59,451 bases of DNA, from IMG/VR virus record IMGVR_UViG_3300031281_000002, positions 1 through 59,451 of that record, one strand, 5' to 3'. Source of the stretch: a virus. Under the pieces are notes generated by a model that did no database searches, had not been told where the DNA came from, and saw only the letters and a program-made list of their open reading frames with translations. Both the position numbers and the translations under genes were made by a program. Positions within the stretch are counted from its first letter, which is position 1; each line of letters opens with the position of its first letter. Below are positions 1-59,451 of the stretch, piece by piece.

Positions 1-127
1 ATGATATATTTGATACGTTTATGCAAGATGCTCCAGATAATTTAATCTTAATTGAGGACGTTTCATCTTTTAGCATTCCTGAATCAAGTAGCTTGAAAGT
101 TGACTTATATTCAATAAAAATAACAGC
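1..127. repeat. Terminal direct repeat (left copy), circular-assembly overlap
   Basis: These 127 bases are identical to the last 127 bases of the window, and the reading frame that runs off the right end continues here without interruption. A repeat of exactly 127 bases is what a short-read assembler with k=127 leaves on a circular or circularly permuted contig, so it is read as an assembly overlap rather than a biological end. The unique genome is then 59,324 bp. Confidence 0.95.
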
Positions 128-350
128 AAGAAATACTAATACATTAAATGCTAAAAATATTATTAAAAATATACATAAAAAGTTTATTGGTTTTGGTGGA
201 GAGTCATTAATAAGTGGTGGTGATATTGTAAGCATGACATCTGTTAGTTCACCGCCATATTGTTTAGGAAAAGATGAAAAGGCACGAACAAAATATACAG
301 TTACTTATGATGTAAGAGTTCAATCGACAGGCGATACATATAGATTATAA
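1..350 (+). CDS. Minor capsid / tail-completion protein (3' part, wraps round the circle)
   Basis: This is the C-terminal part of a gene whose start is at 59267; joined across the circle it is 408 nt, 135 aa. The frame is open from base 3, with an internal ATG at 21 that is not the true start. It lies between a gp10-like minor capsid gene and the major tail protein gene, the usual place for the tail terminator / minor capsid protein of Firmicutes siphoviruses, and the closing pattern (TYTVTYDVRVQ-like strand, then SxGDxYRL) fits that family. It is expected to cap the tail tube or sit at the head-tail joint. Function is inferred mainly from position. Confidence 0.75.
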   Translation, partial: DIFDTFMQDAPDNLILIEDVSSFSIPESSSLKVDLYSIKITARNTNTLNAKNIIKNIHKKFIGFGGESLISGGDIVSMTSVSSPPYCLGKDEKARTKYTVTYDVRVQSTGDTYRL

Positions 351-364
351 GCGAGGTGTAATGT

Positions 365-880
365 ATGAAAATTAATAAATTAATTAAAAAATGTTTAAAA
401 ACATTATTATTAGGTCCTATTGTTTTAGTGCTCGGAGCTTCTGGAGATAATGTTGAGAATGAAGTTAAATTTGCTGGAACAGTTGTAGAAGTTGATAATG
501 AAGTAGTTGCAAAAATTACTAAATTTAATAGAGCGGTTTCAATATCTGAAGAAAATATTACAGGAAGCGAAGATTATATTCCAGGAACCGATGTTCTACA
601 TGAAAAATTTACAGCTATTGCAGTATCAGAAACAGCTAGTGTTGAAGGGATAACAATAGAAAATGAAACAAATGGCTTAGACGATGGACAAAGTGAACTT
701 AAGGATGCAGCTGAAAGCGGTAAAATAGTAACAATGAAAAGCACTAAAAATAATGGGTATGGATGGTTATTATCAGGATTTTTTACTGCTTATGATGAAG
801 ATGGAGATACTACAAAAGTATTTAGATTTAAAGCATCATTCAGGGTAAATTCTAAAACTGAAATAACACCAGGTAGTTAA
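365..880 (+). CDS. Major tail tube protein
   Basis: 171 aa, with GAGGTG upstream of the ATG. After a lysine-rich and hydrophobic N-terminus (about residues 1-28, ending ASGDN) comes a beta-rich domain with TVVEVDNEVVAKITKF, a form typical of siphovirus major tail proteins that polymerise into the tail tube. It sits between the tail terminator and the G/GT chaperone genes, as expected. The odd part is the N-terminal leader: LKTLLLGPIVLVLGASGDN closely resembles the start of the scaffold protein at 53945, and the two share 20 of 21 bases (401-421 against 53972-53992). It could be a cleaved or targeting leader; that is inference. Confidence 0.8.
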   Translation: MKINKLIKKCLKTLLLGPIVLVLGASGDNVENEVKFAGTVVEVDNEVVAKITKFNRAVSISEENITGSEDYIPGTDVLHEKFTAIAVSETASVEGITIENETNGLDDGQSELKDAAESGKIVTMKSTKNNGYGWLLSGFFTAYDEDGDTTKVFRFKASFRVNSKTEITPGS

Positions 881-900
881 ATAAAAGAAAGTTGGATATT

Positions 901-1377
901 ATGGCAACGAATAATAAAAGATTTAAAAACAATGTTGAAAGGATAGAGTATCTTAATAAGAAACATGAAGAAATTAAGGAAAATCAGGAAAATAATCTTG
1001 TATTGGATTTCGATAAAGCTTTAGAAGAAGAAAAATCTAAATCTAAAAAAATACAAATTAATTTTATGAATGAAGTATTTTTAATTCCTTATAAAATGCC
1101 ATTCAATTTTAGTACTTTTTTTCTAAGACATTGTTATAAAAAAATTAATGGTAAATGGACAATAGTAATGCCAGAGGACAAAGTATTGCTTTACCTTGAA
1201 CTGATGTTTGGGAAAAAATTTATGTCTAAATTAGAAGAAGCAAAAGATCCATTTATTTCTCAGCAATTTGTATTTGAAAATATTGTTCCAAAAATTATGA
1301 AAACATGGGGTTATGATATAGACACCGACCCTGAGAAAATTAAAGAAATACAAAAAAAAATGATGAACCAAGGATAG
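901..1377 (+). CDS. Tail assembly chaperone, G-type product
   Basis: 158 aa from ATG 901; an in-frame TTG at 892 is less likely because AGAAAG is spaced better for 901. Charged and helical, and located directly between the major tail protein and the tape measure gene. In siphoviruses this position holds the G chaperone that coats the tape measure protein during tail assembly. The gene ends in a run of nine A residues followed closely by its stop codon, which sets up a frameshift into the next open frame. No enzymatic motifs are present. Confidence 0.75.
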   Translation: MATNNKRFKNNVERIEYLNKKHEEIKENQENNLVLDFDKALEEEKSKSKKIQINFMNEVFLIPYKMPFNFSTFFLRHCYKKINGKWTIVMPEDKVLLYLELMFGKKFMSKLEEAKDPFISQQFVFENIVPKIMKTWGYDIDTDPEKIKEIQKKMMNQG

Positions 1378-1607
1378 TTATTTGGGCATGGGGAGCTATC
1401 GAAGCAGATTTTTTAAATTATTATAATCTTGATTTGAATTATATACACAATAATAATCTTATTACTTTTAGAAAATTTTTGTTGTTGGTTAGGGAGCTTC
1501 CTGAAAGTTCAGCATTTCAAAGATGGATAAATAATAAAGATAATAGAAATTTTGTTGAAGGTTCAGATGTAGACATACAAAATTCAATAAAAGGATTGAA
1601 GGTGTAA
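901..1607 (+). CDS. Tail assembly chaperone GT fusion made by -1 frameshift
   Basis: Slipping back one base on the A-rich site joins 153 codons of G to 82 codons of an overlapping frame, giving about 235 aa. The downstream frame has no SD or plausible start of its own and is open up to TAA 1605-1607, four bases before the tape measure ATG. Its product reads IWAWGAIEADFLNYYNLDL then FRKFLLLVRELPESSAFQRW, which matches the conserved core of Gp15/T-type tail chaperone domains. The arrangement (G, overlapping T, tape measure) is the classic gpG/gpGT set. The shift direction and domain are seen in the sequence; its efficiency is unknown. Confidence 0.85.
1353..1359 (+). promoter_or_regulatory. Slippery heptamer A AAA AAA for -1 frameshifting
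   Basis: In the G frame the codons are CAA AAA AAA ATG; the heptamer lies within nine consecutive A residues (1352-1360). Re-pairing of both AAA codons one base back puts ribosomes into the T frame. The zero-frame stop is five codons downstream. Confidence 0.8.
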
Positions 1608-1610
1608 AGA

Positions 1611-4400
1611 ATGTTCGTCGTCGGTGAAGTTGTTGCACCAATCAATGCAGATACAAGGCCTTTTCAACGTGGAATAGCTTCAGCACGAGGAATGGGCTCT
1701 AGTTTTATAAGAGACATTGGTGGCAATATAGAATCATTTGGGAAAAGTATAACTAATCTAGGAGGTCAATTAACAAAAGCAATAACAGTTCCCCTGGCTG
1801 CTGCTGCTATAGGCATTTTTAAGTTTGGCAAAGATTTTGAAACTGAAATGTCAAAAGTGATTGGGTTAGTTGGAGTTTCAAGAGAACAGGTTGAAGAATG
1901 GTCAGATGACATCCTACAACTTGCTCCTACTGTTGGTAAAATGCCTCACGAACTAGCAGACGCAATGTTTTTTGTAACTAGTGCAGGATTAAGAGGAGCA
2001 GCTGCACTAGATGTATTGACCATGTCAGCAAAAGCAAGTGCTGCAGGACTTGGAGAAACTAAAACGATAGCAGACTTGGTTACAAGTGCTATGAATGCAT
2101 ATGGCCAAGAAAATTTATCAGCTGCAAAAGCTACTGATATTATAACTGCTGCTGTTAGAGAAGGAAAGGCAGAAGCTTCTGAATTGGCCGCAACTATGGG
2201 AGCAGTTTTGCCTTTAGCTTCTGAAATGGGTGTAACATTTGACCAGGTTGCCGCTACTCAAGCATCAATGACAAGAACTGGGACAGATGCAGCGGAAGCA
2301 GCTACCCAATTAAAAGGAATATTGGCAGGATTAATAAAACCTAGCAAACAAGCTGAAGAGCAATTAAGAGCAATGGGAACTAGCTCTTCAGAAATGAGGA
2401 AGAAAATTAAGGAAGAAGGTTTGCTTCAAGCTCTTATGGACTTAAGAGAAATGACAAATAAATATGGAGAAGAAGCAATGGCAAGAGTATTTCCTAACAT
2501 TCGGGCATTAATGGGTGTATTGGATTTAATGGGAGGAAATCTTGAGTCAAACAAAGAAACATTCGACAAAGTAACAAATTCAGTTGGAATCCTAGACGAG
2601 GCGTTTAAAGCTGCAAGTGAAACAACTGACTTTAAGTTTAATCAGGCATTGGCACAACTACAAGCAACTGCTATTAAATTTTTTGATGTATTAAAAGCTT
2701 TTTTAGTTCCTATTTTAGAAAAATTTGTAGATGTGCTCGGATTCGTTGGTGATAAATTTGCAGGAATGCCAATGGAACAACAAAAATTAATAGTTGGTTT
2801 TCTTGCTATTGCTGCTGTTGTTGGCCCTGCGATTATGGTAATTGGTACTATAATTGGAACTTTAGGTGCTTTGATTACTGGTATAGGAACAATAGCTGGC
2901 GTTATAGGTTCAATTGGATTAGTTATTCCTGCTGTGATAGCAGGAATAACATTATTGGTTGGTGGATTAGCAGCATTAATGCTGTCAAGTGATGATGTAA
3001 GAAAAGGTTTATCAAATGCATTTAAAAATATTCAAAAATCAATTGGTGGAGCTATTGGTTTTATTAAAACACATATAGATGATATTATAAAAGCTTTTAA
3101 AGGTTTATTTGAAGGAATAGCTACAGGAAACTTTGGCGATTTTATGTCGGCAATGAGTAAACTTGTTCCTCCTGAAATAATGGAAAAAATACATAAAATT
3201 GTTAAGCTATTTGTTAAATTTCAAGATATAATTTTTGCAGTAAGAGATTCAATTATTGACTTTGCTAAAAATATTATTAAATCATTTGGTCCCGTTATAG
3301 ATACATTTAAAGAAACTATATCTAATTTAGATTTCGGAGCTATATTAGGGGGTTTTGACAATTTATTTAACAGTATCCAACCATTAATACCACTTTTTGA
3401 GTTTTTTGCTGGTGTTATAAAAGGTGTTTTTTATGTAGCAATCGGAATTATAGTTGGAGCATTTAATGCTCTTATTTCAATACTACCTAATGTGTATGGA
3501 TTAATTTTAAATTTATATAGTGTAGTTGCGAGTGTTTTTAGTTTAATAGTTGGTATTGTTTCTGGAGATAGCGAAATGATTAAAGAATCTCTGTCAAATT
3601 TATGGGAAAGTATTAAAGGGGTATTTGTTAATGCTATCTTAATTATATTTAATTTTGTAAAAGGTTTTGTTGACGGTATAATTTCATGGTTTCAAGGTCT
3701 TTATGATACATTAGTTGGACATTCTATTATTCCAGATATGATCAATTCTATAATTAAATGGTTTGCTGGATTACCTGGTAAAGTAATAGAAAAAATAAAA
3801 GAACTTGTAAATAATGGTATTTACCATTTTAATAATTTTAAAGATTCGGTCTTAAATAAATTTAAAATTTTAGTAAGTAGAATAAAAGATTTTGTAAATA
3901 AAATTGCAAGTGAAATAAAAACATTAATAAAAAAAGGGTTAGAAGCAGGAAAAGACTTTTTAGGTGGATTGTTTAAAACTGATTTTGTACAGGCTGGAAT
4001 AAATATAGTTAAAGGAATTATAAGAGGTATAAAAAGTATGTTTGGTGAAGTTTCTCGTGTTACTCGCCAATTAGCTGAGAATATAAGAGATTTTTTCCCA
4101 TTTTCGCCAGCAAAGGAAGGACCACTAAAAGATTTAGACAAAATTGATTTTGGAACATCAATAAAAAAATCATTACAAAAAGCATCAAGCATGATTTCTA
4201 TACCAAGTATGCAATTAGGAGCTGAAGTTTTAGCTAATATTAATCAAGGGCAAAATTCAAGTTTTGGAAATAGTTCAAACGGGAATGGATTAAGTGCGAA
4301 TTTTTATGGCGATATAAACCTTGAAGGCATACAGGACATGGAAAGCTTTTTATCAGAAATGAAAAATACAATACAAAAGCATACAGGGAGGAGATTTTAA
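1611..4400 (+). CDS. Tape measure protein
   Basis: 929 aa. The N-terminal third has the TP901-type tape measure core (GKDFETEMSKVIGLVGVSREQ, then TSAGLRGAAALDV, SAMNAYGQENLSAAKATDII, EASELAATMGAVLP). Residues about 400-460 form hydrophobic Ala/Gly/Ile-rich segments typical of the region that becomes membrane-active during DNA ejection, followed by long amphipathic helices. It follows the GT chaperone and overlaps the start of the hub gene by one base (TAATG). Using about 0.15 nm per residue for tape measure proteins, the predicted tail is about 140 nm, consistent with a siphovirus. Confidence 0.97.
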   Translation: MFVVGEVVAPINADTRPFQRGIASARGMGSSFIRDIGGNIESFGKSITNLGGQLTKAITVPLAAAAIGIFKFGKDFETEMSKVIGLVGVSREQVEEWSDDILQLAPTVGKMPHELADAMFFVTSAGLRGAAALDVLTMSAKASAAGLGETKTIADLVTSAMNAYGQENLSAAKATDIITAAVREGKAEASELAATMGAVLPLASEMGVTFDQVAATQASMTRTGTDAAEAATQLKGILAGLIKPSKQAEEQLRAMGTSSSEMRKKIKEEGLLQALMDLREMTNKYGEEAMARVFPNIRALMGVLDLMGGNLESNKETFDKVTNSVGILDEAFKAASETTDFKFNQALAQLQATAIKFFDVLKAFLVPILEKFVDVLGFVGDKFAGMPMEQQKLIVGFLAIAAVVGPAIMVIGTIIGTLGALITGIGTIAGVIGSIGLVIPAVIAGITLLVGGLAALMLSSDDVRKGLSNAFKNIQKSIGGAIGFIKTHIDDIIKAFKGLFEGIATGNFGDFMSAMSKLVPPEIMEKIHKIVKLFVKFQDIIFAVRDSIIDFAKNIIKSFGPVIDTFKETISNLDFGAILGGFDNLFNSIQPLIPLFEFFAGVIKGVFYVAIGIIVGAFNALISILPNVYGLILNLYSVVASVFSLIVGIVSGDSEMIKESLSNLWESIKGVFVNAILIIFNFVKGFVDGIISWFQGLYDTLVGHSIIPDMINSIIKWFAGLPGKVIEKIKELVNNGIYHFNNFKDSVLNKFKILVSRIKDFVNKIASEIKTLIKKGLEAGKDFLGGLFKTDFVQAGINIVKGIIRGIKSMFGEVSRVTRQLAENIRDFFPFSPAKEGPLKDLDKIDFGTSIKKSLQKASSMISIPSMQLGAEVLANINQGQNSSFGNSSNGNGLSANFYGDINLEGIQDMESFLSEMKNTIQKHTGRRF

Positions 4401-5920
4401 TGTCATTTACTATTAAGTTAGAAGACGAATATCTCCCTATTGATGTTGTTGTAAAAGATAAAAGTCTTAATATATCTGTGAATGAAAACGATAAAAAAGT
4501 ATTGACATTTGATTTAATCGACAGAACTAACGGAAATATAAATTATTTAATTAGCGAATATCAAATTGGAGCAAATATTGAAGTTTATGAAAATGGTAAA
4601 TTAATATTTGGTGGTCAATTGGATGAACCTGTAATTTCAAAAATTGATAGGACCTGTAAAAAAGCAAAAATAACAGCAGTTGATTGGAACTTTATAACTG
4701 AGAAAAGATATATAAATGGAATATATTATAAACAACCTATTTCGGATATAATAAAAAAAATTATAGATGAATATTTTGCAGATGATAATATATGGTATGA
4801 CGATGAAAGTATTGATGAGGTTACAAACCAATTAGCAATAAATTGTAGTTATGCACAAGCTCAAAACGTACTTGATGAAATTTCTGATTTAATTGCGTAC
4901 AAATGGAAAATTGGAGATAATAGATGTTTTTATTTTAAAGAACGCGGAAATATAACAGGACCTGAAATTATTGAAGAAAAAACAGATTATTTATATAAAA
5001 GTCTATCATACAGCCAAAATAGAAATAATTATAGAAATAGACAAATATTAAAAAAAGTAAATGCACTTACATCTTTATTAACTGAAAAAGCTACTCCTAC
5101 ACCAGAGAATGACAATGCATTTACAGTAAGATTACCTTTAGATTCTAAACCTGAAATATATGTTACAAATGATTTAAATATTTTAGTAGGTCAAATTGAC
5201 CCTAAATATGTCGGAATAGGTGGATTGTCAGAAGGGTTAGTCCAGTATTATTGGAATAAAGGAAGCAACATAATAAGTAAAGACCCTGATAATGCAGCAG
5301 AACCAGACCCAGGTTTTTTTATTGCAGTAAGATACATCGGACAGTTTCAATTTGATTTAATTAGAGAAGATTATGACGAAATCACAGAAAGAGCAGAATT
5401 AGAAGATGCATCAGGAATATATGAAAATATAGAAGATGGCTCTAATATAGATGGAGTAAGCGTTGCAGAAAATAAACTAAAAGCTTTATTGCAAAAATAT
5501 TCGAAAATAGCAAAAACAATAAAATTTGATTCTTATACTTTAGATATAGATATGAATTCTATTTGCAGTATGACATTTCCGTCTTTTGATATTGAAAATG
5601 AAAGTTATTTATTAATATCTAAAACAATAAGGAATACAGGTGGACCATTATTATTAAAAAAATATAGGTTTATATCTGGAGATACATTTGATGGATGGGT
5701 AACATTTTTTAAAAAATGGCTTGCTACTGGCAAGGATTTTACATTAAGAGAAAGTGAAGAAGTTATACAACAAGTAAGCAGCAAGGAAACAAATGGATGG
5801 GACGGAACTATAACATTAGTTGTTTATAATTGTATTTATCCTGCTGATGACTTATATCCTGCTGATGATTTGTCTGTTGGAACATTTGAATCTACTGAAA
5901 CATTTGGCGAGGAGGGATAA
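4400..5920 (+). CDS. Tail hub / tail-associated protein
   Basis: 506 aa immediately after the tape measure. The N-terminus (FTIKLEDEYLPIDVVVKDKSL, then IEVYENGKLIFGGQLDEP) resembles the first domain of distal-tail and gp27/gp44-like hub proteins, with a second domain near residues 110-200 (SYAQAQNVLDEISDLIAYKWKI). It probably forms the baseplate hub through which DNA exits. The C-terminus carries the tandem motif YPADDLYPADDL, a short repeat seen at the ends of many clostridial tail proteins. No separate Dit gene is visible, so this protein may cover that role. It is translationally coupled to the tape measure. Confidence 0.75.
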   Translation: MSFTIKLEDEYLPIDVVVKDKSLNISVNENDKKVLTFDLIDRTNGNINYLISEYQIGANIEVYENGKLIFGGQLDEPVISKIDRTCKKAKITAVDWNFITEKRYINGIYYKQPISDIIKKIIDEYFADDNIWYDDESIDEVTNQLAINCSYAQAQNVLDEISDLIAYKWKIGDNRCFYFKERGNITGPEIIEEKTDYLYKSLSYSQNRNNYRNRQILKKVNALTSLLTEKATPTPENDNAFTVRLPLDSKPEIYVTNDLNILVGQIDPKYVGIGGLSEGLVQYYWNKGSNIISKDPDNAAEPDPGFFIAVRYIGQFQFDLIREDYDEITERAELEDASGIYENIEDGSNIDGVSVAENKLKALLQKYSKIAKTIKFDSYTLDIDMNSICSMTFPSFDIENESYLLISKTIRNTGGPLLLKKYRFISGDTFDGWVTFFKKWLATGKDFTLRESEEVIQQVSSKETNGWDGTITLVVYNCIYPADDLYPADDLSVGTFESTETFGEEG

Positions 5921-5921
5921 T

Positions 5922-6410
5922 ATGTTTTTTAAAGAAAAAAGAGGTTGGAGTGGGAAAATTATAATATCATCAAATAAAAATGGAATACAAATAATTAAAA
6001 ACAGAATAACAAATGTAGCCTTAAGTGAAATTATAAAAGCTTTATATGATGATACTGATATAGTAATAAAACATTGTGCAATTGGAACAGGTACAAAAAA
6101 ATTAGAAGATGATGATACAACATTACAAACAGAAATATATAGAGTTCCTTTTGTTCAATGGTCGCCTTTAGGCGTAGGTCAAATGCAAGCCAGGGCAATT
6201 ATAGCAGGTGATGAACCAAATTATGCACCATATAATGGAGTTGCATCAATTCGCGAAATTGGTTTTTTTGCTGGAACGAGTTCTCTTGATTGGGGTGGCG
6301 GAGCTGGAAAAGATACTGGACTTATGATTTCGAGAATATTAGTTACAAAAAATAAAGAACTTAGTGAAGAATATCAAATAACAAGATTAGATCAGATAGA
6401 AAGGAGTTGA
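5922..6410 (+). CDS. Baseplate/tail-fibre associated protein
   Basis: 162 aa. The start at 5922 is preferred over upstream codons in the same frame because GGAGGG lies eight bases before it. It contains IKHCAIGTGTKKLEDDDTTLQTEIYRV and SIREIGFFAG, a pattern found in small phage tail proteins next to the hub and receptor-binding genes. It probably links the hub to the receptor-binding protein. There are no catalytic motifs. Confidence 0.6.
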   Translation: MFFKEKRGWSGKIIISSNKNGIQIIKNRITNVALSEIIKALYDDTDIVIKHCAIGTGTKKLEDDDTTLQTEIYRVPFVQWSPLGVGQMQARAIIAGDEPNYAPYNGVASIREIGFFAGTSSLDWGGGAGKDTGLMISRILVTKNKELSEEYQITRLDQIERS

Positions 6411-6414
6411 TACA

Positions 6415-8142
6415 ATGGCAGCTGGTGATTATATAAGATCGATATGGCAAAATGGGCCAGGTGTTGGACATCCTCCAATCAATGAAGATAATTTAAATAA
6501 TATAGAAGAAAAGCTCGAAGAACTTGACGGATTATTAGCTAACACATTTAATTATAGATTTGAAGATTTGAAGAAATATTTCTGGATGAGAAATTGTAAA
6601 GATATAGCTAATTTTGAAGATGACACAGATTGGACAGGGGTAGGTTGTAATGTAGGTGCTGCAAGTGGTCCTAATGCAGGAAATGCAAGTACTGCATTTG
6701 CAGACTCGGATAATGTCGCCTCTACAATTTACATACATAATACTGTTCCAAGCATAAATTTAACAGAATTCAATGATGAAAAAGCTAGTACAACAGATGA
6801 TATAATTAGTTTTTCGGTTCATTTATTTGATTATACAAAGCTAACTAACATAACTGTAAAGCTAGGCGATGATAACGTAGATAATTATAGTTATACATGG
6901 AATGTAACAGAAGGTAAACAGGTTACATTTCAGGCTAAAAAATCAGATTTCGCAACAAATGGAGTACCTAGCGGCTGGAATGATATAACATATATTCATA
7001 TTCAATCGGATACAAAAGCTAATGCAAGTTTTTCATGGATTACTCCAATGGTTTTAACTATGTATAGAAATGACCCTGTAAGCGACGGAGATGGTCAAGC
7101 ATTCCAAATTTATTCAGGAAGTGCATGGAGTAATTTTTTTACTCAGGAAAACAATGCATGGAATTTACTTTTAGATCCTAAAATAAACGACCTAGGCATT
7201 CAAGCATTGGATGATTATAATGACTCAGAAATTTGGGATGGACTAAATGTAAAATCTGATGTAATAAGTTTTTTCTGGAAATCTATAATGCATAACTATT
7301 GTGCTTCTTATACTAATAATATGACCTGGTTTGTTGATGATGATAATTATGCTACAGCCTGGATTGATAATAATGATTTTACATTGTTAATTAATGAAGC
7401 TGGAGTACCTACGGATTACACTTTCACGCTGAATACATCTTTAGCACAAGGAGAAAGGCTTGAAATAACATTAGAAAAAAATGTAGATACAATTAGGGCA
7501 ACATTAGTAAAAGGTAATGAAAGAATTGCTATATTAGAACACGAAACAACTATAGATAGTGAGACAGAAGGAGATTTATACTTCGGGTTTGATGATTTTG
7601 GATTATGCTTTATCCCTGATTTTATTATAAGCAATGTAAACAATTTAGATTTAGATTCATGGGATAGACCTAAAGTTGTCATAAAACAAGCTGATGAGTC
7701 AACTAGCGCAGACACGACTTTGAATGATGATTCTGAATTATATGTATATTTACCACCAAACAGTATGTTTGAAATATTTATGTCTATAGATTATTATACA
7801 AATGCGAATGTAACTCCGGACATAAAAGTCGCTTGGAATTTAACAAATGTAGAAATGGTTACTTATCGAAAGTGTGTAGGACTTGATATTGGAGCAGCTA
7901 CATATTATGGTGATGTAAAAACTTATACAAGAGGTAGTGCAAACGTTATATCTTATGGGGGTTCTGATACAGCAGACGTATATCTACACGCAAATGAAAC
8001 AGCTATAGTTAAAACAAATACAACAGGTGGAATAGTAACGTTGCAATGGGCACAAAGTGCTTCTAATGCAAATGCAACAACAGTAAAAGCAGGTTCTTAC
8101 ATAAAAGCTACAAAATTAGATTTATTACAACAAAATAATTAA
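6415..8142 (+). CDS. Putative receptor-binding / tail fibre protein
   Basis: 575 aa, the largest protein after the hub and the last large tail gene. The N-terminus (GDYIRSIWQNGPGVGHPPINEDNLNNIEEKL) looks like the short helical attachment region of phage tail fibres. The rest is rich in Thr, Asn and aromatic residues and beta-strand patterns, as in carbohydrate-binding tail tips. Four bases separate it from the preceding gene. It is called receptor-binding from position and composition; no depolymerase motif was recognised. Confidence 0.6.
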   Translation: MAAGDYIRSIWQNGPGVGHPPINEDNLNNIEEKLEELDGLLANTFNYRFEDLKKYFWMRNCKDIANFEDDTDWTGVGCNVGAASGPNAGNASTAFADSDNVASTIYIHNTVPSINLTEFNDEKASTTDDIISFSVHLFDYTKLTNITVKLGDDNVDNYSYTWNVTEGKQVTFQAKKSDFATNGVPSGWNDITYIHIQSDTKANASFSWITPMVLTMYRNDPVSDGDGQAFQIYSGSAWSNFFTQENNAWNLLLDPKINDLGIQALDDYNDSEIWDGLNVKSDVISFFWKSIMHNYCASYTNNMTWFVDDDNYATAWIDNNDFTLLINEAGVPTDYTFTLNTSLAQGERLEITLEKNVDTIRATLVKGNERIAILEHETTIDSETEGDLYFGFDDFGLCFIPDFIISNVNNLDLDSWDRPKVVIKQADESTSADTTLNDDSELYVYLPPNSMFEIFMSIDYYTNANVTPDIKVAWNLTNVEMVTYRKCVGLDIGAATYYGDVKTYTRGSANVISYGGSDTADVYLHANETAIVKTNTTGGIVTLQWAQSASNANATTVKAGSYIKATKLDLLQQNN

Positions 8143-8154
8143 AGGAGAAACGGA

Positions 8155-8286
8155 ATGGAAATAGTTACAGGAATTGGAATAGGACTAGTTATGGCTGGAA
8201 GTATAGCCTATGAATTTATAAAAAAGAAAAAAAGAAAAATTAAGGAAAAAGAATTAAAAGAATTAAAAGAAATGAAAGAAATGTAA
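8155..8286 (+). CDS. Small membrane protein with charged tail
   Basis: 43 aa, with GGAGAAACGGA before the ATG. One hydrophobic segment (VTGIGIGLVMAGSIAYEFI) is followed by a very basic, then Glu/Lys-rich helix. It sits just before a two-helix membrane protein at the end of the tail operon, where phages commonly keep haemolysin XhlA- or holin-type proteins. It may be a holin partner. It is too short for a family assignment. Confidence 0.55.
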   Translation: MEIVTGIGIGLVMAGSIAYEFIKKKKRKIKEKELKELKEMKEM

Positions 8287-8299
8287 AGGTTTTGATAAT

Positions 8300-8473
8300 A
8301 TGAATGATAATTTAAAATATATCATACAAGGATTATTACAAGCATTAGTATTAGTATGTATTGTTATCCTTGCATATTTAGGTCTATTTGACCAGGAATC
8401 TATTAAGACTATTTTTTTAATTATTATCGGGTACATTTTCGCAACGGCTAAAAATTCAATAAACAAAGAATAA
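8300..8473 (+). CDS. Holin-like two-helix membrane protein
   Basis: 57 aa with two hydrophobic segments (about residues 6-29 and 37-51) joined by a short polar turn, a class II holin topology. It is the last gene of the rightward tail operon and is followed directly by a strong hairpin terminator. The endolysin gene is not adjacent; it lies 5.7 kb downstream. Role inferred from topology and position. Confidence 0.55.
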   Translation: MNDNLKYIIQGLLQALVLVCIVILAYLGLFDQESIKTIFLIIIGYIFATAKNSINKE

Positions 8474-8500
8474 ATGAGGATTAATATTATTAATCCTCAT
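8474..8500. terminator. Hairpin terminator between convergent operons
   Basis: A perfect 12-bp stem with a 3-base loop begins at the base after the holin-like stop codon. It lies between the rightward tail operon and the leftward operon 9600-8552, so it probably serves both. The T tract after it on the + strand is short (TTTATAAT). Confidence 0.8.
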
Positions 8501-8551
8501 TTATAATGCATAAGGGATCGTAAATATATTTAAAAATAAACACTATATTTA

Positions 8552-9028
8552 TTATACCATATAATCAATTTTCATAATTTCCTTTTCATTTTTTTGATTT
8601 GAAAATATATCATTAAAACAAATTTTAGTTACAAGATATTGGTCATTTGTTTTTATAGAATTTACCCAATGTTTTGATTCTATTCCACTTCTTAAACTGT
8701 ATTGACCATTATCTATATGATAAGCTCTTTCTCTAAATTCTACATTTAATATTTCTTTTATTACTTTGAAATCTTCAGAATTCAATATATCCCAGTCTAA
8801 ATCATTAGCCATTTTATTATATTCTTTGCAAACTATTTCTTTAATCTCATCATTAGATAAATTTTTCATTTTTTCATTACTCCTTGTTTCTTTATAATAT
8901 TTTGTAATTATCATTTCTAAAGTATTGTTTATGCTTCTTTTTTCTTCTGTAGCAATTGTATTTATCATATCAACTACAGATTGTTCAAATCTGTAGCCGA
9001 CTGATACTTTTTTACTTGTATTAGCCAT
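8552..9028 (-). CDS. RHH-domain DNA-binding protein
   Basis: 158 aa. The N-terminal 45 residues (KVSVGYRFEQSVVDMINTIA then RSINNTLEMIITKYYKE) form a ribbon-helix-helix pattern as in Arc/CopG-type repressors; the C-terminal part is unrecognised. It is the second gene of a leftward pair, two bases after the gene at 9031-9600, with GGAGG before its ATG. A regulatory role, possibly on the divergent promoter region at 9650-9770, is inferred. Confidence 0.65.
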   Translation of the reverse strand: MANTSKKVSVGYRFEQSVVDMINTIATEEKRSINNTLEMIITKYYKETRSNEKMKNLSNDEIKEIVCKEYNKMANDLDWDILNSEDFKVIKEILNVEFRERAYHIDNGQYSLRSGIESKHWVNSIKTNDQYLVTKICFNDIFSNQKNEKEIMKIDYMV

Positions 9029-9030
9029 TG

Positions 9031-9600
9031 TTATATTTCCTCCATTATCTTATTATAAATCATTTTTGCTAGTCTTCCAGATTCATCTAAAGACCAAACT
9101 TTTTTGTGAATCATTCCTTGTGTTATCTCAATAAAGCTTGTTGCTTCGCCATTTTTAATTTTAGTTAATCTGTTTAATATTCTGTTATAACTTTTTTCTG
9201 ATTCTTTTACTAAACTCATTGCTTCTTCTGTAATTTCAATATCTTTATAATTATTTATAAATTCTGTTAACATATCATATCTCATATCTATTAATGTTTT
9301 TGCTGAATCAATTTTTTTAATATTTTTTATTGTTGTTTCGATATCAGTTCTGTTTAGGTAATTTAGTTTTAAATCTTCATCAGTATTTTTTAATTGATTT
9401 TCTAATCTAGTAATTATTTTTTCTCTTATGTCTTTTGCCCAATCTACTTGTTTTTCGCTACCTTTTAATTCAACCATTTCATCACTATACAATGATTTCA
9501 AATTTAGTCCGAATTGTACTCTGTAATTTATATTAGTGTATATTTTTGCGTCCTCTCTAGTCATTTTATGAGCTTGTCTGAATAAATTTGATTTAGTCAT
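9031..9600 (-). CDS. Hypothetical protein with a 'QAHK...NYRVQF' N-terminus
   Basis: 189 aa, first gene of the leftward operon. The first 40 residues (MTKSNLFRQAHKMTRE, then TNINYRVQFGLNLKSLY) are clearly paralogous to the 50-aa protein at 18978-19130, and both genes carry the same kind of promoter and a similar leader hairpin. The remainder is helical and charged. The N-terminal motif is one I associate with small conserved Firmicutes phage proteins of unknown function. It is probably regulated together with its short paralogue. Confidence 0.6.
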   Translation of the reverse strand: MTKSNLFRQAHKMTREDAKIYTNINYRVQFGLNLKSLYSDEMVELKGSEKQVDWAKDIREKIITRLENQLKNTDEDLKLNYLNRTDIETTIKNIKKIDSAKTLIDMRYDMLTEFINNYKDIEITEEAMSLVKESEKSYNRILNRLTKIKNGEATSFIEITQGMIHKKVWSLDESGRLAKMIYNKIMEEI

Positions 9601-9621
9601 TGTATTTTCCCCTTTTCGTTA

Positions 9622-9649
9622 TTAGTAGGTTGTCTCTCAACCTCTAATT
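9622..9649 (-). promoter_or_regulatory. Leader hairpin of the leftward operon
   Basis: On the minus strand, AGGTTG-AGAGA-CAACCT forms a 6-bp stem in the 5' leader, flanked by TTAG and CTAA that can extend it. The rightward gene at 18978 has the same leader with a shorter stem and a GAGA loop, so the structure is kept while the loop differs. Confidence 0.5.
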
Positions 9650-9651
9650 AT

Positions 9652-9680
9652 ATTATACTATATACGTATAGTAATTGCAA
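9652..9680 (-). promoter_or_regulatory. Leftward promoter
   Basis: Minus-strand TTGCAA, 17-base spacer, TATAAT. It lies upstream of the leader hairpin of the 9031-9600 gene. The spacer contains the palindrome TATACGTATA, a possible operator. Confidence 0.7.
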
Positions 9681-9737
9681 TACATATATAGTAAATGTAA
9701 TATATATGTAATATATATGTAATATTATTATTTCTAT

Positions 9738-9766
9738 TTGACATTTCTATTTTTTCATATTATAAT
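9738..9766 (+). promoter_or_regulatory. Rightward promoter
   Basis: TTGACA, 17-base spacer, TATAAT, 37 bases before the 9803 gene. The region between the two divergent promoters has short direct repeats (GTAATATATAT) that could be operators. Confidence 0.75.
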
Positions 9767-9802
9767 ATTATGTAAATAATAACCAAAATGGAGGAAAATA
9801 AA

Positions 9803-10513
9803 ATGGAAAATTTATTTGTTGCTATGTTTATAATGTCTTTAGTAATGTTCTGCATTTCAACTGCTTTTGGTATATATATTATATCAATTGTAAAGCTCTT
9901 AAGGAACGACATCGAGAATCCTGGGTATCAAAATAAAGAAATGAAAGATATTGATAAAGGAATCGTTAAAGATTTCCTTATGAAAACAGCTGTTGAAAAG
10001 TCTAAGGCTAATTATGAATTTACAACAACTTCAGAAGAAGAAATAAAAGTTGATAATGAAAAAAGTATAAGAGAAGCATTAGAAGAAATTGAACCTATAT
10101 CATTTATACATGATGATATAGAACATGAATTTACAATTGAAAGAGAATTAGAATTTGAAAACCTACCTTTTATCGAAGAAAATGAAATAACAACAGATCA
10201 ATTTATAGAAGACACAGAAATAATCTTTCAAAATACTATCCCACGAATTATAAATACTGAAGAATTTTGGACATTAACTGATGAAGAAAGACTCGAATAT
10301 GGAGAAGAATTAATTAGAGCAAAATATAAAAATGTTGAAAATGTTCCTGAAAAATCAAAAGATGCATTAATTCGACTTCGTGAAAGATGTGTAAATAAAA
10401 ATGAATTCATGGGAAGAAATGAACAGGTTAATATTACAAAGGATTCAAACACAGGTAAGTTTAAATTTAATTTTGAACCTGGCATCGAAGGAATATACAT
10501 GAATAGTCAATGA
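9803..10513 (+). CDS. Membrane-anchored acidic protein
   Basis: 236 aa. The start at 9803 is chosen over ATG 9788 because the latter is part of the SD itself (GGAGG at 9790-9794). The N-terminus is a single hydrophobic segment (about residues 4-28), followed by an acidic cytoplasmic-type region of about 200 residues rich in Glu and Ile. It heads a three-gene set of membrane proteins behind a strong promoter. No family recognised. Superinfection exclusion is a possible role for a phage membrane protein expressed this way, but nothing in the sequence proves it. Confidence 0.6.
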   Translation: MENLFVAMFIMSLVMFCISTAFGIYIISIVKLLRNDIENPGYQNKEMKDIDKGIVKDFLMKTAVEKSKANYEFTTTSEEEIKVDNEKSIREALEEIEPISFIHDDIEHEFTIERELEFENLPFIEENEITTDQFIEDTEIIFQNTIPRIINTEEFWTLTDEERLEYGEELIRAKYKNVENVPEKSKDALIRLRERCVNKNEFMGRNEQVNITKDSNTGKFKFNFEPGIEGIYMNSQ

Positions 10514-10536
10514 AATGGAGGTCAGCAGTACATATT

Positions 10537-10944
10537 ATGAAAAAGCTTAATAATCTATTAGAAAATGAAATAGTAATTGTTTTAATTGTATTCGTCGTTG
10601 CTCTTGTTGCCTTTGTAGTATATATAAATGGCAAAGATGAACACTCATTTATACAAATGCAAAATCAGCAATATATAAAACAGCTTAAGATAGATAATAT
10701 TTCAGAAGAAAAAATAAATGAAGGGCATATAAAAATAAATTGTTATATTAAAAATTCACTTGATAAAGATATCAGTTATATAGCTGTAGTCTTATATTTA
10801 AAAGACGAAGAAGGCAATATCATCTATGATGATATGTGTAATGAGTTATATTTAAAAAAAGACCAGTCATGTAAATTTGAGTTTAATATATTCTCATGTA
10901 AATATGCAAGCTATATGCTTGTTATAGACGAGGTGAATGTGTAA
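10537..10944 (+). CDS. Small membrane-anchored protein
   Basis: 135 aa from ATG 10537 (MKKLNN); an in-frame ATG at 10510, overlapping the previous stop as ATGA, would add nine residues. Neither start has ideal SD spacing. There is one N-terminal transmembrane segment (VIVLIVFVVALVAFVVYI), then a domain with a beta-strand pattern (INCYIKNSLDKDISYIAVVLYLKDEEGN) like the FxLxN domains of extracellular lipoprotein-type proteins. It probably faces outward. No known function. Confidence 0.55.
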   Translation: MKKLNNLLENEIVIVLIVFVVALVAFVVYINGKDEHSFIQMQNQQYIKQLKIDNISEEKINEGHIKINCYIKNSLDKDISYIAVVLYLKDEEGNIIYDDMCNELYLKKDQSCKFEFNIFSCKYASYMLVIDEVNV

Positions 10945-11094
10945 ATGGAATTTTTAAATGGTGTCTGGATGAATATATACAATCCTCATGATTTTTTCCA
11001 AACAATAATATTAATGTTAATAATTTTGGTATCATATTTGATTATGGTACCAAGCAATAAAAAAATAAAAAATATGGAAAAGGAAGGTTTATAA
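10945..11094 (+). CDS. Small single-helix membrane protein
   Basis: 49 aa. It begins at the base after the previous stop codon (TAAATG), with GAGGTG upstream. One hydrophobic helix (IILMLIILVSYLIMV) is followed by a Lys-rich tail. It is the third membrane protein in the row and ends right at the IS605-like end sequence that begins at 11096. Confidence 0.5.
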   Translation: MEFLNGVWMNIYNPHDFFQTIILMLIILVSYLIMVPSNKKIKNMEKEGL

Positions 11095-11095
11095 A

Positions 11096-11215
11096 GTCAA
11101 CTACTCACCACCTACGCTAATGCTTAGAGGTGGGAGCTTGTAACTCATTTACACGAAGTACTAACGACATAAGTCTCCTTCCTCAAACAATGGTTACATT
11201 AGGCTAGTTGACCAT
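11096..11215 (-). mobile_element. IS605-type right-end / omega-RNA-like remnant
   Basis: On the minus strand this stretch reads AAGCTCCCACCTCTAA, then AGGTGGTGAGTAGTTGAC. It is homologous to the right end of the TnpB relic at 17250-17291 (AAGCCCCCACTTCTAA, then AGTGGTGGGTAGTTCAC). In IS200/IS605-family elements this hairpin is the 3' end of the omega-RNA. No TnpB frame remains here; instead an HNH endonuclease gene lies directly upstream on the same strand. Confidence 0.6.
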
Positions 11216-11232
11216 AGCCCAAGCTAAAGAGT

Positions 11233-11841
11233 TTATAAACTTTTAAAGTCTTTTATTGTTTGTGGGTTTGGACATATTGAAAAAAGAATATTTTTTAATT
11301 CATCTAAATTTTTATGATTTAAATTTGAATTTATATATTTTTGTACAAAAGAAGATGTGCCCCTCTTTCTTTTAGTATAAAAACATCCTATTCTTTCTTT
11401 GTAAAAATCTAATTCGAATTTATTTGTTTTTGTTGATTGCCAATATAAATATTCTTTATTCCATAAATACTCAGAAGATTCTATGCTATCGTTTAATTTA
11501 GTTGTGTGTTCATATATGTGGCATTTATCACATAAAGTAATGCCATTTGATAATATATTTTTACCACCTTGGTATACTGGAATTTTATGATGAGCTTTAT
11601 TTTTTTTAGAATAATGATTGCATTTTTTACAAATATAATTATCTCTATTTTTCACAGCAATACCCCAGGATAATCTATTTGAAAATTCATGCTCATTGTT
11701 TATATTGCTTGATAAATACTTAAATAATATATCTCTAGTTATTTCAGAAACTGTAGTATTATTTAAATTAGATATATTTTTTAGTTTTTCGATTGTTTCA
11801 TATGGTATCCTAGTTGTTAAACTAAATTCTCTAGTTTTCAT
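11233..11841 (-). CDS. RHH-HNH endonuclease (probable homing endonuclease)
   Basis: 202 aa on the minus strand. Residues 1-50 look like a ribbon-helix-helix DNA-binding domain (REFSLTTRIPYETIEKLKNI then TTVSEITRDILFKYL). Residues about 60-112 form an HNH nuclease: CKKC zinc pair, AHHKIPVYQGG (catalytic His region), and N...LCDKCH. It is likely a mobile endonuclease cutting dsDNA. Its promoter has a perfect inverted repeat just after the -10 box that the RHH domain could bind, so autorepression is plausible. It is followed by an IS605-like right end, so it may have replaced tnpB in such an element or landed beside it. Confidence 0.8.
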   Translation of the reverse strand: MKTREFSLTTRIPYETIEKLKNISNLNNTTVSEITRDILFKYLSSNINNEHEFSNRLSWGIAVKNRDNYICKKCNHYSKKNKAHHKIPVYQGGKNILSNGITLCDKCHIYEHTTKLNDSIESSEYLWNKEYLYWQSTKTNKFELDFYKERIGCFYTKRKRGTSSFVQKYINSNLNHKNLDELKNILFSICPNPQTIKDFKSL

Positions 11842-11851
11842 TATACACTCC

Positions 11852-11904
11852 TGTATTACGTTTTATTGTAATACAATTATATGTTATAATTAGTGAAAAG
11901 TCAA
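11852..11904 (-). promoter_or_regulatory. Promoter and inverted-repeat operator of the HNH gene
   Basis: Minus-strand TTGACT (11904-11899), 17-base spacer, TATAAT (11881-11876). Directly downstream of the -10 is TGTATTAC-8 bases-GTAATACA (11852-11875), a perfect 8-bp inverted repeat across the likely transcription start, followed by AGGAGTG before the ATG. Confidence 0.7.
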
Positions 11905-11913
11905 GTAAAATAA

Positions 11914-12129
11914 TTAGAAAGGAGTAGCAAGGAGTGGCGTTGTAGTCGCAATTCCTCTCACCACCTAAGAGCTAATGAAATTATTGAAAAAGCTTTATAT
12001 GATGGAATGGAAGAAGGAATGAATTACAAAGACATATTCAAGCTTGCTAAAAAAAAGAGTAACTACGTTTTCTGAGTTAAAAGGAAAAAGTATAATTCCA
12101 GAATTATTACAAATAGGAGGTTTAAAATG
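11914..12129 (+). pseudogene. Broken small gene with IS605-like end at its 5' side
   Basis: An open frame ending at 12075 (reading RANEIIEKALYDGMEEGMNY) has no good start codon. After a run of A residues the next frame continues sensibly (KRVTTFSELKGKSIIPELLQ) to a stop at 12129. One indel in the A tract would join the two. Its 5' part runs into CTCACCACCTAAGAG (11957-11971), the same palindrome core as the IS605-like ends at 11096 and 16954. It is read as a small phage gene truncated and frameshifted near a mobile-element scar. Confidence 0.35.
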
Positions 12130-12300
12130 AAATTCGCTAGAAAAATAAAAAGAAATCAAATTAGAAAAGAAGTAGGAAACAAAAATTTAAGAAAAAAATG
12201 GAGAGATGAAAGAATAAAATTAATAGGTCCTATTAATTTTATGATTGAATATAACAGAACTACTAAAAGCCATCTTTGCATTGATGAAATATATCTATGA
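12127..12300 (+). CDS. Small basic protein
   Basis: 57 aa with GGAGG seven bases before the ATG. The first 35 residues are very rich in Lys and Arg, so nucleic-acid binding is possible. The start overlaps the stop of the broken gene upstream. No family recognised. Confidence 0.55.
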   Translation: MKFARKIKRNQIRKEVGNKNLRKKWRDERIKLIGPINFMIEYNRTTKSHLCIDEIYL

Positions 12301-12423
12301 GATTAACAGAGAAAAAAAGATAATAAAAAATTTGGGATTAAGTAAGGGATTGTCCATAAGTTATTTACTAAATAAGTTATTATTGTTATAATTATAACCA
12401 TTAAATTAAAAGAGGTGTTTTTA

Positions 12424-13176
12424 ATGAAAATGATTGAATTAGTAAATAATACTCCATTAACAAGTACAAAAGTAATTGAATTTTACACAGAAGTTAAACA
12501 TCAAAATATTTTACAGTTATTTAGAAGACACGAAGAAAGTATTAAAAAGTTTGGGGTTATCATGTTTGAAAAATGGAAACCAAAAAAAGGAAGCAGAGGA
12601 GGAAGACCTGAAACTTTTTATTATCTTAATGAAGAACAGTTTACTTTTTTTATAATGTTAATGGCTAATAGTGAAAAAGTTGTTAATTTAAAAATTGAAT
12701 TAAATAAACAATTTCACCAATTGAGAAAAGCATTATTGCAATCTGAGCTTAATAAACAAAATGAAGAATGGTTAGAATCAAGAAAAAATGGTAAACAAGC
12801 TAGAAAAGAATTAGTTGATGCAATTGAAAAATTAAGAAAAATTCACATAACTAACAAACCAGATTCTAATTATGCTAAAAATCCTAGAACAATGTATAGC
12901 AACTTTACAAGAATAATAGATAAATCATTATTTGATATTAAAGTTTCTTCTAAAAATAAAAGAGATCTAATGACCACAAAACAATTAAATAATTTAGGCG
13001 TTGCAGAAATTGCAATAGCTAAAATCATTTATAAAGCTATAGATAATAATAAAGATGCAAAAGAAACATATAAATTAATTCAGAATGAAATTGAACCTTA
13101 TGTAAAATTTTTAGGTGGTAAAACTCCTATAATAGATGTTTTACTTGGTACACAAATATCAATATTAGATAGCTAG
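12424..13176 (+). CDS. Rha-family phage regulatory protein
   Basis: 250 aa from ATG 12424, with GAGGTG as SD. The N-terminal domain (IELVNNTPLTSTKVIEFYTEVKH, then GRPETFYYLNEEQFTFFIML, then NLKIELNKQF) is the pRha DNA-binding domain of phage antirepressor/regulatory proteins. The C-terminal 130 residues are helical and unassigned. It probably modulates lysogeny-type or early gene expression; a second antirepressor (AntA type) is at 44097. Confidence 0.85.
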   Translation: MKMIELVNNTPLTSTKVIEFYTEVKHQNILQLFRRHEESIKKFGVIMFEKWKPKKGSRGGRPETFYYLNEEQFTFFIMLMANSEKVVNLKIELNKQFHQLRKALLQSELNKQNEEWLESRKNGKQARKELVDAIEKLRKIHITNKPDSNYAKNPRTMYSNFTRIIDKSLFDIKVSSKNKRDLMTTKQLNNLGVAEIAIAKIIYKAIDNNKDAKETYKLIQNEIEPYVKFLGGKTPIIDVLLGTQISILDS

Positions 13177-13192
13177 AAGGAAGTTAAATAAT

Positions 13193-13576
13193 ATGAGATT
13201 GACAGAGGAACAATATAAAGAATTTTTGGAGAGGAACAACAAAACCTCTCCAAAAATAAAACCAAAAAAATCAAAGTACAACAACAAAAAAATAACAATT
13301 GATGGGCATGTATTCGATTCAATCAAAGAATCAGAATACTATAGTGAGCTAAAATTGAGACTAAAAGCAAAAGATATTTTTGGCTTCTGCATCCAACCAA
13401 TTTTTATACTCACAGATAGTATATCATACAGACCAGATTTTATTGTTTGGAACATTGACACAAGTGTTGATATTATTGACATTAAACCATCTAAAGGATT
13501 TAAGACAGATGTATATAAAATGAAAAAGAAATTATTTGAAGAAAAATTTAATTTAACAATAAAAGAAATTTATTGA
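13193..13576 (+). CDS. DUF1064-like putative endonuclease
   Basis: 127 aa. The pattern SKYNNKKITIDGHVFDSIKE, SEYYSELKLRLKAKDI, then IQPIFIL and YRPDFIVW and VDIIDIKPS is that of the DUF1064 family, a PD-(D/E)xK-like fold with D in YRPDF and the D-x-K of IDIKP as likely metal and catalytic residues. Such proteins are thought to act in phage recombination or Holliday-junction processing; activity here is inferred. Confidence 0.75.
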   Translation: MRLTEEQYKEFLERNNKTSPKIKPKKSKYNNKKITIDGHVFDSIKESEYYSELKLRLKAKDIFGFCIQPIFILTDSISYRPDFIVWNIDTSVDIIDIKPSKGFKTDVYKMKKKLFEEKFNLTIKEIY

Positions 13577-13583
13577 GGTGTTT

Positions 13584-13937
13584 ATGAATAATTTTGAAAG
13601 AGTTTCAAATGAAGAATTTAAGAAAATTAAAATTAATTATTCTAATAGTGGATGGTTAGGTGAAATTGATAGAGCATATAGAAATGATAAATATGCTGTT
13701 CTTATAAGAAATGTCAAAAATGAATATGGCTTATGCAAACATGCAGCTATAAGAAATTTAGAATCTACAGAAATTACATGGAAAGAAAAGCAAGAAATAA
13801 AAGATAAAATATTTGGTGTAAATTATGTTGCTATTGAGGTATTTCCTAAAAAATCTGACTTGATAGACGAAGCTAATATGTATCATCTATGGATTTTACC
13901 ACTGCAATATAAATTCCCATTCAATTTAAATGATTAA
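13584..13937 (+). CDS. Conserved phage protein (DUF7694-like)
   Basis: 117 aa starting at ATG 13584 with GAGGTG upstream. The order of motifs (GWLGEIDRAYRNDKYAVLIR, ITWKEKQEIKDKIFG, AIEVFPKKSDLID, YHLWIL) is that of a small conserved phage protein family whose function is unknown. It is tightly spaced with the DUF1064 gene. Confidence 0.6.
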   Translation: MNNFERVSNEEFKKIKINYSNSGWLGEIDRAYRNDKYAVLIRNVKNEYGLCKHAAIRNLESTEITWKEKQEIKDKIFGVNYVAIEVFPKKSDLIDEANMYHLWILPLQYKFPFNLND

Positions 13938-13956
13938 AATTAAGGAAGTGATGTAA

Positions 13957-14187
13957 TTGCAAAAACGTTCAGGATATATGAGGCCCGTTAAAAAGAATAT
14001 AGTCGGTAAGTTTAGAAGATGGAAAAATTTAAAACAAAAAGACATTGCAAATTATCTTTATATAAGCATAGGCACATATAGACAATTAGAAAGCAATGAT
14101 AGGAAATTAAAACTTAGTGAACAAGCTAAACTAGCTGAGCTTTTCGGGGTAAGCGAAAGTCAATTATATGAGGAGGATGAAAAATGA
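13957..14187 (+). CDS. XRE-type helix-turn-helix regulator
   Basis: 76 aa. The start is taken as TTG 13957, which has AAGG eleven bases upstream; ATG 13978 has no SD. Residues 25-68 match a Cro/C1-type HTH (KNLKQKDIANYLYISIGTYR, then ESNDRKLKLSEQAKLAELFG). The stop overlaps the amidase start (ATGA), so it is coupled to lysis gene expression. Confidence 0.75.
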   Translation: MQKRSGYMRPVKKNIVGKFRRWKNLKQKDIANYLYISIGTYRQLESNDRKLKLSEQAKLAELFGVSESQLYEEDEK

Positions 14188-15026
14188 TTGGTTCAGATGG
14201 AATGATAAATGTAAAAGAAATATATGGAACCGAAGTAATTGTTGATATATTGCCTAAGAAATCGAATTATTCAAAATGGATTAAAAAAGATAATGAATAT
14301 TTGACTAATCACAACACAGGAAACAGTTCTAAAGGTGCAAATGCTTTAATGCATGCAAAATATCTTAAAGGTATTACAGAGTCTAAAAGCTGGCATATAA
14401 CAGTTGATGATAAATATATAATTCAACATTTACCTTTGAATGTTAACGGTTGGCATTGCACAGATGGAGTCGGATCACATTCTGGAAATATGAATTCAAT
14501 TGGAATAGAAGGCTGTATGAATAGCGATGGAGATTGGACAAAAACAAGATTAAACATGATAAAAGCTAATGTCTGGTTAATGGATAATTTAAAAAATTTA
14601 ATAGGTGACAACTGGAAGAAAACAATTGTTCCTCATAAGCACTGGTATAACAAAAATTGTCCTTCTGTAATATTAGCTGAACCTGGTGGATTTGATAAAT
14701 TTGTACAGGATTGCATTAATTATAATAATAATTTAAATAGTATAAATAATAATGCAGAATCAGAAGAATATGCAAAAATATTAAAACTAGTATCTCCAGA
14801 TTATTATAATGTCTGGATAAAATTTGTTAAAGATAATCAAAATTATAATTTAAAAGGATTGATTGAGAATTTATTTAATTATGGTAAAAATGAGATATTT
14901 GAGCAAGAGGAACATATATATAAGTTAAAAGCTGAATTAGAAGACATAAAAAATAGACACAGTAATGCTCATCATATTTTAGGTGAGATACAAAAGATGG
15001 CAGCCGATTATTTTACAGAAGAATAA
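14184..15026 (+). CDS. N-acetylmuramoyl-L-alanine amidase endolysin
   Basis: 280 aa. Amidase_2 (T7 lysozyme-like) catalytic domain in residues about 20-175: NHNTGN (H43), SWHITVDD (H71), GIEGCMN (E109) and HKHWYNKNCP (H153 and C159 as zinc ligands). It cuts the amide between N-acetylmuramic acid and L-Ala in peptidoglycan. The C-terminal 95 residues (helical, with KLKAELEDIKNRH coiled-coil at the end) show no recognised wall-binding repeats. It is preceded by a coupled HTH gene and followed by a terminator; the holin candidates are far upstream. Confidence 0.92.
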   Translation: MIGSDGMINVKEIYGTEVIVDILPKKSNYSKWIKKDNEYLTNHNTGNSSKGANALMHAKYLKGITESKSWHITVDDKYIIQHLPLNVNGWHCTDGVGSHSGNMNSIGIEGCMNSDGDWTKTRLNMIKANVWLMDNLKNLIGDNWKKTIVPHKHWYNKNCPSVILAEPGGFDKFVQDCINYNNNLNSINNNAESEEYAKILKLVSPDYYNVWIKFVKDNQNYNLKGLIENLFNYGKNEIFEQEEHIYKLKAELEDIKNRHSNAHHILGEIQKMAADYFTEE

Positions 15027-15042
15027 AATATATAAAATCAAT

Positions 15043-15075
15043 GGACTTGGTATTTAATTATACCAGTCCTTTTTG
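15043..15075 (+). terminator. Rho-independent terminator after the endolysin
   Basis: GGACTTGGTAT pairs with TATACCAGTCC across a short loop, with one bulged base, and is followed by TTTTTG. A strong promoter begins two bases later, so this separates two transcription units. Confidence 0.8.
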
Positions 15076-15076
15076 T

Positions 15077-15105
15077 TTGACATTGGACGAAAATAGTTGT
15101 ATAAT
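15077..15105 (+). promoter_or_regulatory. Strong promoter for the small-ORF cluster
   Basis: TTGACA, 17-base spacer, TATAAT. The spacer is identical except at one base to that of the promoter at 29450-29478 (TTGACATTRGACGAAAATAG is shared), so the two units are probably expressed together. Confidence 0.85.
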
Positions 15106-15131
15106 ATAAATAAAATTATAGGAGTGATTAT

Positions 15132-15275
15132 ATGGGTATACCATTTTGCTGTGGCAAGCCTATGCAATATGTAGGAACAATTACAGAGACAGTTAGAACA
15201 CTATTTGGAGGAACAAAAAAAGTCACAAAGAAACAATACTGGTGCAGAAAATGTGATTCATATAAAAACGTGTGA
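15132..15275 (+). CDS. Small zinc-ribbon protein
   Basis: 47 aa, with GGAGTG before the ATG. CCGKP near the N-terminus and CRKC near the C-terminus give a plausible four-Cys zinc site. First gene behind the promoter at 15077. Function unknown. Confidence 0.6.
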   Translation: MGIPFCCGKPMQYVGTITETVRTLFGGTKKVTKKQYWCRKCDSYKNV

Positions 15276-15284
15276 GGTGAAACA

Positions 15285-15578
15285 ATGATTGAATTTTTAA
15301 AAATTTTCTACATAGCATTAGGAATACTGTTTAACATAATAATGCTTATTGTACTTGTATATGCAAGTATATACATACACAGAGCAAATAAAGAGAGAAA
15401 CAAAAATTTTCATGTTATGAAAACAAGAAAAAATTATTATGAGTTCATTAGCGATAGACTATTAGATAAATGTTCAAGATGCAAGCATAACAACGAAGGA
15501 TTTAATACTAAAAATTGTCACTATTGTATAAATATCGAAGGCGAAAAGCCTATATATAAAAATTTTGAGGAAGTTTAA
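15285..15578 (+). CDS. Membrane protein with Cys-rich C-terminus
   Basis: 97 aa. One N-terminal transmembrane segment (about residues 6-30), a basic stretch, and then CSRCKHNNEGFNTKNCHYC, which could bind zinc. The stop codon lies in the loop of a hairpin (GAGGAAG 15567-15573 with CTTCCTC 15585-15591) that also covers the region before the next SD and could affect its translation. Confidence 0.55.
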   Translation: MIEFLKIFYIALGILFNIIMLIVLVYASIYIHRANKERNKNFHVMKTRKNYYEFISDRLLDKCSRCKHNNEGFNTKNCHYCINIEGEKPIYKNFEEV

Positions 15579-15603
15579 TAATAGCTTCCTCTCTGGAGGT
15601 GAA

Positions 15604-15807
15604 ATGATGAATATAGATATAATAAGTTTAATAATAGGATTAATTCTTGGCATAATTATTACAATTATCGGAAGCAAAATATTAACTAAATATATAAGAA
15701 ATAAATTATTAACAGCATTGGGCAAAGATGCTCTTAGCAAACCAGGGCTGATGGATGAAATATTTAAAGACTTTAGAGATATTTACAATGAATCAAAAAA
15801 TCTATAG
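15604..15807 (+). CDS. Small membrane-anchored protein
   Basis: 67 aa. The start is 15604 or 15607 (ATGATG) behind GGAGGTG; longer in-frame readings are unlikely. A long hydrophobic helix (ISLIIGLILGIIITIIGSKIL) is followed by a charged tail. Unknown function. Confidence 0.55.
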   Translation: MMNIDIISLIIGLILGIIITIIGSKILTKYIRNKLLTALGKDALSKPGLMDEIFKDFRDIYNESKNL

Positions 15808-15822
15808 GGAAGAAGGGATATT

Positions 15823-16119
15823 GTGAAACATGCAGATAAAAGATTAATAAAAATAATAGGCAATACTGATGCAAGAAAATTGTCAATCAAAGCCAGAGAT
15901 TTTGGTTTTGATGTTAGTGCATTTACAGGAAGTTTGAGAAGGTATTTAGACCATATCAGAATCAAAAGTCAACATAAATATATAAGAGTGTATAAACACA
16001 AACTTTTTATATTTATGAATGTTGGAGACTACTTTGTCACTGTAATGAACATACCTCAAAAATATATGAGAAGTTTAATTAATCAGGTTAATAGGATTGG
16101 AGGCTATCATGATGTTTAA
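15823..16119 (+). CDS. Hypothetical basic protein
   Basis: 98 aa from a GTG with AAGGG upstream. It is rich in Lys and Arg and has two hydrophobic beta-like stretches (KLFIFMNVGDYFVTVMNI). No family recognised. It overlaps the next gene by 11 bases. Confidence 0.5.
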   Translation: MKHADKRLIKIIGNTDARKLSIKARDFGFDVSAFTGSLRRYLDHIRIKSQHKYIRVYKHKLFIFMNVGDYFVTVMNIPQKYMRSLINQVNRIGGYHDV

Positions 16120-16273
16120 GAAGTTATTGTCATTTTTATTTGCTGAAAGATGTCCTCAATGTAAATCAAAGAAAGTAGTAAAAACAAGCATAAGGCAAAA
16201 TTTTATAAAAGGACAAGACCAATACAACTACTATTGTTGTAAATGCGGTTTTAACTTTTGTAAGTATAGATAG
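16109..16273 (+). CDS. Zinc-ribbon protein
   Basis: 54 aa, preceded by GGAGG. CPQCKSKK and CCKCGFNFC form two Cys pairs separated by 27 residues, a zinc-ribbon layout. It overlaps the end of the previous gene. Probably small and cytoplasmic; partner unknown. Confidence 0.6.
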   Translation: MMFKKLLSFLFAERCPQCKSKKVVKTSIRQNFIKGQDQYNYYCCKCGFNFCKYR

Positions 16274-16286
16274 GAGTGTAAAAAGA

Positions 16287-16514
16287 ATGGATGAATTGTT
16301 AATTAAAGTTTTGATTGCGGTTATGATTATTTGTCTCATAGGATTCGTCATAATTATAGTAATTAGCATAGATTTAGATAAAGATATGTATTGTGTTGAA
16401 TGTGATTGTAAAATGGAAGAGGATGGACATATTCAAATTGTTGGTAAAGGTAGTAATTATGTATTAGATGGGTATACATGTCCTAAATGCGGTAAAAAAG
16501 TAGAGTATAGATAG
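16287..16514 (+). CDS. Membrane protein with zinc ribbon
   Basis: 75 aa. An N-terminal transmembrane helix (IKVLIAVMIICLIGFVIIIV) is followed by a zinc ribbon (CVECDCKME and CPKCGKK). Same architecture as the protein at 40507-40758. Unknown function. Confidence 0.6.
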   Translation: MDELLIKVLIAVMIICLIGFVIIIVISIDLDKDMYCVECDCKMEEDGHIQIVGKGSNYVLDGYTCPKCGKKVEYR

Positions 16515-16524
16515 TGAGGTAAAA

Positions 16525-16752
16525 ATGAAAACAATAAAATTTAATTTAATTGAGCTTGTTGCAAAAATAGAAAATGAAAAAGAAATAAATTTATCAATCA
16601 GAAAGATATCTTTAAAAACAGGAATAAGATATAACACCCTTTGGAATTATTTTTATGGAAGTTTCAAACATATTTCTGTTGAAAATCTGGTTGCACTATT
16701 GCAGTATTTTGATTGTGATTTATGTGATTTGATTAAATATGAGGAGGAATAA
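16525..16752 (+). CDS. HTH protein, Cro/C1-like
   Basis: 75 aa. LSIRKISLKTGIRYNTLWNY followed by VENLVALLQYFDCDLCDLI is a compact helix-turn-helix of the type found in small phage Cro-like proteins. It could regulate the neighbouring units. The end overlaps the SD of the next gene. Confidence 0.65.
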   Translation: MKTIKFNLIELVAKIENEKEINLSIRKISLKTGIRYNTLWNYFYGSFKHISVENLVALLQYFDCDLCDLIKYEEE

Positions 16753-16756
16753 AGAG

Positions 16757-16957
16757 GTGGATTTAAAAGATATATTAACCTTGATAGATGATATTGAAGA
16801 AATATCAATATTTAAAAGTTATAGATATAATATCGATTGCTCTATACAAAAAACTAAAGATGAATTTATCAAAAGTAAATTATATGAAAAATATAAAGAT
16901 TGCAAAGTAAAAGGAATATATCCAGAAGAAAATATACAATGTATTATAATTTTGTGA
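16757..16957 (+). CDS. Hypothetical protein ending in a mobile-element scar
   Basis: 66 aa from GTG 16757, which has GAGGAGG nine bases upstream; ATG 16739 lies within that SD. Acidic N-terminus, no known domain. Its last codons and stop are formed by the first bases of the IS605-like relic, so the original C-terminus may have differed by a residue or so. Confidence 0.5.
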   Translation: MDLKDILTLIDDIEEISIFKSYRYNIDCSIQKTKDEFIKSKLYEKYKDCKVKGIYPEENIQCIIIL

Positions 16958-17291
16958 ACTACTCACCACCTAAGAGGTAGAACAAGAAGAATCATATACA
17001 AGTAAATCAAGCTTCTTAGACAAAGATAAACTTCCTAAATATAATCCTGAGAGTAAAGAAAAATATAAATTTTCAGGTAGAAGAATATACAGAGGTTTGT
17101 ATAAATCTAAATTAGAAAAAATATTAAATGCGGATGTTAACGGAGCTTGCAACATATTAAGAAAAAGTAAGCAGAATTTCAATTTTGAAAAACTGTGTAG
17201 AGGGCTAGTGGATAGCCCAAAAAGAATAAGGTTAACTTAGATTAGCAAACTTCTTTTGAAGCCCCCACTTCTAAAGTGGTGGGTAGTTCAC
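16954..17291 (+). mobile_element. Deletion derivative of an IS605-family TnpB element
   Basis: The ends are inverted: GTGAACTAC-TCACCACC at the left and GGTGG-GTAGTTCAC at the right. Between them is only the C-terminal third of a tnpB frame, then AAGCCCCCACTTCTAA plus AGTGGTGGG, the hairpin typical of the omega-RNA 3' end. About 338 bp remain of an element normally well over 1 kb, so it cannot move by itself. Removing 16954-17289 restores a full-looking DUF3307 start (MYYNFTIIIFAHYVLDYPLQ from ATG 16939), which marks the insertion point. Confidence 0.75.
16974..17240 (+). pseudogene. tnpB C-terminal fragment
   Basis: About 88 codons without a start. The product has the end of the TnpB nuclease: EESYTSKSSFLDKDKLP, FSGRRIYRGLYKS, ILNADVNGACNILRK (the last conserved RuvC Asp) and SPKRIRLT. 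The N-terminal two thirds, with the other two catalytic acids and the zinc finger, are gone. It is a relic of an RNA-guided nuclease of the TnpB family. Confidence 0.85.
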
Positions 17292-17313
17292 AATAATAAT
17301 ATTTGCACATTAT

Positions 17314-17595
17314 GTGTTAGATTATCCTTTGCAGGGAGATTTTTTAGCAAGAACAAAGGGTCAATATTGGTATAGTTTATTAGCCCATAGTTGGATTTAT
17401 GGTGCTGGCATGGCTATCTGTTTAAATTACATTGGATGCTTTTCATATTGGAAATTATTTGTTTTAGTTATAAGTCATATCATAATAGATTATAAGAAAG
17501 CTACAGCAAAAAACAAAGATAAAGCGTTGACAACATATTTATACATTGACCAGAGCTTACATATTTTAATTAACTTAATTTTGGCATCTGTGTAA
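17314..17595 (+). pseudogene. DUF3307 membrane protein, 5' end cut off by the TnpB relic
   Basis: The remaining frame from GTG 17314 gives 93 aa. The pattern HYVLDYPLQGDFLARTKGQ, LLAHSWIYGAGM and YIDQSLHILINLI is that of DUF3307, a family of small multi-helix phage membrane proteins. The natural N-terminus normally has a few hydrophobic residues before the DxPLQ motif; these lie in frame upstream but are fused to the mobile-element end. A shortened product from GTG 17314 may still be made, though no SD is seen. Confidence 0.7.
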
Positions 17596-17681
17596 ACTAA
17601 AAATAATTATTAGTGAAATTATACTAAAGAAAATCAAATGCGAAATAGGTATCAAATTTTGAACGAGAGGATGATTATAAA

Positions 17682-17909
17682 ATGAGATTTACTTTTTATA
17701 TGAAAAGTGGTTTGGTTCATAAAAATTTAAAAGCATTGGAAAATAATGCTGATAAATGTAAAAATTTTGTTGATATAATTAGCAATTTTATGCCTACAGA
17801 AGAAGGCCGTCATAATTGGGTTAGGTTTTTTGATGAAAATAATAACGTGATAACTATATTGATGAATCAAGTAGAATCATGTTTAGAGGAAGCTGAGAAA
17901 GATGTTTAA
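17682..17909 (+). CDS. Hypothetical protein
   Basis: 75 aa, with GAGAGGATG upstream. Mixed helix and strand; FFDENNNVITILMNQVESCL looks like an amphipathic dimerisation region. No family recognised. It overlaps the next gene by eight bases. Confidence 0.5.
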   Translation: MRFTFYMKSGLVHKNLKALENNADKCKNFVDIISNFMPTEEGRHNWVRFFDENNNVITILMNQVESCLEEAEKDV

Positions 17910-18135
17910 ATGTTGGATATGCGTTGATACTGGATTTATTGAACATTATCAAAAATTTAAGATACATGGAGAAATTGTTGAATATACTGTAAAATTGCAT
18001 TGTTCATGCGAAAAAGGTTATATGTATGCTGATACCGAGCCTATTGGTAAATATTTTGATATATTCAAGCTGCAGGAAGAAAATAAAAAGAAATTTGGAT
18101 ATTTAACTGAACAAAATAATGATTTTGGAGAATAA
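17902..18135 (+). CDS. Zinc-binding protein
   Basis: 77 aa. CWIC followed by HCSC gives a four-Cys site like those of small phage DnaJ/RecF-type zinc fingers (CxxCxDTGFI start). Unknown role. Confidence 0.55.
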   Translation: MFKCWICVDTGFIEHYQKFKIHGEIVEYTVKLHCSCEKGYMYADTEPIGKYFDIFKLQEENKKKFGYLTEQNNDFGE

Positions 18136-18149
18136 GAAAGGATTATTTT

Positions 18150-18797
18150 ATGAACATTAAAAAATTTTATAATATAAAATGTATTTTAAATAAATATAAT
18201 ATAAAAATTTCTAATGATGGAACTATACTAAACTATAAAAATAAAAAAATAATTTCTAAATTTAATTATAACAATGAAATATTTATTAAAAATTTAAATA
18301 TAAGTTATTTTGATAAATATTTAAAAGATGAATGCGAAGAATTTTTTCTAAAAATAGTTGATAAAATTTTAATAAATATAACAAATTTTAGTTATAAATA
18401 TTTTACGGATATATATTTTCTCACGCATGAAGATTTTAATATTATAAAACCTATACTTATGCCGAATGAAAATATGGATTTTGATGGTATAAGATTAGTT
18501 AACCAAAATATAATATTATCTCATACAAATCAAAAAATAATTTCTTTATTTAGATTAATTTTTCATGAAATAGCTCATAGTTTTTTCAAATGCGAAAATT
18601 TGTTTACAGATGAATTCAATGCAATGAACTTTGAAATAAAGGCACTTAATAAACTTATGGAGGCTATTAGCACAAAATATATAAAATATTCAACAAATCA
18701 TGATAATTATTTACCTTATGATTCAATACATTATAAAGCATATGAAAAGGCATTAAAATTTAATTTAACTGAACAAAACAATTATATAAAAAAATAA
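18150..18797 (+). CDS. Putative zinc metalloprotease (HExxH)
   Basis: 215 aa. LFRLIFHEIAHSFFK has the HExxH zinc motif (H139, E140, H143) in a hydrophobic helix, and 12 residues on is DEFNAMNFE with acidic residues that could supply the third ligand, as in IrrE/ImmA-like and other gluzincin-type phage proteins. ImmA-type proteases cleave phage repressors; here no adjacent repressor is obvious. The N-terminal 130 residues are unassigned. Very A/T-rich even for this genome. Confidence 0.6.
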   Translation: MNIKKFYNIKCILNKYNIKISNDGTILNYKNKKIISKFNYNNEIFIKNLNISYFDKYLKDECEEFFLKIVDKILINITNFSYKYFTDIYFLTHEDFNIIKPILMPNENMDFDGIRLVNQNIILSHTNQKIISLFRLIFHEIAHSFFKCENLFTDEFNAMNFEIKALNKLMEAISTKYIKYSTNHDNYLPYDSIHYKAYEKALKFNLTEQNNYIKK

Positions 18798-18902
18798 GGC
18801 TATACACCTTATATAATCCGGGAGGCTACCCCCTCTCATTTTTTTATAATTATATCATTATCCAGCTTCCTCAACAAATAATAATTATTTTGAATATATA
18901 TA

Positions 18903-18931
18903 TTGACAATCAAATATAATTATTATATAAT
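18903..18931 (+). promoter_or_regulatory. Promoter for the nucleic-acid metabolism region
   Basis: TTGACA, 17-base spacer, TATAAT. It is followed at 18936-18958 by a leader hairpin (TTAG-A-GGTT-GAGA-AACC-TA-CTAA) that matches the leader of the leftward gene at 9600. Confidence 0.8.
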
Positions 18932-18977
18932 ATAGTTAGAGGTTGAGAAACCTACTAATTATAAGGGAGATAATACA

Positions 18978-19130
18978 ATGACTAATTCAGAAAGATTTGT
19001 ACAGGCGCACAAAAACACTAGAAAGGCACTTCAAGAAAACACTAACTTAAACTACAGAGTACAATTCGATCTTGAATTAGCAGCAGAAGCAGTTGATTAC
19101 TTATATGAATTATACACAACAAAATTTTAA
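18978..19130 (+). CDS. Short paralogue of the 9031-9600 protein
   Basis: 50 aa. MTNSERFVQAHKNTRKAL then TNLNYRVQFDLELAAEAV lines up with the N-terminus of the 189-aa protein of the leftward operon, including QAHK-x-TR and N-x-NYRVQF. Promoter and leader hairpin are also shared, so the two genes probably descend from one promoter-gene unit. It is the first gene of the long rightward early operon. Function unknown. Confidence 0.7.
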   Translation: MTNSERFVQAHKNTRKALQENTNLNYRVQFDLELAAEAVDYLYELYTTKF

Positions 19131-19145
19131 TTTGGAGGAATGAAA

Positions 19146-19355
19146 ATGGAAAACAAAAAATATATTTTAAACAAACTTTTTGACAAAATCGAAGAATGTA
19201 TTATATTCGAAGATGGTGGATTCGAATATAGAAAAGAAAATGGAGTTTTATACTCCAGACAGGATAAAAAAGAAGAATGGACAACAGAAGATTGGGAAGG
19301 AACTACATCAGATTATAATATCTGGAAAAAACTTTTTGAAAGTTTTATTGACTAA
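19146..19355 (+). CDS. Hypothetical acidic protein
   Basis: 69 aa. Start at ATG 19146, seven bases after GGAGG; ATG 19140 is too close. Rich in Glu, Asp and Trp (EEWTTEDWEGTTSDYNIWKK). No family recognised. It is followed by the first copy of a structured pseudoknot element. Confidence 0.5.
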   Translation: MENKKYILNKLFDKIEECIIFEDGGFEYRKENGVLYSRQDKKEEWTTEDWEGTTSDYNIWKKLFESFID

Positions 19356-19359
19356 TTAG

Positions 19360-19407
19360 CTGTTAGCAGCCATCTAACAGGCGGCTGTTATAGAGTTAAT
19401 TACTCTA
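19360..19407 (+). ncRNA. H-type pseudoknot plus hairpin, copy 1
   Basis: Stem CTGTTAG (19360-19366) with CTAACAG (19374-19380); the 7-base loop CAGCCAT pairs through CAGCC with GGCTG at 19383-19387, forming a pseudoknot. It is followed by a conserved hairpin TAGAGT-TAATT-ACTCTA. The same layout with compensatory base changes recurs at 20400-20447. It lies in the gap before the exonuclease gene, just upstream of its SD. Confidence 0.7.
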
Positions 19408-19430
19408 AATAAAAATTATGGAGGTATAAA

Positions 19431-20054
19431 ATGTTTGTTTTAACAAATAAAAATATTAAAGTTGAGAAGGAAATGACTGGTTATGGAGTGGTGGAAAACT
19501 ATAAGTCGCTAATCGTGTTTGATTGCGAAAGCGATGGATTATATGGAGAATGCTTTGCATTTGGTGCAGTGGCTTTGAAATTATATCCAGACAATAAAGT
19601 ATCAATTATAGAAACAATTTGCTTGACATCAGAGGAAGGAAAGAAAAATATCTCTTCTGATTGGGTAAAAGAAAACGTATTACCACATTTGACAAATTTA
19701 GAAACTGTTCCAAGCAATTTAGAATTAAGACAAAAATTTTGGGATTTTTATTCTAAATATAAAGAAGATGAAAAGTACATTGGTACATATTCAGATGTTA
19801 ACTTCCCGGTCGAAACAAATTTTTTGGCACAAGTTGCTAAAGACGATTTAGAAAAAAGAGCTTTTAGTATGCCGTATCCATTATACGACATATCTAGCAT
19901 ACATAGCGATACAGATACAGATAGAGAAGATTTTTATATAAAAGAAAACGCTTACTTTATAGTGCAGGACGTAGCAATAAGAAAGCCTAAAAAACATAAT
20001 CCATTATGGGATTCGATATGTTCAGCATATTTTCTCTTAAATTATAAGAAATAA
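19431..20054 (+). CDS. DEDD-family 3'-5' exonuclease
   Basis: 207 aa. SLIVFDCESDGLYGECFAFG holds the first acidic pair (D-x-E); further on, IGTYSDVNFPVETNFLAQ and KKHNPLWDSICSAYFLL give the remaining H/D positions expected of RNase T/DnaQ-like nucleases. It probably removes nucleotides from 3' ends. A degraded paralogue lies at 22644-22888. The gene sits between a pseudoknot element (upstream) and a hammerhead ribozyme (its stop codon overlaps the ribozyme's outer stem). Confidence 0.7.
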   Translation: MFVLTNKNIKVEKEMTGYGVVENYKSLIVFDCESDGLYGECFAFGAVALKLYPDNKVSIIETICLTSEEGKKNISSDWVKENVLPHLTNLETVPSNLELRQKFWDFYSKYKEDEKYIGTYSDVNFPVETNFLAQVAKDDLEKRAFSMPYPLYDISSIHSDTDTDREDFYIKENAYFIVQDVAIRKPKKHNPLWDSICSAYFLLNYKK

Positions 20055-20128
20055 TTAACTCTAAGATTCGAAACGGGGTAAAACCCGTCTAGCAGATTAA
20101 CCGCCTGCTACTGATGAGATAGGTTAAT
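20054..20128 (+). ncRNA. Type II hammerhead ribozyme
   Basis: All core elements are present in the order of a type II hammerhead (stem II open). C69-GAA, then stem III ACGGG-GTAAAA-CCCGT, cleavage triplet GTC (cut after 20089), stem I TAGCAG-9 bases-CTGCTA, then CTGATGA and G that closes stem II with C 20069. Stems I and III are perfect. Outer stem II pairs ATTAAC and CT(A) on the left with (T)AG-GTTAAT on the right with bulges. The stem I loop (ATTAACC) is also complementary to GGTTAAT 20122-20128, a likely tertiary contact or alternative fold. It lies between two genes and would cut the polycistronic mRNA. Confidence 0.82.
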
Positions 20129-20148
20129 AAATTTAAAGGAGATATGTA

Positions 20149-20391
20149 ATGTATAAAAATTTTAAAAACAAAGAAACAATAAAAAATTATAGTGAATTTT
20201 GTAATTGGTTAAAACAAAATGATTTAGATTGCAAATATGAAACAAGAATAATAAATAACGATAAAATAGTAATATTTAAGAAAAATGGAAATATGATAAA
20301 TAATGACATGCATTCTTATATGTCTGATAATCCACCTAAAAGCTGGAATATTTTAAAGACATCAATAGAAAAAATAATGAATGCAAAATGA
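20149..20391 (+). CDS. Hypothetical protein
   Basis: 80 aa with AAAGGAG as SD. Lys- and Asn-rich; no domain recognised. It lies between the hammerhead ribozyme and the second pseudoknot element, so its coding segment would be bounded by RNA structures on both sides. Confidence 0.5.
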   Translation: MYKNFKNKETIKNYSEFCNWLKQNDLDCKYETRIINNDKIVIFKKNGNMINNDMHSYMSDNPPKSWNILKTSIEKIMNAK

Positions 20392-20399
20392 ATAATTAG

Positions 20400-20447
20400 C
20401 TGTTAGTACCTATCTAGCAGGTAGGCACTATAGAGTTAATTACTCTA
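20400..20447 (+). ncRNA. H-type pseudoknot plus hairpin, copy 2
   Basis: Same geometry as the copy at 19360: stem CTGTTAG/CTAGCAG (one G-T pair), loop TACCTAT, downstream strand GTAGGCAC, then the identical hairpin TAGAGT-TAATT-ACTCTA. In the register of copy 1, three loop-to-downstream pairs change on both sides (C-G to T-A twice, G-C to C-G) and remain paired, one stays C-G, and one becomes A-C. This supports a real pseudoknot. It precedes the SD of the DHH-like gene. Confidence 0.72.
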
Positions 20448-20471
20448 AATAAAATTATAAGGGAGATTATT

Positions 20472-21848
20472 ATGAAAAATTTATTTAATGGTTCAAGAAT
20501 CGCAATCGAAGAAGAAAACAGAATATATGTACAAGGTGATTATACACCTTGGCATAATGAAGATGAAGATTGTATAGAAGGCCAAGATTGTCCATTAGTT
20601 TACAAAAATTTAGAATTAATTTTAATTGATGAAAATGGACTTTGGTTAGAGCAAAAAACAGATAAATCTTTATTAGAAGACACAACCTGGTGCTTGTATG
20701 AAACTGATTGCACAGGTGTTAAAGAAAATTATCTTGATGCTGAAGTATTGAAAAAAGAATTATGCATTGAAGAAGAGAAAGTAAAAGAAGAATGGACAAC
20801 ATTAACATGCAGCTTATGTGGACAAAGATTTTTATATCATACATCTAACGAATGTAAATGCTCATGTGGTGCAACTCTTAATCTATTTCCTGATGATGTT
20901 AAGATTTTATTAGCACCAACACTTGAAATTGCAAAAACAATTGATGCTGATATTACAATTGAGGCTGAATATGGTGATGAAACGATTAAAGGAACACTTT
21001 ACACATCAGCTCATCATGGTAAAAATCAAGGAAATCCAGCACCGTGTAATGATGATAATATACCAATTATTTTAGAAGGCACTATATTATTGAGCCATTT
21101 AGATTTAGATTCAATAATTGGTTGCATGAGAGCTTTAGGAATTGTACTAGATGAAAGGTTGTCTATGTTAGTAAATGCAATTGAGTATATAGATGTTAAT
21201 GGACCTCACCATCTATATAAATATGGTTGGCAAACTAAAATGTTTTTAAATGCTTATTGGGCTTGGAATTTTTCAAAAGGAAGACAGGAAAGAATTACAG
21301 AACTTACAGATGTTAGACAACAAGTATTAGAAACTATTAATGTAATTGAAGAAATAATATTACAAATGGCTGGAGTAGGAAAAAATGAAATTGATTATAT
21401 TAATGACGGTAAAAAATGGGCTGAAAATGTACAAAAAGAAACTGAATCAAAGCTTAAAAAAGAAACAAAATATTATAGATTGTTTTCAACAGATAGAGTA
21501 TTTTGTGGTGCTTCCTACTATAGCCCGCAAGAAAATACAATTATACCTGCAATAATCAGTTATAACGAAAAATTCAAAGCTATAACATTAAGCTTTGAAG
21601 ATAGTGGAAAGAAGTTTAAGGCTGATGAAATAATGAAAGAATTATTTGGACCTGGTGCAGGTGGTAAATCTGGTATAGCTGGAACGCCTAGAGGAATTGA
21701 ATTTACATTTGAAGATACTCGAAAAGTTATATCAAAGTTAAATTCTTTATACATGAATTGTCAGTGTCAAAATTGTTTTAATACATTCGACACAGATGTA
21801 AATAGTTGTCCAGTATGTGGTAGTCCAGATATATGGTATGGGAGGTAA
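20472..21848 (+). CDS. DHH-superfamily phosphoesterase-like protein with zinc ribbons
   Basis: 458 aa. A zinc ribbon near residues 113-135 (CSLCGQRF, then CKCSCGA) precedes a region with TSAHHGKNQGNPAPCNDDNI and ILLSHLDLDSIIGCMRALG, which resembles the H-x-D-x-D motif of DHH phosphoesterases. Near residue 400, LFGPGAGGKSGIAGTPRG resembles the Gly-rich DHHA1 substrate-binding motif. A second zinc ribbon closes the protein (CQCQNCFN and CPVCGS). A role in nucleotide or oligonucleotide hydrolysis is inferred. It may also be a longer-range relative with a different substrate. Confidence 0.55.
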   Translation: MKNLFNGSRIAIEEENRIYVQGDYTPWHNEDEDCIEGQDCPLVYKNLELILIDENGLWLEQKTDKSLLEDTTWCLYETDCTGVKENYLDAEVLKKELCIEEEKVKEEWTTLTCSLCGQRFLYHTSNECKCSCGATLNLFPDDVKILLAPTLEIAKTIDADITIEAEYGDETIKGTLYTSAHHGKNQGNPAPCNDDNIPIILEGTILLSHLDLDSIIGCMRALGIVLDERLSMLVNAIEYIDVNGPHHLYKYGWQTKMFLNAYWAWNFSKGRQERITELTDVRQQVLETINVIEEIILQMAGVGKNEIDYINDGKKWAENVQKETESKLKKETKYYRLFSTDRVFCGASYYSPQENTIIPAIISYNEKFKAITLSFEDSGKKFKADEIMKELFGPGAGGKSGIAGTPRGIEFTFEDTRKVISKLNSLYMNCQCQNCFNTFDTDVNSCPVCGSPDIWYGR

Positions 21849-21854
21849 ATAGAC

Positions 21855-22265
21855 ATGGAAAATGAAAGAATTTTATTAGAAAAAGAGCTTGAAGGCAGTT
21901 TATATTCAGAAGAAGACATATCAGAAATGGATATAGAAGAATTAAGAAATGTAGTAAATCAATTTAAATCATTTAAAAATGAATTAAGCGAAACATCAAA
22001 ATATTTTGAAAGTTTTTCAAGGAAAATAATAATTGAAAAGCTTAAAAGCTTAAATTTAAAATTTTTAAAAATTCAATGTCATACTAATACAGTATTTATA
22101 GCTGTATATAACAACAATATAATATCACGCGATGATTCATTTTTTGGTAATGTAAATTATTATTTTAATAATACTATACTTATAGAAAATGTAACTAGAG
22201 AAGAAGTAAGATACATAGACGGAAAAAGAGAAGAAGATGTTATTAAAAAATTTATGGATTTATAG
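21855..22265 (+). CDS. Hypothetical coiled-coil protein
   Basis: 136 aa. The N-terminal half is a Glu/Lys-rich helix likely to form a coiled coil; the C-terminal half has beta-like stretches (KFLKIQCHTNTVFIAVYNNN). Six bases after the DHH-like gene, so probably in the same operon. No family recognised. Confidence 0.5.
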   Translation: MENERILLEKELEGSLYSEEDISEMDIEELRNVVNQFKSFKNELSETSKYFESFSRKIIIEKLKSLNLKFLKIQCHTNTVFIAVYNNNIISRDDSFFGNVNYYFNNTILIENVTREEVRYIDGKREEDVIKKFMDL

Positions 22266-22274
22266 GTGATTATT

Positions 22275-22442
22275 ATGAAACAAGAAAACCGCGGCGGTCG
22301 CAGAAAAGGAGCAGGCCGCCCGCTGATAGGAGATAAAAAAGTATTTAAAGGTTTCTATATTACCGAAAAAGAAAATAAGCTTTTGAAGGAATATTTGAGG
22401 AAGCTGAGAGAGGGGAACAAAAATGAAAATGACATGTCCTGA
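22275..22442 (+). CDS. Small basic 'GGRRKGAGRP' protein
   Basis: 55 aa. The N-terminus NRGGRRKGAGRP and the following KGFYITEKENKLLKEYLRKL match a widespread class of small phage proteins, thought to be DNA-associated because of the AT-hook-like GRP. It overlaps the next gene by 20 bases. Local GC content is higher than around it (CGCGGCGGTCGCAG), as usual for this motif. Confidence 0.65.
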   Translation: MKQENRGGRRKGAGRPLIGDKKVFKGFYITEKENKLLKEYLRKLREGNKNENDMS

Positions 22443-22644
22443 ATGCAACCATGTAGTATCAAGTTATTCACAAAAATGTATGAATTGTGGACTTCCAACT
22501 AAAATTATTGAAATTTCATATGGAGATTGTTATAACTGTAATGGAACTGGAAAAGTTGGTCCATCTGGATATTCAGGTTCTACTTGCTTTACGTGTGAAG
22601 GAAGTGGAAGAACAAAAAAATTCACGTTAAAGGAGAAAATGTAA
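22423..22644 (+). CDS. Zinc-ribbon / DnaJ-type Cys-rich protein
   Basis: 73 aa. CPECNHVV...CMNCG is a zinc ribbon; CYNCNGTGKVG and CFTCEGSGR are two CxxCxGxG repeats as in the DnaJ zinc domain. It may hold or deliver partner proteins. The start may be 22423 or 22429. Its last base is the first of the broken exonuclease gene (ATGTAATG). Confidence 0.65.
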   Translation: MKMTCPECNHVVSSYSQKCMNCGLPTKIIEISYGDCYNCNGTGKVGPSGYSGSTCFTCEGSGRTKKFTLKEKM

Positions 22645-22888
22645 TGAAAAAAAATATTATGGTGTTTGATGTAGAGTCAAATGGATCATCATGCCATGTC
22701 CATTGATGGATATAGCTAATGTCAACAATATTGACATTGACAGAATAGAATTTTATGAAAAGAAAAATGCTTTTTACATAGCACAGTCACCAGCAACAAG
22801 GAAATTAAGAAAACATAATCCTTTAGATGATGCAATTGCAAGTTTATGTTTAAAGCTTGATAAAATTATTTATTATGATATTAAATAA
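22644..22888 (+). pseudogene. Exonuclease pseudogene with internal deletion
   Basis: The first codons give MKKNIMVFDVESNGSS, the D-x-E start of a DEDD exonuclease, then a stop. A shifted frame continues with MPCPLMDIANVNNIDIDRIE and YIAQSPATRKLRKHNPLDDA, matching the C-terminal 65 residues of the exonuclease at 19431 (MPYPLYDIS, then VQDVAIRKPKKHNPLWDS). Roughly 100 residues between them are missing. An ORF from 22691 could still yield the 65-aa tail, but without the active site. Confidence 0.75.
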
Positions 22889-22903
22889 GATTGTTAGGAA
22901 GCT

Positions 22904-22934
22904 GAGAGAGGAAAAATAAACCTCTCTCTTTTTC
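22904..22934 (+). terminator. Rho-independent terminator
   Basis: GAGAGAGG pairs with CCTCTCTC over a 9-base A-rich loop, followed by TTTTTC. It ends the unit that starts at 18903. From here to 23398 I see no convincing gene, only this terminator, a second one, and one more hairpin. Confidence 0.85.
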
Positions 22935-23005
22935 TATAGAATATGATATAATATATTTAGTGTATATAAATGTTTTTTAATTTTCATTAGGATTTCTTTC
23001 TTTCC

Positions 23006-23037
23006 AAAAAGACCTATTCTCCTTGATAGGTCTTTTT
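23006..23037. terminator. Bidirectional terminator
   Basis: AAAAAGACCTAT and ATAGGTCTTTTT form a perfect 12-bp stem with an 8-base loop, with T runs on both strands. It reinforces the boundary before the replication genes. Confidence 0.85.
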
Positions 23038-23062
23038 GTTGTTCTTTTTTATAAATAGAATT

Positions 23063-23087
23063 AACCCAGTATTGGTAGTACTGGGTT
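23063..23087. repeat. Hairpin of unknown role
   Basis: AACCCAGTA pairs perfectly with TACTGGGTT over a 7-base loop. There is no T tract on either side, so it is unlikely to be a terminator. It sits in the 450-base gap between the two terminators and the replication genes. Confidence 0.5.
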
Positions 23088-23397
23088 GGTTCAAAAACTT
23101 AATTTATTTTTTTAATCTATATTGTATTATACCACAAATATTTTACATAAAAAAGTCCCCCAGACTGCGACCCAGTTACAAGAGAACTTTTTACAAGATA
23201 AAAGCTCCTAAGCAAATTAACCTTGTTTTACAGAAGCAAAAAAAATAAAAAGCCACAAAACATTTTATTTTTTATAATTATACCACTTTTCTTGTATACA
23301 AATTGAACAAAAAATATATTATTTATTTTTATTGTATTATTAAATGAGTATGATATAATTTACTAGTACTATAAAATTCGAATGGAGGTATATGCAA

Positions 23398-23688
23398 ATG
23401 GAGTTTTTTGTTTTCCCTAGAAAACTTATAGATAATAAAAAATTTAATAAAATGAATGGAGATTCTAAGATTCTTTATATGTTGATGTTAGATAAATTTT
23501 TTGACAAAAATCAGGTTATATCAATTGATAACGGAAAATATATACTTTTTACAAATGTAGAAATAATGGAAAAGCTTAATTGTGCAAATGAAAAAGCAAC
23601 AAGGATAAAAAAAGAATTAATTGATAATGGATTAATTGATATTAATATGAAAAGTTTTAGAAAATATATTAAAGTCAATGTTTTATGA
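23398..23688 (+). CDS. RepA_N-like replication initiator N-terminal domain
   Basis: 96 aa. Start at ATG 23398 because GGAGG is nine bases upstream; ATG 23392 is too close. FFVFPRKLIDNKKFNKMNGD, SKILYMLMLDKF and FTNVEIMEKLNCANEKATRI match the winged-helix N-terminus of RepA_N/phage replisome organizers. It stops after about 96 residues, much shorter than full RepA proteins, so it is either a stand-alone DNA-binding regulator or a truncated initiator. It precedes the main replisome organizer. Confidence 0.7.
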   Translation: MEFFVFPRKLIDNKKFNKMNGDSKILYMLMLDKFFDKNQVISIDNGKYILFTNVEIMEKLNCANEKATRIKKELIDNGLIDINMKSFRKYIKVNVL

Positions 23689-23715
23689 TAATTATAAAAG
23701 AAAGAAGGCTAAGTC

Positions 23716-24600
23716 ATGAGGTATACTTTATATGGATTTTCTCAACAAATAGCAGTTGAATATGGTTTAGATCATAATGACTTATTAATACTAAGATGGT
23801 TTATTGATTTTAAAGATACAAATGATATGGTACATGAAGTGATAAATGGGGAAATTTATTACTGGATAAAGTATAAAAAGATTTTTGAAGACTTGCCAAT
23901 TTTAAATATAAAATCAAAAGATGTTATAAGAAGAAGATTAAAAAAATTAGTAGATAAAAAAATATTGACTCATTATACAAAAAAGAACATGGGTACATTT
24001 TCTTTTTATGGTGTTGGCCAAAACTATCTAAAATTAATAAGCACAGATTGGGGTACGACTTTAAAGTCGGGGGGTACGACTTTAAAGTCGGAGGGTACGA
24101 CTCAAAAGTCGGAACCGTACGACTCAAAAGTCGGAGGGGGTACGACTCAAAAGTCGGAACAAAATATTAATCTATTAAAAGATGATTCTATTAAAGATAT
24201 AAAAGAAGAGTGTGTAAAAAATAAATTTTTACACGAATCTGATGAAATGAAATTATCTAAGCTTCTTTTTAAAAAGATGAAAGATAATAACGATAAAGCA
24301 AAAGAACCTAATTTCCAAAAGTGGGCCGAAAATATAGATAAGCTTATGAGGCTTGATAAATATTCTGCAGATGAAATAACAAAAATGATTGAATTCTGCC
24401 AGTCTGACCATTTTTGGAAAAGTAATATACTTTCGACTAAAAAACTGAGAGAAAAGGCTGGTACTTTGATAATACAAATGAATAAGGATAAAGAGAAAAA
24501 AGGAAATAATAATCCTGCTCAAACCCAGAATTATGATCAAAGAAAATATGATAATGAATTTTGGGAAGAGTATGAAAAAGATATTCAATATATTAAATAA
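23716..24600 (+). CDS. Replisome organizer (DnaD-like) containing the phage origin
   Basis: 294 aa. Residues 1-100 form a winged-helix DNA-binding domain (YGLDHNDLLILRWFIDFKDT, then SKDVIRRRLKKLVDKKILTH). Residues about 113-150 are low-complexity (GTTLKSGGTTLKSEGTTQKS) and encoded by five DNA iterons. The C-terminal part (FQKWAENIDKLMRLDKYSAD, then SDHFWKSNILSTKKLREK) is the helicase-loader-interacting domain common in Firmicutes phages. It should bind the iterons inside its own gene and recruit the DnaC-like loader encoded next. Confidence 0.85.
   Translation: MRYTLYGFSQQIAVEYGLDHNDLLILRWFIDFKDTNDMVHEVINGEIYYWIKYKKIFEDLPILNIKSKDVIRRRLKKLVDKKILTHYTKKNMGTFSFYGVGQNYLKLISTDWGTTLKSGGTTLKSEGTTQKSEPYDSKVGGGTTQKSEQNINLLKDDSIKDIKEECVKNKFLHESDEMKLSKLLFKKMKDNNDKAKEPNFQKWAENIDKLMRLDKYSADEITKMIEFCQSDHFWKSNILSTKKLREKAGTLIIQMNKDKEKKGNNNPAQTQNYDQRKYDNEFWEEYEKDIQYIK
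24053..24157 (+). repeat. Five iterons, probable phage replication origin
   Basis: Five copies of GTACGACT(TT/CA)AAAGTCGG starting at 24053, 24074, 24095, 24117 and 24140, i.e. spaced 21-23 bases (two helical turns). Each unit contains a dyad around CGACTTTAAAGTCG. Iterons inside an initiator gene are the classic origin layout of lambda O and many Firmicutes phages. Confidence 0.85.
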
Positions 24601-24611
24601 GGAGTGATAAA

Positions 24612-25256
24612 GTGAGTTACACAGAAATAAAAATAGGTAATAGAGTTTTTAAAATGAAAAGCGGAATACCGCTTCAAGAACCTGAACAAATTCGAGATTA
24701 CAATATTCCAACTGAATATAAAAACAAAACTTTTGATAATTTTATAACAAATAAAGAAAATTATCAAATAGTTGAAAGTCTTAAAAATTTTTCTTTAAAA
24801 TTCAAAGATTATAAGGGTTTAAGCTTTTATATAAGTGGTGCAACTGGAACAGGGAAGACAATGTTGTCATGTTGTATTTATAAAAATGTTTTTGATTCAG
24901 GATATAAATGTTTGTTTATAAACATTAATGATATGTTTGACATGGTAAAACAGTCATATAATCCACGCAACAGTTCAGAAGCTAATTTTGAAAACAAATT
25001 AAATGTAGTTGACTTATTAATTCTTGATGATATTGGGTCAAATCGAATGAATGATTGGACATATCAAATTATTTATAAAGTTATAAATACAAGATACGAA
25101 AATAATAAGTCAATAATATTTACATCAAATTGCAGTATGACAAATCTTTATAAATATATAGATGATGAAAGAATAATATCAAGGATAGCAGGTAAATGTA
25201 AAAATAGAATATATAAGCTTTCTGGATATGATTGGAGGTATAAAAATGGAAATTAA
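24612..25256 (+). CDS. DnaC/IstB-like helicase loader ATPase
   Basis: 214 aa from GTG with GGAGTG upstream. Walker A GATGTGKT (76-83), Walker B LLILDD (135-140), sensor region IIFTSNCSMTNLYK and arginine finger area DERIISRIAGKC. AAA+ helicase loaders of this type place the replicative DnaB helicase on origin DNA opened by the organizer. No phage DnaB is seen, so the host helicase is presumably used. Confidence 0.92.
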   Translation: MSYTEIKIGNRVFKMKSGIPLQEPEQIRDYNIPTEYKNKTFDNFITNKENYQIVESLKNFSLKFKDYKGLSFYISGATGTGKTMLSCCIYKNVFDSGYKCLFININDMFDMVKQSYNPRNSSEANFENKLNVVDLLILDDIGSNRMNDWTYQIIYKVINTRYENNKSIIFTSNCSMTNLYKYIDDERIISRIAGKCKNRIYKLSGYDWRYKNGN

Positions 25257-25566
25257 ATGCTTTGCTTGCAGGGATAAAGGCGGTTTGATAATGAGAGAAA
25301 TAAAGGTAAATAAAAAAAATAAAGAAAGCTATATGTATGATTATTTTCTACAATGTTCAACTTGTGCGGCTGGAAATAGTAATTATTACAATGGGAAAAA
25401 TAATACTAAACATAAATCAAAATATTATACTCCATCAATCAGCAGTTATATAGACATTAATCAGTTAATTACATATAACAAAATAAATCAGTGGAAAAGT
25501 TGGCTTAAGTATAAAACGGTTGAGGATAATTATGAGATTGAAAGAATATTTATTGAAATGAGATAG
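25246..25566 (+). CDS. Zinc-finger protein
   Basis: 106 aa. Start at ATG 25246 (GGAGG upstream), overlapping the end of the loader gene by 11 bases. CFACRDKGG and CSTCAAG give a four-Cys zinc site, like the small zinc proteins that follow dnaC-like genes in phages. Role unknown. Confidence 0.6.
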   Translation: MEIKCFACRDKGGLIMREIKVNKKNKESYMYDYFLQCSTCAAGNSNYYNGKNNTKHKSKYYTPSISSYIDINQLITYNKINQWKSWLKYKTVEDNYEIERIFIEMR

Positions 25567-25607
25567 TTTGTATGAGAATACGCAGTATATAAAGTGAGGT
25601 GAGGAAG

Positions 25608-25904
25608 ATGAATATATTTGAAATAGAAATAAAAGAAGGTATGTATACACCTGGACAACTTAATATTATAAAAATATGGGAGAACAAAATTAAATCATTT
25701 AAAAAATGCGGAATAGATACAGGATATGTTTTATTTCAAAAACCTGCTACAAAGACAAAAAATAATAAAAGAAGGCTATGCGGTTTTGAATGTGATTTAG
25801 TAAGTTATACAAATAATGGGATGGAAATGGTTAAAATGAAAAATGATAAATTTATATTATTAATGGCTAAATTGGGAATAGAAATAGATTTAAGTGAGGT
25901 GTGA
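25608..25904 (+). CDS. Hypothetical protein
   Basis: 98 aa. First of a run of short genes separated by a near-identical junction, AAGTGAGGTGAG(G/A)AAGATG, in which the SD and the ATG follow directly after or overlap the previous stop. Basic, no domain recognised. Confidence 0.5.
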   Translation: MNIFEIEIKEGMYTPGQLNIIKIWENKIKSFKKCGIDTGYVLFQKPATKTKNNKRRLCGFECDLVSYTNNGMEMVKMKNDKFILLMAKLGIEIDLSEV

Positions 25905-25906
25905 AT

Positions 25907-26086
25907 ATGGATATTTTTACTAACATATTTGGTATATGTATGGCAATAGTCTTATCAATTTTAATTTTTATTGCTGGATTAATTTTAATAGGAATTATTG
26001 CACTTATTATTATAAGTATTGTTATTTCAATTTATGACAAGATTAGTGATATATCTATCAAAAGATATATCAAAAAGAAAAAGTGA
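25907..26086 (+). CDS. Small membrane protein
   Basis: 59 aa. One long hydrophobic stretch (about residues 8-44) that could cross the membrane twice, followed by a Lys-rich end. Same junction motif before the start (GTGAGGTGTGAATATG). Confidence 0.5.
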   Translation: MDIFTNIFGICMAIVLSILIFIAGLILIGIIALIIISIVISIYDKISDISIKRYIKKKK

Positions 26087-26096
26087 GGCGAGAAAG

Positions 26097-26345
26097 ATGT
26101 TTGCAAATGGATCTGAATATATGATGTTCATTGAGGAAAATTGTTGTAAATGTAAAAAATACATGAAAAATGGTGAGTTTAATTGCAAGATAGAAGAACA
26201 TATTTCTATTGGAGATTTTACAGAGATACCATTTCCGAAAGAAGTAAATGTTGAGAAAATGACATGCAGCAGATTTATTGATGAAAACAAGATTGTAAAG
26301 AGAATAAAAAGACCTATAAAAGGGCAAATAAGTTTATTTAAGTGA
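26097..26345 (+). CDS. Cys-rich protein with C-terminal beta-clamp motif
   Basis: 82 aa; start at ATG 26097 after GTGAGGCGAGAAAG. CCKCKKYM, CKIEE and CSRF supply zinc-type cysteines. The last residues are KGQISLFK, and QISLF fits the bacterial sliding-clamp-binding consensus (QLSLF type). The same C-terminal tail is on the PAPS-reductase-like protein two genes downstream. Binding to the host beta clamp is inferred from the motif. Confidence 0.6.
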   Translation: MFANGSEYMMFIEENCCKCKKYMKNGEFNCKIEEHISIGDFTEIPFPKEVNVEKMTCSRFIDENKIVKRIKRPIKGQISLFK

Positions 26346-26354
26346 GGTGTGAAG

Positions 26355-26573
26355 ATGAAAATAATAGATATAATTGCAAATGAAAAAATGTTTATTAAAA
26401 GAATAGACATAGATGGTTGTTCAACTTCTGTTGATATAGAATATGAAATTCATGGGAGGAAATCAAATTATAGAATATACTTTAAAACTATTGATTTAGC
26501 AGAATATAAAATAGGAGATATATTGAATTTTAATAAAGAAGAATTTCAAAAACTTTGTGAGAAAGTGAGGTGA
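26355..26573 (+). CDS. Hypothetical protein
   Basis: 72 aa starting at ATG 26355 behind the conserved junction. Beta-rich (RIDIDGCSTSVDIEYEIHGR). It ends at a further copy of the junction. Function unknown. Confidence 0.5.
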   Translation: MKIIDIIANEKMFIKRIDIDGCSTSVDIEYEIHGRKSNYRIYFKTIDLAEYKIGDILNFNKEEFQKLCEKVR

Positions 26574-26578
26574 GAAAG

Positions 26579-27451
26579 ATGAAAGGACAAATGTTAATTA
26601 ACGAAAATCAAATAATTGAAAATGAACTAGATTACCTTATTAAAAAATCTATATTAAGATTAAAAACATTTGAACCTGAAGATAATTATTGGCTTGCTTT
26701 TTCAGGCGGTAAAGATTCAATTATTATACATGATTTAGCTTTAAAAGCTGGAGTAAAATTTGAAGCAAATTATAATATAACAACTGTAGACCCACCAGAA
26801 CTTATTTATTATATTCGCGAAAAATATAAAAATGTTAAACATAATATGCCTCCTGACAATATGACTATGTGGAAACTTATAATTAAAAAGAAAATGCCTC
26901 CAACACGATTAATGAGATATTGTTGTCAATATTTTAAGGAAGCAGGAGGCGATGGTAGAACTGTTGTAACTGGAGTAAGATGGGATGAATCTAACAAAAG
27001 AAAAAAGAAAAGAGCTGCAATTGAAGCGAATGCAATGAGAAAATACGTTATAAAAACAAATGACAACGAAGAAGGGAGACATATTTTTGAAAATTGTAAT
27101 ATGAGAAGCAAACATATAATAAATCCAATTATAGACTGGAAAGATTATCATATTTGGGAATATATAAAAAAATATAAATTAGATTATTGCAAATTATATG
27201 ACGAAGGATGGAATAGATTAGGATGTGTTGGCTGTCCGATGCAGGGTAAAAAAGCGATTAAGGAATTTAATCGCTGGCCTAAAATAAAAGAACAATACAT
27301 AAGAACATTTGAAAAAATGATTGAAAAAAGAATTGAAGATGGATTAAAAACAACTTGGAAAACTGGTCAAGAAGTTTTTGACTGGTGGATTTGTGAAAAT
27401 GAAAAACAAAAAGAATATATTTGTGATGGTCAAATAAGTTTATTTAAATGA
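26579..27451 (+). CDS. PAPS reductase-like PP-loop protein with beta-clamp motif
   Basis: 290 aa from ATG 26579. PP-loop SGGKDS (residues 42-47), followed by the CysH-type core (ANYNITTVDPPELI, RYCCQYFKEAGG, VVTGVRWDESNKRKK) and a C-terminal Cys cluster (LGCVGCPMQG) with the upstream Cys pair. CysH-type proteins activate with ATP and transfer or reduce sulfur; phage members such as DndC-like proteins modify nucleic acids. The C-terminus ends GQISLFK, a sliding-clamp-binding motif, which suggests action at the replication fork. A different CysH-like protein is at 37520. Confidence 0.8.
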   Translation: MKGQMLINENQIIENELDYLIKKSILRLKTFEPEDNYWLAFSGGKDSIIIHDLALKAGVKFEANYNITTVDPPELIYYIREKYKNVKHNMPPDNMTMWKLIIKKKMPPTRLMRYCCQYFKEAGGDGRTVVTGVRWDESNKRKKKRAAIEANAMRKYVIKTNDNEEGRHIFENCNMRSKHIINPIIDWKDYHIWEYIKKYKLDYCKLYDEGWNRLGCVGCPMQGKKAIKEFNRWPKIKEQYIRTFEKMIEKRIEDGLKTTWKTGQEVFDWWICENEKQKEYICDGQISLFK

Positions 27452-27452
27452 G

Positions 27453-27653
27453 GTGATAAAGATTAATAAAATTATTTATAATATGATTTTGAAAAAAGAA
27501 AGTATTTTTGAAATATCTGAAATAACAGGATATACAATGTCTAATATTATGAATTTATTAAAACATAAAAGATTTGTATGGAGGAATGTAAATGAAAGGA
27601 ATAACTTACAAGCAGATAATAGGATATTTTTTAGAGCTGAAAAGGAGAGATAA
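27453..27653 (+). CDS. Small HTH-like protein with unusual start
   Basis: 66 aa if started at GTG 27453. By comparison with the conserved junction, AAATGAGGTGATAAAGATT has ATT (27462) where other genes have ATG, so either ATT is the start or the start codon is mutated. ESIFEISEITGYTMSNIMNL looks like a helix-turn-helix. The last 20 codons overlap the next gene in another frame. Confidence 0.4.
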   Translation: MIKINKIIYNMILKKESIFEISEITGYTMSNIMNLLKHKRFVWRNVNERNNLQADNRIFFRAEKER

Positions 27654-27774
27654 AGATTGTATTTTGTCAAAGGATGAATTAATAAAAGAGTGTGAAAAGA
27701 TGTTCGATTTAAATTCTAATGATTGGGAAGTTATTGGAGGACATTGGATGAGGATGGATTTATATATAAAGTGA
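27592..27774 (+). CDS. Hypothetical protein
   Basis: 60 aa with GGAGG before the ATG, starting inside the preceding gene. Charged, with WEVIGGHWMRMDLYIK at the end. No family recognised. The junction GTGAGGTAAGAAAGATG follows. Confidence 0.5.
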   Translation: MKGITYKQIIGYFLELKRRDKDCILSKDELIKECEKMFDLNSNDWEVIGGHWMRMDLYIK

Positions 27775-27784
27775 GGTAAGAAAG

Positions 27785-28033
27785 ATGAAACCTGTTGAAT
27801 TTACTAAAGTTACGAAAAAATATATCCAGAACAAAGTAAATGAATACGAAAATATAATAGCACCTGAATCAAGAGATATTTTATATAACAAAACTTTAGA
27901 AATTTTAAAAAAAGAAAGGATAAAACTTTCAGATATGAAAGCCATTACATACTGGTTAGGAAAAGGATTTATACAAATAGCTTTTTATACAAAAGATAGG
28001 TATTTTACAAGAGATTTTGAGGTGTATAGATAA
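27785..28033 (+). CDS. Hypothetical protein
   Basis: 82 aa. Helical N-terminus and a short beta segment (KGFIQIAFYTKDRYFTRDF). The stop overlaps the ATG of the LuxR-type gene (TAATG), so the two are translationally coupled. Confidence 0.5.
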   Translation: MKPVEFTKVTKKYIQNKVNEYENIIAPESRDILYNKTLEILKKERIKLSDMKAITYWLGKGFIQIAFYTKDRYFTRDFEVYR

Positions 28034-28344
28034 TGGACATTAAAGAAATATTAAATTTAAAACAAGAGCAATTGGACTTATATATTATTAAAATAAAAGA
28101 GATTCAGGAAGATATAAAGTTTTACAAAAGTTTAATTAATAGAAATATTAAAAGTATAAATTATGACAAAATAACAGACCAAGAACTTAAAATTATATTA
28201 TATGTTCAGAAAGGATTGATTAATAAAGAAATTGCGGCAGAAACTAATTTAAGTATAAACACTATAAAAAAACATCTTTCAAACATTTATTTAAAAACTG
28301 GTTTGAATAGATATGAGCTTATTAAATTTAATGAATATAAGTGA
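28033..28344 (+). CDS. LuxR/GerE-type HTH regulator
   Basis: 103 aa. The N-terminal 45 residues are a coiled coil. Residues about 46-98 (ITDQELKIILYVQKGLINKE, then IAAETNLSINTIKKHLSNIY) match the GerE/LuxR C-terminal DNA-binding domain. It lacks a receiver or ligand domain, so regulation would be by abundance or dimerisation. Resembles small phage sigma-like late regulators; which promoters it controls is unknown. Confidence 0.75.
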   Translation: MDIKEILNLKQEQLDLYIIKIKEIQEDIKFYKSLINRNIKSINYDKITDQELKIILYVQKGLINKEIAAETNLSINTIKKHLSNIYLKTGLNRYELIKFNEYK

Positions 28345-28354
28345 GGTGAGAAAG

Positions 28355-28537
28355 ATGAAAGACTTTAGTCAGGAATTTTATAATTGGCTGTTGGAAGAAA
28401 ATGAAAGCTTGGAAGACAAAGCGAAAAACGACGACATTGGTATAAGAGTAGGTTTTGGTAATCAGTTGATTTTTCTTAATAAAACTATAAAAAATATAAA
28501 GAAATATGTTTTGGGGAGGAAGTTGAGAAATGAATAA
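28355..28537 (+). CDS. Hypothetical protein
   Basis: 60 aa from ATG 28355 after the exact junction GTGAGGTGAGAAAGATG. Acidic N-terminus, basic C-terminus. Downstream, 28538-28672 holds only fragments of frames (e.g. GRKNARIDLNMKLIKIYYKN without a start), probably debris of a lost gene. Confidence 0.45.
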   Translation: MKDFSQEFYNWLLEENESLEDKAKNDDIGIRVGFGNQLIFLNKTIKNIKKYVLGRKLRNE

Positions 28538-28672
28538 CATGTTTAAAGAGTAAAGGAATTACAGGGAGAAAAAACGCTAGAATTGATTTGAATATGAAAT
28601 TAATAAAAATATACTATAAAAATTTAAATCGACTCTAGGTATATTTTTGGAAGGAATAGAAGGGGTGATTGA

Positions 28673-28915
28673 ATGATATTATTAAATTTACATAAAGCAA
28701 AATCATTTAGCTTTCATAAAAAACTAATGGACGATCCAATGTTTGAACATTATATAAATTTATATGGATATCCATATGTTTTAAGAAATAGCTATAACGA
28801 AGACGGTACTGTTGGAAGAGCATATTTACAATGGAAAAATGGTTTAATATATTCTGTTAGACATTTAGGATGTGATCCAGTTGTAACAATACACAAGGAG
28901 GAAGATGATGAGTAA
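28673..28915 (+). CDS. Hypothetical protein
   Basis: 80 aa with GGGGTG upstream. FEHYINLYGYPYVLRNSYNE and GLIYSVRHLGCDPVVTI suggest a compact alpha/beta fold. Its end overlaps the next gene by eight bases. Confidence 0.5.
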   Translation: MILLNLHKAKSFSFHKKLMDDPMFEHYINLYGYPYVLRNSYNEDGTVGRAYLQWKNGLIYSVRHLGCDPVVTIHKEEDDE

Positions 28916-29144
28916 AAATAATTGGAAATGGACAAATATTGATACAGGTGAAATTATTGAAACTAAAGAAAGAGATATTGAAAAATGCACTAAATGTGGA
29001 GCAGATTATGACAATTTACATAACAATAGATATAAAGACTTGGAAGTTATCGCGAGAAATGATAATTTTGAAGATGTAAGCATTTGTATAAAAATGGTTT
29101 ATTGCAGCATTTGTTGTGAATTGTGGATAAGACAAGATTATTGA
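28908..29144 (+). CDS. Zinc-ribbon protein
   Basis: 78 aa. CTKCGADY and CSICCELW form a zinc ribbon; NWKWTNIDTGEII precedes it. ATG 28908 is preferred to 28905 from the spacing to GGAGG. Function unknown. Confidence 0.55.
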   Translation: MSKNNWKWTNIDTGEIIETKERDIEKCTKCGADYDNLHNNRYKDLEVIARNDNFEDVSICIKMVYCSICCELWIRQDY

Positions 29145-29161
29145 GGAGGAGTGTGATTTAA

Positions 29162-29443
29162 ATGGCACATATAGATTGTTGTACTGATGAAAACGGAAAT
29201 ATTCATGAAAAAGATATTAAATGCGATAAATGCGGGGATTATTTTTGTAAAGTTTGTATAAATGATAAAGTAGAACATCAATGTGAAAAGAAGATTATGA
29301 ATATTGATATTGTATTTGATAATGATTCTAAGAATTTTATATTTAGAATTAAAACAAAAGATGATTATAACCAATTTTTTGCAGAATTGAAAGATATAAA
29401 AATTATTACTAATGCAGTAACAAAGATGAGTTTTAATAAATAA
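29162..29443 (+). CDS. Zinc-finger protein (B-box-like)
   Basis: 93 aa. C-C then CDKCGDYFCKVC and CEKK, a Cys/His-rich finger in residues about 6-44; the C-terminal half is beta-rich. It closes the unit; a strong promoter begins six bases after its stop. Confidence 0.55.
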   Translation: MAHIDCCTDENGNIHEKDIKCDKCGDYFCKVCINDKVEHQCEKKIMNIDIVFDNDSKNFIFRIKTKDDYNQFFAELKDIKIITNAVTKMSFNK

Positions 29444-29449
29444 TTCTAT

Positions 29450-29478
29450 TTGACATTAGACGAAAATAGTTGTATAAT
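29450..29478 (+). promoter_or_regulatory. Strong promoter
   Basis: TTGACA, 17-base spacer, TATAAT. Across the 29 bases it differs from the promoter at 15077-15105 at a single position. It drives the ERF/exonuclease segment. Confidence 0.85.
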
Positions 29479-29510
29479 TATATTAAATATTAAATTTAAA
29501 GGAGATTATT

Positions 29511-29810
29511 ATGAAAATTAAAATTAAGGAAACTGACAAGGCTAAAGTATTATCAACATTATATAATTCATCAAAACAACAAGGTATGGGATTTTTAGAT
29601 AGTAGAGGACAATATCAAATGACTGAAGAAGAAGCACAAAAATTATTATCTAATCAAACTTATTTTGATTATGTTTATGGGAGAGTAATGAAAATTGATT
29701 TATCATTATGCGAGTTTGATACATGGTTATATGATAGAGATAATGGTGAAAAAGCTGCTGCTCTAGCACTTAGTAATAATAATATAATGTATGAAGTAAT
29801 TGAGGGGTAA
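29511..29810 (+). CDS. Conserved phage protein of unknown function
   Basis: 99 aa. The pattern KVLSTLYNSSKQQGMGFLDS, TEEEAQKLL, YFDYVYGRVMKIDLS and WLYDRDNGEKAAALAL is a conserved arrangement in phage and plasmid proteins of this length. The role is unknown. First gene behind the 29450 promoter. Confidence 0.6.
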   Translation: MKIKIKETDKAKVLSTLYNSSKQQGMGFLDSRGQYQMTEEEAQKLLSNQTYFDYVYGRVMKIDLSLCEFDTWLYDRDNGEKAAALALSNNNIMYEVIEG

Positions 29811-29814
29811 CTAT

Positions 29815-29985
29815 ATGAAAATATATTGTGAATATGGAGAGCATAATGTTAACGAAGAAGAAATAGATATAGGAACTGGGTATATAGTTTGCAAGAGCTG
29901 TATGAAAAAGGTCGATGAAGAAAGGGTAAAGAAAATAGAAAAATATTTTGGTAACGTGCAGAAGTTATCGGTTGACGGCCGATAA
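29815..29985 (+). CDS. Small Cys-containing protein
   Basis: 56 aa, start at ATG 29815. Two Cys pairs (IYCEYGEH and VCKSCMKK) could bind a metal. The last codons and stop are inside the right arm region of a strong hairpin (29961-29989). Confidence 0.45.
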   Translation: MKIYCEYGEHNVNEEEIDIGTGYIVCKSCMKKVDEERVKKIEKYFGNVQKLSVDGR

Positions 29986-29989
29986 CTTC
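29961..29989 (+). promoter_or_regulatory. Strong hairpin overlapping a stop codon
   Basis: GAAGTTATCGG and CCGATAACTTC form a perfect 11-bp stem with a 7-base loop. It is followed by CACAAAAAATAA, not a T tract, so it may block 3' exonucleases or attenuate rather than terminate. Confidence 0.6.
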
Positions 29990-30000
29990 ACAAAAAATAA

Positions 30001-30060
30001 TTTATAAGGGATTTGATTGTTTAATAGTTTATATGATTATACAATCAATTTCCTTATAAA
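30001..30060 (+). promoter_or_regulatory. Long hairpin, 20-bp arms, in the leader of the 30078 gene
   Basis: Two 20-base arms (TTTATAAGGGATTTGATTGT and ACAATCAATTTCCTTATAAA) are complementary except for one T-T mismatch and one G-T pair, around a 20-base loop. With the 11-bp hairpin just before, it makes a tandem structure ending 17 bases before the ATG. Regulatory role inferred. Confidence 0.65.
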
Positions 30061-30077
30061 TCAAGGGGGATTTAGCA

Positions 30078-30269
30078 ATGAGAATTATTTATAATTATAG
30101 TACAGCCGATTGTGAAAACATAGAAGGGTATGAAATTTTACCAGAGGAATTTTATACTCCAGTTACAAAAGTAATGGACATAAATAAGATTGAGGCAGCA
30201 GAATACGAGAACTTTTTAGTAAGTTCAGGATATTATAAAACATTTGATTTTGTAAAGGAGGCTATTTGA
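30078..30269 (+). CDS. Hypothetical protein
   Basis: 63 aa with AAGGGGG as SD, right after the tandem hairpins. Acidic; no domain recognised. It is coupled by one shared base to the ERF gene, so it may be a regulator or partner of the annealing protein. Confidence 0.5.
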   Translation: MRIIYNYSTADCENIEGYEILPEEFYTPVTKVMDINKIEAAEYENFLVSSGYYKTFDFVKEAI

Positions 30270-31033
30270 TGGATACCGAAATGAAAGAATTAAATATTTA
30301 TCAAAAAATTTCTGTATTACAGGATATTGTAAAAGTAAATAAAGATAAAGTAAATGAATTTGCTAATTTTAAATATAGAACTATACAAAATATTTTAGAA
30401 GAAGTTAAGCCAACATTAAAAGATTTGGATTTAATAATACATTTTGGATCTGGAAAGTTAGACGGAGAAAAATATATATTAGATATGGTTATAACAGATA
30501 TAAACAAACCAGATAATCAAATAATAGAGACTGGAGAAATATACATTGACCGGACTAAAGCAAAAATGGATTTATCACAGAAATGCTTATCAGCTAAAAC
30601 ATTTTTGAAAAAAACAATGCTAGAGGATTTATTATTGATTAGTGAAGATACAGATCCAGATTCACATGACAATAGAAATAACGAAACTATTGATGGTATG
30701 AAAAAAGCAAATGAAAGAATTAAAAATGATTATGATGATTTAGTTGAAAAATTTAAAATTCTTAAAGAAAAATACAAAGAATTAGAATCACTTAAGCATT
30801 CACTTCCAGAAAATACAGAAGATGAAAACAATATATTAATAAATGATAAACAATTAAAACTACTTTGTACACTTCAAACAAATGCTAAAGTATCAGACGA
30901 AGCTTTAAAAAACTATTTAATAAAAACATTTAAAATAGATTCAAGAAAAAAATTAACTATTATGCAGCTTGAAAATGTTGTTAAAAAGTTAAATGCAACT
31001 ATAAAAGAAAATAAGAAAAAGGAAGTATCTTAA
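30269..31033 (+). CDS. ERF-family single-strand annealing protein
   Basis: 254 aa from ATG 30269 (GGAGG upstream). Residues 1-115 match the ERF superfamily (KISVLQDIVKVNKDKVNEFA, YRTIQNILEEVKPTLKDLDL, SQKCLSAKTFLKKTML). These recombinases anneal single strands during phage recombination and replication. The C-terminal half is a charged coiled coil. The stop codon lies in the centre of a 22-base perfect palindrome (31021-31042). Confidence 0.8.
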   Translation: MDTEMKELNIYQKISVLQDIVKVNKDKVNEFANFKYRTIQNILEEVKPTLKDLDLIIHFGSGKLDGEKYILDMVITDINKPDNQIIETGEIYIDRTKAKMDLSQKCLSAKTFLKKTMLEDLLLISEDTDPDSHDNRNNETIDGMKKANERIKNDYDDLVEKFKILKEKYKELESLKHSLPENTEDENNILINDKQLKLLCTLQTNAKVSDEALKNYLIKTFKIDSRKKLTIMQLENVVKKLNATIKENKKKEVS

Positions 31034-31042
31034 GATACTTCC
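31021..31042. repeat. 22-base perfect palindrome over the ERF stop codon
   Basis: GGAAGTATCTT followed by AAGATACTTCC, fully self-complementary, just before the SD of the exonuclease gene. As RNA it could sequester or present the ribosome binding site; as DNA it could be a dimer-binding site. There is no T tract. Confidence 0.6.
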
Positions 31043-31055
31043 TGTGAGGTGAAAA

Positions 31056-31610
31056 ATGAAAAAATACACAGTAATAGACATCGAAACAACTGGATTCAAA
31101 CCAGAAGAAGGAGCAGAAATAACAGAAATAGCAGGTTGCAACTGCGTAGATGGTGAAGTGTTAACAAGTTTTTCAAGTACAGTTAAAATAACTGGTATAG
31201 TAACAGAATTTATAAGAGAATTAACAGGTATAACTAATGACATGGTTAAAAATTCTGAATGCTTAGAAAAGGTATTTATTGATTTTATGGATAGTTTGAG
31301 TATTGATAAAGATACTAATTTAGTAATACATAATGCTGAGTTTGATTTTAATTTTATAATTTATCATATTACAAGAAATTCAATCATTCCTAAAAATTAT
31401 ATTGATAGATTTAAAAGCGTAAATATTATTTGTAGCTTAGAATTATCAAGAAAATTATTATCTGGAAGTCATAAATTAGAAGATTTAAAGAAAAGATTTG
31501 GCATAAATACAAAAAGTCATAGAGCTTTAAATGATGTACTTGTGACTAATAAAATTTATACTAAATTGCTGGAATTGGAGGCTGAAAATGACAATAAAAC
31601 AAATTTGTAA
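31056..31610 (+). CDS. DnaQ-like 3'-5' exonuclease
   Basis: 184 aa. DEDDh motifs: VIDIETTG (D8, E10), LVIHNAEFDFNFI (H92, D97) and KSHRALNDVLVTNKIY (H and D near 160-166). It removes 3' nucleotides, probably proofreading or processing DNA ends for the ERF annealing protein, whose gene precedes it. Overlaps the following gene by 23 bases. Confidence 0.9.
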   Translation: MKKYTVIDIETTGFKPEEGAEITEIAGCNCVDGEVLTSFSSTVKITGIVTEFIRELTGITNDMVKNSECLEKVFIDFMDSLSIDKDTNLVIHNAEFDFNFIIYHITRNSIIPKNYIDRFKSVNIICSLELSRKLLSGSHKLEDLKKRFGINTKSHRALNDVLVTNKIYTKLLELEAENDNKTNL

Positions 31611-31863
31611 AAATGATTTAAATGTATTATATATTAGTATATCTGGAGGCCATTATAATTTTAGTGGAAATATAATTTTAAGTGATAATGAAACTGTAAA
31701 AGATTATGTTATGAAAAAATTTGATATTGATTTAGATGAATTACAAGAAATGCAAATTACAACAATGAAATCTAATCTAGAATCAACTTTTATAAAAGAT
31801 TTGTCTGTTGCTGATTTTATGAAAGTTAATGAGTATATGCTAAGTATTAGAGATAGAAGGTGA
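31588..31863 (+). CDS. Hypothetical protein
   Basis: 91 aa starting within the end of the exonuclease gene. N-terminus MTIKQICKND is repeated in the next small ORF. Helical C-terminus. Function unknown. Confidence 0.5.
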   Translation: MTIKQICKNDLNVLYISISGGHYNFSGNIILSDNETVKDYVMKKFDIDLDELQEMQITTMKSNLESTFIKDLSVADFMKVNEYMLSIRDRR

Positions 31864-31868
31864 GGGCG

Positions 31869-31985
31869 TTGACAATAAAACAAATTTGTAAAAATGATGA
31901 AAATGGGAATACGAATTTCAGTAAGTATTTTGAAAGAAATTTGAAAAATATGATGAGGGTACTTGCTAAGAGGAGGAAGAAATGA
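31869..31985 (+). CDS. Short ORF sharing the N-terminus of its neighbour
   Basis: 38 aa from TTG with GAGGGCG upstream. Its first 28 coding bases (31871-31898) repeat 31590-31617 exactly, giving MTIKQICKND again, followed by a different basic tail (LKNMMRVLAKRRKK). Either a new gene made by duplication of a start region or the remnant of a recombination between cassettes. Confidence 0.4.
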   Translation: MTIKQICKNDENGNTNFSKYFERNLKNMMRVLAKRRKK

Positions 31986-32034
31986 ACATAGAAGAAAGAA
32001 TGGTGAACTATTAACTGATAATGGAATGTTTCAA

Positions 32035-32071
32035 AGGTATTTCGCCCGCTGTGGTTGAAATATCTTTTTAC
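32035..32071 (+). terminator. Rho-independent terminator
   Basis: GGTATTTC pairs with GAAATATC (one G-T pair) over a GC-rich loop, followed by TTTTTA. Ends the 29450 unit. 31986-32436 has no gene: two terminators, a promoter and a structured RNA. Confidence 0.75.
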
Positions 32072-32122
32072 ATTTAGTATAATATAAATATTGTTATTAA
32101 TCAGAAATAATAGTTTTCAAAT

Positions 32123-32156
32123 AAAAAGTCTTTGTCGTCGCAGAGGCTTTTTTATT
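32123..32156 (+). terminator. Rho-independent terminator
   Basis: AAAAGTCTTTG and CAGAGGCTTTTTT pair over TCGTCG, followed by TTTTTT. Second stop signal before the 32161 promoter. Confidence 0.85.
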
Positions 32157-32160
32157 TTAT

Positions 32161-32189
32161 TTGACGTTTTATATTATTTGACATATAAT
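32161..32189 (+). promoter_or_regulatory. Promoter for the structured RNA / late packaging region
   Basis: TTGACG, 17-base spacer, TATAAT. A start near 32196 would give a leader of about 240 bases before the first ORF at 32436. Confidence 0.75.
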
Positions 32190-32195
32190 ATTGTT

Positions 32196-32415
32196 AGTCA
32201 ATCATTACATTATGTGAAGTAAGATGTCATATCCTATAGAGTACTTGGAGGCACTGGTTTACTGGGAAGCGGGTTCGAATCCTGCTATGGCATTAAAACC
32301 AACGTAGCTGAAGGTTGCGTAATTCAACGACTACGATATCAAGAATTACGGCCGAGCGTAACGGTTTATAGGGATAGCTGGACATTCCAATATTACGCAA
32401 TTCCAGCACTTAATA
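32196..32415 (+). ncRNA. Structured leader RNA of unknown class
   Basis: Downstream of the tRNA-like part, CGTAG (32303) pairs with CTACG (32331) enclosing GTTG/CAAC; TTACG-GCCGAG-CGTAA (32346-32361) and GCTGGA/TCCAGC (32377-32407) form further hairpins. GCGTAATTC (32317-32325) could pair instead with GAATTACG (32343) or with ATTACGC (32392), so alternative folds are possible. It lies between a promoter and an HTH gene and contains no ORF. I do not recognise an Rfam class. Confidence 0.5.
32225..32292 (+). ncRNA. tRNA-like domain without a proper anticodon arm
   Basis: TGTCATA pairs with TATGGCA as a 7-bp acceptor stem (one G-T). GCGGG-TTCGAAT-CCTGC is a textbook T arm. Between them GTACTTGGAGGCACTGG resembles the D-loop side of tRNA-Gln, but only a 3-bp D stem (CCT/AGG) can form, and 28-44 of the domain gives no convincing 5-bp anticodon stem. 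No CCA is encoded. It is either a decayed tRNA or a tRNA mimic built into a larger RNA. Confidence 0.6.
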
Positions 32416-32435
32416 ACAAAATAAAGGATAAAGAA

Positions 32436-32648
32436 ATGATAACAATGTGGACTAGAAAAATTAATAAAAAATACGAAAAGATAAAAAAAGGTTGCGAGAA
32501 AAAGAATATTACACTAAAAGAACTGTGTAAAATACTTGGAATGTCTCGACAGAATTTATATGCAATGGTTCACAGAGGCAGGCTTAAGAATGAGTATGTT
32601 GAAATTATAAATAAGAAATTAGATATAAATTATAATGAACAAAAATAA
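32436..32648 (+). CDS. Small HTH regulator
   Basis: 70 aa. GCEKKNITLKELCKILGMSR then QNLYAMVHRGRLKNEYVEII is a Cro/C1-type HTH. It is encoded behind the structured leader and ahead of the terminase genes, suggesting control of late or packaging genes. Confidence 0.7.
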   Translation: MITMWTRKINKKYEKIKKGCEKKNITLKELCKILGMSRQNLYAMVHRGRLKNEYVEIINKKLDINYNEQK

Positions 32649-32670
32649 AATTTAGTGTAAAATCATACAC

Positions 32671-32692
32671 AGACCAGTTAATGGTCTTTTTT
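32671..32692 (+). terminator. Rho-independent terminator
   Basis: AGACCA-GTTAA-TGGTCT followed by TTTTTT-like tract, between the HTH gene and the terminase genes. Confidence 0.8.
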
Positions 32693-32708
32693 AGAATAAG
32701 GTGGTTTT

Positions 32709-33251
32709 ATGACTAACAATAAAAAAAATAAGCGAGGAAGAAAAAGTAAATATTATACTCATGTAGAACCGAAACTTGACTTGATTGAAGATTGGAGACA
32801 AAAAGGAGATACGGAGGAACAAATATCAAATAAATTAGGAATATCTTATAAATCATTAAATGAATATAAATTAAAATTTCCACAATTTACACAAGTACTA
32901 AGGGCGTCAAAAGAAAGATTGGCAATAAATCTCAAAAAAAGTTTATGGAAAGAAGCTTTAGGATATGAGTATGAAGAGGTAAAAAAAACAGAGGAAAAAA
33001 GTTATTTAGGCAATAAAACAAAAACTGAGAAAACTAAAAAGAAATTTAGAGGACAGCCGAATTTATTAATATTTGCCTTATGTAATTTGTTACCAGATGA
33101 ATTTAAGAGGATTGATAAAGAGATAATTAAAGAATTAGAGGATAAAATTGACGAGAAACTTGAATATAATAATGACATATTCAAAAAAGAGTTTGAAAAG
33201 TTATTTCCAAAAAAGAATATAAAAACAGATAAAGAAACTGGAAAGAAATAA
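32709..33251 (+). CDS. terS: Terminase small subunit
   Basis: 180 aa. RGRKSKYYTHVEPKLDLIED, then WRQKGDTEEQISNKLGISYK, SLNEYKLKFPQFTQVLRASK and LWKEALGYEYEEV match the HTH and core of Firmicutes phage small terminase subunits, which recognise the packaging site and regulate the large subunit. It is 19 bases before the large-subunit gene. The C-terminal third is Lys/Glu-rich, probably contacting the large subunit. Confidence 0.85.
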   Translation: MTNNKKNKRGRKSKYYTHVEPKLDLIEDWRQKGDTEEQISNKLGISYKSLNEYKLKFPQFTQVLRASKERLAINLKKSLWKEALGYEYEEVKKTEEKSYLGNKTKTEKTKKKFRGQPNLLIFALCNLLPDEFKRIDKEIIKELEDKIDEKLEYNNDIFKKEFEKLFPKKNIKTDKETGKK

Positions 33252-33270
33252 AAGGATATAGGTAGCTTTA

Positions 33271-35607
33271 ATGTCACATATAGAATTAAGAGATATTGTA
33301 ACAAATATTACAGATTGGGATCATAAACTTGGTATAGCTCCAAGAACATTTGAACAATTTTATTTTTGGATAAATGAATTTTTTGGATATTACATACCTT
33401 ATTCTAATGAAAAACCGTGTGAAGGACATTCTTATCCTTTATCTGCAATGTGGGAAGCTTATGCCGAAATAACACCGATGGCTATATGGTATGCAAATAG
33501 AGCGGGTGGGAAAACATATGATTTATCTGTTTTATCATTTATGGAATCTATATTTAAAAAAAATTGCGGGATAAATATATTAGGTGGTTCATTAGACCAG
33601 GCACAAAAAGCAATATCGTATTTAACAGAATTTTGGGATTTTCCTAATGCACCAACACATTTATTAGTTGGAAATCAAGTATCTAAAAGAGGATATAAAT
33701 TAACTAATGGGTCATGGGTAAGAGCGTTAGCGGCGAGTTCTAAATCAGTAAGAGGAAGCCATCAACCTAAATTGCGAATTGACGAATGCTTGACAGGTGA
33801 CACATTAATAAAAACAACACATGGATATAAAAAAATAATAGAAATAAATAACAAAGATATAGTATATGGATGGAACGGTGTTAAAATAAAAAAATGTATG
33901 GTACAATATAATTGTTATATGGGTGAGAGAAAAACATATAAAATTTTTTTCTCTAACGGTAAATATATAAATTGTACTGAAAACCATAAAATTTTAACAA
34001 CGAAAGGATATAGAAATTTAAATGAAATCAGAAGGTGGAAATGTAAGGGTGAATCAATCTTTGTTATCGGTGAACGTAAAAAGTTGTTTAATGTGTGGAA
34101 AAAAATTAAATTTAAAAAGAAAATATACAACAGGATATTGCCAAGAATGTTATATAAAATTAAATTCTGTACCAAAAAAATATTGTCAAGATTGCAAAAA
34201 AGAAATAACAAAAAATTCAACGATATGCAGAAGTTGCTATGCAAAAAGAAGAAAAGCAAAGAAACCAAAATGTATAGAATGTGGAAAAGAATTGAGGCAT
34301 ATTGCAAAACGTTGCAAAAAATGCTATTTAAAACACCTTTCGAAAATAGGAATGGATTCAAGAATGGCAAAGGCAAGAGCGACAGCATTGAAGAAAAATC
34401 CAACAAAAGCAGAAATACAAGCATCAGAATTATTAGAATATTTAAAAATATCATATCAATCACAAGTACCATTTGGAAGATACATAGTAGATTTTTTATG
34501 CAAAGATTTAAATTTAATAATAGAGGTACATGGAGAATATTGGCACAACAGAGAAAAGACGATAAAAATAGACGAAAGAAAGAAAATATTTTTAGAAAAA
34601 GAAGGATACAAAGTTCTGGTATTAAAAACAACATTAATGCATTTATGGTTTTCAAAAATTATGAAGTTTATGAAATAGTAAATATAAAAGATGATAAAAT
34701 AAATAAAGTTTATGATTTGAAAATTAAAGGGCTTAAATCATTTTTAGCAAATGGAATAATAGTTCACAATTGCGATGAACTTGATAAAAATATATACTTA
34801 GCGGCTTTGGGGCAGCCAAAAACAATGAATGGAATTCCAGAAAATATAATTATATCATCAACATTGCATCAACCATTTGGTTTAATGAGTGAAATAGTTG
34901 AATCAAAAGATGATATAGGAGCAAAATTATTTAAATGGTGTGTTAAAGAAGTTCAAGAACCACACGGATATTGGAAAGAAGCAGAAATAAAATTAAAAAA
35001 AAGACAGATTACAAAAGCGATGTTCGATGCTGAATATTTATGCCTCCGTCCTAAAATCGGAGATACAATATTCGATTTTGAATCTGTAGATAGGTCCTAT
35101 AGAAGAGGAATTAAAGATAAATATAATAAAAAATTATATACAGAAGCAGGAATCGATTGGGGTTATGCGGTTACAGCAATGAGTATTATACAGGACACTA
35201 AAGAAATATTTACAAATCCTATTACTAAAACTTTTGAGTATATTGAATTGACAGATAGGTGTAGAGAAATAGCTGATTTATGTATAGAATATGATATAAA
35301 GATAATTTATTGTGATAGCAATCCAAAAGACAGTAATATTACATTAAAAAAGATACTTAAAGAAAAAAGATGCCAAACAGAATTGATTACAATAGCATTT
35401 AATAAATGGAAAGATGTTGGAATAAATGTGATAAGATTATTATTAGAAAAAAATAGGCTTAATATAACTGACAAAACAGCACAGGAAAAATGTAAAAAAT
35501 ATCATTATAAGAATCCTGAACAGGGTATTATTGCGAAAGAAGATGATCATATTCCAGATAGTTTAATTGCGTGGGGTAGTTCAAGGCATCATTTATTAGG
35601 AATATAA
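33271..35607 (+). CDS. terL: Terminase large subunit interrupted by an intein
   Basis: 778 aa precursor; removing a 328-aa intein (residues 173-500) leaves 450 aa, a normal size. ATPase: Walker A NRAGGKT (76-82) and Walker B RIDECDELD, which is split by the intein between E172 and C501. Nuclease domain: AGIDWGYAVTAMS, IIYCDSNPKDSN and EDDHIPDSLIAWG supply the RuvC-like acids. It packages DNA into the prohead. Insertion into the Walker B motif means the precursor cannot work until the intein splices out. Rightward neighbours are the type IV-B-like genes, then the portal. Confidence 0.95.
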   Translation: MSHIELRDIVTNITDWDHKLGIAPRTFEQFYFWINEFFGYYIPYSNEKPCEGHSYPLSAMWEAYAEITPMAIWYANRAGGKTYDLSVLSFMESIFKKNCGINILGGSLDQAQKAISYLTEFWDFPNAPTHLLVGNQVSKRGYKLTNGSWVRALAASSKSVRGSHQPKLRIDECLTGDTLIKTTHGYKKIIEINNKDIVYGWNGVKIKKCMVQYNCYMGERKTYKIFFSNGKYINCTENHKILTTKGYRNLNEIRRWKCKGESIFVIGERKKLFNVWKKIKFKKKIYNRILPRMLYKIKFCTKKILSRLQKRNNKKFNDMQKLLCKKKKSKETKMYRMWKRIEAYCKTLQKMLFKTPFENRNGFKNGKGKSDSIEEKSNKSRNTSIRIIRIFKNIISITSTIWKIHSRFFMQRFKFNNRGTWRILAQQRKDDKNRRKKENIFRKRRIQSSGIKNNINAFMVFKNYEVYEIVNIKDDKINKVYDLKIKGLKSFLANGIIVHNCDELDKNIYLAALGQPKTMNGIPENIIISSTLHQPFGLMSEIVESKDDIGAKLFKWCVKEVQEPHGYWKEAEIKLKKRQITKAMFDAEYLCLRPKIGDTIFDFESVDRSYRRGIKDKYNKKLYTEAGIDWGYAVTAMSIIQDTKEIFTNPITKTFEYIELTDRCREIADLCIEYDIKIIYCDSNPKDSNITLKKILKEKRCQTELITIAFNKWKDVGINVIRLLLEKNRLNITDKTAQEKCKKYHYKNPEQGIIAKEDDHIPDSLIAWGSSRHHLLGI
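33787..34770 (+). mobile_element. Intein in terL
   Basis: The product begins CLTGDTLIKTTHGYKKI (Cys1, block A), has TENHKILTTKGYRNL (block B with the H of T-x-x-H region) and ends KVYDLKIKGLKSFLANGIIV-HN before extein Cys (blocks F and G). N- and C-splicing parts cover about 90 and 40 residues. The roughly 190 residues between them are in-frame but look like nonsense protein (Lys, Asn, Ile-rich), because the real gene there is read in another frame. Confidence 0.92.
34022..34678 (+). CDS. Zinc-finger homing endonuclease nested out of frame in the intein
   Basis: Up to 218 aa, read +1 relative to terL. Three four-Cys modules (C22/25/40/43, C55/58/69/72, C84/87/98/101) resemble DNA-binding zinc fingers. 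Residues about 128-190 hold a Vsr/DUF559-like PD-(D/E)xK nuclease: KAEIQASELLEYL, FGRYIVDFLCKDL (D147), IIEVHGEYWH (E158, H160), LEKEGYKVLVLKT. The start is uncertain: ATG 34022, or ATG 34091 just before the first Cys pair. The stop overlaps the C-terminal splicing domain. It is probably the homing endonuclease that spreads the intein. Confidence 0.8.
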   Translation: MKSEGGNVRVNQSLLSVNVKSCLMCGKKLNLKRKYTTGYCQECYIKLNSVPKKYCQDCKKEITKNSTICRSCYAKRRKAKKPKCIECGKELRHIAKRCKKCYLKHLSKIGMDSRMAKARATALKKNPTKAEIQASELLEYLKISYQSQVPFGRYIVDFLCKDLNLIIEVHGEYWHNREKTIKIDERKKIFLEKEGYKVLVLKTTLMHLWFSKIMKFMK

Positions 35608-35619
35608 TTTGGAGGTTTT

Positions 35620-36306
35620 ATGACTAATACTGAAATTATAAGTAAACATTCAAATATAAATTTGAATGTAGATAAATCAAAAATTAAAAATACTATTTGC
35701 AAAATATGTGGAAAAGAAAAAGAATCAATAAAAGAAAAGGAGATCATATCTTCTAATTTTACAAATTATGATTTATGTAAATGTAAAGAAAGTTTATTTA
35801 TATGTGTTGATTGTGCGAAATGTATAAAAGATATTGAGCTAAGAAGAAATAATTTTATTGCTGATAAAAATAATTTATATTTATTCAAAAAGAATGATAT
35901 AGAAAAATATATTTTTAATATTGATAGATATATTAAAAATGATTTTGTTGCTGGAGTTACATATACATTTAAAAAACATAATTCATTTAAATGTAATGTT
36001 AATTCTGATTATAATAAATTTTATATACAGCAAGAGGATGATAAAATATTTTTTGATGTCAAAAAAGCTAAAAAAATATATGATATCTTAAATGATGCCT
36101 ATTTATATTTTACAAAGGATGAATTATTAACTGGTGAATATAAAGCAATTTCAGTAATGCAATATGGATTAACTTCATTTGATTTATTAGAAAATATTCT
36201 AAAAGATATTAGAAAAACAAATTTATTTAAATTTTTAATATATATATTAAATTCTGAAAAAAGAAATGAAATATTACAAGAAAGAAGGAAAGTAAATGGA
36301 AGATGA
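35620..36306 (+). CDS. csf1: Csf1-like protein (type IV CRISPR-Cas large-subunit analogue)
   Basis: 228 aa, GGAGG upstream, 12 bases after terL. Zinc-finger cysteines at 27, 30, 53, 55, 62, 65 and 68 frame SSNFTNYDL, a pattern resembling the N-terminal zinc finger of Csf1 (C-x2-C ... S-F-T-D ... C-x2-C). The rest is alpha/beta without known motifs. In type IV systems Csf1 is the Cas8-like subunit at the foot of the effector complex. It overlaps the next gene. The assignment rests on the finger pattern plus gene order; sequence identity to known Csf1 could not be tested here. Confidence 0.7.
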   Translation: MTNTEIISKHSNINLNVDKSKIKNTICKICGKEKESIKEKEIISSNFTNYDLCKCKESLFICVDCAKCIKDIELRRNNFIADKNNLYLFKKNDIEKYIFNIDRYIKNDFVAGVTYTFKKHNSFKCNVNSDYNKFYIQQEDDKIFFDVKKAKKIYDILNDAYLYFTKDELLTGEYKAISVMQYGLTSFDLLENILKDIRKTNLFKFLIYILNSEKRNEILQERRKVNGR

Positions 36307-36676
36307 AAAAATAAAAGATTTAGCAATTATATCATTGGTTGCTGTTTGGGATAAAATTGACTGGGATAAAATAAAACTTGAAAGAGCGTATAAAATATGG
36401 GATGAATTTTCAAACAAAGTAAGAGCATCAGCATTTACTACAAATAAATTTAATATATTCATAAATAAATTATGTAAAAAACTTGATATAGCTGCATTAT
36501 CAGACAGATGCCTTAATGAAATTATCGAAATGGATGATGATATAAAATATAAAATACTTGATTTGATTAGAAATGATTTACATTCAGTAATTTTAGCTAT
36601 GAGACTAAATATTGAGATTAGAAAACAAGAACGTGAAATAAGAAAAAATAAAGAAAGTGAAGTGAATACCATATGA
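36296..36676 (+). CDS. Cas11-like small subunit
   Basis: 126 aa, overlapping csf1 by 11 bases and csf2 by four. Predicted entirely helical (IKDLAIISLVAVWDKIDWDK, then NIFINKLCKKLDIAALSDRC), ending in a very charged helix. Type IV-B loci encode a small helical Cas11 between csf1 and csf2, the position seen here. The call is mainly positional. Confidence 0.6.
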   Translation: MEDEKIKDLAIISLVAVWDKIDWDKIKLERAYKIWDEFSNKVRASAFTTNKFNIFINKLCKKLDIAALSDRCLNEIIEMDDDIKYKILDLIRNDLHSVILAMRLNIEIRKQEREIRKNKESEVNTI

Positions 36677-37518
36677 AAATTGATTTAGAATTAAAATTAA
36701 AAAGTCCATTATGCCATTTCGGAGATGAAAGAATGGGAACTATGCAAGTTTTAAGAACTATGAAATTTTTATATGGAGATAAATATATTGATGTACCTGT
36801 ATATTCTGGAAATGCCATGAGAGGTATATTAAGAAGATATGCAATGAAACATTATATAGATATGTTAGAATTGCCTGATGGAATTTCAACAAAATTATTT
36901 TATATGTTATTTTCTGGTGGTGCAATTACATCAGGGTCAAGATATGAAAAAATAGAAGAAAAAAGAGAAATGAGAAAAAAGTGTCCACCACTTGCATTGT
37001 TTGGGACAGCAATTGGAGACCAGATAACAGAAGGTAAATTAAAATGTGGAATATTAAAACCAATATGCAAAGAATTAAATGATTATAATAATACCAAAAG
37101 CGATATATCTATATATGATATGCTTGAAGATATTTTTTATACAAGAAGAGATGATTTGAAAAGTCAAAGCAAAATAAAAGTAAAAAACAAAGAAATAAAA
37201 GTAAAAAAAGATGGGAAAGAAGATAAAAAGAAAGAAAATCCAGTTCAAATGAAATACGAAATTCAAGCTATATCAACAGGAAGTATTTTGGAAGGTAGAA
37301 TTATTATAGAGAATGAAAACGAAATTGAAAAAGCGTGTTTATTTTCTACATTAAATCAGTTAGATAAAATTCCATATATCGGCGGGAAATCAGCGACAGG
37401 ACACGGAGAAATCGAGCTAAATTATAGCAGAGAAGGATTTGATATCTATAATGAATATATTAAAAACAATAAAAATGATATTCTAGAATGGCTAATTAAA
37501 ACAGAAGGAATTTTATAA
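36673..37518 (+). CDS. csf2: Csf2-like Cas7 (RAMP) protein
   Basis: 281 aa. RAMP features: KSPLCHFGDE near the start, VPVYSGNAMRGILRR (46-55 region, as in Cas7/Csf2 GN-x-x-RG-x-x-R), SGGAITSGSRY (81-91), PPLALFGTAIGDQITEGKLK, and a C-terminal glycine-rich loop IGGKSATGHGE (236-246). Cas7 subunits form the helical backbone that holds the guide RNA. A Lys-rich insert at about 165-190 is unusual and may bind nucleic acid. Two bases separate it from the CysH-like gene. Confidence 0.78.
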   Translation: MKIDLELKLKSPLCHFGDERMGTMQVLRTMKFLYGDKYIDVPVYSGNAMRGILRRYAMKHYIDMLELPDGISTKLFYMLFSGGAITSGSRYEKIEEKREMRKKCPPLALFGTAIGDQITEGKLKCGILKPICKELNDYNNTKSDISIYDMLEDIFYTRRDDLKSQSKIKVKNKEIKVKKDGKEDKKKENPVQMKYEIQAISTGSILEGRIIIENENEIEKACLFSTLNQLDKIPYIGGKSATGHGEIELNYSREGFDIYNEYIKNNKNDILEWLIKTEGIL

Positions 37519-37519
37519 A

Positions 37520-38248
37520 ATGAATTTTGTTGAAAGAAAAATAAATAATTTTTATAGAATAATTGATAAAGCAATGAATAAATATAAAAAACATTATATT
37601 AGTTGCAGTTGGGGTAAGGATTCAATTTTAGTAGTACATTTGATAATATCAAGATATCCAGACACAACAATAATTTTTATGAATTCTGGATATGCTTTAT
37701 CAGATATATATAAATTTAGGGATTATTATTTGAAAGAATATAGAGTAAAAAATTATATAGAATTAAAATGTCCTCATGATTATGTTGAATTAAATTTAAA
37801 ATATGGGTTACCTTCGATTGACAGAAGTATTTCAGATCATGAAAAAGTTAAAAATATAATAAAAAAAGATGTAATTGATGAATGGGCAATAAAAAATAAT
37901 TATGATTGTTGTTTTTGGGGAATAAGAGCAGATGAAACAGCAGGTAGAAAAAAATTATTAAGAAAATATGGATTGTTATATAGAACTTCTGAAATAGCAA
38001 AATGTTCACCTATTGGATGGTGGGGAAATAATGATGTATGGAATATTATTGATTGTTTAAACATTCCATATTCTAAAATATATGATAAAGAACTTAAACC
38101 ATTTTTTACAAGAGATACAATAAAAAATGGTGGATATTTAACAACAGATAAAGCTAATAAAGGTAGGATAATTTGGTTAAAAAAATTTTATCCTACTGAT
38201 TATGAAAAATTATTTTCGAAATTTATTGAGGTAAAAAAATATGTTTGA
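37520..38248 (+). CDS. CysH-like PP-loop protein of the type IV-B locus
   Basis: 242 aa. PP-loop SCSWGKDS (28-35, a variant of SGGKDS), then TIIFMNSGYALSDIYKFRDY, ECPHDY-like LKCPHDYVEL, CCFWGIRADETAGRKKLL and CSPIGWWGNNDVWNII, i.e. the PAPS-reductase/adenine-hydrolase core. A cysH-like gene is the hallmark accessory gene of type IV-B CRISPR-Cas loci; its biochemical role there is unknown. Here it is inserted between csf2 and csf3 and overlaps csf3 by eight bases. It is distinct from the PP-loop protein at 26579. Confidence 0.85.
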   Translation: MNFVERKINNFYRIIDKAMNKYKKHYISCSWGKDSILVVHLIISRYPDTTIIFMNSGYALSDIYKFRDYYLKEYRVKNYIELKCPHDYVELNLKYGLPSIDRSISDHEKVKNIIKKDVIDEWAIKNNYDCCFWGIRADETAGRKKLLRKYGLLYRTSEIAKCSPIGWWGNNDVWNIIDCLNIPYSKIYDKELKPFFTRDTIKNGGYLTTDKANKGRIIWLKKFYPTDYEKLFSKFIEVKKYV

Positions 38249-38930
38249 AAATTGTAAAATAACGTTTAGAATGAGCACTCCAATTGCAATTATGGGGTAT
38301 ATATTTTTAGATGCTTTAATATCGGCAGCATGTGCAAAGGAAATGCTTGGTGACGATTATTATAATGGGTTAATGAATCAAAAAGATTTAAATGGTGGGC
38401 ATGAATTTAATACTGATGATTTACCAATATATTTTAATAAGACATTAAATATTTATCATGCAAGTACTGGATTTGGTGATAATTTAGAATCTGTATGCAG
38501 TTGGTCGAAGAGATGGGATAATAAAAATGATAATATTGTAAAATTTAAAGGAAATACAAAAGGTAGAGTTGATATTGGTGCTGGATATTATAAAAATTAT
38601 CATATGCCAATTATAATTAAATCATATAAAAATATATATTTTTATGCAAATTGTGAAATCAAAAAAGTTGAATATCTTTTAAATAAATATATACATTTTA
38701 TTGGAAAAAAACCATCACAAGGCTATGGAGAAATAAAAGAAATAATTGTTAAGAAAATGAATAACGATTATAGCATATGGGATAAATCAAATAATAATAA
38801 ACATATATTAAGACGACCAATTATGGTTTCATCACAAAAGAATAAATTATCAAATAGGATAGAAAAAATATCTGTACGGCCACCATATTGGAGAACTGAT
38901 TATTTGGAATATTGTTATATGCCAGAATAA
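38241..38930 (+). CDS. csf3: Csf3-like Cas5 (RAMP) protein
   Basis: 229 aa. FRMSTPIAIMGYIFLDALIS near the start matches the T-P-I ... L-D-x-L motif of Csf3/Cas5, and KKPSQGYGEIKEI (156-168) is the RAMP glycine-rich loop. DLPIYFNKTLNIYHASTGF also fits the Csf3 layout. In type IV complexes it caps the 5' end of the guide. It is the last gene of the set; the portal gene follows after about 95 bases. No cas6, dinG or CRISPR array was found. Confidence 0.75.
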   Translation: MFENCKITFRMSTPIAIMGYIFLDALISAACAKEMLGDDYYNGLMNQKDLNGGHEFNTDDLPIYFNKTLNIYHASTGFGDNLESVCSWSKRWDNKNDNIVKFKGNTKGRVDIGAGYYKNYHMPIIIKSYKNIYFYANCEIKKVEYLLNKYIHFIGKKPSQGYGEIKEIIVKKMNNDYSIWDKSNNNKHILRRPIMVSSQKNKLSNRIEKISVRPPYWRTDYLEYCYMPE

Positions 38931-39025
38931 ATAAAATTTTAAAAAAGGGATGGATGAAATAGTTAAAATATTAGCATGTTTAGTTGATGATATATACAAT
39001 AAATAAAAAATAGGAGTTGAATAAA

Positions 39026-40510
39026 ATGTTTTTAAGCCAAGGTTCATCATTTCCGCCAAGCGGATTTGGATATTGGTATACAAAATATGACGAGTGGGAA
39101 ACTTGGTATAGTGGTGACCCTGAAAATTTATTGAAATTTTATACTATACTAGCCTTAGGTAATGCTACTGCTCAGGAAAAATTCTGGGCAAGGATGGAAG
39201 AAGAAGACAGAGCAGGTATTATCCATATTCCGGTTGCTGGTGATATTGCAATGACTTCAGCTAATTTATTATTCTCTGAATCACCACGATTTAAATATGA
39301 TGATAAGGCAAAGTCAGGAGAAAGAATCAAAACTTTTTTAGATATAAATGGATTTGAAAATATATTATTAGAAGGTGCCGAACTATCAGCTGCATTATCT
39401 GGCTGTGTATTAAAATTAGATATAGAGCCAAAATTAGAAAAAATTCCTATTGTTTCAATTTTAACACCTAAACAATTTATACCTACATTCTGGCGTGGTA
39501 GATTATGGGAAATATTAATGTTTAGAGTTGTAAAGACAACAGATGCGGGAGCAATATATAGATTGTTTGAAAACAGAAAGAGAGAAAATAATGCATTAAT
39601 TATTGAATACAAGCTACATAAGGGAACTGTTGATAAAGTTGGTAAAGAAATTGGATTTGATGAAATAGAAGAGACTGAAAATTTAAATTTAGAGCCAATT
39701 AGGCATAACAATATAGATGGACTTGGATGTGTCTATATTCCAAATATGAGGCCAAATAAATTAATGCCAGGTTCATATCTGGGAATCAATGATTTTTCAT
39801 CGAGTATAACAATGCTTGATTCGCTTGACTTTGCATGGACTAGCTGGATGAGGGATATCGAACTAGGATTAGCACAATTATTAATTGATGAAGAAATACT
39901 CGAGAAACAAAAAAGCACAACAGGTGGAACTGTTCAATTCTTAAATAAATTCAATAAGTTCAGAAAAGCATTTATAAAATTGAATCTTTCATCCTGGAGA
40001 ATGGGAGGAGAAGGTGGAATAAAACCTATAGAACAGGTCCAGTTTAATATTAGAGTTGATGAACATGCAAAAACATGTGAACAACTATTTTATCAAATTG
40101 TAAATCAATGCGGTTATTCTCCACAAACATTTGGATTAGGAATAGAAGGAAGAGCAGAAAGCGGAACGGCATTGAAACTTAGAGAAGGAAAAAGTCAGGG
40201 TACAAGAAATAAAAAAACGAGATATTGGATTCCAGCTGTAAAACAATTATTATTGCAAATGCAAAGGTTAGATAAGGAATCAGGATTAAATAGTTCGTAT
40301 GATGAGCAAAGTGTATCAATTGAGATTGAGGATTCAATTGCGACAGATGAAAAAGAAGTTTCTGAAACAATCAGAAATCTTGATCAAGCAAGGGCAATAT
40401 CTAATTATACAAAAGTAAAATTACAGCATCAGGATTGGTCAGAAGATGATATTATGGCAGAGGTAAAAAGAATAAATGATGAACAGGGGATTACGGGGGA
40501 AATATTATGA
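39026..40510 (+). CDS. Portal protein
   Basis: 494 aa from ATG 39026 with GGAG upstream. FGYWYTKYDEWETWYSGDPE at the N-terminus, ARMEEEDRAGIIHIPVAGDI, and AESGTALKLREGKSQGTRNK near residue 395 match portal proteins of the Clostridium/Listeria SPP1-like type. The dodecameric portal is the DNA entry channel and docking site for terminase. Normally it directly follows terL; here 3.4 kb of type IV-B-like genes lie between. Confidence 0.93.
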   Translation: MFLSQGSSFPPSGFGYWYTKYDEWETWYSGDPENLLKFYTILALGNATAQEKFWARMEEEDRAGIIHIPVAGDIAMTSANLLFSESPRFKYDDKAKSGERIKTFLDINGFENILLEGAELSAALSGCVLKLDIEPKLEKIPIVSILTPKQFIPTFWRGRLWEILMFRVVKTTDAGAIYRLFENRKRENNALIIEYKLHKGTVDKVGKEIGFDEIEETENLNLEPIRHNNIDGLGCVYIPNMRPNKLMPGSYLGINDFSSSITMLDSLDFAWTSWMRDIELGLAQLLIDEEILEKQKSTTGGTVQFLNKFNKFRKAFIKLNLSSWRMGGEGGIKPIEQVQFNIRVDEHAKTCEQLFYQIVNQCGYSPQTFGLGIEGRAESGTALKLREGKSQGTRNKKTRYWIPAVKQLLLQMQRLDKESGLNSSYDEQSVSIEIEDSIATDEKEVSETIRNLDQARAISNYTKVKLQHQDWSEDDIMAEVKRINDEQGITGEIL

Positions 40511-40758
40511 ATGAAATAATATTTGTAATTGGAATAATAATTTTTATTATAAGTTTATATTTGATAAAATATTTTATAAATTCAAGAAATAAAAAAGATA
40601 TTCAAAAAAACAAAGGAAAAGAATATCAATGTATTATTTGTAATAAAAAATATGTAACAAGCAATCTTGTATCTATGGATAATGGAAAACATCAGTTGTG
40701 CTCTGATAAATGCATCTATAGATATATGACATCTGGGTTTAAAGAAATAGTGAGGTGA
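40507..40758 (+). CDS. Membrane protein with zinc ribbon
   Basis: 83 aa overlapping the portal stop (ATGA). One transmembrane helix (IIFVIGIIIFIISLYLIKYF), then CIICNKKY and CSDKC. Architecture as for the protein at 16287. Function unknown. Confidence 0.55.
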   Translation: MNEIIFVIGIIIFIISLYLIKYFINSRNKKDIQKNKGKEYQCIICNKKYVTSNLVSMDNGKHQLCSDKCIYRYMTSGFKEIVR

Positions 40759-40764
40759 AATATT

Positions 40765-40842
40765 ATGTGGCAATGTGGAAATTGCGGTGCATGGAATGCA
40801 TTTTGGAGAACTAGATGTTTAGAATGTGGAGCTTGGAAATAA
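40765..40842 (+). CDS. 25-aa zinc-ribbon microprotein
   Basis: GTGAGGTG precedes the ATG. MWQCGNCGAWNAFWRTRCLE followed by CGAWK has the W-x-C-x2-C-x4-N ... C-x2-C arrangement of a RanBP2-like zinc ribbon. Short, but the motif is complete, so I regard it as a real gene. Confidence 0.55.
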   Translation: MWQCGNCGAWNAFWRTRCLECGAWK

Positions 40843-40863
40843 AAAGAGAAAGCGAGAAATATA

Positions 40864-41379
40864 ATGAAAAATGATTTTATAAGGTTTAAATGGGAACATG
40901 ATACTGAATATGAATATAGGCATAGTATTCATGTGATAAGTAAAGAATTACATCAAATATTATCAGAATATGCAAATACAGCTAAAAAGATACCTGATTA
41001 TAAAGATATATTAAAAAGATTAGAAAATATAAATACTATTATATTTGACTTAACTGTACCTGGGATTTATGCGAAATCGGATGGATATTTAAGAAATGCT
41101 ATGGAATATTACATCAGAGCTACAAAGATAATGATTGATGAATCAAGTAAAAAAGAAGATGAACAAAATCGAACAATAATAATTAAAGCCGCAAGGCTTA
41201 TTGAAACAGGGACAGCATTTATTACAATTGTTTCAGCTATGAATTTTGAGACGTTTGAAGAGATGCAAAAGGAAATAGATAAAAATGGATCTAATGATAA
41301 AAAAGCTTTTGAATTAGCTGAACTTTTTCATAAAAAATTATTAGAAATGGATAAAAATGATAAATCAAAGAAGTTATGA
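40864..41379 (+). CDS. Hypothetical protein between portal and minor capsid genes
   Basis: 171 aa, helical, SD GAGAAAGCGAG. No family recognised. Its end overlaps the minor capsid gene by 23 bases, so it belongs to the head operon and may be a structural or assembly protein. Confidence 0.55.
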   Translation: MKNDFIRFKWEHDTEYEYRHSIHVISKELHQILSEYANTAKKIPDYKDILKRLENINTIIFDLTVPGIYAKSDGYLRNAMEYYIRATKIMIDESSKKEDEQNRTIIIKAARLIETGTAFITIVSAMNFETFEEMQKEIDKNGSNDKKAFELAELFHKKLLEMDKNDKSKKL

Positions 41380-42544
41380 AGTATTTGGAGCACCTTTATA
41401 TACATCGGCCGAAAATGTTGTATATGAAATGCTTCGAATAATTACAAAACTAAATAAAAGAATTGCAAAAGACCCAGATAATATTGCTAAATATAAAGCT
41501 GATTATGAAAAAGAAATAAATAAAATAGCTGATGAGTTCGAAACTGAGTGGAAAATTTGGGCTGATGAAGACATTGCAAAAGCTTATTTAGCAGGATTAA
41601 AGCAAACACAGAACCAATTAAAAAATGCTGGCAAGTCAACCAACATAACAAACAGCATTTCAAACGGTTCTTTTATGATAAATAACCCACCTCCAATACC
41701 TCCTATACCTCCAATACCTGGACAGGTTTTAGGATGGTTTGGAGGATGGGAAAGCCATACTCAATTTATGGGTGTATTTCGTAATGCTGCATATTATTCA
41801 TTAGAAGGACAGCATTTGCAAATATTAAGAAAAGCTGATGATATATTCAGGCAAACAGCAATAATGGCAGGCGAAGCAAATTACAAAGAAACTGATATTT
41901 TTACAAGGCGAAAATTAAGCCAAACTATGTTAGATGAGTATGTTAAAAAAGGAATACAAACAATAACTTATAAGGATGGCAGAAAGTTTAGCATTGATAC
42001 TTATTGTGAAATGATAGGTAGGACAATGACAGGAAGGGCAGCGATGCAGGCAAGCTTGAATAGATGCTTTGAATCAGGATATGAACTTGTGACAGTGTCT
42101 GCTCATTTTAGGGCATGTGATTTATGTACACCTTATGAGGGAGTTACATTAAGTATTGAACCACATCCAACTTATGAAAGTGTTGATGATGCAGTGACAC
42201 AAGGCTTATTTCACCCATCGTGCGGTCATTCAATAAGTCCATTCTTTGAAGGAATCACAAAAGAAAGTATGCCACGAGTTCATGAAGGAGAACAAAAGTT
42301 AATTGATGAATATGGTTACAAAGAAGCTCAGAAAATGAGTTATATAGCACAGCAAAAACAAAGATATATAGAAAGAAATATAAGGAAATGGAAAAGGCAA
42401 GAAGTTACCGCACTTGATAAGGCTGAAAAAATAAGAGCTAAAAATAAAATAAATGAATGGCAGAAAAAACAAAGGGAACATTTGGACAATAATAGTTATT
42501 TGAGAAGAAAATATGTAAGAGAACAGATCCGTAAGGCACGTTGA
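41357..42544 (+). CDS. Phage_min_cap2-type minor capsid protein
   Basis: 395 aa. Helical N-terminus, then the conserved core IGRTMTGRAAMQASLNRCFE, HFRACDLCTPYEGVTLSIE and GLFHPSCGHSISPF of minor capsid protein 2/MuF-type proteins that associate with the portal inside the head. A Pro-rich stretch (PPPIPPIPPIPGQ) is at about 112-124. It is the last head gene before the accessory block; the scaffold gene resumes 11.4 kb later. Confidence 0.88.
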   Translation: MINQRSYEVFGAPLYTSAENVVYEMLRIITKLNKRIAKDPDNIAKYKADYEKEINKIADEFETEWKIWADEDIAKAYLAGLKQTQNQLKNAGKSTNITNSISNGSFMINNPPPIPPIPPIPGQVLGWFGGWESHTQFMGVFRNAAYYSLEGQHLQILRKADDIFRQTAIMAGEANYKETDIFTRRKLSQTMLDEYVKKGIQTITYKDGRKFSIDTYCEMIGRTMTGRAAMQASLNRCFESGYELVTVSAHFRACDLCTPYEGVTLSIEPHPTYESVDDAVTQGLFHPSCGHSISPFFEGITKESMPRVHEGEQKLIDEYGYKEAQKMSYIAQQKQRYIERNIRKWKRQEVTALDKAEKIRAKNKINEWQKKQREHLDNNSYLRRKYVREQIRKAR

Positions 42545-42558
42545 AGAAAGGAAATGTA

Positions 42559-43056
42559 ATGAGAAGTAAAGAAGAATTATTAGAAAAATATAAATATAAA
42601 GTTTGTAATAAATGTGGATTGAAACTACCGATTGATAAATATTCCATAATTTTTTATAAAAGCTGTGGATATCGTATACATCACATATGTAAAAAATGTG
42701 ATGTTGAAAGAATGAAAGAATATTATAAAATCAAGAAAAGTAAAGGGTTGAAAAAGTGTTCTAAATGCAATAAATGGAAAGCAATAGTTATGTTTGGAAA
42801 AGCAAAAATGCCATATAGCAAAGATGGGAAAAGTGTCATATGTAAAGAATGTGACGAAGAAAGAAAATTAAAAATATGTATTATATGTAAAAAAGAAAAA
42901 CAATTAAAAGAATTTTATAAAATAAATAATAATGGTGAAATACATTATAAAAATATATGTAAAGATTGTACTAATGAAGAAATAAGGAAGAAAAGAAATG
43001 ACAGGCATTCGGTATACGATTTATTAAAAAAGGAGGGCATTTATAATGCAAAATGA
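42559..43056 (+). CDS. Triple zinc-finger protein
   Basis: 165 aa from ATG 42559. Three repeats of about 45 residues, each with two C-x2-C pairs (CNKCGLKLPIDKYS...CKKC; CSKCNKWKAIVMFG...CKEC; CIICKKEKQLKEFY...CKDC). Such arrays occur in DNA-binding parts of phage endonucleases; no nuclease domain follows, so it may be a regulator or a remnant. First gene of the accessory block. Confidence 0.6.
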   Translation: MRSKEELLEKYKYKVCNKCGLKLPIDKYSIIFYKSCGYRIHHICKKCDVERMKEYYKIKKSKGLKKCSKCNKWKAIVMFGKAKMPYSKDGKSVICKECDEERKLKICIICKKEKQLKEFYKINNNGEIHYKNICKDCTNEEIRKKRNDRHSVYDLLKKEGIYNAK

Positions 43057-43846
43057 AGAGTATCAAATATCAAATTTAAAAATAAAAGATTTAGAATTTG
43101 ATATTAAAAATTATCAAAGAGAAACTTCTGAAATAAAAATTAAAAATATAGTAAGAAGTTTTGATTGGAAAGCTTTTGGTTTTATATATGTTAATGAAAG
43201 GAGCGAAAATGAATATTGGGTCGTTGATGGACAACATAGAACAGTTGCAGCAGCGAGAAAAGGATATGAAGAAGTACCTTGCATGATATATAAGAATTTA
43301 ACATTGCAAGAAGAAGCTGAATTATTTATTAATTGTCAAGTTAATAGAAATTCAGTAAGGATGTTTGAAAGATATCAAGCATTATTGACAGCAGGCGATA
43401 AAACAACAATTGAAATTCAGAATATATTAGAAAAATATGATATAAAACCAAGTAAATGTGGTTCAAATGAAAACGGAAGAAAAAAAGGATATTTAAATGG
43501 CATAGCAAGCTTATATAAAATATATAATTCAAAAGGTTCTGTTTGGCTAGAGATTGTAATAAGAATTGTTACTTCAATATGGCAATATAATGATAAAACT
43601 TTTGATCCAGATTCATTAACATCAAATATTTTATTGGGCATGCATACGTTTTTATGTAAAGCTTATAATATTGTTGATGAAAAAAGAATAATAAAGAAAA
43701 TGAAAAATGTATCTGCATCAAAATTAAACGCTATAGCTAGAAGAAATATTGCTACATATGGAGATAACAAAGCCTCTAATACAGCAAGAGCTATATTAGA
43801 GGAATATAATAACAGAAATCAAGATAAACTAAAAGTGACATTTTAA
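43046..43846 (+). CDS. ParB/Srx-fold (ParB N-like) protein
   Basis: 266 aa. DIKNYQRETSEIKIKNIVRS, then YVNERSENEYWVVDGQHRTV and AAARKGYEEVPCMIYKNLTL give the ParB N-terminal fold with the G-Q-H-R catalytic/CTP-site motif, followed by AELFINCQVNRNSVRMFERY as in phage DUF6551-like members. No ParA partner is present. It may be a nuclease or regulatory protein rather than a segregation factor, though a plasmid-type role is possible given the Rep_3 replicon nearby. Confidence 0.75.
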   Translation: MQNEEYQISNLKIKDLEFDIKNYQRETSEIKIKNIVRSFDWKAFGFIYVNERSENEYWVVDGQHRTVAAARKGYEEVPCMIYKNLTLQEEAELFINCQVNRNSVRMFERYQALLTAGDKTTIEIQNILEKYDIKPSKCGSNENGRKKGYLNGIASLYKIYNSKGSVWLEIVIRIVTSIWQYNDKTFDPDSLTSNILLGMHTFLCKAYNIVDEKRIIKKMKNVSASKLNAIARRNIATYGDNKASNTARAILEEYNNRNQDKLKVTF

Positions 43847-43863
43847 TTTTAATTGATTTCTAT

Positions 43864-43905
43864 AGGAATGCAATAGTTTGAATATCAAAAAACTATTGCA
43901 TTCCT
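43864..43905 (+). terminator. Long hairpin terminator
   Basis: AGGAATGCAATAGTTT and its exact complement form a 16-bp stem with a 10-base loop shortly after the ParB-like stop. A short TTTAAAATT tract follows. Probably terminator or mRNA-stabilising. Confidence 0.65.
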
Positions 43906-43976
43906 TTAAAATTGCTTAAAGAAAATTTTAAAATAAGAACGACTATAAAATTAATTTATGATATAATATATTAAAA

Positions 43977-44074
43977 TTATATAGATTGCTTTGAACCCTA
44001 CCCAAAGCAATCTATATAAAATAATAAAAGAATCTTATTAATTTTAGGTAGGGACTTAAATTAATAAGATTCTT
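43977..44074 (+). ncRNA. Twin hairpins with complementary (kissing) loops
   Basis: Hairpin 1: a 17-bp perfect stem (43977-43993 with 44003-44019) with loop AACCCTACC. Hairpin 2: a 17-bp perfect stem (44028-44044 with 44058-44074) with loop TAGGTAGGGACTT. CCCTACC in loop 1 and GGTAGGG in loop 2 are exact 7-base complements. CTATATAAAATAA (44012-44024) can also pair with TTATTTTATATAG just before the SD of the next gene, competing with hairpin 1. Together this looks like a folded leader RNA or switch for the AntA gene. Confidence 0.7.
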
Positions 44075-44096
44075 ATTTTATATAGAGGTGATTTTT

Positions 44097-44843
44097 ATGA
44101 AAGAGATGATAAAAGTTAATATGAATAATATAAATAGACCAACTGTATTAGGAAGAGATTTACATAAATTCTTATCAATAAAAACAAGGTATGATATTTG
44201 GTTTGATAGAATGTTAGAATATGGATTTGAACAAGACAAAGATTACTATATTCATGATCAAAAATGTACGCGAATAGGTAAACAAATAAATGAAAAAAGA
44301 ACCATAATTAACCATCAATTAACTTTAAATATGGCTAAAGAAATCGGAATGGTTCAAAGAAATGATACTGGTAAAAAGATAAGAAATTATTTTATAAAAT
44401 GCGAAGACATGCTAAAAGATATAATAAAAAATAAAGAAATTAATAATAATTCTAATGAATGGAAGAAGCTTAGAGCTGAGTCGAAAAGTATTAGATTTGA
44501 AGAAACAAATGAAATACAAAGAATGGTTAAGTATGCTGAAGAAAGTGGATCTGAAAATGCTAATAATTATTACACTCATTTTAGTAAACTGGTTTGGGAT
44601 AATTTATTCTTAATTGAAAAAGGATTTGAAGATATTAAGAATAAAAAAGATATTTGCAATGATAGGCAATTAGCTACAGTAATTCAGGCTGAAAATATTA
44701 TAAGAAAAAGCATAAATGAAGGGCTTAAAAATGAAACTGAATATCATGAAATTTATTATAATACTAGAGATAAAATTAAATTATTAGCGAGTTTGGTAGA
44801 GATAACTAAGATACCTTATTATAGCCAAATTAGCATGATATAA
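44097..44843 (+). CDS. AntA-type antirepressor
   Basis: 248 aa from ATG 44097, SD GAGGTG. LGRDLHKFLSIKTRYDIWFD, YGFEQDKDYYIHDQ, NHQLTLNMAKEIGMVQRNDT and KKIRNYFIKCEDML match the AntA/AntB domain. The C-terminal half is helical and may bind a repressor. Its leader has the twin kissing hairpins, suggesting post-transcriptional control as known for some phage antirepressors. Confidence 0.85.
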   Translation: MKEMIKVNMNNINRPTVLGRDLHKFLSIKTRYDIWFDRMLEYGFEQDKDYYIHDQKCTRIGKQINEKRTIINHQLTLNMAKEIGMVQRNDTGKKIRNYFIKCEDMLKDIIKNKEINNNSNEWKKLRAESKSIRFEETNEIQRMVKYAEESGSENANNYYTHFSKLVWDNLFLIEKGFEDIKNKKDICNDRQLATVIQAENIIRKSINEGLKNETEYHEIYYNTRDKIKLLASLVEITKIPYYSQISMI

Positions 44844-44863
44844 TAAGTTGAAAGGAAAATAAC

Positions 44864-44983
44864 ATGGAACATTTTGAAAATAAAAAAGTATTAATAACTG
44901 GCGGAACTGGAACATTTGGCAATGCTTTTGTAAATATGTTGTTGGAAACACGGGGTTATAAATGGGTGCAATTGGTTCGATAA
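44864..44983 (+). pseudogene. Fragment of a sugar-nucleotide dehydratase/epimerase gene
   Basis: 39 aa: NKKVLITGGTGTFGNAFVNM followed by a premature end. G-G-T-G-x-F-G-N-A-F is the NAD-binding start of PseB/CapD-type UDP-sugar 4,6-dehydratases, normally over 300 residues. The rest is missing. It lies at the left edge of the glycan cluster and indicates that a longer cluster was acquired and trimmed. Confidence 0.7.
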
Positions 44984-45033
44984 TAATTATTATAGTTATG
45001 ATTATTGTTATAATTAAAATAATTAAAGATTAG
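44962..45033 (+). CDS. Possible 23-aa membrane peptide
   Basis: MGAIGSIIIIIVMIIVIIKI then IKD: a single hydrophobic helix with a Lys end, overlapping the end of the dehydratase fragment. CGGGG lies 10 bases upstream. Too short to be sure. Confidence 0.25.
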   Translation: MGAIGSIIIIIVMIIVIIKIIKD

Positions 45034-45050
45034 TAAAATGAGGTATTTTA

Positions 45051-45275
45051 ATGGATAAGATTGAAAAAGATATGATACATAATATAGAAGAACTGGCAGA
45101 GCTTCAAAAGGAATTAACAAAGTTTTTGAGAGGTAAATTAAGAAGAGAAAAGTTAATTGAAGAAATTGCAGATGTAGAAATAGCTTTAAAAAATATAAAA
45201 AAATATTTTGATATTAAAGAATTAGAAATGATTAAAATATGGGGGAAAAAGAAAAATAAAATTCACGAGGAATAA
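45051..45275 (+). CDS. Small MazG-like nucleotide pyrophosphohydrolase
   Basis: 74 aa. IEELAELQKELTKFLRGK then REKLIEEIADVEIALKNIKK contains the E-E-x-x-E and E-x-x-D metal-binding motifs of the all-alpha MazG superfamily in a minimal form. These hydrolyse (d)NTPs to monophosphates. Phage versions may adjust host alarmone or nucleotide pools. It leads into the glycan cluster. Confidence 0.7.
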   Translation: MDKIEKDMIHNIEELAELQKELTKFLRGKLRREKLIEEIADVEIALKNIKKYFDIKELEMIKIWGKKKNKIHEE

Positions 45276-45277
45276 AA

Positions 45278-46369
45278 ATGATATTAAATTTAAAAGATTG
45301 TGTTGGTTGTGGTGCTTGCTATAATGTTTGTGAATTTAATGCAATAAAAATGATATATGATGCTGAAGGTTTTGCATATCCAAAAATAAATATTGAAAAA
45401 TGTGTTAAATGCAATAAATGTTTAACGGTATGTCCTGTTATTAATAAGCCAGATATTAATAAAAAATTTAATACTTATGCTGGTTATGATAAAAATAAAA
45501 ATATAGTAAAAATGAGTTCATCAGGTGGACTTTTCAGAAGATTTTCAAAATATATATTAAACCAGGATGGAATTGTTTTTGGAGCGGGGTTCGATGAATT
45601 AAAATTAAAACATTTAGAAATTAATTCACTTGATAATTTATATAGAATATGTGGTTCTAAATATATTCAATCTGATATAGGAGACTCATATAAAAAAGTT
45701 AAAATCGCATTAAATAAAAATAAGAAAATATTATTTTCTGGTACGCCATGCCAGATATCAGGATTAAAAAGTTATTTAAAATATTTTGGCCTTTCTTATA
45801 ATTCAAATTTATTCACTATAGCAATTGTATGTCATGGTGTCCCGTCAACAAAGATTTTTAATGATTATATAAATTTATTACAAGATAAATACAATTCAAA
45901 AGTTAAAAATATTAATTTTAGGAATAAATTAAAAGGATGGCAAAATTATTATATAACTATTGAGTTTGATGATAGAAAGATAATACAAAAAGTTTCAAAA
46001 AATTCTTATATGATAGGATTTTTAAAAAATTATTACTTAAGAAAAACATGTTATAATTGCAAATTCAAAGAAACTATAAAAGATATAGATATTTTATTAG
46101 GTGATGCATGGGGAGTTAAAAATAATTATCCTGATATTTATAATAAAAATGGGACTTCTATTTTAATTGTAAATTCAAAGCAAGGAGAATATTTATATAA
46201 AAAAAATTTAAAGTATCTTAAATCGAAAAAAATAAATTATAATTTTGTAAAAAAATATAATTCGTGTATTTATAAATCAGTTAAAGGTATAATTAAAAGA
46301 AAAAATTTTTTTGAATCATATTTATCACAAGGATTTAAATATGTATATATAAAATTTATGAGAAGGTGA
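45278..46369 (+). CDS. FrhB-family iron-sulfur protein (Coenzyme F420 hydrogenase beta-subunit-like)
   Basis: 363 aa. Two ferredoxin-type clusters at the N-terminus (CVGCGACYNVC and CVKCNKCLTVC), then SSSGGLFRRFSKYIL, FSGTPCQISGLKSYL and CHGVPSTKIFNDY, and GDAWGVKNNYPD near the end. This family is regularly encoded next to polysaccharide pyruvyl transferases in surface-glycan clusters, as here. The exact redox reaction is not known for these members. Confidence 0.85.
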   Translation: MILNLKDCVGCGACYNVCEFNAIKMIYDAEGFAYPKINIEKCVKCNKCLTVCPVINKPDINKKFNTYAGYDKNKNIVKMSSSGGLFRRFSKYILNQDGIVFGAGFDELKLKHLEINSLDNLYRICGSKYIQSDIGDSYKKVKIALNKNKKILFSGTPCQISGLKSYLKYFGLSYNSNLFTIAIVCHGVPSTKIFNDYINLLQDKYNSKVKNINFRNKLKGWQNYYITIEFDDRKIIQKVSKNSYMIGFLKNYYLRKTCYNCKFKETIKDIDILLGDAWGVKNNYPDIYNKNGTSILIVNSKQGEYLYKKNLKYLKSKKINYNFVKKYNSCIYKSVKGIIKRKNFFESYLSQGFKYVYIKFMRR

Positions 46370-46373
46370 TATT

Positions 46374-47378
46374 TTGAAAGTTGCAATTATTACATTATTC
46401 GGATATTTTAATTACGGGAACAGACTGCAAAATTTAGCTATGCAAGAAATTTTAAAAAGTTTAGATTGCGAAGTTGAAACATTAAAATTCTTTCCAACAA
46501 GTATTCCAAAAAAACTTGATAAGTTATCAATATCAAAACGTAAAAATATAAAAAAATGGTCAATAGAAAATATAAAAGAAAGATATATTCCAATTGAAAA
46601 GAAAAAAACAATAATAAATGAATATGATTATTTTTGTATTGGGAGCGACCAAATTTTTAATCCAAAAGCAAAATTAATATTTAAATTAAATTTTTTGGAT
46701 TTTATACCAGCAAATAAAAAATTTACTTTTGCTGCAAGTTTTGGGAGAACGATAATAAAAAAAGATATTATTAATAAATACAAAAATGGTCTAAAAAGTT
46801 TTGAGTCTAAACGATTATCTATAAGAGAAAATGAAGGCAAAGAATTAATTAAAAAATTAGTTAATAAAAATTGTTATGTACATTTAGATCCTGTTCTGGT
46901 TTTCAATAAATGGAATGATTTTATAGATAAAAAAATCATTGTTGCACCTAAAAAATATTTATTAACATATTTTTTAGGAGAAATACCAGAACAAAAAAGA
47001 TACTTTATTGAAAATATAGCAAAATGGTGTAATTTAGAAATAATTGAATTGAATAATATAAAATTCAGAAGAATGTATACAATAAACCCATCTGAGTTTT
47101 TATTTTTAATTAATAAAGCATCATTGATTTTTACAAATTCATATCACGGTGTTCTATTTTCAATTGTGTTTAAAAAACAATTTGTTTTTATTGAAACAAG
47201 GCCTAAAATGAAATCAAGACTAAATACATTATTTTCTACATTTGACTTAAATGATAGAAAGTTTGAAAATATAGGTATGGATGATTTATTTAATATAAAT
47301 TATTCTAAATTAAAACCAATTTTAGATGATGGTATAAATAATGCTTTAAATTATTTATATTTGAATATAAATAATTAA
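46374..47378 (+). CDS. Polysaccharide pyruvyl transferase family protein
   Basis: 334 aa from TTG with AAGGTG upstream. IITLFGYFNYGNRLQNLAMQ, YFCIGSDQIFNP, SIRENEGKELIK, HLDPVLVF and FTNSYHGVLFSIVFKKQFVF are the pattern of the CsaB/WcaK pyruvyl-transferase fold (GT-B-like). It transfers pyruvate from PEP to a sugar hydroxyl in cell-wall or capsule polymers; for FrhB-linked members the true substrate may differ. Confidence 0.85.
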   Translation: MKVAIITLFGYFNYGNRLQNLAMQEILKSLDCEVETLKFFPTSIPKKLDKLSISKRKNIKKWSIENIKERYIPIEKKKTIINEYDYFCIGSDQIFNPKAKLIFKLNFLDFIPANKKFTFAASFGRTIIKKDIINKYKNGLKSFESKRLSIRENEGKELIKKLVNKNCYVHLDPVLVFNKWNDFIDKKIIVAPKKYLLTYFLGEIPEQKRYFIENIAKWCNLEIIELNNIKFRRMYTINPSEFLFLINKASLIFTNSYHGVLFSIVFKKQFVFIETRPKMKSRLNTLFSTFDLNDRKFENIGMDDLFNINYSKLKPILDDGINNALNYLYLNINN

Positions 47379-47398
47379 ATAGAATAAAGGTGTGTTTT

Positions 47399-48100
47399 AT
47401 GGATATTGGTATAGTAACTTCTTTTTATAATAATTATGATAAATTCTTAAATCAGTGGGTAAATTCGATATGTAAATTACAAGAAAAACCGACTATAGTC
47501 ACAATTGTTCAAAGTGGTAAAAAATATAAACAACAAAATTTAGATAATGCAAGAGACATTTTAGAAAAGAATAATTTTAATTTTATAATTGTGAAAATTA
47601 AAAAACATAGATGCATGGGATTTGCTAGAAACTGGGCAGTAAAACATACAGATACAAAATGGATTATGTATCTAGATGTGGATGATACCATAAAGCCTGA
47701 TGCAATAACAAATTTAAAAAAATTTGAAGATAAAGCAGATGTTATTTGTGGAGGGCTTGAAATAAAATTAATAGGAAAGAAAAGAAATTTTGTTAAAAAT
47801 AAATTTTATTTAGGTACAAATAGAAGAAATATTTTAAAAGGGAAGCATATTTGTAGCTCACACTCAGTTTATAAAAGAAAATTATGGGAGAAATATAAAT
47901 ACCCATTAAACGATGAATTTTGTAATGGGATGATATGGCTAGGTTTTGCGAAATTAGGAGCAAGGTTTATTGGAATTAATAAAATATGTACAAGTTATCT
48001 AAGGAGGAAAAATGGACATTATTTTAGATATACTAAAAAAAATAAAAAGAAATGGGAAAAACAAAAAAAACAATTTTTAAGAAGGAAGGTATTAAAATGA
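47399..48100 (+). CDS. Family 2 glycosyltransferase
   Basis: 233 aa from ATG 47399. IGIVTSFYNNYDKFLNQWVN, GFARNWAVKH and MYLDVDDTIKPDAI give a GT-A fold with the D-x-D metal/nucleotide-sugar site (DVDD). It adds a sugar from a nucleotide-sugar donor. The end overlaps the next gene. Confidence 0.85.
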   Translation: MDIGIVTSFYNNYDKFLNQWVNSICKLQEKPTIVTIVQSGKKYKQQNLDNARDILEKNNFNFIIVKIKKHRCMGFARNWAVKHTDTKWIMYLDVDDTIKPDAITNLKKFEDKADVICGGLEIKLIGKKRNFVKNKFYLGTNRRNILKGKHICSSHSVYKRKLWEKYKYPLNDEFCNGMIWLGFAKLGARFIGINKICTSYLRRKNGHYFRYTKKNKKKWEKQKKQFLRRKVLK

Positions 48101-49056
48101 TTGAAAATTATGATAATTTATATTTTGGACAGCAACATATTGGCACAATAGACTTTTTTGGAAAGAATTATCATACTATTAAGGTTGATGATTTCCCACA
48201 TTATAAATATCTACATGGGAATATAGATATTTATAAAAAATATTTACACAATACATGGAAATATACTGAGAAATCTGAAAGAGATATTATGGTAGAAGAT
48301 AAAATAAAAAGTTTTGGAGATTTATTTAATGATATTGATAAAAATGGGATAAAAGAAAAAATAAAAATAGTAAGAAGGTTTGATGGTAAAGATATTATAT
48401 GTGGTGGAAATCATAGGGCAGCTATAGGATGCTTTTTGAATATTCCGATTCCATTTAATAGAATTAATATATTTGACAGAATAAAAGAATTAATTCAAAT
48501 AGAAGGCAAATTCGGGCTTAGAGGAACAACAAAGCCATATCACAGTATTTATAAATATGTTAATAATGAATTTGTTGAAATAATACAGGGCAGGCGGCGC
48601 GATTTATTAGAAAGAATTAATTTAATAGATAAAAAAGATATTGTAAATAAAAATATATTAGATATTGGCTGCAATATTGGTACAAGTAGCTTTTTGGCTG
48701 CATTCTTGGGTGCTAAAAAAGTAGTTGGTATAGATAATAATGTTGATATTTTAAATGCAGCAATAAGATTAAACACATTATTTGCATTACCATGCTATTT
48801 TAAAATTCTTAATTTAAACTTAAATAAGAATTTTAAATTCAATAAATATAACACTGCTTTTATATTTTCAGTTGATAAGCATATCAAAAATCATGATAAT
48901 CTTATTAAAATTATAAAAAATAATATAAAAATTGTTTATTTTGAAACACATGAAAATTCAGACATGCCACTTAAAATAAAAAAATGTTTTAATAAAATTA
49001 AACTAATTGGAACATATTCAAAACGTAAATTATATAAATGTATTGTTGAAAATTAA
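48097..49056 (+). CDS. SAM-dependent methyltransferase with an N-terminal ParB-like half
   Basis: 319 aa. Start at ATG 48097 (AAGGAAGG upstream); an in-frame ATG at 48052 is inside the previous gene. Residues about 105-125 (VRRFDGKDIICGGNHRAAIG) resemble a ParB-like G-x-H-R motif. Residues about 185-230 form the SAM motif I (NILDIGCNIGTSSFLAAFLG, then VVGIDNNVD). Probably methylates a sugar or glycerol-type group of the glycan. Confidence 0.75.
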   Translation: MIENYDNLYFGQQHIGTIDFFGKNYHTIKVDDFPHYKYLHGNIDIYKKYLHNTWKYTEKSERDIMVEDKIKSFGDLFNDIDKNGIKEKIKIVRRFDGKDIICGGNHRAAIGCFLNIPIPFNRINIFDRIKELIQIEGKFGLRGTTKPYHSIYKYVNNEFVEIIQGRRRDLLERINLIDKKDIVNKNILDIGCNIGTSSFLAAFLGAKKVVGIDNNVDILNAAIRLNTLFALPCYFKILNLNLNKNFKFNKYNTAFIFSVDKHIKNHDNLIKIIKNNIKIVYFETHENSDMPLKIKKCFNKIKLIGTYSKRKLYKCIVEN

Positions 49057-49073
49057 TTGGAAGGAATTATTAT

Positions 49074-49715
49074 ATGGTTAGAATTCCTAAAATTATTCAT
49101 ATTATATGGATTGGCAAAAGAAAATTTCCATATAAAAATAATTTAAATAGTTATAAAAAAAATAATCCAAAATGGAAGATTATTTTTTGGGATAATAAAA
49201 ATATACCAGATATATTTAATAGAAAAAGCTATCAAAAAATGAATAGTTATGCTGCTAAAGTTGACATTTTAAGACTAGAAATTTTATATAATTATGGTGG
49301 AATATATGTTGATGCTGATAGCAAATGTTTAAAATCTTTAGATATTCTTTTAGATGAATTAACTTGTTTTGGAATGACAGGAAATAATGGGAATATTGCA
49401 AATGGTACATTAGGATGTATACAGAAACATGATGCATTCAAAGAATTAGTTTTTGGATTAGATAGCCATATTGAAAAATTATCAAAATTAAAATTAAATA
49501 AAAAAAAGGGGATTAGAATATTTAATGTTGCTGGAACTGGATATATAACTAGGATACTTAGAAAATATGATGATTTTATACAAATAGACAAAGGATGTAA
49601 AAAGGGGAATAGGCGATATATTGGAACTTTTGAAGATAAAAAAGTATTAAAAAATGGATATATAGTACATTTTAATAAAAAAACATGGAAAAAAAAGAAA
49701 GGAATTATTTTGTGA
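49074..49715 (+). CDS. GT32-type glycosyltransferase (Gly_transf_sug)
   Basis: 213 aa. IPKIIHIIWIGKRKFPYKNN, WKIIFWDNKN, AAKVDILRLEILYNYGGIYV and DADSKCLKSLD match the GT32 family with the DxD motif. Members use nucleotide-sugars to extend capsular or surface glycans. A Lys-rich C-terminus may contact membrane or substrate. Confidence 0.88.
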   Translation: MVRIPKIIHIIWIGKRKFPYKNNLNSYKKNNPKWKIIFWDNKNIPDIFNRKSYQKMNSYAAKVDILRLEILYNYGGIYVDADSKCLKSLDILLDELTCFGMTGNNGNIANGTLGCIQKHDAFKELVFGLDSHIEKLSKLKLNKKKGIRIFNVAGTGYITRILRKYDDFIQIDKGCKKGNRRYIGTFEDKKVLKNGYIVHFNKKTWKKKKGIIL

Positions 49716-49727
49716 AAGGAAAATAAT

Positions 49728-50450
49728 ATGATAGATGTAATTTATTTAGCTGGTGGAAAAGGAATAAGAGCTGGACTTGGTTACCCTAAGCAATTCGCAA
49801 GAATTGGAGGAAAGCCAATAATTATATATGGATTGGAAACACTTAATAAGATAAATGAAATAGGTAATATAATTATACCTTGTGAAGCTGATTATGTTAA
49901 ACACATAATAAAATTTGCGAAGACATATAATATAACAAAAAATATTATACCAGTTCCACCAGGAGAGACGAGACAAAAATCTGTATATAATGGACTAAAT
50001 TTTGATGGTTGTGAGTTTAAGTTAACTGAATATGTTTTAATTTGCGAAGCTGTTAGACCTTTTATGTCATATGATTCAGTTAAAACAGTACTTGCATGTA
50101 ATAATGATATTATTACTCCAATTAGTAAATTAGTTTCTACTGTGATAAATTTCAATCAAAAAGATTATATATATTCGCTTGATAGAGATTTTTGCGGAGA
50201 AGTTCAGATGCCACAAAAATACAAAACTGATATTTTATTTGAATGTCATAAAATTGCTATTGATATGGAGCATACTTTTACAGATGATTTAGCTCTTGTA
50301 ATAAATTGTATTATGTTTACAAAATATAAGAAGATTGAAGATATAAATATAATAAAAGGAGAAGAACAAAACATAAAAATAACTACTCCTTTAGATTTGC
50401 ATATTGCCGAGGCTATATTGAAATATAAGGCCGGTGATAAGATTGAATAA
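49728..50450 (+). CDS. IspD/TarI-family cytidylyltransferase
   Basis: 240 aa. VIYLAGGKGIRAGLGYPKQF has the G-G-x-G-x-R nucleotide motif, then PVPPGETRQKSVYNGL and LICEAVRPFM and FTDDLALV. TarI/Acs1-type enzymes join ribitol 5-phosphate to CTP. The next gene is an SDR, and in Haemophilus Acs1/Bcs1 these two activities are fused and make CDP-ribitol from ribulose 5-phosphate. CDP-ribitol is therefore the favoured product, but other CDP-polyols are possible. Confidence 0.8.
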   Translation: MIDVIYLAGGKGIRAGLGYPKQFARIGGKPIIIYGLETLNKINEIGNIIIPCEADYVKHIIKFAKTYNITKNIIPVPPGETRQKSVYNGLNFDGCEFKLTEYVLICEAVRPFMSYDSVKTVLACNNDIITPISKLVSTVINFNQKDYIYSLDRDFCGEVQMPQKYKTDILFECHKIAIDMEHTFTDDLALVINCIMFTKYKKIEDINIIKGEEQNIKITTPLDLHIAEAILKYKAGDKIE

Positions 50451-51111
50451 AAAACATATTATAGTTACTGGAACATCAAGAGGAATAGGGCATGAAATAA
50501 CAAAAAAATGGTTTGATTCATCTAAAAATAATGAAACTAGAATATCATTTACTATATCAAGAAATGAAAATAATGATATTACTAATTATGAAAATATGAA
50601 AAGTTTTATTTATGAGTGTTTTAGCGATAAAAATTATAATTATAAAGAAAAACCCATTGCATTAATCAATAATGCTGGGATTATAGAGCTTGGAAATATA
50701 TTAGAATTATCTACAGAATCTTGGAGAAAACAATTTGATGTAAATATAAATGGTATGTTCAATTGTTCAAAAGTATATGCTGAAGCATGTATAAAAAATA
50801 AAGTAAAAGGTAAAATTATAAATATTTGTTCGACTGCTGGATTAGGTGCTAGACCTGGTTATTCTGCTTATGCTGCAAGCAAGGCGGCTGCAATAAATTT
50901 TAGTTTAAGTTTATCTAAAGAATTAAAAGAATATGGAATAAAAGTATATTGTGTTTGTCCTGGTGCTGTTAATACGGACATGAGGCATTATATAAATCCT
51001 GATGATGATTTTGAAAATATGATGAAACCTTATGATGTAGCTAATTTTGTAATTGATTTGATTGAAGATGGAGAGTATTTAGATGGACAAATATTAACAA
51101 TAAAGAAATAA
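50443..51111 (+). CDS. Short-chain dehydrogenase/reductase, probable polyol-phosphate step
   Basis: 222 aa if started at TTG 50443; GTG 50434 would add three residues. IIVTGTSRGIGHEITKKWF (TGxxxGIG), LINNAGIIELG (NNAG), and YSAYAASKAAAINFSLSLSK (Y-x3-K) define a classical SDR. It overlaps the cytidylyltransferase gene by eight bases. By analogy with the SDR half of Acs1/Bcs1 it would reduce ribulose 5-phosphate to ribitol 5-phosphate with NADPH. Confidence 0.82.
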   Translation: MNKKHIIVTGTSRGIGHEITKKWFDSSKNNETRISFTISRNENNDITNYENMKSFIYECFSDKNYNYKEKPIALINNAGIIELGNILELSTESWRKQFDVNINGMFNCSKVYAEACIKNKVKGKIINICSTAGLGARPGYSAYAASKAAAINFSLSLSKELKEYGIKVYCVCPGAVNTDMRHYINPDDDFENMMKPYDVANFVIDLIEDGEYLDGQILTIKK

Positions 51112-51132
51112 GTTAAGGAGAATAGTTTTAAA

Positions 51133-52260
51133 ATGATGGTTAAAGTTTTCAATAAAACACATTATATTATTAATGCTGGGGGGTTTAAATTTAATCCTTT
51201 TGAAGAAATCGAAATAAATATAGGTGAATATGATAAGGAATTTATAGAAATAAGAAGCAATAATGGTTTAAGAGTTGGCAAAAACAATAACAAAGAATAC
51301 AAAAGAAGACATGGATTAGTAAAAGGGCATGAAATAAATTTTTGTTATGATGAAATGAGTCAGCATGCTGGAAGTGCTTATAAATATGCAATTCAAGCAT
51401 TAGCAGATCCAATTATTAAGCACTTAAATAAAATTGATACTGGTTATGTCCATAGGCCTTTAACAAATATAAATTGTAGATTCTTTAGTTCAAAAAGAAT
51501 AAATGAGCATGGGAAAAGTCCGGTAGGCCCATATGATGTATTTTTCTCGCATGGAATTGGAGATAAAAATTACTGGATAGGTCCTAATATAAAAGATTAT
51601 AAATATGCTTTTGTTCCTGGACCAGCATGGGAAAAAAGAATGAGAAAAACAGGATATAAAGGAGAAATTTTTGTTTGTGGGTATACAAAACTTGATCCAC
51701 TTTTAAATGGAGAATTAGAATTTAAAAAGCATGATAAGCCTTATATTGTTTGGGCTCCTACGCATGGCTATGCAAGCAAGCACAAAGGAAGGTCATCATA
51801 TCCACAATGTTTAAGTTTAATAAAAGAAATACCAGATTGCTATGAAACAAAGTTAGCATTGCATCCAACATCAAAACTACATAACAAAGAAAAACACAAA
51901 CCAACATTAATAGAATTATTAGAAGCTGATGTAATAATTGCTGATGCTGGAAGTACATTATACGAAGCATGGATATTAGGAAAGCCTGTAATTTTTCCTG
52001 ACTGGATATGTGCTGCTGATACCATGAATCATTTTGAAAAAGATAAAGATAACTTTGAGTATCAAATTTACTCAAAGAAAATAGGCTATCATGCAAAAGA
52101 CATGAAACATATGAATGAGTTAATTGAGATAGCCTTAAGAGATGGAATGAGAGATGAAGAGAAGGAATTTATTGAAAGTATTTATCCGACGGAACTAAGA
52201 GGTAAAGCAGGGGAAACCGCTGCAAAGTATTTGAAACAATTATTGAAAAGATTAGGCTAA
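51133..52260 (+). CDS. CDP-glycerol/CDP-ribitol polyol-phosphotransferase with a phage-type N-terminal domain
   Basis: 375 aa. The C-terminal 290 residues fit the TagB/TagF/TarL fold: VFFSHGIGDKNYWIGPNIKD, YAFVPGPAWEKRM, YIVWAPTHGYASKHKGRSSY, KLALHPTSKLHN and DVIIADAGSTLYEAWILGKP. It would transfer ribitol- or glycerol-phosphate from the CDP donor onto a glycan. Residues 1-55 (KVFNKTHYIINAGGFKFNPF, then EEIEINIGEYDKEFIEI) look like the small beta-domain of phage head proteins such as 55688-55978, an unusual fusion. Start 51133 or 51136. Confidence 0.8.
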   Translation: MMVKVFNKTHYIINAGGFKFNPFEEIEINIGEYDKEFIEIRSNNGLRVGKNNNKEYKRRHGLVKGHEINFCYDEMSQHAGSAYKYAIQALADPIIKHLNKIDTGYVHRPLTNINCRFFSSKRINEHGKSPVGPYDVFFSHGIGDKNYWIGPNIKDYKYAFVPGPAWEKRMRKTGYKGEIFVCGYTKLDPLLNGELEFKKHDKPYIVWAPTHGYASKHKGRSSYPQCLSLIKEIPDCYETKLALHPTSKLHNKEKHKPTLIELLEADVIIADAGSTLYEAWILGKPVIFPDWICAADTMNHFEKDKDNFEYQIYSKKIGYHAKDMKHMNELIEIALRDGMRDEEKEFIESIYPTELRGKAGETAAKYLKQLLKRLG

Positions 52261-52943
52261 TTGAATATAAATTTTATATGGGTTAGTTTATTATTTTTTT
52301 TTACAGTTTCAGCTATTATAAATTTAGATGTTTTTTCATTTATTTCATTGATAGCTGTTTTCAAAATATATCTATTTATTTCAGCATTGATATATTTATT
52401 TTCAATCTTGAAAAAATTTCTAAATGTATCAATAGGCATAGTATAATACTTTTGATTATCAAATTTACATGATAATTCATATAACCTTTGACTATATTTG
52501 CTTTTTAGTAAATTGAAATCATTAAGATTCAATTTGCTAAAATTTTGATAAATATTATTAATGTATTTAAAACATTCTTGATTAAATTTAAATATAGCAC
52601 AATCAAATTTCATATACTGAATATAATCGAAGATATATAATTTTACTACATCTATTCCATTTTTATCAATTAAAATAATATGATCAGGAATTGATTCTAT
52701 TAAATCTTGTATATCTAATTCAGTATATCTACTTTGGATAAATATTTTTTGTACCTCAGTATTCTCTAATTCTATTGTGTCTTCTATAATTTCAGAAAAT
52801 TCTAAATTATTTTGAAAGTAATTTATTTCTCTAAATTTATAAAGTAAATGATAAAATAATCTAAGTTGATTTATTGAATATTGTTTTTTTGATGTAATAA
52901 TATAATCATCGCATAAGAATATTTTATTTTTTTCTTTCTCCAT
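52257..52943 (-). CDS. Rep_3-family plasmid replication initiator
   Basis: 228 aa on the minus strand from ATG 52943. YIITSKKQYSINQLRLFYHL at the N-terminus, LKSKYSQRLYELSCKFDNQK, YYTMPIDTFRNFFKIENKYI and FIIAETVKKNNKLTHIKFIF at the C-terminus give the two winged-helix domains of the Rep_3/RepB family. Such initiators bind iterons and start theta replication of plasmids. Three iterons lie 170-240 bases upstream. It overlaps the convergent phosphotransferase gene by four bases. Confidence 0.88.
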   Translation of the reverse strand: MEKEKNKIFLCDDYIITSKKQYSINQLRLFYHLLYKFREINYFQNNLEFSEIIEDTIELENTEVQKIFIQSRYTELDIQDLIESIPDHIILIDKNGIDVVKLYIFDYIQYMKFDCAIFKFNQECFKYINNIYQNFSKLNLNDFNLLKSKYSQRLYELSCKFDNQKYYTMPIDTFRNFFKIENKYINAEINRYILKTAINEINEKTSKFIIAETVKKNNKLTHIKFIFN

Positions 52944-52972
52944 AATAATCACCTCAATACAATTATAATATA

Positions 52973-52984
52973 TTTACATGTAAA
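52973..52984 (-). promoter_or_regulatory. Palindrome TTTACATGTAAA in the rep promoter region
   Basis: A 12-base perfect palindrome sits just upstream of a minus-strand TATAAT (52967-52962 area), 30 bases from the rep start. It is a candidate operator for Rep autoregulation or for the CopG-like protein. Confidence 0.45.
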
Positions 52985-52997
52985 AATAAATAAAAAG

Positions 52998-53037
52998 AAA
53001 AGGAATGTTGATAATGCATTATCAACGCTTTTCTTTT
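52998..53037. repeat. Dyad GTTGATAAT-GC-ATTATCAAC with flanking A/T runs
   Basis: A 20-base near-perfect dyad flanked by AAAAG and CTTTT and then CTTTTTT. On the + strand it could stop transcription arriving from the phosphotransferase gene; it could also be a Rep-binding dyad between rep and the iterons. Confidence 0.5.
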
Positions 53038-53114
53038 TTAAGAATTGAAATAGCTTTAAAAAAGCTTTAAGAATCTATATAACTAATGTGTACAGATAAA
53101 TACAAGAATAGAAC

Positions 53115-53183
53115 ATGTAAAGATTTCGGGTAGCAAATGTAAAGATTTCGACTGGTGATTTTATTAACTATGTAAAGATTTCG
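53115..53183. repeat. Three plasmid-type iterons upstream of rep
   Basis: ATGTAAAGATTTCG occurs at 53115, 53137 and 53170. The spacings, 22 and 33, are two and three helical turns, so all copies face the same side of the DNA. An iteron array next to a Rep_3 gene marks a theta origin. Confidence 0.85.
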
Positions 53184-53236
53184 ACTTGGCAATATATAAA
53201 AATCACCATTTCTTTTTTGAGCAATTCAATCTCTTT

Positions 53237-53431
53237 TTAATCCATCTCATTAAAATTAATTTTAATTTTCTCATTTTTTAAATCTTCTAATGTTTTCCCT
53301 TTTAATTTTTCTTTGCTAAAAGTTATAGTGATTTCATTTTCTAATCCAATTATTGTAATTGCTGTATAAGTACACTTAATATATTTACCTGAAACAAATT
53401 CTATGTTTTTTAATTCATATTCATATTCCAT
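53237..53431 (-). CDS. Small hypothetical protein of the rep region
   Basis: 64 aa from ATG 53431; ATG 53440 is too close to the AAGGA. Beta-rich (YEYELKNIEFVSGKYIKCTY, then ITITFSKEKL). Third gene of a leftward trio that ends before the iterons. Unknown role, possibly replication control. Confidence 0.45.
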   Translation of the reverse strand: MEYEYELKNIEFVSGKYIKCTYTAITIIGLENEITITFSKEKLKGKTLEDLKNEKIKINFNEMD

Positions 53432-53436
53432 TTTAG

Positions 53437-53586
53437 TCATTCCTTCTTATTATTAATTTTATATTCACAATTATTACATTTTTTCTTAATAAGATAAATA
53501 TAATCTTCACAAGTCCAATTAAAATAAATTTTCTTGCATATTAGAACTGTAATAACTATGCTTGCAAACCATAGTATATAAATCAT
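53437..53586 (-). CDS. Small membrane-anchored protein
   Basis: 49 aa on the minus strand, GAAAGGA before the ATG. Hydrophobic N-terminus (MIYILWFASIVITVLI) and a Cys pair (CNNC) in a basic tail. It overlaps the next small gene. Unknown function. Confidence 0.45.
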   Translation of the reverse strand: MIYILWFASIVITVLICKKIYFNWTCEDYIYLIKKKCNNCEYKINNKKE

Positions 53587-53591
53587 TATAA

Positions 53592-53741
53592 TTATTTCCT
53601 TTCATTATCCTTAATATTTTTTGTAATCAACATCTTAATATAAGGCCCAATTTTTAATCCATATATTTCAGATACTTTTTCTATTTTTTCCTTAAACTTT
53701 TTTGATACTTTGATTGTTATATTTTCTGTTTGTTTATCCAT
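53592..53741 (-). CDS. CopG-sized RHH regulator
   Basis: 49 aa on the minus strand with GGAGGTG before the ATG. ENITIKVSKKFKEKIEKVSE then IGPYIKMLITKNI is a minimal ribbon-helix-helix, close in size to plasmid copy-control CopG proteins. It is the first gene of the leftward operon leading toward rep, which fits a copy-number role, by analogy only. Confidence 0.6.
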   Translation of the reverse strand: MDKQTENITIKVSKKFKEKIEKVSEIYGLKIGPYIKMLITKNIKDNERK

Positions 53742-53764
53742 TTTAATTGACACCTCCAATATCT

Positions 53765-53793
53765 ATAATATCAAAATATAATAATAAAATCAA
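53765..53793 (-). promoter_or_regulatory. Leftward promoter of the replicon operon
   Basis: Minus-strand TTGATT, 17-base spacer, TATTAT, followed 20 bases on by GGAGGTG. Upstream, ATATAAT and ATTATAT flank ATAACCAC as an inverted repeat that may be an operator. Confidence 0.6.
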
Positions 53794-53944
53794 TATAATA
53801 TAACCACATTATATATATAAAATAATGACATAAATTAAATGTTTGTTTTTTTATTTGACATAATGTATAATAAATATTAAGCTGACCAAGCGTAAATGGG
53901 TTTTAAATATAGTCGAAAGACTTAAAATTGTTGAAAGGTATGTT

Positions 53945-54595
53945 ATGAAAAGATTTAAAAAATTATTACTTACATTATTATTAAGTCCTATTTTACCAAT
54001 ATTTTGGGTTGCTGATGATAACTCGAATAATGATGATTCTGGCGATGCTGTAGATGATAATAAAAATGACAGCAATGGCAATGGTGAAAATGACAATAAT
54101 GATAATGAAAAATCAAATGATAAAAAAGTAATTTTTGATAGCCAGGATGCTTTTGATAAAGTGATTTCAAAAAGAATTAATCAGGCTATTAAAAATAAAC
54201 AAACAGAATGGGAAAATGAAAAAAAGAAAGCTGAAATGACAGAAGTTGAAAGATTAAAAACAGAAAAAGCAGAAGCAGAAACGAGAGCAAATACAGCTCT
54301 TGAAAATGCAAATAATATTTTGCTTAAAGCTGAAGTTATTTCAGGATGTTCTAGCTTGAATATCATAGATGCAGATGCAGCACTTGCGTTAATTGATAGA
54401 AGCGGAATAGAAATCGATGGAAGTAATGTTAAAGGTGTAAAACAAGCTTTAAAAGATTTAATTGAAGGAAAACCTTGGTTAGTTAAAAATGATGATAATG
54501 TTAAACCTTCTGGAGATGACCAGAATAGTAATCCTGACAAGAATAAAGGTACAACTAATATGAACGCTATTCTAAAGAGGATGGCAGGATATTAA
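53945..54595 (+). CDS. Capsid scaffolding protein
   Basis: 216 aa. A Lys/Leu-rich leader (residues 1-27), an Asp/Asn-rich linker, then AFDKVISKRINQAIKNKQTE and ERLKTEKAEAETRANTALEN coiled coil, and a C-terminal basic end (MNAILKRMAGY), the pattern of DUF4355-type scaffolds that guide capsid assembly and then leave. It directly precedes the major capsid gene. Its leader (LLLTLLLSPILPIFWVADDN) is shared in style and DNA sequence with the major tail protein. Confidence 0.82.
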   Translation: MKRFKKLLLTLLLSPILPIFWVADDNSNNDDSGDAVDDNKNDSNGNGENDNNDNEKSNDKKVIFDSQDAFDKVISKRINQAIKNKQTEWENEKKKAEMTEVERLKTEKAEAETRANTALENANNILLKAEVISGCSSLNIIDADAALALIDRSGIEIDGSNVKGVKQALKDLIEGKPWLVKNDDNVKPSGDDQNSNPDKNKGTTNMNAILKRMAGY

Positions 54596-54622
54596 TTATT
54601 ATTATACTTATCTACCAATCAA

Positions 54623-54650
54623 TTTAAATTTTTTAAAGGAAAAATTTAAA
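54623..54650 (+). promoter_or_regulatory. Hairpin before the major capsid SD
   Basis: TTTAAATTTTT and AAAAATTTAAA form an 11-bp A/T stem with a 6-base loop between the scaffold and capsid genes. It could insulate or stabilise the highly expressed capsid mRNA. Confidence 0.45.
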
Positions 54651-54667
54651 ATTGCGAGGTGCAAAAC

Positions 54668-55663
54668 ATGGCTATTAAAAGAAGTATGGCCGCTCCACTA
54701 ATCCCCGAAGAAGTACAGAAAGAAATCGTACAATCTATGCCTGAATATTCTACAGTAATGAGATTGGGCAAAAGAGCTCCAAATATGTCAAGAAAACAAA
54801 AAAGAATCCCATGTTTATCAGTTTTACCAACTGCTTATTTTTCTAATCCTGGGCCAAAAAACCTTGATGAAACAGCACAATGGAAAAAACAAACTAGAGC
54901 AGAATGGGAAAATAAATGGCTAGATGCAGAAGAATTAAATTGTATTGTAGCAATACCAGAGGCTGTGTTTGAGGATGCGGATTATGATATCTGGGAAGAA
55001 GTTAAACCTAGATTATTAGAAGCATTCGGTATTGCATTTGATGCAGCGGTATTCTATGGAACTAACGCTCCTGTTGTATGGCCTAACGCAATAGTTACAG
55101 CAGCTATAGCAGCAGGAAATTGGGTAACATTAGGAAGTGTAATAAATCCAATTACAAATACAAATGATATATACGATGATATCTTGGGTATTGGTGGTGT
55201 AATATCAAAAGTTGAAGAAGATGGATTTATGGTAAATGGTCATATAGCTGATATGACAATGAGAAGTAGGTTAAGAGGACTAAGGGATTCTGTTAATAAT
55301 CCAATATTTAAAGCATTATACAAAGAAGGCGTACAGGGCAATACTATTTATAGTTTGGATGGTGCTCCTTGTAATTTCCCAAGGAATGGTGTAATGAATC
55401 CAGCAACTAGTTTACTTATTTCTGGAGATTGGACACAATTAATGTATGCAATAAGAAAAGATGTTACTTGGAAAATGCTTGACCAGGCAGTTATACAAGA
55501 TCCAGACACAGAAGAAATTGTATATAATTTAGCTCAACAGGATATGATTGCATTAAGGGGTTGCATGAGACTTGCATGGCAGGTTCCTAATCCTATTAAT
55601 AGAGTCAATGAAGATGAAGACACAAGATATCCATTTGGTGTATTACTTCCAACTGGAAGTTAA
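54668..55663 (+). CDS. Major capsid protein (HK97 fold)
   Basis: 331 aa from ATG 54668, SD GCGAGG. PLIPEEVQKEIVQSMPEYST, VMRLGKRAPNMSRKQKRIPC, KWLDAEELNCIVAIPEAVFE and DAAVFYGTNAP match the N-arm, E-loop and P-domain of Phage_capsid-type major capsid proteins of Firmicutes siphoviruses. It builds the icosahedral head with the scaffold and portal. The N-terminus lacks a prohead protease-type delta domain, consistent with a separate scaffold. Confidence 0.93.
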   Translation: MAIKRSMAAPLIPEEVQKEIVQSMPEYSTVMRLGKRAPNMSRKQKRIPCLSVLPTAYFSNPGPKNLDETAQWKKQTRAEWENKWLDAEELNCIVAIPEAVFEDADYDIWEEVKPRLLEAFGIAFDAAVFYGTNAPVVWPNAIVTAAIAAGNWVTLGSVINPITNTNDIYDDILGIGGVISKVEEDGFMVNGHIADMTMRSRLRGLRDSVNNPIFKALYKEGVQGNTIYSLDGAPCNFPRNGVMNPATSLLISGDWTQLMYAIRKDVTWKMLDQAVIQDPDTEEIVYNLAQQDMIALRGCMRLAWQVPNPINRVNEDEDTRYPFGVLLPTGS

Positions 55664-55687
55664 AAAATATGAAATAAAGGAAATATT

Positions 55688-55978
55688 ATGAGAGTTGAAT
55701 TTTTAAAGCGAGGTTATTATAAAGGCAAAATATATAAAAAAGGCGATATTTGTGACATGACAAATAAAGATGCTGGAATATATGAAGAATTTAGGACAGC
55801 AAAAAAATATTTTGGTACTAAAAAACCTGGCGAAAATGTTAATGAAGAAGTTAAAGAAAATTCTTTTGAATCATATAATTATAAAGACTTACAAAGTCTG
55901 TGCAAGGAAAAAAACATACCTTGTACAGGTAAAAAAGAAGAATTAATTGAATCATTGAAAAATATTGGAGTTAATTAA
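55688..55978 (+). CDS. Head protein with N-terminal beta-domain and SAP/HeH motif
   Basis: 96 aa. N-terminal RVEFLKRGYYKGKIYKKGDI, then C-terminal SYNYKDLQSLCKEKNIPCTG plus KKEELIESLKNIGVN, a SAP/HeH-like helix-extended-helix that binds DNA or protein. Such small proteins follow capsid genes in Firmicutes phages and may be head-completion or DNA-contacting factors. Confidence 0.7.
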   Translation: MRVEFLKRGYYKGKIYKKGDICDMTNKDAGIYEEFRTAKKYFGTKKPGENVNEEVKENSFESYNYKDLQSLCKEKNIPCTGKKEELIESLKNIGVN

Positions 55979-56002
55979 ATTCAATATTAGATAGGTGAAA
56001 AA

Positions 56003-56422
56003 ATGTATATAACAGATGTTGAATATAAGTCATTTACAGATAGGCCAAAAAGCGAAGCTACTAAAGTAAGAATAAGAATTGCATCTAAAATGCTTGATAG
56101 TAGAATAGGAAATCATGGAGTCTATGATGATGGATGGAAAATAAATAATAGTGATGACGATGACTGGTATGTTGATAATAACATAGAATTATCACATGAT
56201 CAGGTTATTGCTGTTAAGATGTGGGTAGCTGGAATGATAAGTTGTTTGTATGATAATGACAATAAACCAGTTACAAATAAAAATGTAAAGTTAGGGCGAT
56301 TTTCTGTAGGAAATTCTGGAGGATCTAATATTTTTAATCAAGTTTTACCTGAAGAAATGAAATATCATGATTCAATATTAATTTCCTCAGGATTGATAAA
56401 AAGGGCGATTGATATAAGATGA
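56003..56422 (+). CDS. Head-tail connector protein
   Basis: 139 aa. Helical with RPKSEATKVRIRIASKMLDS and YHDSILISSGLIKRAIDIR at the ends; position after the capsid gene fits the first adaptor ring protein of SPP1/HK97-type connectors. It overlaps the next gene as ATGA. Confidence 0.65.
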   Translation: MYITDVEYKSFTDRPKSEATKVRIRIASKMLDSRIGNHGVYDDGWKINNSDDDDWYVDNNIELSHDQVIAVKMWVAGMISCLYDNDNKPVTNKNVKLGRFSVGNSGGSNIFNQVLPEEMKYHDSILISSGLIKRAIDIR

Positions 56423-56757
56423 GTATGCAGCAGTATAATAATTTAATGACTCATGATATAAAAATTAGAAAAAGGAAAAGAAATAAGTCTGGTGATTTTT
56501 ATGATTTGTCAGATTCAACTGTAAAAGGATTTTGCCAATATGGTGATGTATTTTATACAGATGAAAAAGGTGAAAAAAAATTAGCTGCTGCAATTGTATT
56601 TTTAAAAGATAATTGTGGAATTGATATAAAATACCGTTATTGGATGCTAGACCAGTTAACTCCTTATAATCGTCCTAACTTAGAAGTATTAAAAATAGAT
56701 CCTGTTGATGACCCGCGTACTGGCAAAACTCATCATTATGAATGTTTTTGCAGATAA
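56419..56757 (+). CDS. Head closure / minor capsid protein
   Basis: 112 aa. HDIKIRKRKRNKSGDFYDLS, then AAAIVFLKDNCGIDIKYRYW and HHYECFCR is the beta-barrel pattern of small head-closure proteins that form the stopper ring. Coupled to the connector gene. Confidence 0.65.
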   Translation: MSMQQYNNLMTHDIKIRKRKRNKSGDFYDLSDSTVKGFCQYGDVFYTDEKGEKKLAAAIVFLKDNCGIDIKYRYWMLDQLTPYNRPNLEVLKIDPVDDPRTGKTHHYECFCR

Positions 56758-56781
56758 ATAATAAAATAGAAGGTTGATGTT

Positions 56782-57480
56782 ATGTCTAAAGATTATTTTT
56801 GTAATACATATAGAGGTACTGGAGCCATAAAAATAAATAAATCAAGTCAATATCCACTTAATATTAAGGAAGTAAGGATATTGACTAAAGATGGAAGTGT
56901 TGATGTTAATAAAACGAATATTTATAAAACAAAATTAAAAATTTATATTGATAATGGCAAAGGAAATAAAAGAACAAAACTTAAAGATAAAAGTATGTTT
57001 ATTGATAATTACATATATCATCCTGATGTAGATTTAAACAGCAATCAAAAATTTGTGATAAGAAGTAAAAATATATTTAAAAGACCATGGAGTATTACTG
57101 TATCTGGATATGAAATGTTAGAACCATTATCACAATATGAATATAATGGAGAAACAATTAATGTAAGAGATGTAAATGTAAATGCATCTTTAGGTAATGT
57201 AAATGATTCATTAGAAGAATTAAATTTATTGAATCTTGATATGATTGGAGAAGGTGGTTCTATATTTGTAGACCATACAAATGTAGTGCTTCCTGATGCA
57301 GGAAAGTATATTTTTGCTATAGTACCAAATGAAGAATCTGTTATAAATAATATGGTTGTTGGCGATGAATGTGATGATTACAACGGAGAAACTATACCAA
57401 CTGGCGTACCTATTTATACTTATTGTACGTCTTTTAGACTAACAAGCGGAAGTGTAACATTGTATCAAAGGAGTTTATGA
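56782..57480 (+). CDS. Hypothetical virion protein
   Basis: 232 aa. Two beta-rich halves; the second (NMVVGDECDDYNGETIPTGV, then CTSFRLTSGSVTLYQRSL) resembles a short carbohydrate-binding or decoration domain. It is inserted among head-completion genes together with the DUF285 gene, whose start it overlaps. A head decoration or anchor for the DUF285 protein is inferred. Confidence 0.5.
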   Translation: MSKDYFCNTYRGTGAIKINKSSQYPLNIKEVRILTKDGSVDVNKTNIYKTKLKIYIDNGKGNKRTKLKDKSMFIDNYIYHPDVDLNSNQKFVIRSKNIFKRPWSITVSGYEMLEPLSQYEYNGETINVRDVNVNASLGNVNDSLEELNLLNLDMIGEGGSIFVDHTNVVLPDAGKYIFAIVPNEESVINNMVVGDECDDYNGETIPTGVPIYTYCTSFRLTSGSVTLYQRSL

Positions 57481-58862
57481 TGCCATCTATTGGATTAGGC
57501 AACAATATAACAAAAATAAATAAAATACAAAATGAATTTGTTTCTATTTGGAAAACTGATAATGCTGGTGGTGTTTCTGCTAATAATCAAATTAAACTTC
57601 CTTTCTATAATGCTGTAGGTGGTTACGATTGTACTATTTATTGGGGGGATGGAACAAACGATCATGTAACGGTTTGGAACGATCCAGCCTTAACTCATAC
57701 TTATCCAGCTACCGGAACTTATACAGTTACAATTGTAGGACAAGTAAATGGTTTTAGATTCAATAATGGTGGGGATAAAACAAAATTAGTTTCTATTGAA
57801 AATGGTGGAATTCATTTTAATTGTGGAAATGATGGAGCAGTATTTTACGGGTGCAGTAATTTAACAAGAATAAGAAATCTAAACACTGAAGGAATCACAA
57901 ATTTTTGGGCCTTTTTTTCAGGATGTTCAAAATTGATTGGAGATATAAGTTATTTAAATACAAGCAGTGCAACAAATATGTCATACATGATGCAAAATTG
58001 CTCTTTATACAATGAATCAGTTGCTTTTAATACAGCATTAGTAACTGACATGTCATACATGTTTAATAATTGTTTAGTATTTAATAATTCTTCTATAAAT
58101 CAATTAAACACTGCAAATGTTACAAATATATCTCATATGTTTGAAGGTTGTGTGGAATTCAATCAAAGTGTTAGCAATTTTGATACTGCTAAAGTTACAG
58201 ATTTTGGATATATGTTCTATGGATGCACACTATTTAATCAAAACCTTAATAATTTTGATACATCAGAAGGTATATATTTTGCAAATATGTTTTATCAGTG
58301 TTCTAATTTCAACGGGCTTGTTCCTTTCGACACAAGCAAAGGGACAACAATGTCAGGAATGTTTTACAAATGTAGTAAGTTCAACCAAGTTGTTAATTTC
58401 AATACAGCAAATTGTACAAATATGTATGCAATGTTCTACCAAAATTTTGTATTTAATAAATCTGTTAGCAGTTTCAACACTGCTAAAGTTACGACATTTG
58501 GATATATGTTTTCGGGATGTTTTGTTTTTAATCAACCAGTAAATACTTTTAATACAGCATTAGTAACTAACATGGCATATATATTTTACAATGCAGGACA
58601 ATTTAACCAAGACATATCTGGATGGGATATATCAAAGGTTACAGATGTTACAGGAATGCTTTCTTTGGCTTCGTCATGGTCGAGAGCGAATTATGATTTA
58701 GCTTTAATTGCTTGGGCAGCTGATGCAGTTAATACATTACTTACATTTACTTGTGCTTCTCAATATACTTTAGGAGGAGCAGCAGAAGCGGCTCACGATT
58801 ATTTAACTGATGTTATACCCGTTGGAAAACAGTGGACTATTAATGATTTAGGTGGAGTATAA
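57477..58862 (+). CDS. DUF285/BspA-like repeat protein, putative capsid decoration
   Basis: 461 aa. N-terminal PKD-like beta domain (YDCTIYWGDGTNDHVTVWND, then HTYPATGTYTVTIVGQVNGF), followed by about ten repeats of 23-24 residues of the form FNTAxVTxMxYMFxxCxxFN (residues about 125-395), the DUF285 signature of bacterial surface and adhesion proteins. It ends with a small domain (AAHDYLTDVIPVGKQWTIND). It sits between head-closure and minor capsid genes, so it may stand on the capsid and bind mucus or cell surfaces. Start ATG 57477 or 57480. Confidence 0.8.
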   Translation: MMPSIGLGNNITKINKIQNEFVSIWKTDNAGGVSANNQIKLPFYNAVGGYDCTIYWGDGTNDHVTVWNDPALTHTYPATGTYTVTIVGQVNGFRFNNGGDKTKLVSIENGGIHFNCGNDGAVFYGCSNLTRIRNLNTEGITNFWAFFSGCSKLIGDISYLNTSSATNMSYMMQNCSLYNESVAFNTALVTDMSYMFNNCLVFNNSSINQLNTANVTNISHMFEGCVEFNQSVSNFDTAKVTDFGYMFYGCTLFNQNLNNFDTSEGIYFANMFYQCSNFNGLVPFDTSKGTTMSGMFYKCSKFNQVVNFNTANCTNMYAMFYQNFVFNKSVSSFNTAKVTTFGYMFSGCFVFNQPVNTFNTALVTNMAYIFYNAGQFNQDISGWDISKVTDVTGMLSLASSWSRANYDLALIAWAADAVNTLLTFTCASQYTLGGAAEAAHDYLTDVIPVGKQWTINDLGGV

Positions 58863-58898
58863 AAATCTGTGTAAAATCAGATATAGGAAGTGATGTAT

Positions 58899-59270
58899 AT
58901 GGCATGGGAAAATTGGAGAGGCGATTTATTAATAAATTTAGTAAATCAAGCTGCAGTAAATGGAGTTAAAAAAACTGGTGAGGTCATATTGGAAGAAGCA
59001 AAAAAAGAAGTTCCGTTGGATGAAGGTATTTTACAACATACAGGCATTGTTATTATGGCATCTGGGAATATACCTGCTTGCGTAGTTTCTTTTGGTGGTG
59101 GTAGTGGAACCGGTTTTCCAATTGTTCCTTATGCTATAAGATGGCACGAAGAGCAAGCTAATTTTCAACATGGAAGAAAAAGATTTTATTTAAGAGATCC
59201 ATTTAATCGGCTTGTTCAATCTACTTTACAAGCTGCATTAATGCAAGAAATGGGAGTGTTTTTAAGATGA
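58899..59270 (+). CDS. HK97 gp10-like minor capsid / head-tail protein
   Basis: 123 aa from ATG 58899 (GGAAG upstream; upstream GTG/ATG codons also in frame). VKKTGEVILEEAKKEVPLDE then GILQHTGIVIMASG and VPYAIRWHEEQANFQHGRKR fit the gp10-like family of tail-completion/minor capsid proteins. It overlaps the next gene by four bases (ATGA). Confidence 0.75.
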   Translation: MAWENWRGDLLINLVNQAAVNGVKKTGEVILEEAKKEVPLDEGILQHTGIVIMASGNIPACVVSFGGGSGTGFPIVPYAIRWHEEQANFQHGRKRFYLRDPFNRLVQSTLQAALMQEMGVFLR

Positions 59271-59451
59271 TATCCTCAGATTTTTGTCAATGGTTAGAAA
59301 ATAATAATTTTGGTACATATGGTGATGATATATTTGATACGTTTATGCAAGATGCTCCAGATAATTTAATCTTAATTGAGGACGTTTCATCTTTTAGCAT
59401 TCCTGAATCAAGTAGCTTGAAAGTTGACTTATATTCAATAAAAATAACAGC
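59267..59451 (+). CDS. Minor capsid / tail-completion protein (5' part, wraps round the circle)
   Basis: The ATG overlaps the stop of the gp10-like gene. The frame (MISSDFCQWLENNNFGTYGD) runs off the window and continues at base 1 to 350, giving 135 aa. It confirms that the contig closes on itself. Confidence 0.85.
   Translation, partial: MISSDFCQWLENNNFGTYGDDIFDTFMQDAPDNLILIEDVSSFSIPESSSLKVDLYSIKIT
59325..59451. repeat. Terminal direct repeat (right copy)
   Basis: Exact copy of bases 1-127. It should be counted once when the circle is closed. Confidence 0.95.

What the first reader, a model, noticed from the sequence alone, without database searches (positions are those of the whole stretch)
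19360..20447. Two copies of a new pseudoknot RNA with compensatory changes
19360-19407 and 20400-20447 have the same length and layout: a 7-bp stem, a 7-base loop pairing with a downstream strand, then an identical hairpin. In the same register, loop positions 5, 3 and 1 and their partners change together (C-G to T-A, G-C to C-G, C-G to T-A); position 4 is unchanged and position 2 becomes a mismatch. Each copy sits just before a ribosome binding site. It does not match preQ1 or other riboswitches I know. With the hammerhead between the two copies, three consecutive gaps hold folded RNAs, suggesting an mRNA-processing or translation-control system.
Basis: seen in the sequence. Interest (0 to 1): 0.85.

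Follow-up and report, generated by a model that had tools for sequence, protein, structure and literature searches.

The report
Conserved mRNA-processing hairpin in Firmicutes phages
Between small accessory genes of phages of Firmicutes-type bacteria, many of them Staphylococcus phages, sits an undescribed RNA hairpin with a fixed internal loop, which probably marks where a long phage messenger is cut into separately translated pieces.

Summary
Those pairs are the inner part of one long nested hairpin: outer stem P1, a conserved asymmetric internal loop (5' GUUAG / 3' AUAGA), a variable inner stem P2, and a 3' strand that can refold into a small hairpin (UAG...CUA) just before the ribosome binding site. 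I found the same RNA in three related virus contigs and, 1-4 copies per genome, in 12 Staphylococcus-type phage records. A model built from 18 copies finds further copies at E 1e-12 to 1e-3. P1 and P2 covary strongly (98% and 88% paired, with up to six pair types per position), only the coding strand folds well, and Rfam 15 has no matching family. A genuine type II hammerhead lies between the two window copies. Its product, the promoter leader and the element's 3' hairpin all give an RNA beginning UAG...CUA. Best reading: an intercistronic mRNA-processing element that generates a structured 5' end. The cutting agent is unknown and cleavage is untested. Rivals: a ribosome-driven switch, a protein-binding site, or a new ribozyme.

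The parts
18903..18931 (+). sigma-70-type promoter TTGACA-17-TATAAT of the accessory operon
   Evidence: 12 of 12 consensus matches
18937..18957 (+). leader hairpin UAG-AGGUU-GAGA-AACCU-A-CUA at the expected 5' end of the primary transcript
   Evidence: folds at -6.7 kcal/mol; same topology in W 9600(-), G002 and G004 leaders
18978..19130 (+). ORF, 50 aa, first gene of the operon; family shared with G003, G004, window 9031-9600(-) and C. difficile phages
19140..19355 (+). ORF, 71 aa, upstream of copy 1; its stop codon is the first three bases of P1
19353..19407 (+). element copy 1: P1 19353-19361/19394-19402, motif GTTAG 19362-19366 and ATAGA 19390-19394, P2 19364-19374/19380-19390, loop 19375-19379, alternative hairpin H3 19391-19396/19402-19407
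19420..19424 (+). Shine-Dalgarno GGAGG of ORF 19431-20054
19431..20054 (+). ORF, 207 aa, weakly RNase H/exonuclease-like
   Evidence: phrog_2259, E 0.0012
20069..20128 (+). type II hammerhead ribozyme; cleavage expected between 20089 and 20090; pseudoknot 20096-20102 with 20122-20128; product starts UAGCAG...CUGCUA
20149..20391 (+). ORF, 80 aa, between the hammerhead and copy 2
20393..20447 (+). element copy 2: P1 20393-20401/20434-20442, motif GTTAG 20402-20406 and ATAGA 20430-20434, P2 20404-20414/20420-20430, H3 20431-20436/20442-20447
20461..20465 (+). Shine-Dalgarno GGGAG of ORF 20472-21848
20472..21848 (+). ORF, 458 aa; N-terminus homologous to the gene after the G002 copy
23005..23038 (+). 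intrinsic terminator that closes the operon
   Evidence: 14-bp stem, T run

Best explanation
It is a cis-acting intercistronic RNA element, a hairpin of about 20-25 bp with a conserved asymmetric internal loop (UGUUAG on the 5' side, AUAGA on the 3' side). It works as an mRNA-processing site in phage accessory operons. Steps shown by sequence: the hairpin and its conserved loop; its position between the stop codon of one gene and the ribosome binding site of the next; and a 3' strand that is predicted to refold into hairpin H3, starting at the UAGA of the loop, once the 5' strand is gone. Steps inferred: an endonuclease (a host RNase III-like enzyme, or another enzyme recognising the loop) cuts at the conserved loop. 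The upstream message then ends near a stable hairpin, and the downstream message begins with a 5' UAG...CUA hairpin that protects it and leaves its ribosome binding site open. The neighbouring hammerhead does the same job by self-cleavage, and the promoter leader produces the same kind of 5' end directly. The elements also mark the joints at which accessory genes have been exchanged.
For: P1: 97.8% of cells paired in 18 copies, 5 pairs with two-sided changes, 22 such cells, covariation score 0.463 against 0.192 for shuffles (0/500) and at most 0.08 for slid versions. P2: 88% paired in 28 copies, up to 5-6 pair types per position, against a shuffled mean of 58%. The loop GUU.G...AUAGA is invariant while both flanking helices change. 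The coding strand folds at -18 to -22 kcal/mol, the other strand at -6 to -15. All copies inspected between annotated genes lie in gaps of about 75-90 nt ahead of the next start. When the 5' strand is masked, H3 forms in all 6 window-type copies (0.90-0.99; at most 1% of spacer shuffles do as well) and gains pairs in most Staphylococcus copies. H3 is kept by different sequences (AGAGU/ACUCU, AGAGUG/CACUCU, AGUGAU/AUCACU with bulged A), and the leader hairpin and the hammerhead product share the UAG...CUA form. Genes differ across the element while the element is kept. Hammerheads flanking phage genes were proposed to process long phage transcripts (PMC3088659); [quoted passage not shown]
Against: No cleavage data exist; no transcript ends could be examined. 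RNase III substrates usually lack a sequence-conserved internal loop (own knowledge), which points to a more specific partner. Three copies (RQ1, PT1-4 third copy, DH5 third copy) have little or no H3. SPO1, whose relative SP82 has RNase III sites in early mRNA (own knowledge), has no copy. The UAG...CUA similarity of the hammerhead product is a short coincidence-prone feature in a single ribozyme.
Confidence: 0.5

Rival explanations
1. Ribosome-driven bistable switch (translational coupling). With no ribosome at the upstream stop codon the outer stem forms and the freed CUCU pairs with the Shine-Dalgarno sequence. A terminating ribosome covers the 5' strand, H3 forms and the downstream gene is opened.
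For: In the six window-type copies outer stem probability is 0.92-1.0 when free; with the 5' strand masked H3 is 0.90-0.99 and Shine-Dalgarno accessibility rises from 0.2-0.5 to 0.6-1.0. The upstream stop codon overlaps or lies within about 10 nt of P1. RNA-unfolding coupling is an accepted model (PMC12548453).
Against: Shine-Dalgarno masking is worth only 0.8-3.9 kcal/mol and does not recur in most Staphylococcus copies. It does not explain the invariant internal loop.
Confidence: 0.18
2. Binding site for a phage or host RNA-binding protein that recognises the GUUAG/AUAGA loop in a helix and represses or stabilises the message, without cleavage.
For: Conserved loop nucleotides inside freely varying helices are the usual sign of protein recognition; several copies per operon would allow coordinated control.
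Against: No candidate protein was identified; the preserved H3 refolding and the hammerhead in the equivalent gap are not explained.
Confidence: 0.17
3. A new small self-cleaving ribozyme whose active site is the internal loop.
For: It occupies the same kind of gap as a self-cleaving hammerhead and has about ten conserved nucleotides between two helices.
Against: Known small ribozymes need a more complex fold than one internal loop (own knowledge); no tertiary partner is conserved in the apical loop.
Confidence: 0.06
4. H-type pseudoknot RNA.
For: In the window copies CTGTTAG can pair with CTAACAG or CTAGCAG.
Against: Less stable than the nested hairpin in every copy, broken in G004, joining loops too short, apical loop unrelated in Staphylococcus copies.
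Confidence: 0.02
5. Only a repeated DNA segment or recombination cassette (like the PeSL cassettes of T4-type phages) or a palindromic operator, with no RNA function.
For: The conserved block spans stop codon to start codon and joins unrelated genes; the 5' strand carries stops in all three frames in five of six window-type copies.
Against: Strand asymmetry through G-U pairs, helix covariation, no promoter called in the elements.
Confidence: 0.05

Closest known systems
RNase III processing sites of phage T7 early mRNA (R0.3-R1.3; R1.1)
   Same: hairpins of about two helical turns between phage early genes, on the coding strand, with an interrupted helix in the middle; would yield mono- or dicistronic messages (PMC4858673; details of R1.1 from own knowledge)
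   Different: here the internal loop is conserved in sequence over many phages, the 3' strand has a conserved alternative hairpin, and cleavage is untested
Clustered hammerhead ribozymes flanking phage genes (type II)
   Same: same gap position; one genuine type II hammerhead lies between the two window copies; proposed to process long phage transcripts (PMC3088659)
   Different: the element has no hammerhead core
RNA-unfolding translational coupling (phage f1 VII/IX, MS2 coat/lysis)
   Same: structure starting at the upstream stop codon that could hide the next ribosome binding site (PMC12548453)
   Different: masking is weak and not conserved outside the window-type phages
PeSL mobile regulatory cassettes of T4-type phages (from own knowledge)
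   Same: intergenic stem-loop cassettes that accompany gene shuffling
   Different: no promoter in the element; different sequence; Firmicutes phages

Membership tests
any Rfam 15 family | match at gathering score | tested here: not met
   no match in the window; nothing related at E up to 10 near the copies or at E up to 5 in 13 Staphylococcus-type phage loci
H-type pseudoknot / preQ1-like riboswitch | conserved stem 1 with covariation plus loop-tail helix | tested here: not met
   stem 1 has no two-sided change and is broken in G004; nested fold preferred
hammerhead ribozyme, type II (20069-20128, not the element) | CUGAUGA, GAAA, stems I and III closed, cleavage triplet, loop I-tail pseudoknot | tested here: met
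   core intact, 26.2 bits but below the curated cut-off of 37; 7-bp pseudoknot; activity not tested
phage RNase III processing site | about 20 bp or more of helix on the coding strand between cotranscribed genes | tested here: met
   20-23 pairs, operon bounded by promoter and terminator
phage RNase III processing site | cleavage by RNase III and mapped mRNA ends | not testable with these tools
   needs RNA
intrinsic terminator | hairpin followed by a U run | tested here: not met
   no terminator called at the copies
T4 PeSL cassette | early promoter plus stem-loop | tested here: not met
   no promoter called inside the elements
this new family (GUUAG/AUAGA hairpin) | invariant loop with covarying P1 and P2 before a ribosome binding site | tested here: met
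   18-copy alignment and model R2

The most novel reading that the evidence does not exclude
The GUUAG/AUAGA loop is itself the cutting site of a previously unknown process, either a new small ribozyme or a sequence-specific nuclease or partner dedicated to phage messages. Phages would interchange it with hammerheads to give every gene of an accessory operon the same UAG...CUA 5' cap hairpin.
Probability: 0.2. Interest if true: 0.92.

Novelty: new variant of a known kind. Interest (0 to 1): 0.68.

Why it matters
It adds a well-supported RNA family, absent from Rfam 15, to Staphylococcus phages, including Kayvirus and other Twort-like phages of the kind developed for therapy. It gives a testable answer to how their polycistronic messages are divided and stabilised. 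If cleavage is shown, it would link self-cleaving ribozymes, protein-cut hairpins and promoter leaders as interchangeable ways of making the same mRNA 5' end, and help explain why hammerheads keep turning up between phage genes.

Tried and rejected
Pseudoknot model: rejected on energy, covariation and geometry. Exact-core scans of IMG/VR and of 85,000 genomes beyond the related contigs gave only coding-region chance hits; the family was reached instead through a weak BLAST hit to Staphylococcus phage Machias. The contig G001 (148 kb) has one or two hairpins of similar layout (118353-118420 and 111160-111219). It lacks GUUAG and scores only 29 bits with R2, so I treat it as doubtful. SPO1 and S6 have none. 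C. difficile phages sharing the first operon gene lack the element. Other hammerheads in the related contigs: none. Plasmid collection: no family members. Two structure counts were given with shifted columns and should be ignored: helix 3 and all. A paper on the Staphylococcus phage K transcriptome does not describe such an element in the passages found, but mapped ends were not available. In the P2 count about three of 28 rows were parsed in the wrong register, which lowers the paired fraction.

Full report
OBSERVATION. The window is a 59,451-base phage record (G000, IMG/VR) with a 127-base terminal repeat. The listed pair changes are exactly right. Both RNAs fold far better than shuffled sequence (z -4.6 and -3.6).

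TOPOLOGY. The best fold of both copies is a single long hairpin. The pseudoknot is therefore not supported.

HOMOLOGUES. An exact scan for the core found the element in three related contigs (G002, G003, G004), with a second G003 copy seen by genome comparison. A low-threshold BLAST of copy 2 pointed to Staphylococcus phage Machias, where the same architecture sits between two genes. From there the element was found in many Staphylococcus and Mammaliicoccus phages: Twortvirinae including Kayvirus, Sextaecvirus and jumbo phages, plus a phage labelled Arcanobacterium. Model R2, built from 18 copies, finds 1-4 copies per genome in 12 of 13 such phage records and in the window and G002-G004. Several of these were not in the alignment, with E from 1e-12 to about 1e-3. 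In five of the phages three or four copies lie within a few kilobases. SPO1 has none. Rfam 15 has no matching family.

CONSERVED ANATOMY. Invariant: GUU.G on the 5' side and AUAGA on the 3' side. P1 changes freely but stays paired (TTAATCATT/AGTGATTAA, TAATTAGCT/AGTTAATTA, TTTAATAGTT/AATTATTAAA): 97.8% of cells paired, five pairs with changes on both sides, none of 500 shuffles reaching the covariation score, slid controls far below. P2 changes even more (for example GGCTACCTA, GAACTACCAGG, GGCTTGCCGA), with up to six pair types per position and 88% paired against 58% for re-dealt arms. The opposite strand folds poorly because several pairs are G-U, so the functional molecule is most likely the coding-strand RNA.

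THE 3' STRAND HAS A SECOND PARTNER. Starting at the UAGA of the loop, the 3' strand can fold with its own downstream flank into hairpin H3. In the six window-type copies H3 is absent or rare while P1 is present and forms with probability 0.90-0.99 when the 5' strand is masked; at most 1% of shuffled spacers do this. In most Staphylococcus copies the same switch is predicted, although the flank sequence differs (AGAGU/ACUCU, AGAGUG/CACUCU, AGUGAU/AUCACU with a bulged A). Release of the Shine-Dalgarno sequence by H3 is clear only in window-type copies and is energetically modest.

OPERON AND NEIGHBOURS. The operon runs from a perfect consensus promoter (18903-18931) to a terminator (23005-23038). 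Its leader, shared with another cassette of the window (9689-9600, minus strand) and with G002 and G004, forms a UAG...A-CUA hairpin at the expected transcription start, with the same bulged-A topology as H3 of several Staphylococcus copies. The gap between the two elements holds a type II hammerhead with intact core and the typical loop I-tail pseudoknot. Its 3' product would begin UAGCAG...CUGCUA. Three different devices thus yield messages beginning with a UAG...CUA hairpin a short way before the ribosome binding site. This convergence is the main reason I favour processing; it is suggestive, not proof.

SHUFFLING. Similarity between phages often covers the element and only one of its neighbours. 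Copy 1 and G003 share the upstream gene, copy 2 and G002 the downstream gene, G002 and the second G003 copy neither. The 5' strand carries stop codons in all three frames in most window-type copies. Gene exchange at the elements is therefore part of their history.

MECHANISM. Shown: structure by covariation, conserved loop, position. Predicted by folding: the alternative hairpin. Inferred: cleavage at the loop, identity of the enzyme, 5'-end protection. [quoted passage not shown] A conserved internal loop is unusual for plain RNase III sites (own knowledge), so a more specific nuclease, a bound protein or, least likely, self-cleavage remain open. Translational coupling by unfolding (PMC12548453) is the main rival.

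VERDICT. A real RNA family without an Rfam counterpart, found here in Staphylococcus-type phages and a small group of Firmicutes-like phage contigs. The host of the window phage itself was not established; Firmicutes is inferred from these relatives.

Noticed in passing
43970-44090, upstream of ORF 44088-44843: Leader of an AntA/Rha-type antirepressor gene: two long adjacent hairpins with perfectly complementary loops CCCUACC/GGUAGGG (z -8.5). The homologous gene in G004 (7879-8619, minus strand) has sequence-unrelated hairpins whose loops are again complementary (UCGCAUC/GGUGCGA). Possibly a kissing-loop control of an antirepressor.
   Followed up: partly
29960-30077, upstream of ORF 30078-30269: A short and a long hairpin before the ribosome binding site; homologous genes in G004 (10977-11150) and G002 (18431-18580) have hairpin pairs of unrelated sequence in the same place.
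   Followed up: partly
9689-8467, minus strand: A second cassette in opposite orientation with the same promoter leader hairpin and a paralogous first gene (51% identity), ending in a palindromic terminator, but without the element.
   Followed up: partly
22691-22888: Partial duplicate of the C-terminal part of the ORF at 19431-20054 (52% identity over 52 residues), an apparent remnant.
   Followed up: no
16982-17291: TnpB-like C-terminal fragment (by eye, motif NADVNGACNI) with DNA similarity to a G003 segment at 38801-39101.
   Followed up: no
1-127 and 59325-59451: Exact 127-base direct terminal repeat, so the record is probably a complete circularly assembled phage genome.
   Followed up: no
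L282 (G001 118359-118419, minus) and G001 111160-111219, minus: Two intergenic hairpins in an unrelated 148-kb phage with a similar outer stem and UAGAG hairpin before a start codon but without GUUAG; a distant relative or convergence.
   Followed up: partly

What the first reader, a model, noticed from the sequence alone, without database searches (positions are those of the whole stretch)
33787..34770. terL intein whose homing endonuclease is encoded in a different reading frame
The terL frame stays open through the intein, but the roughly 190 residues between splicing blocks are Lys/Asn/Ile-rich nonsense, while the +1 frame encodes a well-formed protein with three C4 zinc fingers and a Vsr/DUF559-like nuclease (IVDF, IIEVHGEYWH). 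The two frames must both stay open: terL for splicing, the other for the endonuclease. A nested, overprinted homing endonuclease in an intein is to my knowledge unusual. Caution: a minus-strand frame is also open there, so composition contributes to the lack of stops.
Basis: partly seen in the sequence, partly recalled or inferred. Interest (0 to 1): 0.85.

Follow-up and report, generated by a model that had tools for sequence, protein, structure and literature searches.

The report
Endonuclease gene overprinted inside terminase intein
This phage's DNA-packaging gene contains a self-splicing insert (an intein) that hides a DNA-cutting homing enzyme in a second reading frame, so one stretch of DNA is read two ways at once, and the same layout turned up in most of the phage terminase inteins found by one motif scan.

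Summary
terL (33271-35607) stays open through an intein (33787-34770) inserted at the Walker B motif (RIDE|CDE). In the +1 frame, 34022-34678 encodes three C4 zinc fingers plus a Vsr/DUF559 nuclease (closest solved fold: I-Bth0305I). It is not chance or an indel artefact. With the nuclease protein held fixed, synonymous resampling predicts about 22 terL-frame stops; there are none. Three relatives (nucleases 89, 63 and 45% identical; one contig 52% GC) keep the +1 layout without stops. In the overlap the nuclease frame is under purifying selection (dN/dS 0.12) while the terL frame drifts (1.6) but never closes; the flanking splicing blocks are constrained (0.14-0.20). Cultured Tetrasphaera phage TJE1 has it, and Vibrio phage 1.265.O has an antisense version. 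Best reading: a cis-splicing intein plus a homing endonuclease translated from an internal start. Splicing, translation and homing are inferred. The closest published element (ShiLan) lacks an intein; one relevant preprint could not be read.

The parts
33271..35607 (+). terL (large terminase) gene with intein, 778 codons, one continuous frame
   Evidence: remote terminase matches of the spliced exteins; terS upstream (82.6% identical in L001), exteins 61% identical to intein-free terL of L049
33271..33786 (+). N-extein of TerL, ending at Walker B (KLRIDE)
   Evidence: intein-free homologues L049, L051 run on as KLRIDE-VDELE / KLRIDE-ADELD
33787..34770 (+). intein, 328 residues, C1 to HN
   Evidence: Pfam Intein_splicing E 8e-11, NCBIfam intein_Nterm 1.4e-7 and intein_Cterm 1.6e-5; dN/dS of flanking blocks 0.20 and 0.14
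33787..34080 (+). N-terminal splicing region (block A CLTGDTLI, block B CTENHKIL, strand KGESIFVIGERK)
   Evidence: end of region judged by eye
34003..34008 (+). AAAGGA, candidate ribosome-binding site for the endonuclease, inside the intein codons TTKGY; kept in L001 and L092
   Evidence: 13 nt from ATG, so somewhat long spacing; functional role inferred
34022..34678 (+). overprinted homing endonuclease gene, +1 frame relative to terL, 218 aa, stop TAG 34676-34678
   Evidence: frame closed just upstream by TAA 34019-34021; dN/dS 0.12 in this frame
34022..34085 (+). truly dual-coding stretch: endonuclease N-terminus and intein strand GESIFVIGERK share DNA
   Evidence: few changes between window and L001; KGE-IFVIGERKKLF kept
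34085..34150 (+). C4 zinc finger 1 of the endonuclease (aa 22-43)
   Evidence: CxxC..CxxC in translation, kept in four relatives
34184..34237 (+). C4 zinc finger 2 (aa 55-72)
34271..34324 (+). C4 zinc finger 3 (aa 84-101)
34367..34624 (+). Vsr-like / DUF559 nuclease domain (aa 116-201)
   Evidence: PF04480 E 9e-13; profile hits 1cw0 and 3r3p; Foldseek 3r3p E 1.8e-5
34679..34770 (+). C-terminal splicing region after the endonuclease stop (VYDLKI...FLANGIIVHN)
34771..35607 (+). C-extein of TerL, starting with Cys+1 (CDELDKN)

Best explanation
A mobile intein sits in the Walker B motif of terL. Ribosomes that start at the terL ATG read straight through it, and the splicing domain (N region 33787 to about 34080, C region about 34660-34770) removes the whole 328-residue intein, including about 200 residues of unconstrained filler, to leave functional TerL. 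The same DNA is also a gene for a zinc-finger Vsr-like homing endonuclease, read in the +1 frame from an internal start (most likely ATG 34022). The free endonuclease would cut intein-free terL alleles at the insertion site so that repair copies the intein in. Selection keeps the endonuclease protein intact and bars changes that would put a stop in the terL frame. Shown here: anatomy, stop avoidance, frame-specific selection, the conserved offset in four relatives, and the existence of empty sites. Inferred: splicing, internal initiation, DNA cleavage and homing.
For: Intein blocks, C1, TxxH, HN and C+1 present, flanking blocks under purifying selection (0.20, 0.14). 0 terL-frame stops against 21.8 expected, with exact wobble-T avoidance. 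Endonuclease frame dN/dS 0.12, terL frame in the overlap 1.56. Three relatives with the same +1 offset and 0 stops against 22.3, 20.8 and 16.6 expected, one in a 52% GC contig; Met-Lys-Ser start kept in all. Active-site residues kept, fold matches I-Bth0305I and Vsr. Empty sites in L049 and L051. Parallel cases: 62 non-redundant HNH (+2) terL inteins with 0 stops against 179 expected and the same selection pattern, with ribosome-binding-site-like sequence at the endonuclease start.
Against: No experiment. The ribosome-binding site of ATG 34022 is moderate and its spacing (13 nt) long; GTG 34049 is an alternative start. The AlphaFold model of the intein in the terL frame is unusable (pLDDT 36), so no structural support for splicing with the filler in place.
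Confidence: 0.87

Rival explanations
1. Two compensating frameshifts (sequencing or assembly error, or recent indels) displaced an ordinary in-frame endonuclease.
For: Single-contig metagenomic sequence could carry indel errors.
Against: L001 has identical lengths (778 and 218 aa) with no indel in the overlap; L092 and L055 share the +1 offset at 63% and 45% identity. Codon choice is exactly adapted to the second frame.
Confidence: 0.01
2. The terL frame is open only because the sequence is A-rich and T-poor (composition, no constraint).
For: The insert is very A-rich and a minus-strand frame is nearly open too.
Against: Resampling with the phage's own codon usage gives 21.8 stops, minimum 8; T at the third position is normal where it is harmless (44/137) and absent where it would make a stop (0/80); a 52% GC relative shows the same (0 against 16.6).
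Confidence: 0.01
3. Split system: terL halves made separately and joined by trans-splicing, with a free endonuclease between them, as in fractured genes.
For: Relatives with that layout exist: L033 RNA ligase with a DUF559-like endonuclease between the halves, Amona helicase with LAGLIDADG.
Against: Those have stops in the host frame across the endonuclease; here and in three relatives there are none, although about 20 are expected if the frame were free.
Confidence: 0.03
4. The endonuclease is made by programmed +1 ribosomal frameshifting from terL, giving an IntN-endonuclease fusion, rather than by internal initiation.
For: The frames overlap over a long stretch, so a shift after 34022 is possible; the first codons lie in a conserved dual-coded stretch.
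Against: The start Met-Lys-Ser is kept in all four relatives and L055 has a strong GGAGG upstream; HNH cousins show start codons with ribosome-binding-site-like sequence; no slippery site was identified, though none was searched for systematically.
Confidence: 0.1
5. Group I or II intron inside terL rather than an intein.
For: Vsr-like endonucleases are common in introns (I-Bth0305I; L052 interrupts a Bacillus recA).
Against: No Rfam match up to E = 1 in 33200-35700; intein blocks present and constrained; terL frame open throughout.
Confidence: 0.01
6. ShiLan-type element: an insert with an out-of-frame endonuclease that is simply tolerated and never spliced.
For: Same out-of-frame logic (PMC11855218).
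Against: Recognisable splicing blocks, C1, TxxH, HN and C+1 are present and constrained, and the site is inside Walker B, where an unspliced 328-residue insert should abolish the ATPase.
Confidence: 0.02

Closest known systems
[quoted passage not shown]
   Same: Mobile insert whose host frame stays open while another frame encodes a zinc-finger homing-type endonuclease.
   Different: ShiLan has no intein splicing domain and is thought to stay in the protein; here the insert is an intein in an essential gene, and the nuclease is Vsr-like.
Canonical full-length inteins with an in-frame LAGLIDADG endonuclease, e.g. mycobacteriophage BAKA TerL1-b and Bethlehem TerL1-c (PMC5050341)
   Same: Intein in the terL ATPase domain with an endonuclease between splicing blocks.
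   Different: Their endonuclease is in frame with the host; here it is in the +1 frame and the in-frame residues are filler.
I-Bth0305I and Vsr-like (EDxHD) homing endonucleases (PDB 3r3p, 1cw0)
   Same: Nuclease fold and active-site residues.
   Different: I-Bth0305I is intron-encoded (3r3p is named mobile intron protein); this one is overprinted in an intein and has three N-terminal C4 fingers.
Split inteins with a free-standing endonuclease between the halves (fractured genes; L033 and Pectobacterium phage Amona here)
   Same: Order IntN - endonuclease - IntC with the endonuclease in another frame.
   Different: There the host frame has stops and the halves must trans-splice; here the host frame is continuous.

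Membership tests
Intein (class 1) | Splicing blocks with Cys1, TxxH in block B, C-terminal His-Asn and Cys/Ser/Thr+1 | tested here: met
   CLTGDT, CTENH, VHN|C; Pfam and NCBIfam matches; kept in L001, L092, L055
Intein (class 1) | Host gene has intein-free homologues with a continuous site | tested here: met
   L049 KLRIDE|VDELE and L051 KLRIDE|ADELD
Intein (class 1) | Self-splicing of the precursor | not testable with these tools
   needs an expression assay
Canonical full-length intein | Homing endonuclease in the same reading frame as the splicing domain | tested here: not met
   endonuclease in the +1 frame in all four relatives; terL-frame residues of the overlap dN/dS 1.56
Vsr-like (EDxHD) homing endonuclease | Vsr-type fold with conserved Asp, Glu, His active-site residues | tested here: met
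   D157, E168, H170, H175 invariant over 19 sequences; 3r3p and 1cw0 matches
Vsr-like (EDxHD) homing endonuclease | Site-specific cleavage of the intein-free or intron-free allele | not testable with these tools
   needs a cleavage assay
ShiLan-type out-of-frame insertion | Endonuclease out of frame in an insert whose host frame is open | tested here: met
ShiLan-type out-of-frame insertion | No detectable splicing domain | tested here: not met
   intein domain detected
Split intein | Host frame interrupted so that halves are separate polypeptides | tested here: not met
   0 stops in the terL frame in four relatives
Group I or II intron | Ribozyme core around the endonuclease ORF | tested here: not met
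   no Rfam match up to E = 1 over 33200-35700

The most novel reading that the evidence does not exclude
Out-of-frame (overprinted) homing endonucleases are a widespread and under-recognised intein architecture. At the terL Walker-B site they are the norm, having arisen at least twice there (Vsr-like in +1, HNH in +2), again in terL inteins at another site (phages TJE1 and LS06) and once in antisense (Vibrio phage 1.265.O). The layout uncouples endonuclease dose from terL expression: the endonuclease starts from a ribosome-binding site hidden in conserved intein codons (the Gly-Asp codons in the HNH family), while terL always reads through.
Probability: 0.6. Interest if true: 0.87.

Novelty: new variant of a known kind. 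Interest (0 to 1): 0.78.

Why it matters
Surveys that look for endonuclease domains only in the translated intein would miss these and count them as endonuclease-less inteins, so the share of mobile inteins in phages is probably underestimated. The family is also a large natural set of long overlapping genes in which one frame is a selected protein and the other is bound only to stay open, which makes the cost and origin of overprinting measurable. It suggests a path between mini-intein, overprinted intein and split intein with a free endonuclease.

Tried and rejected
tblastn of the endonuclease, whole terL and intein against 50,697 phage records gave no close relative. The first IMG/VR scans with one sequence or a two-sequence alignment found only L001's contig plus one partial zinc-finger match; relatives L092 and L055 came from the intein C-junction scan. 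Scans of bacterial genomes gave only an endonuclease ORF interrupting a Bacillus recA. Indel artefact, composition, intron, ShiLan-type and split-intein readings were rejected (see rivals). AlphaFold of the intein in the terL frame was too poor to use. The RATA-motif scan added only false positives beyond known members. I checked whether the biochemically tested BAKA and Bethlehem terL inteins have out-of-frame endonucleases: the paper reports in-frame LAGLIDADG blocks, so they are not support. Two works cited by the ShiLan paper in connection with overlapping frames (bioRxiv 10.1101/2025.01.02.630785; Gorbalenya 1998, PMC147447) are not in the library, so an earlier description of out-of-frame intein endonucleases cannot be ruled out.

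Full report
WHAT IS THERE. The window is a virus record with 127-bp identical ends (1-127 = 59325-59451). terL is one 778-codon ORF, 33271-35607. From 33787 to 34770 it encodes an intein: Cys1 (CLTGDTLI), TxxH (CTENHKIL), C-terminal block VYDLKIKGLKSFLANGIIVHN and Cys+1. The insertion lies in Walker B (RIDE|CDE). Intein-free relatives found by a Walker-B pattern scan read KLRIDE|VDELE (L049) and KLRIDE|ADELD (L051), with terS upstream in both and portal downstream in L049. The +1 frame, 34022-34678, encodes 218 aa: three C4 fingers and a DUF559 domain (E 9e-13). Residues D157, E168, H170, G171, Y173, W174 and H175 are invariant and E131, D184 and W209 nearly so over 19 relatives. The AlphaFold core of the nuclease domain is confident and matches I-Bth0305I (3r3p, Foldseek E 1.8e-5), then Vsr (1cw0).

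IS IT CHANCE? No. Keeping the endonuclease protein and resampling synonymous codons from the phage's own genes gives 21.8 terL-frame stops on average (minimum 8 in 20,000); none exist. The avoidance is exact: T in the third position before AA/AG/GA, which would create a terL stop, is 0/80, although the genome uses T there 36% of the time; elsewhere it is 44/137 against 40%. In the 36 other loci fetched with the same nuclease motif, the two other same-strand frames stay open around the motif for at most 87 codons; in L001's contig one runs for 780.

IS IT CONSERVED? IMG/VR contig 3300030616_000166 (L001) has the same layout: terL 778 aa, endonuclease 218 aa, no indel in the overlap. Two more relatives came from the intein-junction scan: L092 (28% GC, 63% identical) and L055 (52% GC, 45% identical). 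All four have the endonuclease at +1, begin with Met-Lys-Ser at the corresponding place, and show 0 terL-frame stops against 22.1, 22.3, 20.8 and 16.6 expected.

WHICH FRAME IS SELECTED? Window against L001: exteins dN/dS 0.07; intein N block 0.20; C block 0.14; overlap in the endonuclease frame 0.12 (44 of 70 changes at its third positions); overlap in the terL frame 1.56. So the endonuclease is a constrained protein, the flanking splicing domain is constrained, and the terL-frame filler is free except that it may not contain a stop. At the 5' end (34022-34085) both frames seem to matter: the intein strand KGESIFVIGERK and the endonuclease N-terminus share DNA and change little.

HOW COMMON IS IT? 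A scan for NGxxVHN|CDE junctions in IMG/VR gave 117 usable loci. An HMM of the nested HNH ORFs finds an HNH endonuclease in the +2 frame in 100; the terL frame is open across it in 98, and in the other two the contig begins inside the endonuclease; no hit is in the terL frame. The HMM was built from nested ORFs in these same loci, so the count describes this family and not every kind of endonuclease. Ten of the remaining seventeen were read: L055 and L092 are the Vsr-like +1 cases, five look like mini-inteins (L066, L117, L127, L147, L149), two are split forms (L080, L135, the latter with an HNH fused to the C half), and L139 is a larger in-frame intein in what looks like another protein. Pfam confirms HNH_3 in the five nested ORFs tested and a terminase domain in the three host-frame ORFs tested, two with intein matches near E 1e-7 and one weak (L067, 0.0015). 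For 62 representatives at 95% nucleotide identity the observed terL-frame stops sum to 0 against 179.4 expected; 29 are individually at or below 0.05. Over 50 pairs (not independent of each other) median pN/pS is 0.18 in the endonuclease frame and 1.36 in the terL frame. Two named phages show +2 HNH in terL inteins that seem to sit at another site (DH|C or DH|S, by eye the nuclease domain): Tetrasphaera phage TJE1, annotated only as large terminase, and Rhodobacteraceae phage LS06-2018-MD07. Vibrio phage 1.265.O has a DUF559 ORF on the opposite strand, wholly inside an intein of a head morphogenesis protein: 0 intein-frame stops against 13.6 expected (minimum 5 in 5,000); 109 related records lack most of the query, and 1.198.A and 1.119.O carry the gene at its intein-free length.

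HOW IT MOST LIKELY WORKS. terL is translated through the intein and spliced in cis (inferred from intact, constrained splicing blocks). The endonuclease is made separately from an internal start. For the window the candidate is ATG 34022 with AAAGGA 13 nt upstream; TAA closes its frame immediately before the ATG. In the HNH family the best start codon has stronger anti-Shine-Dalgarno pairing than matched control positions (mean -6.0 against -3.7 kcal/mol). In 46 of 62 cases a start follows the intein Gly-Asp codons, whose Gly codon is shifted to GGG/GGA (27/46 against 28% in exteins), so these codons may double as the ribosome-binding site. The endonuclease would then cut empty terL alleles and drive homing (inferred from family, fold and empty sites).

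RELATION TO KNOWN SYSTEMS. It meets the sequence criteria of an intein, but not of a canonical full-length intein, because the endonuclease is out of frame. It resembles the ShiLan element (PMC11855218), which has no splicing domain. Related solutions seen here: split intein with the endonuclease between halves (L033), endonuclease fused to one half only (Vibrio phage Va1; Streptococcus phage GXN1), and a helicase intein with a LAGLIDADG ORF in another frame and stops in the host frame (Pectobacterium phage Amona). The preprint 10.1101/2025.01.02.630785, cited by the ShiLan paper in connection with overlapping frames in actinobacteriophages, was not available, so I do not claim priority for the architecture.

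LIMITS. No experimental data. The IMG/VR sample was drawn by one junction motif and is not a random sample of inteins. The resampling test is weak for single HNH cases in GC-rich contigs; the pooled result carries the weight. Neighbouring pairs in the selection test share ancestry.

Noticed in passing
35620-38930: Type IV CRISPR-like gene cluster between terL and portal: csf1-like, an unknown ORF, csf2-like, cysH and csf3-like (NCBIfam TIGR03114 4.6e-6, TIGR03115 4.6e-13, TIGR03116 1e-13). L001's contig and L049 have portal directly after terL, so the cluster looks like an insertion. No CRISPR array among the 20 largest direct-repeat families shown.
   Followed up: partly
1-127 and 59325-59451: Identical 127-bp ends: the contig is probably a complete circular or terminally redundant phage genome.
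   Followed up: no
L007:2551-3570: Vibrio phage 1.265.O: a DUF559 endonuclease ORF (2683-3423 of the locus) lies antisense inside an intein of a head morphogenesis protein, 0 intein-frame stops against 13.6 expected; relatives at 85% identity are intein-free. Extein lengths fit better if the intein starts with Ala (HWN|ACARGT), which would make it a non-class-1 intein.
   Followed up: partly
L033:4399-6855: RNA ligase gene split at an intein: ligase-IntN ORF, then an endonuclease ORF with the EVHGDYWH motif, then IntC-ligase ORF, with many stops in the host frame across the endonuclease.
   Followed up: partly
L006:1122-4539: Vibrio phage Va1 terL is in two overlapping ORFs in different frames; the second carries a DUF559 endonuclease in frame with the C-terminal intein half.
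   Followed up: partly
L172:502-2688: Tetrasphaera phage TJE1 terL (GenBank: large terminase) hides an HNH endonuclease in the +2 frame of an unannotated intein.
   Followed up: partly
L180:2501-2974: Brevundimonas phage Poludnitsa has an unannotated HNH ORF of the same family free-standing between terL and portal; Sphaerotilus phage SN1 has one just after terL. Possible donors of the overprinted type.
   Followed up: no
19349-19414 and 20389-20454: Two 66-bp copies, 83% alike, in gaps between genes (D6); function not examined.
   Followed up: no

Follow-up and report, generated by a model that had tools for sequence, protein, structure and literature searches.

The window, that is, the whole stretch of DNA analysed here, is a virus record of 59,451 bases with a G+C content of about 27%. 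In the interval that separates a ParB-like DUF6551 protein gene from an AntA-domain antirepressor gene, it carries a leader with a predicted promoter, two long tandem hairpins (H1 and H2) whose loops are complementary to each other, a U-rich tract and a Shine-Dalgarno (SD) sequence (Table 1).

Table 1. The leader and its neighbours in the window.
Feature	Position	Strand	Remarks
ParB-like DUF6551 protein gene	ends 43846		Upstream neighbour of leader
Terminator-like inverted repeat	43864-43905		Between DUF6551 gene and leader promoter
Extended -10 promoter element, TG-A-TATAAT (TGATATAAT)	43959..43967	+	Read in sequence; its end is 9 nt from H1
Predicted transcript start	~43974-43976		
Hairpin H1	43977..44019	+	17-bp perfect stem, 9-nt loop AACCCTACC (43994-44002)
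Loop-1 contact strand, CCCTACC	43996..44002	+	Complement of 44047-44053; covarying helix
Linker H1-H2, 8 nt	44020..44027	+	Most variable region of the alignment
Hairpin H2	44028..44074	+	17-bp perfect stem, 13-nt loop TAGGTAGGGACTT (44045-44057)
Loop-2 contact strand, GGTAGGG	44047..44053	+	Sole other site of the 7-mer is loop 1
U-rich tract, terminator-like, at H2 3' base	44073..44084	+	T content across family
Third-pairing 5' arm (H1 3' arm)	44011..44024	+	Partner 44073-44086
Shine-Dalgarno GAGGTG of antA	44085..44090	+	Read in sequence
AntA-domain antirepressor gene, cargo of this copy	44097..44843	+	Pfam PF08346, E 8e-21; start ATG 44097

Several other features of this phage may be recorded here. 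A type IV CRISPR effector set (Csf1, Cas11, Csf2, a CysH-like PAPS-reductase and Csf3; 35620-38930) lies between the terminase and portal genes, and its gene content suggests type IV-B. The large subunit of the terminase (33271-35607) contains an intein, inside which an ORF in another frame (34022-34678) codes for a DUF559 nuclease-like protein with zinc ribbons; this overlap is retained in the related phage L039 (terminase 4204-6645, ORF 5057-5716). A sugar/glycosyltransferase-type block (45278-52260; FrhB-like, IspD-like, short-chain dehydrogenase and others) is located within the structural module, and the phages L022 and L033 have a similar block in the corresponding position. A Rep_3-type replication initiator is encoded on the minus strand (52257-52952), a hint that this may be a phage-plasmid. 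At 12424-13173 there is a second regulatory gene, a pRha-type one, for which no tandem-hairpin leader was detected.

The two perfect 17-bp hairpins pointed out in the initial annotation are present, and the 7-base complementarity between their loops, also noted there, is exact. No further occurrence of the contact 7-mer or its complement exists in the whole window. The leader folds at -39.9 kcal/mol, compared with -17.1 ± 3.3 kcal/mol for dinucleotide shuffles (z = -6.8). Hairpins of at least 14 bp number five in the real window versus 0.025 per copy in 40 first-order Markov copies, none of which contains a tandem hairpin pair with complementary loops.

With 20 further copies, the leader is represented by 21 distinct full elements, all from contigs of uncultured viruses. 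L022 was found by a 15-base loop/stem pattern and has the same leader as the window (94.7% identity over 151 bp, from the promoter to the start codon), beyond which the genes are unrelated. L007 was found among portal relatives scanned for tandem hairpins with matching loops, and a wider portal scan yielded L039, L042 and L052, which have stem and loop sequences unlike those of the window. A covariance model yielded L033 together with a cut copy in L036; DNA patterns yielded L060, L061, L062, L065, L066 and L068, and then L074, L075, L076 and L077. A model of the stems only, applied to 50 virus records, yielded L157, L159, L160, L164, L166 and L168. L179 is another phage bearing the L164 copy. 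The window-type loop pattern has true matches only in L022 and L033 (the same as L081).

Beyond these, no Rfam family matches the leader at the gathering score. When 84,980 cellular genomes were scanned with a pattern, 48 matches were obtained, none of them with a hairpin. The AntA protein query among viruses found no relatives; DNA similarity searches of phage and plasmid collections gave short antA matches only; alignment of the portal protein against genome contigs found no prophage; and among 299 genomes of one phylum there was a single weak partial portal match. Because the collection scans used fixed patterns, the real spread of the leader is probably wider than 21 elements. In the partial library that was searched, no description of such an element was found.

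Thirteen elements were aligned for the analysis of covariation. Paired cells make up 94.6% in H1, 100% in H2 and 96.2% in the contact helix between the loops, and changes on both sides are seen at 10 of 17, 8 of 13 and 5 of 8 pairs, respectively. The covariation score of the whole structure is 0.538 (0.192 when shuffled), and that of the kissing helix is 0.647 (0.189 when shuffled, ≤ 0.074 in slid controls). Kinship among the sequences inflates such shuffle-based scores; less affected are the slid controls, the independent loop codes and the elements found blind.

As to the blind finds, L007, L039, L042 and L052 had been picked for matching loops, and L060-L068 came from a pattern that fixes part of the loops; L033, L074, L076, L077, L157, L159, L160, L164, L166 and L168 were found without any loop-match criterion. 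Loop complementarity is present in all ten of the latter, and several of their codes are absent from the model. In total there are 16 different loop-1 codes. Cognate loops match over a mean run of 7.4, nearly all being 7-8 bp (the run of 5 in L039 belongs to a contact of 8 bp that includes one G-U pair), while the longest of 240 non-cognate runs is 6, none reaching 7. The contact may change while a stem stays constant: L066 and L039 differ at 0 of 34 positions in the H1 stem and at 5 of 16 in the contact, and L061 and L062 at 0 of 26 in the H2 stem and 4 of 16 in the contact. Three phages (the records of L042, L052 and L075) have two full copies each, with differing codes and cross-pairing of at most 5 bases. 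Loss of the complementarity in close relatives had been named at the outset as a finding that would refute the proposed reading; instead, it is retained in the relatives through compensatory change. Taken together, the comparisons indicate that the loop-loop match is real and is maintained by selection. The variability of the loops was also considered as proof of immunity selection and was rejected as such, because the contact columns, with a difference of 0.36, vary only slightly more than the two stems (0.28 and 0.32).

Across the family, the helices contain 15 G-U pairs and 2 A-C pairs. Because the former far exceed the latter, the structure appears to be that of a sense RNA, to which the pairs point. 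The same count weighs against a DNA element, namely a cruciform, inverted repeats bound by a protein, or a site of recombination through which the downstream genes are exchanged. Exchange of genes beside a near-identical element is indeed seen (window versus L022; L062 versus L068), but the promoter, SD and orientation are fixed, and the far end of the cargo gene shows no second copy; such an element is considered extremely unlikely.

In 16 of the 21 elements, H1 is preceded at 7-11 nt by a -10 box with at least 5 of 6 matches, and several also have TTGACA at a spacing of 17-18 nt. In L166, TATCCT is accompanied by a perfect TTGACA, and there is no clear -10 box at that position in L052, L157, L160 and L164. 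Given the location of the box, transcription should therefore begin at H1. A start downstream of the hairpins, which the initial annotation held to be incompatible with its reading, is thus not what is predicted, either in the window or in most of its relatives.

The 3' base of H2 is rich in T, with a mean of 7.1 per 10 bases over the 21 elements; where H1 ends the figure is 2.6, and the surrounding DNA has 3.2. All members have the U-tract at H2 (at least 6 T of 10), and H1 lacks it. In L073 a lone H2 with the code GTCGGGAA and no H1 lies at approximately 7240-7290, directly after the stop codon of a gene, and in L160 the H2 is followed by a long T run, with no gene directly 3'; both of these H2 hairpins appear terminator-like. 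(The L073 phage has 38% G+C, and its other copy, L168, bears a different code.) An A-U-rich stem and a loop as large as that of H2 (13-18 nt), however, are unlike those of strong terminators, and a terminator scan of the window did not call H2. The U-tract could also partly reflect pairing with the A-rich 5' arm.

The same region bears on whether the leader is simply a stabilising 5' cap, in which the compact H1-H2 fold would shield the mRNA from 5'-dependent decay and leave the SD open, with no termination. H1 begins at, or a few nucleotides from, the predicted start, the SD is free in the best fold, and a benefit of this kind would extend to many different genes. Such a cap, however, leaves unexplained the U-tract that all members have at H2 and none at H1, and it gives no reason for the differing loop codes. 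It is regarded as unlikely.

A third pairing, between the 3' arm of H1 and the stretch before the SD, had been proposed in the initial annotation to compete with H1 and switch the leader between two folds. The pairing exists, although its register (Table 1) is displaced by 1-2 bases from that first given, and it comprises 14 bp. It is retained in L022 and, with a single compensating change, in L033; in L164 it extends over 13 bp. On these grounds a translational switch, in which the 5' arm of H1 and the pre-SD stretch would compete for the 3' arm of H1, might be envisaged. In the family as a whole, such pairings are barely longer than the non-cognate background (a mean of 8.35 over 20 elements versus 7.35 for mismatched elements; at least 8 bp in 8 of 20 elements versus 39% of non-cognate pairs), and the pairing was rejected as a family-wide feature. 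Moreover, the fold containing it is 4.4 kcal/mol worse in the window. The translational switch is thus very unlikely.

The leader is not tied to antA but precedes many unrelated genes. Directly after it are found AntA in the window, a NucS-like gene (NucS_C) in L022, a TnpB-like gene with a Cas12f1-like_TNB domain in L033, Dam methylases in L007/L066 and L062, N6_N4 methylases (N6_N4_Mtase) in L039 and L042, NUDIX in L052, pRha (Phage_pRha) in L074 and L164, ERCC4 nucleases in L159 and L166, DUF6948 in L077, and unknown proteins in L068 and L076. In L022, a remnant of the 3' end of antA is left further downstream of the NucS-like gene. L060, L061 and L065 have lost the cargo gene but kept the leader. 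Model R2 has no match in the relatives of 57-59 kb (the records of L005, L006 and L009, which are possibly incomplete). The leader appears to be an accessory element, because several of these related records are without a copy.

Persistence of the leader where the gene is lost, and the L160 copy with no gene directly after it, would be expected of an independent small RNA. A terminated H1-H2 RNA would then pair with other copies, as a dimer or chain, and its self-specific codes would make it a determinant of incompatibility or superinfection. The orthogonality of the codes, also between two copies in one phage, agrees with this, as does the fact that the only complement of each window loop is its partner loop. 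On the other hand, the SD and a gene follow at a fixed distance in most copies, no trans target is known, and some close relatives have no copy. Such an independent role is judged decidedly unlikely.

The compared sequences thus reveal a predicted promoter at H1, two hairpins, an evidently selected kissing helix of 7-8 bp, a U-tract and exchangeable cargo. To our knowledge, comparative proof of this kind is rare for structured phage leaders. We infer that H2 would be an intrinsic terminator, which would make the leader an attenuator. The preferred reading, to which a probability of about one half is assigned from the sequence comparison, is that of a modular attenuator leader for phage cargo (moron) genes, in which the contact between the loops of H1 and H2 would set the read-through at H2. 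Termination at H2 would yield a short RNA of about 100 nt, plus variable read-through into the cargo gene. The folded loop 1 would meet the loop-2 strand emerging from the polymerase, ahead of synthesis of the 3' arm of H2, and the contact would tune whether H2 closes in time. Alternatively, the finished short RNA might make the same contact in trans, in which case the gene would sense its own copy number. As each copy has its own loop code, copies sharing a cell would therefore not interfere.

The sequence allows contact in cis and in trans equally, and the former is slightly favoured because loop 1 is tight, whereas loop 2 is wide and has a free linker to either side. Loop 1 has 9 nt, almost all of them in the contact, and loop 2 has about 2-5 free bases per side. 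With the contact stacked on H1, H2 could fold back along H1, the two being joined by linkers of 8-20 nt; by a rough estimate of our own, this is geometrically possible. Against attenuation alone stands the persistence of the leader in the three copies that have lost their cargo, which attenuation does not need. A bolder version, in which each cargo gene would have a private self-matching loop pair and the terminated leader would act on its own kind without crosstalk, amounting to a new class of phage regulatory RNA, is tentative and on the whole doubtful. If true, it would represent a natural repertoire of mutually orthogonal RNA switches, spreading along with the phage genes that are exchanged. 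The leaders might serve as markers for cargo genes in phage genomes and as ready natural orthogonal RNA parts, and swapping and restoring the loops would be a direct route to how loop contacts steer transcription.

Among known systems, a leader bound by CsrA was considered and rejected because the GGA is not conserved: GGGA in the window loop is missing in L039, L076 and L159. The order of promoter, structured RNA, terminator-like hairpin and gene is that of type III toxin-antitoxin loci, and the leader loci follow it. They differ from these in that the leader has no tandem repeats and the downstream genes are not ToxN-like, no ToxN-like endoribonuclease being found among the downstream Pfam families (AntA, Phage_pRha, Dam, N6_N4_Mtase, NUDIX, NucS_C, ERCC4 and Cas12f1-like_TNB). 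The prohead RNA (pRNA) of phi29 is a phage RNA with two loops that match between molecules. It has a junction core, a packaging role and no cargo gene, whereas the leader is absent from several relatives; a pRNA-like packaging role is disfavoured, as the leader is not universal among the phage relatives.

Nearest in spirit is the C4 antisense RNA (RF01695; target c4-a1b1), in which antisense and target share one transcript. The likeness is that of a phage RNA tied to an antirepressor gene. C4, however, has three stems, with a' and b' loops, is excised by RNase P to about 77 nt and pairs with a ribosome-binding region. The present leader consists of two hairpins that contact each other through their loops, with a U-tract at H2, and in most copies the gene that follows is not an antirepressor. 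A fold of the C4 type, with an enclosing third stem, is not seen in the two separate covarying hairpins, and neither the window element nor L039 matches RF01695 at E up to 10. In the C4 RNAs of P1 and P7, the loops set the specificity of antirepressor control, and small loop differences lead to heteroimmunity (PMC5320573, PMC12197685, PMC2864571).

In pT181, attenuation of transcription by kissing loops is established, and orthogonal variants of it have been engineered (PMC3753616). The resemblance lies in a loop-loop contact that is proposed to decide termination before a gene and in the existence of orthogonal loop variants. In contrast to pT181, where the antisense RNA is separate, both loops are here on the same strand and in one leader, and the leader family looks like a natural orthogonal set of kissing loops encoded in cis.
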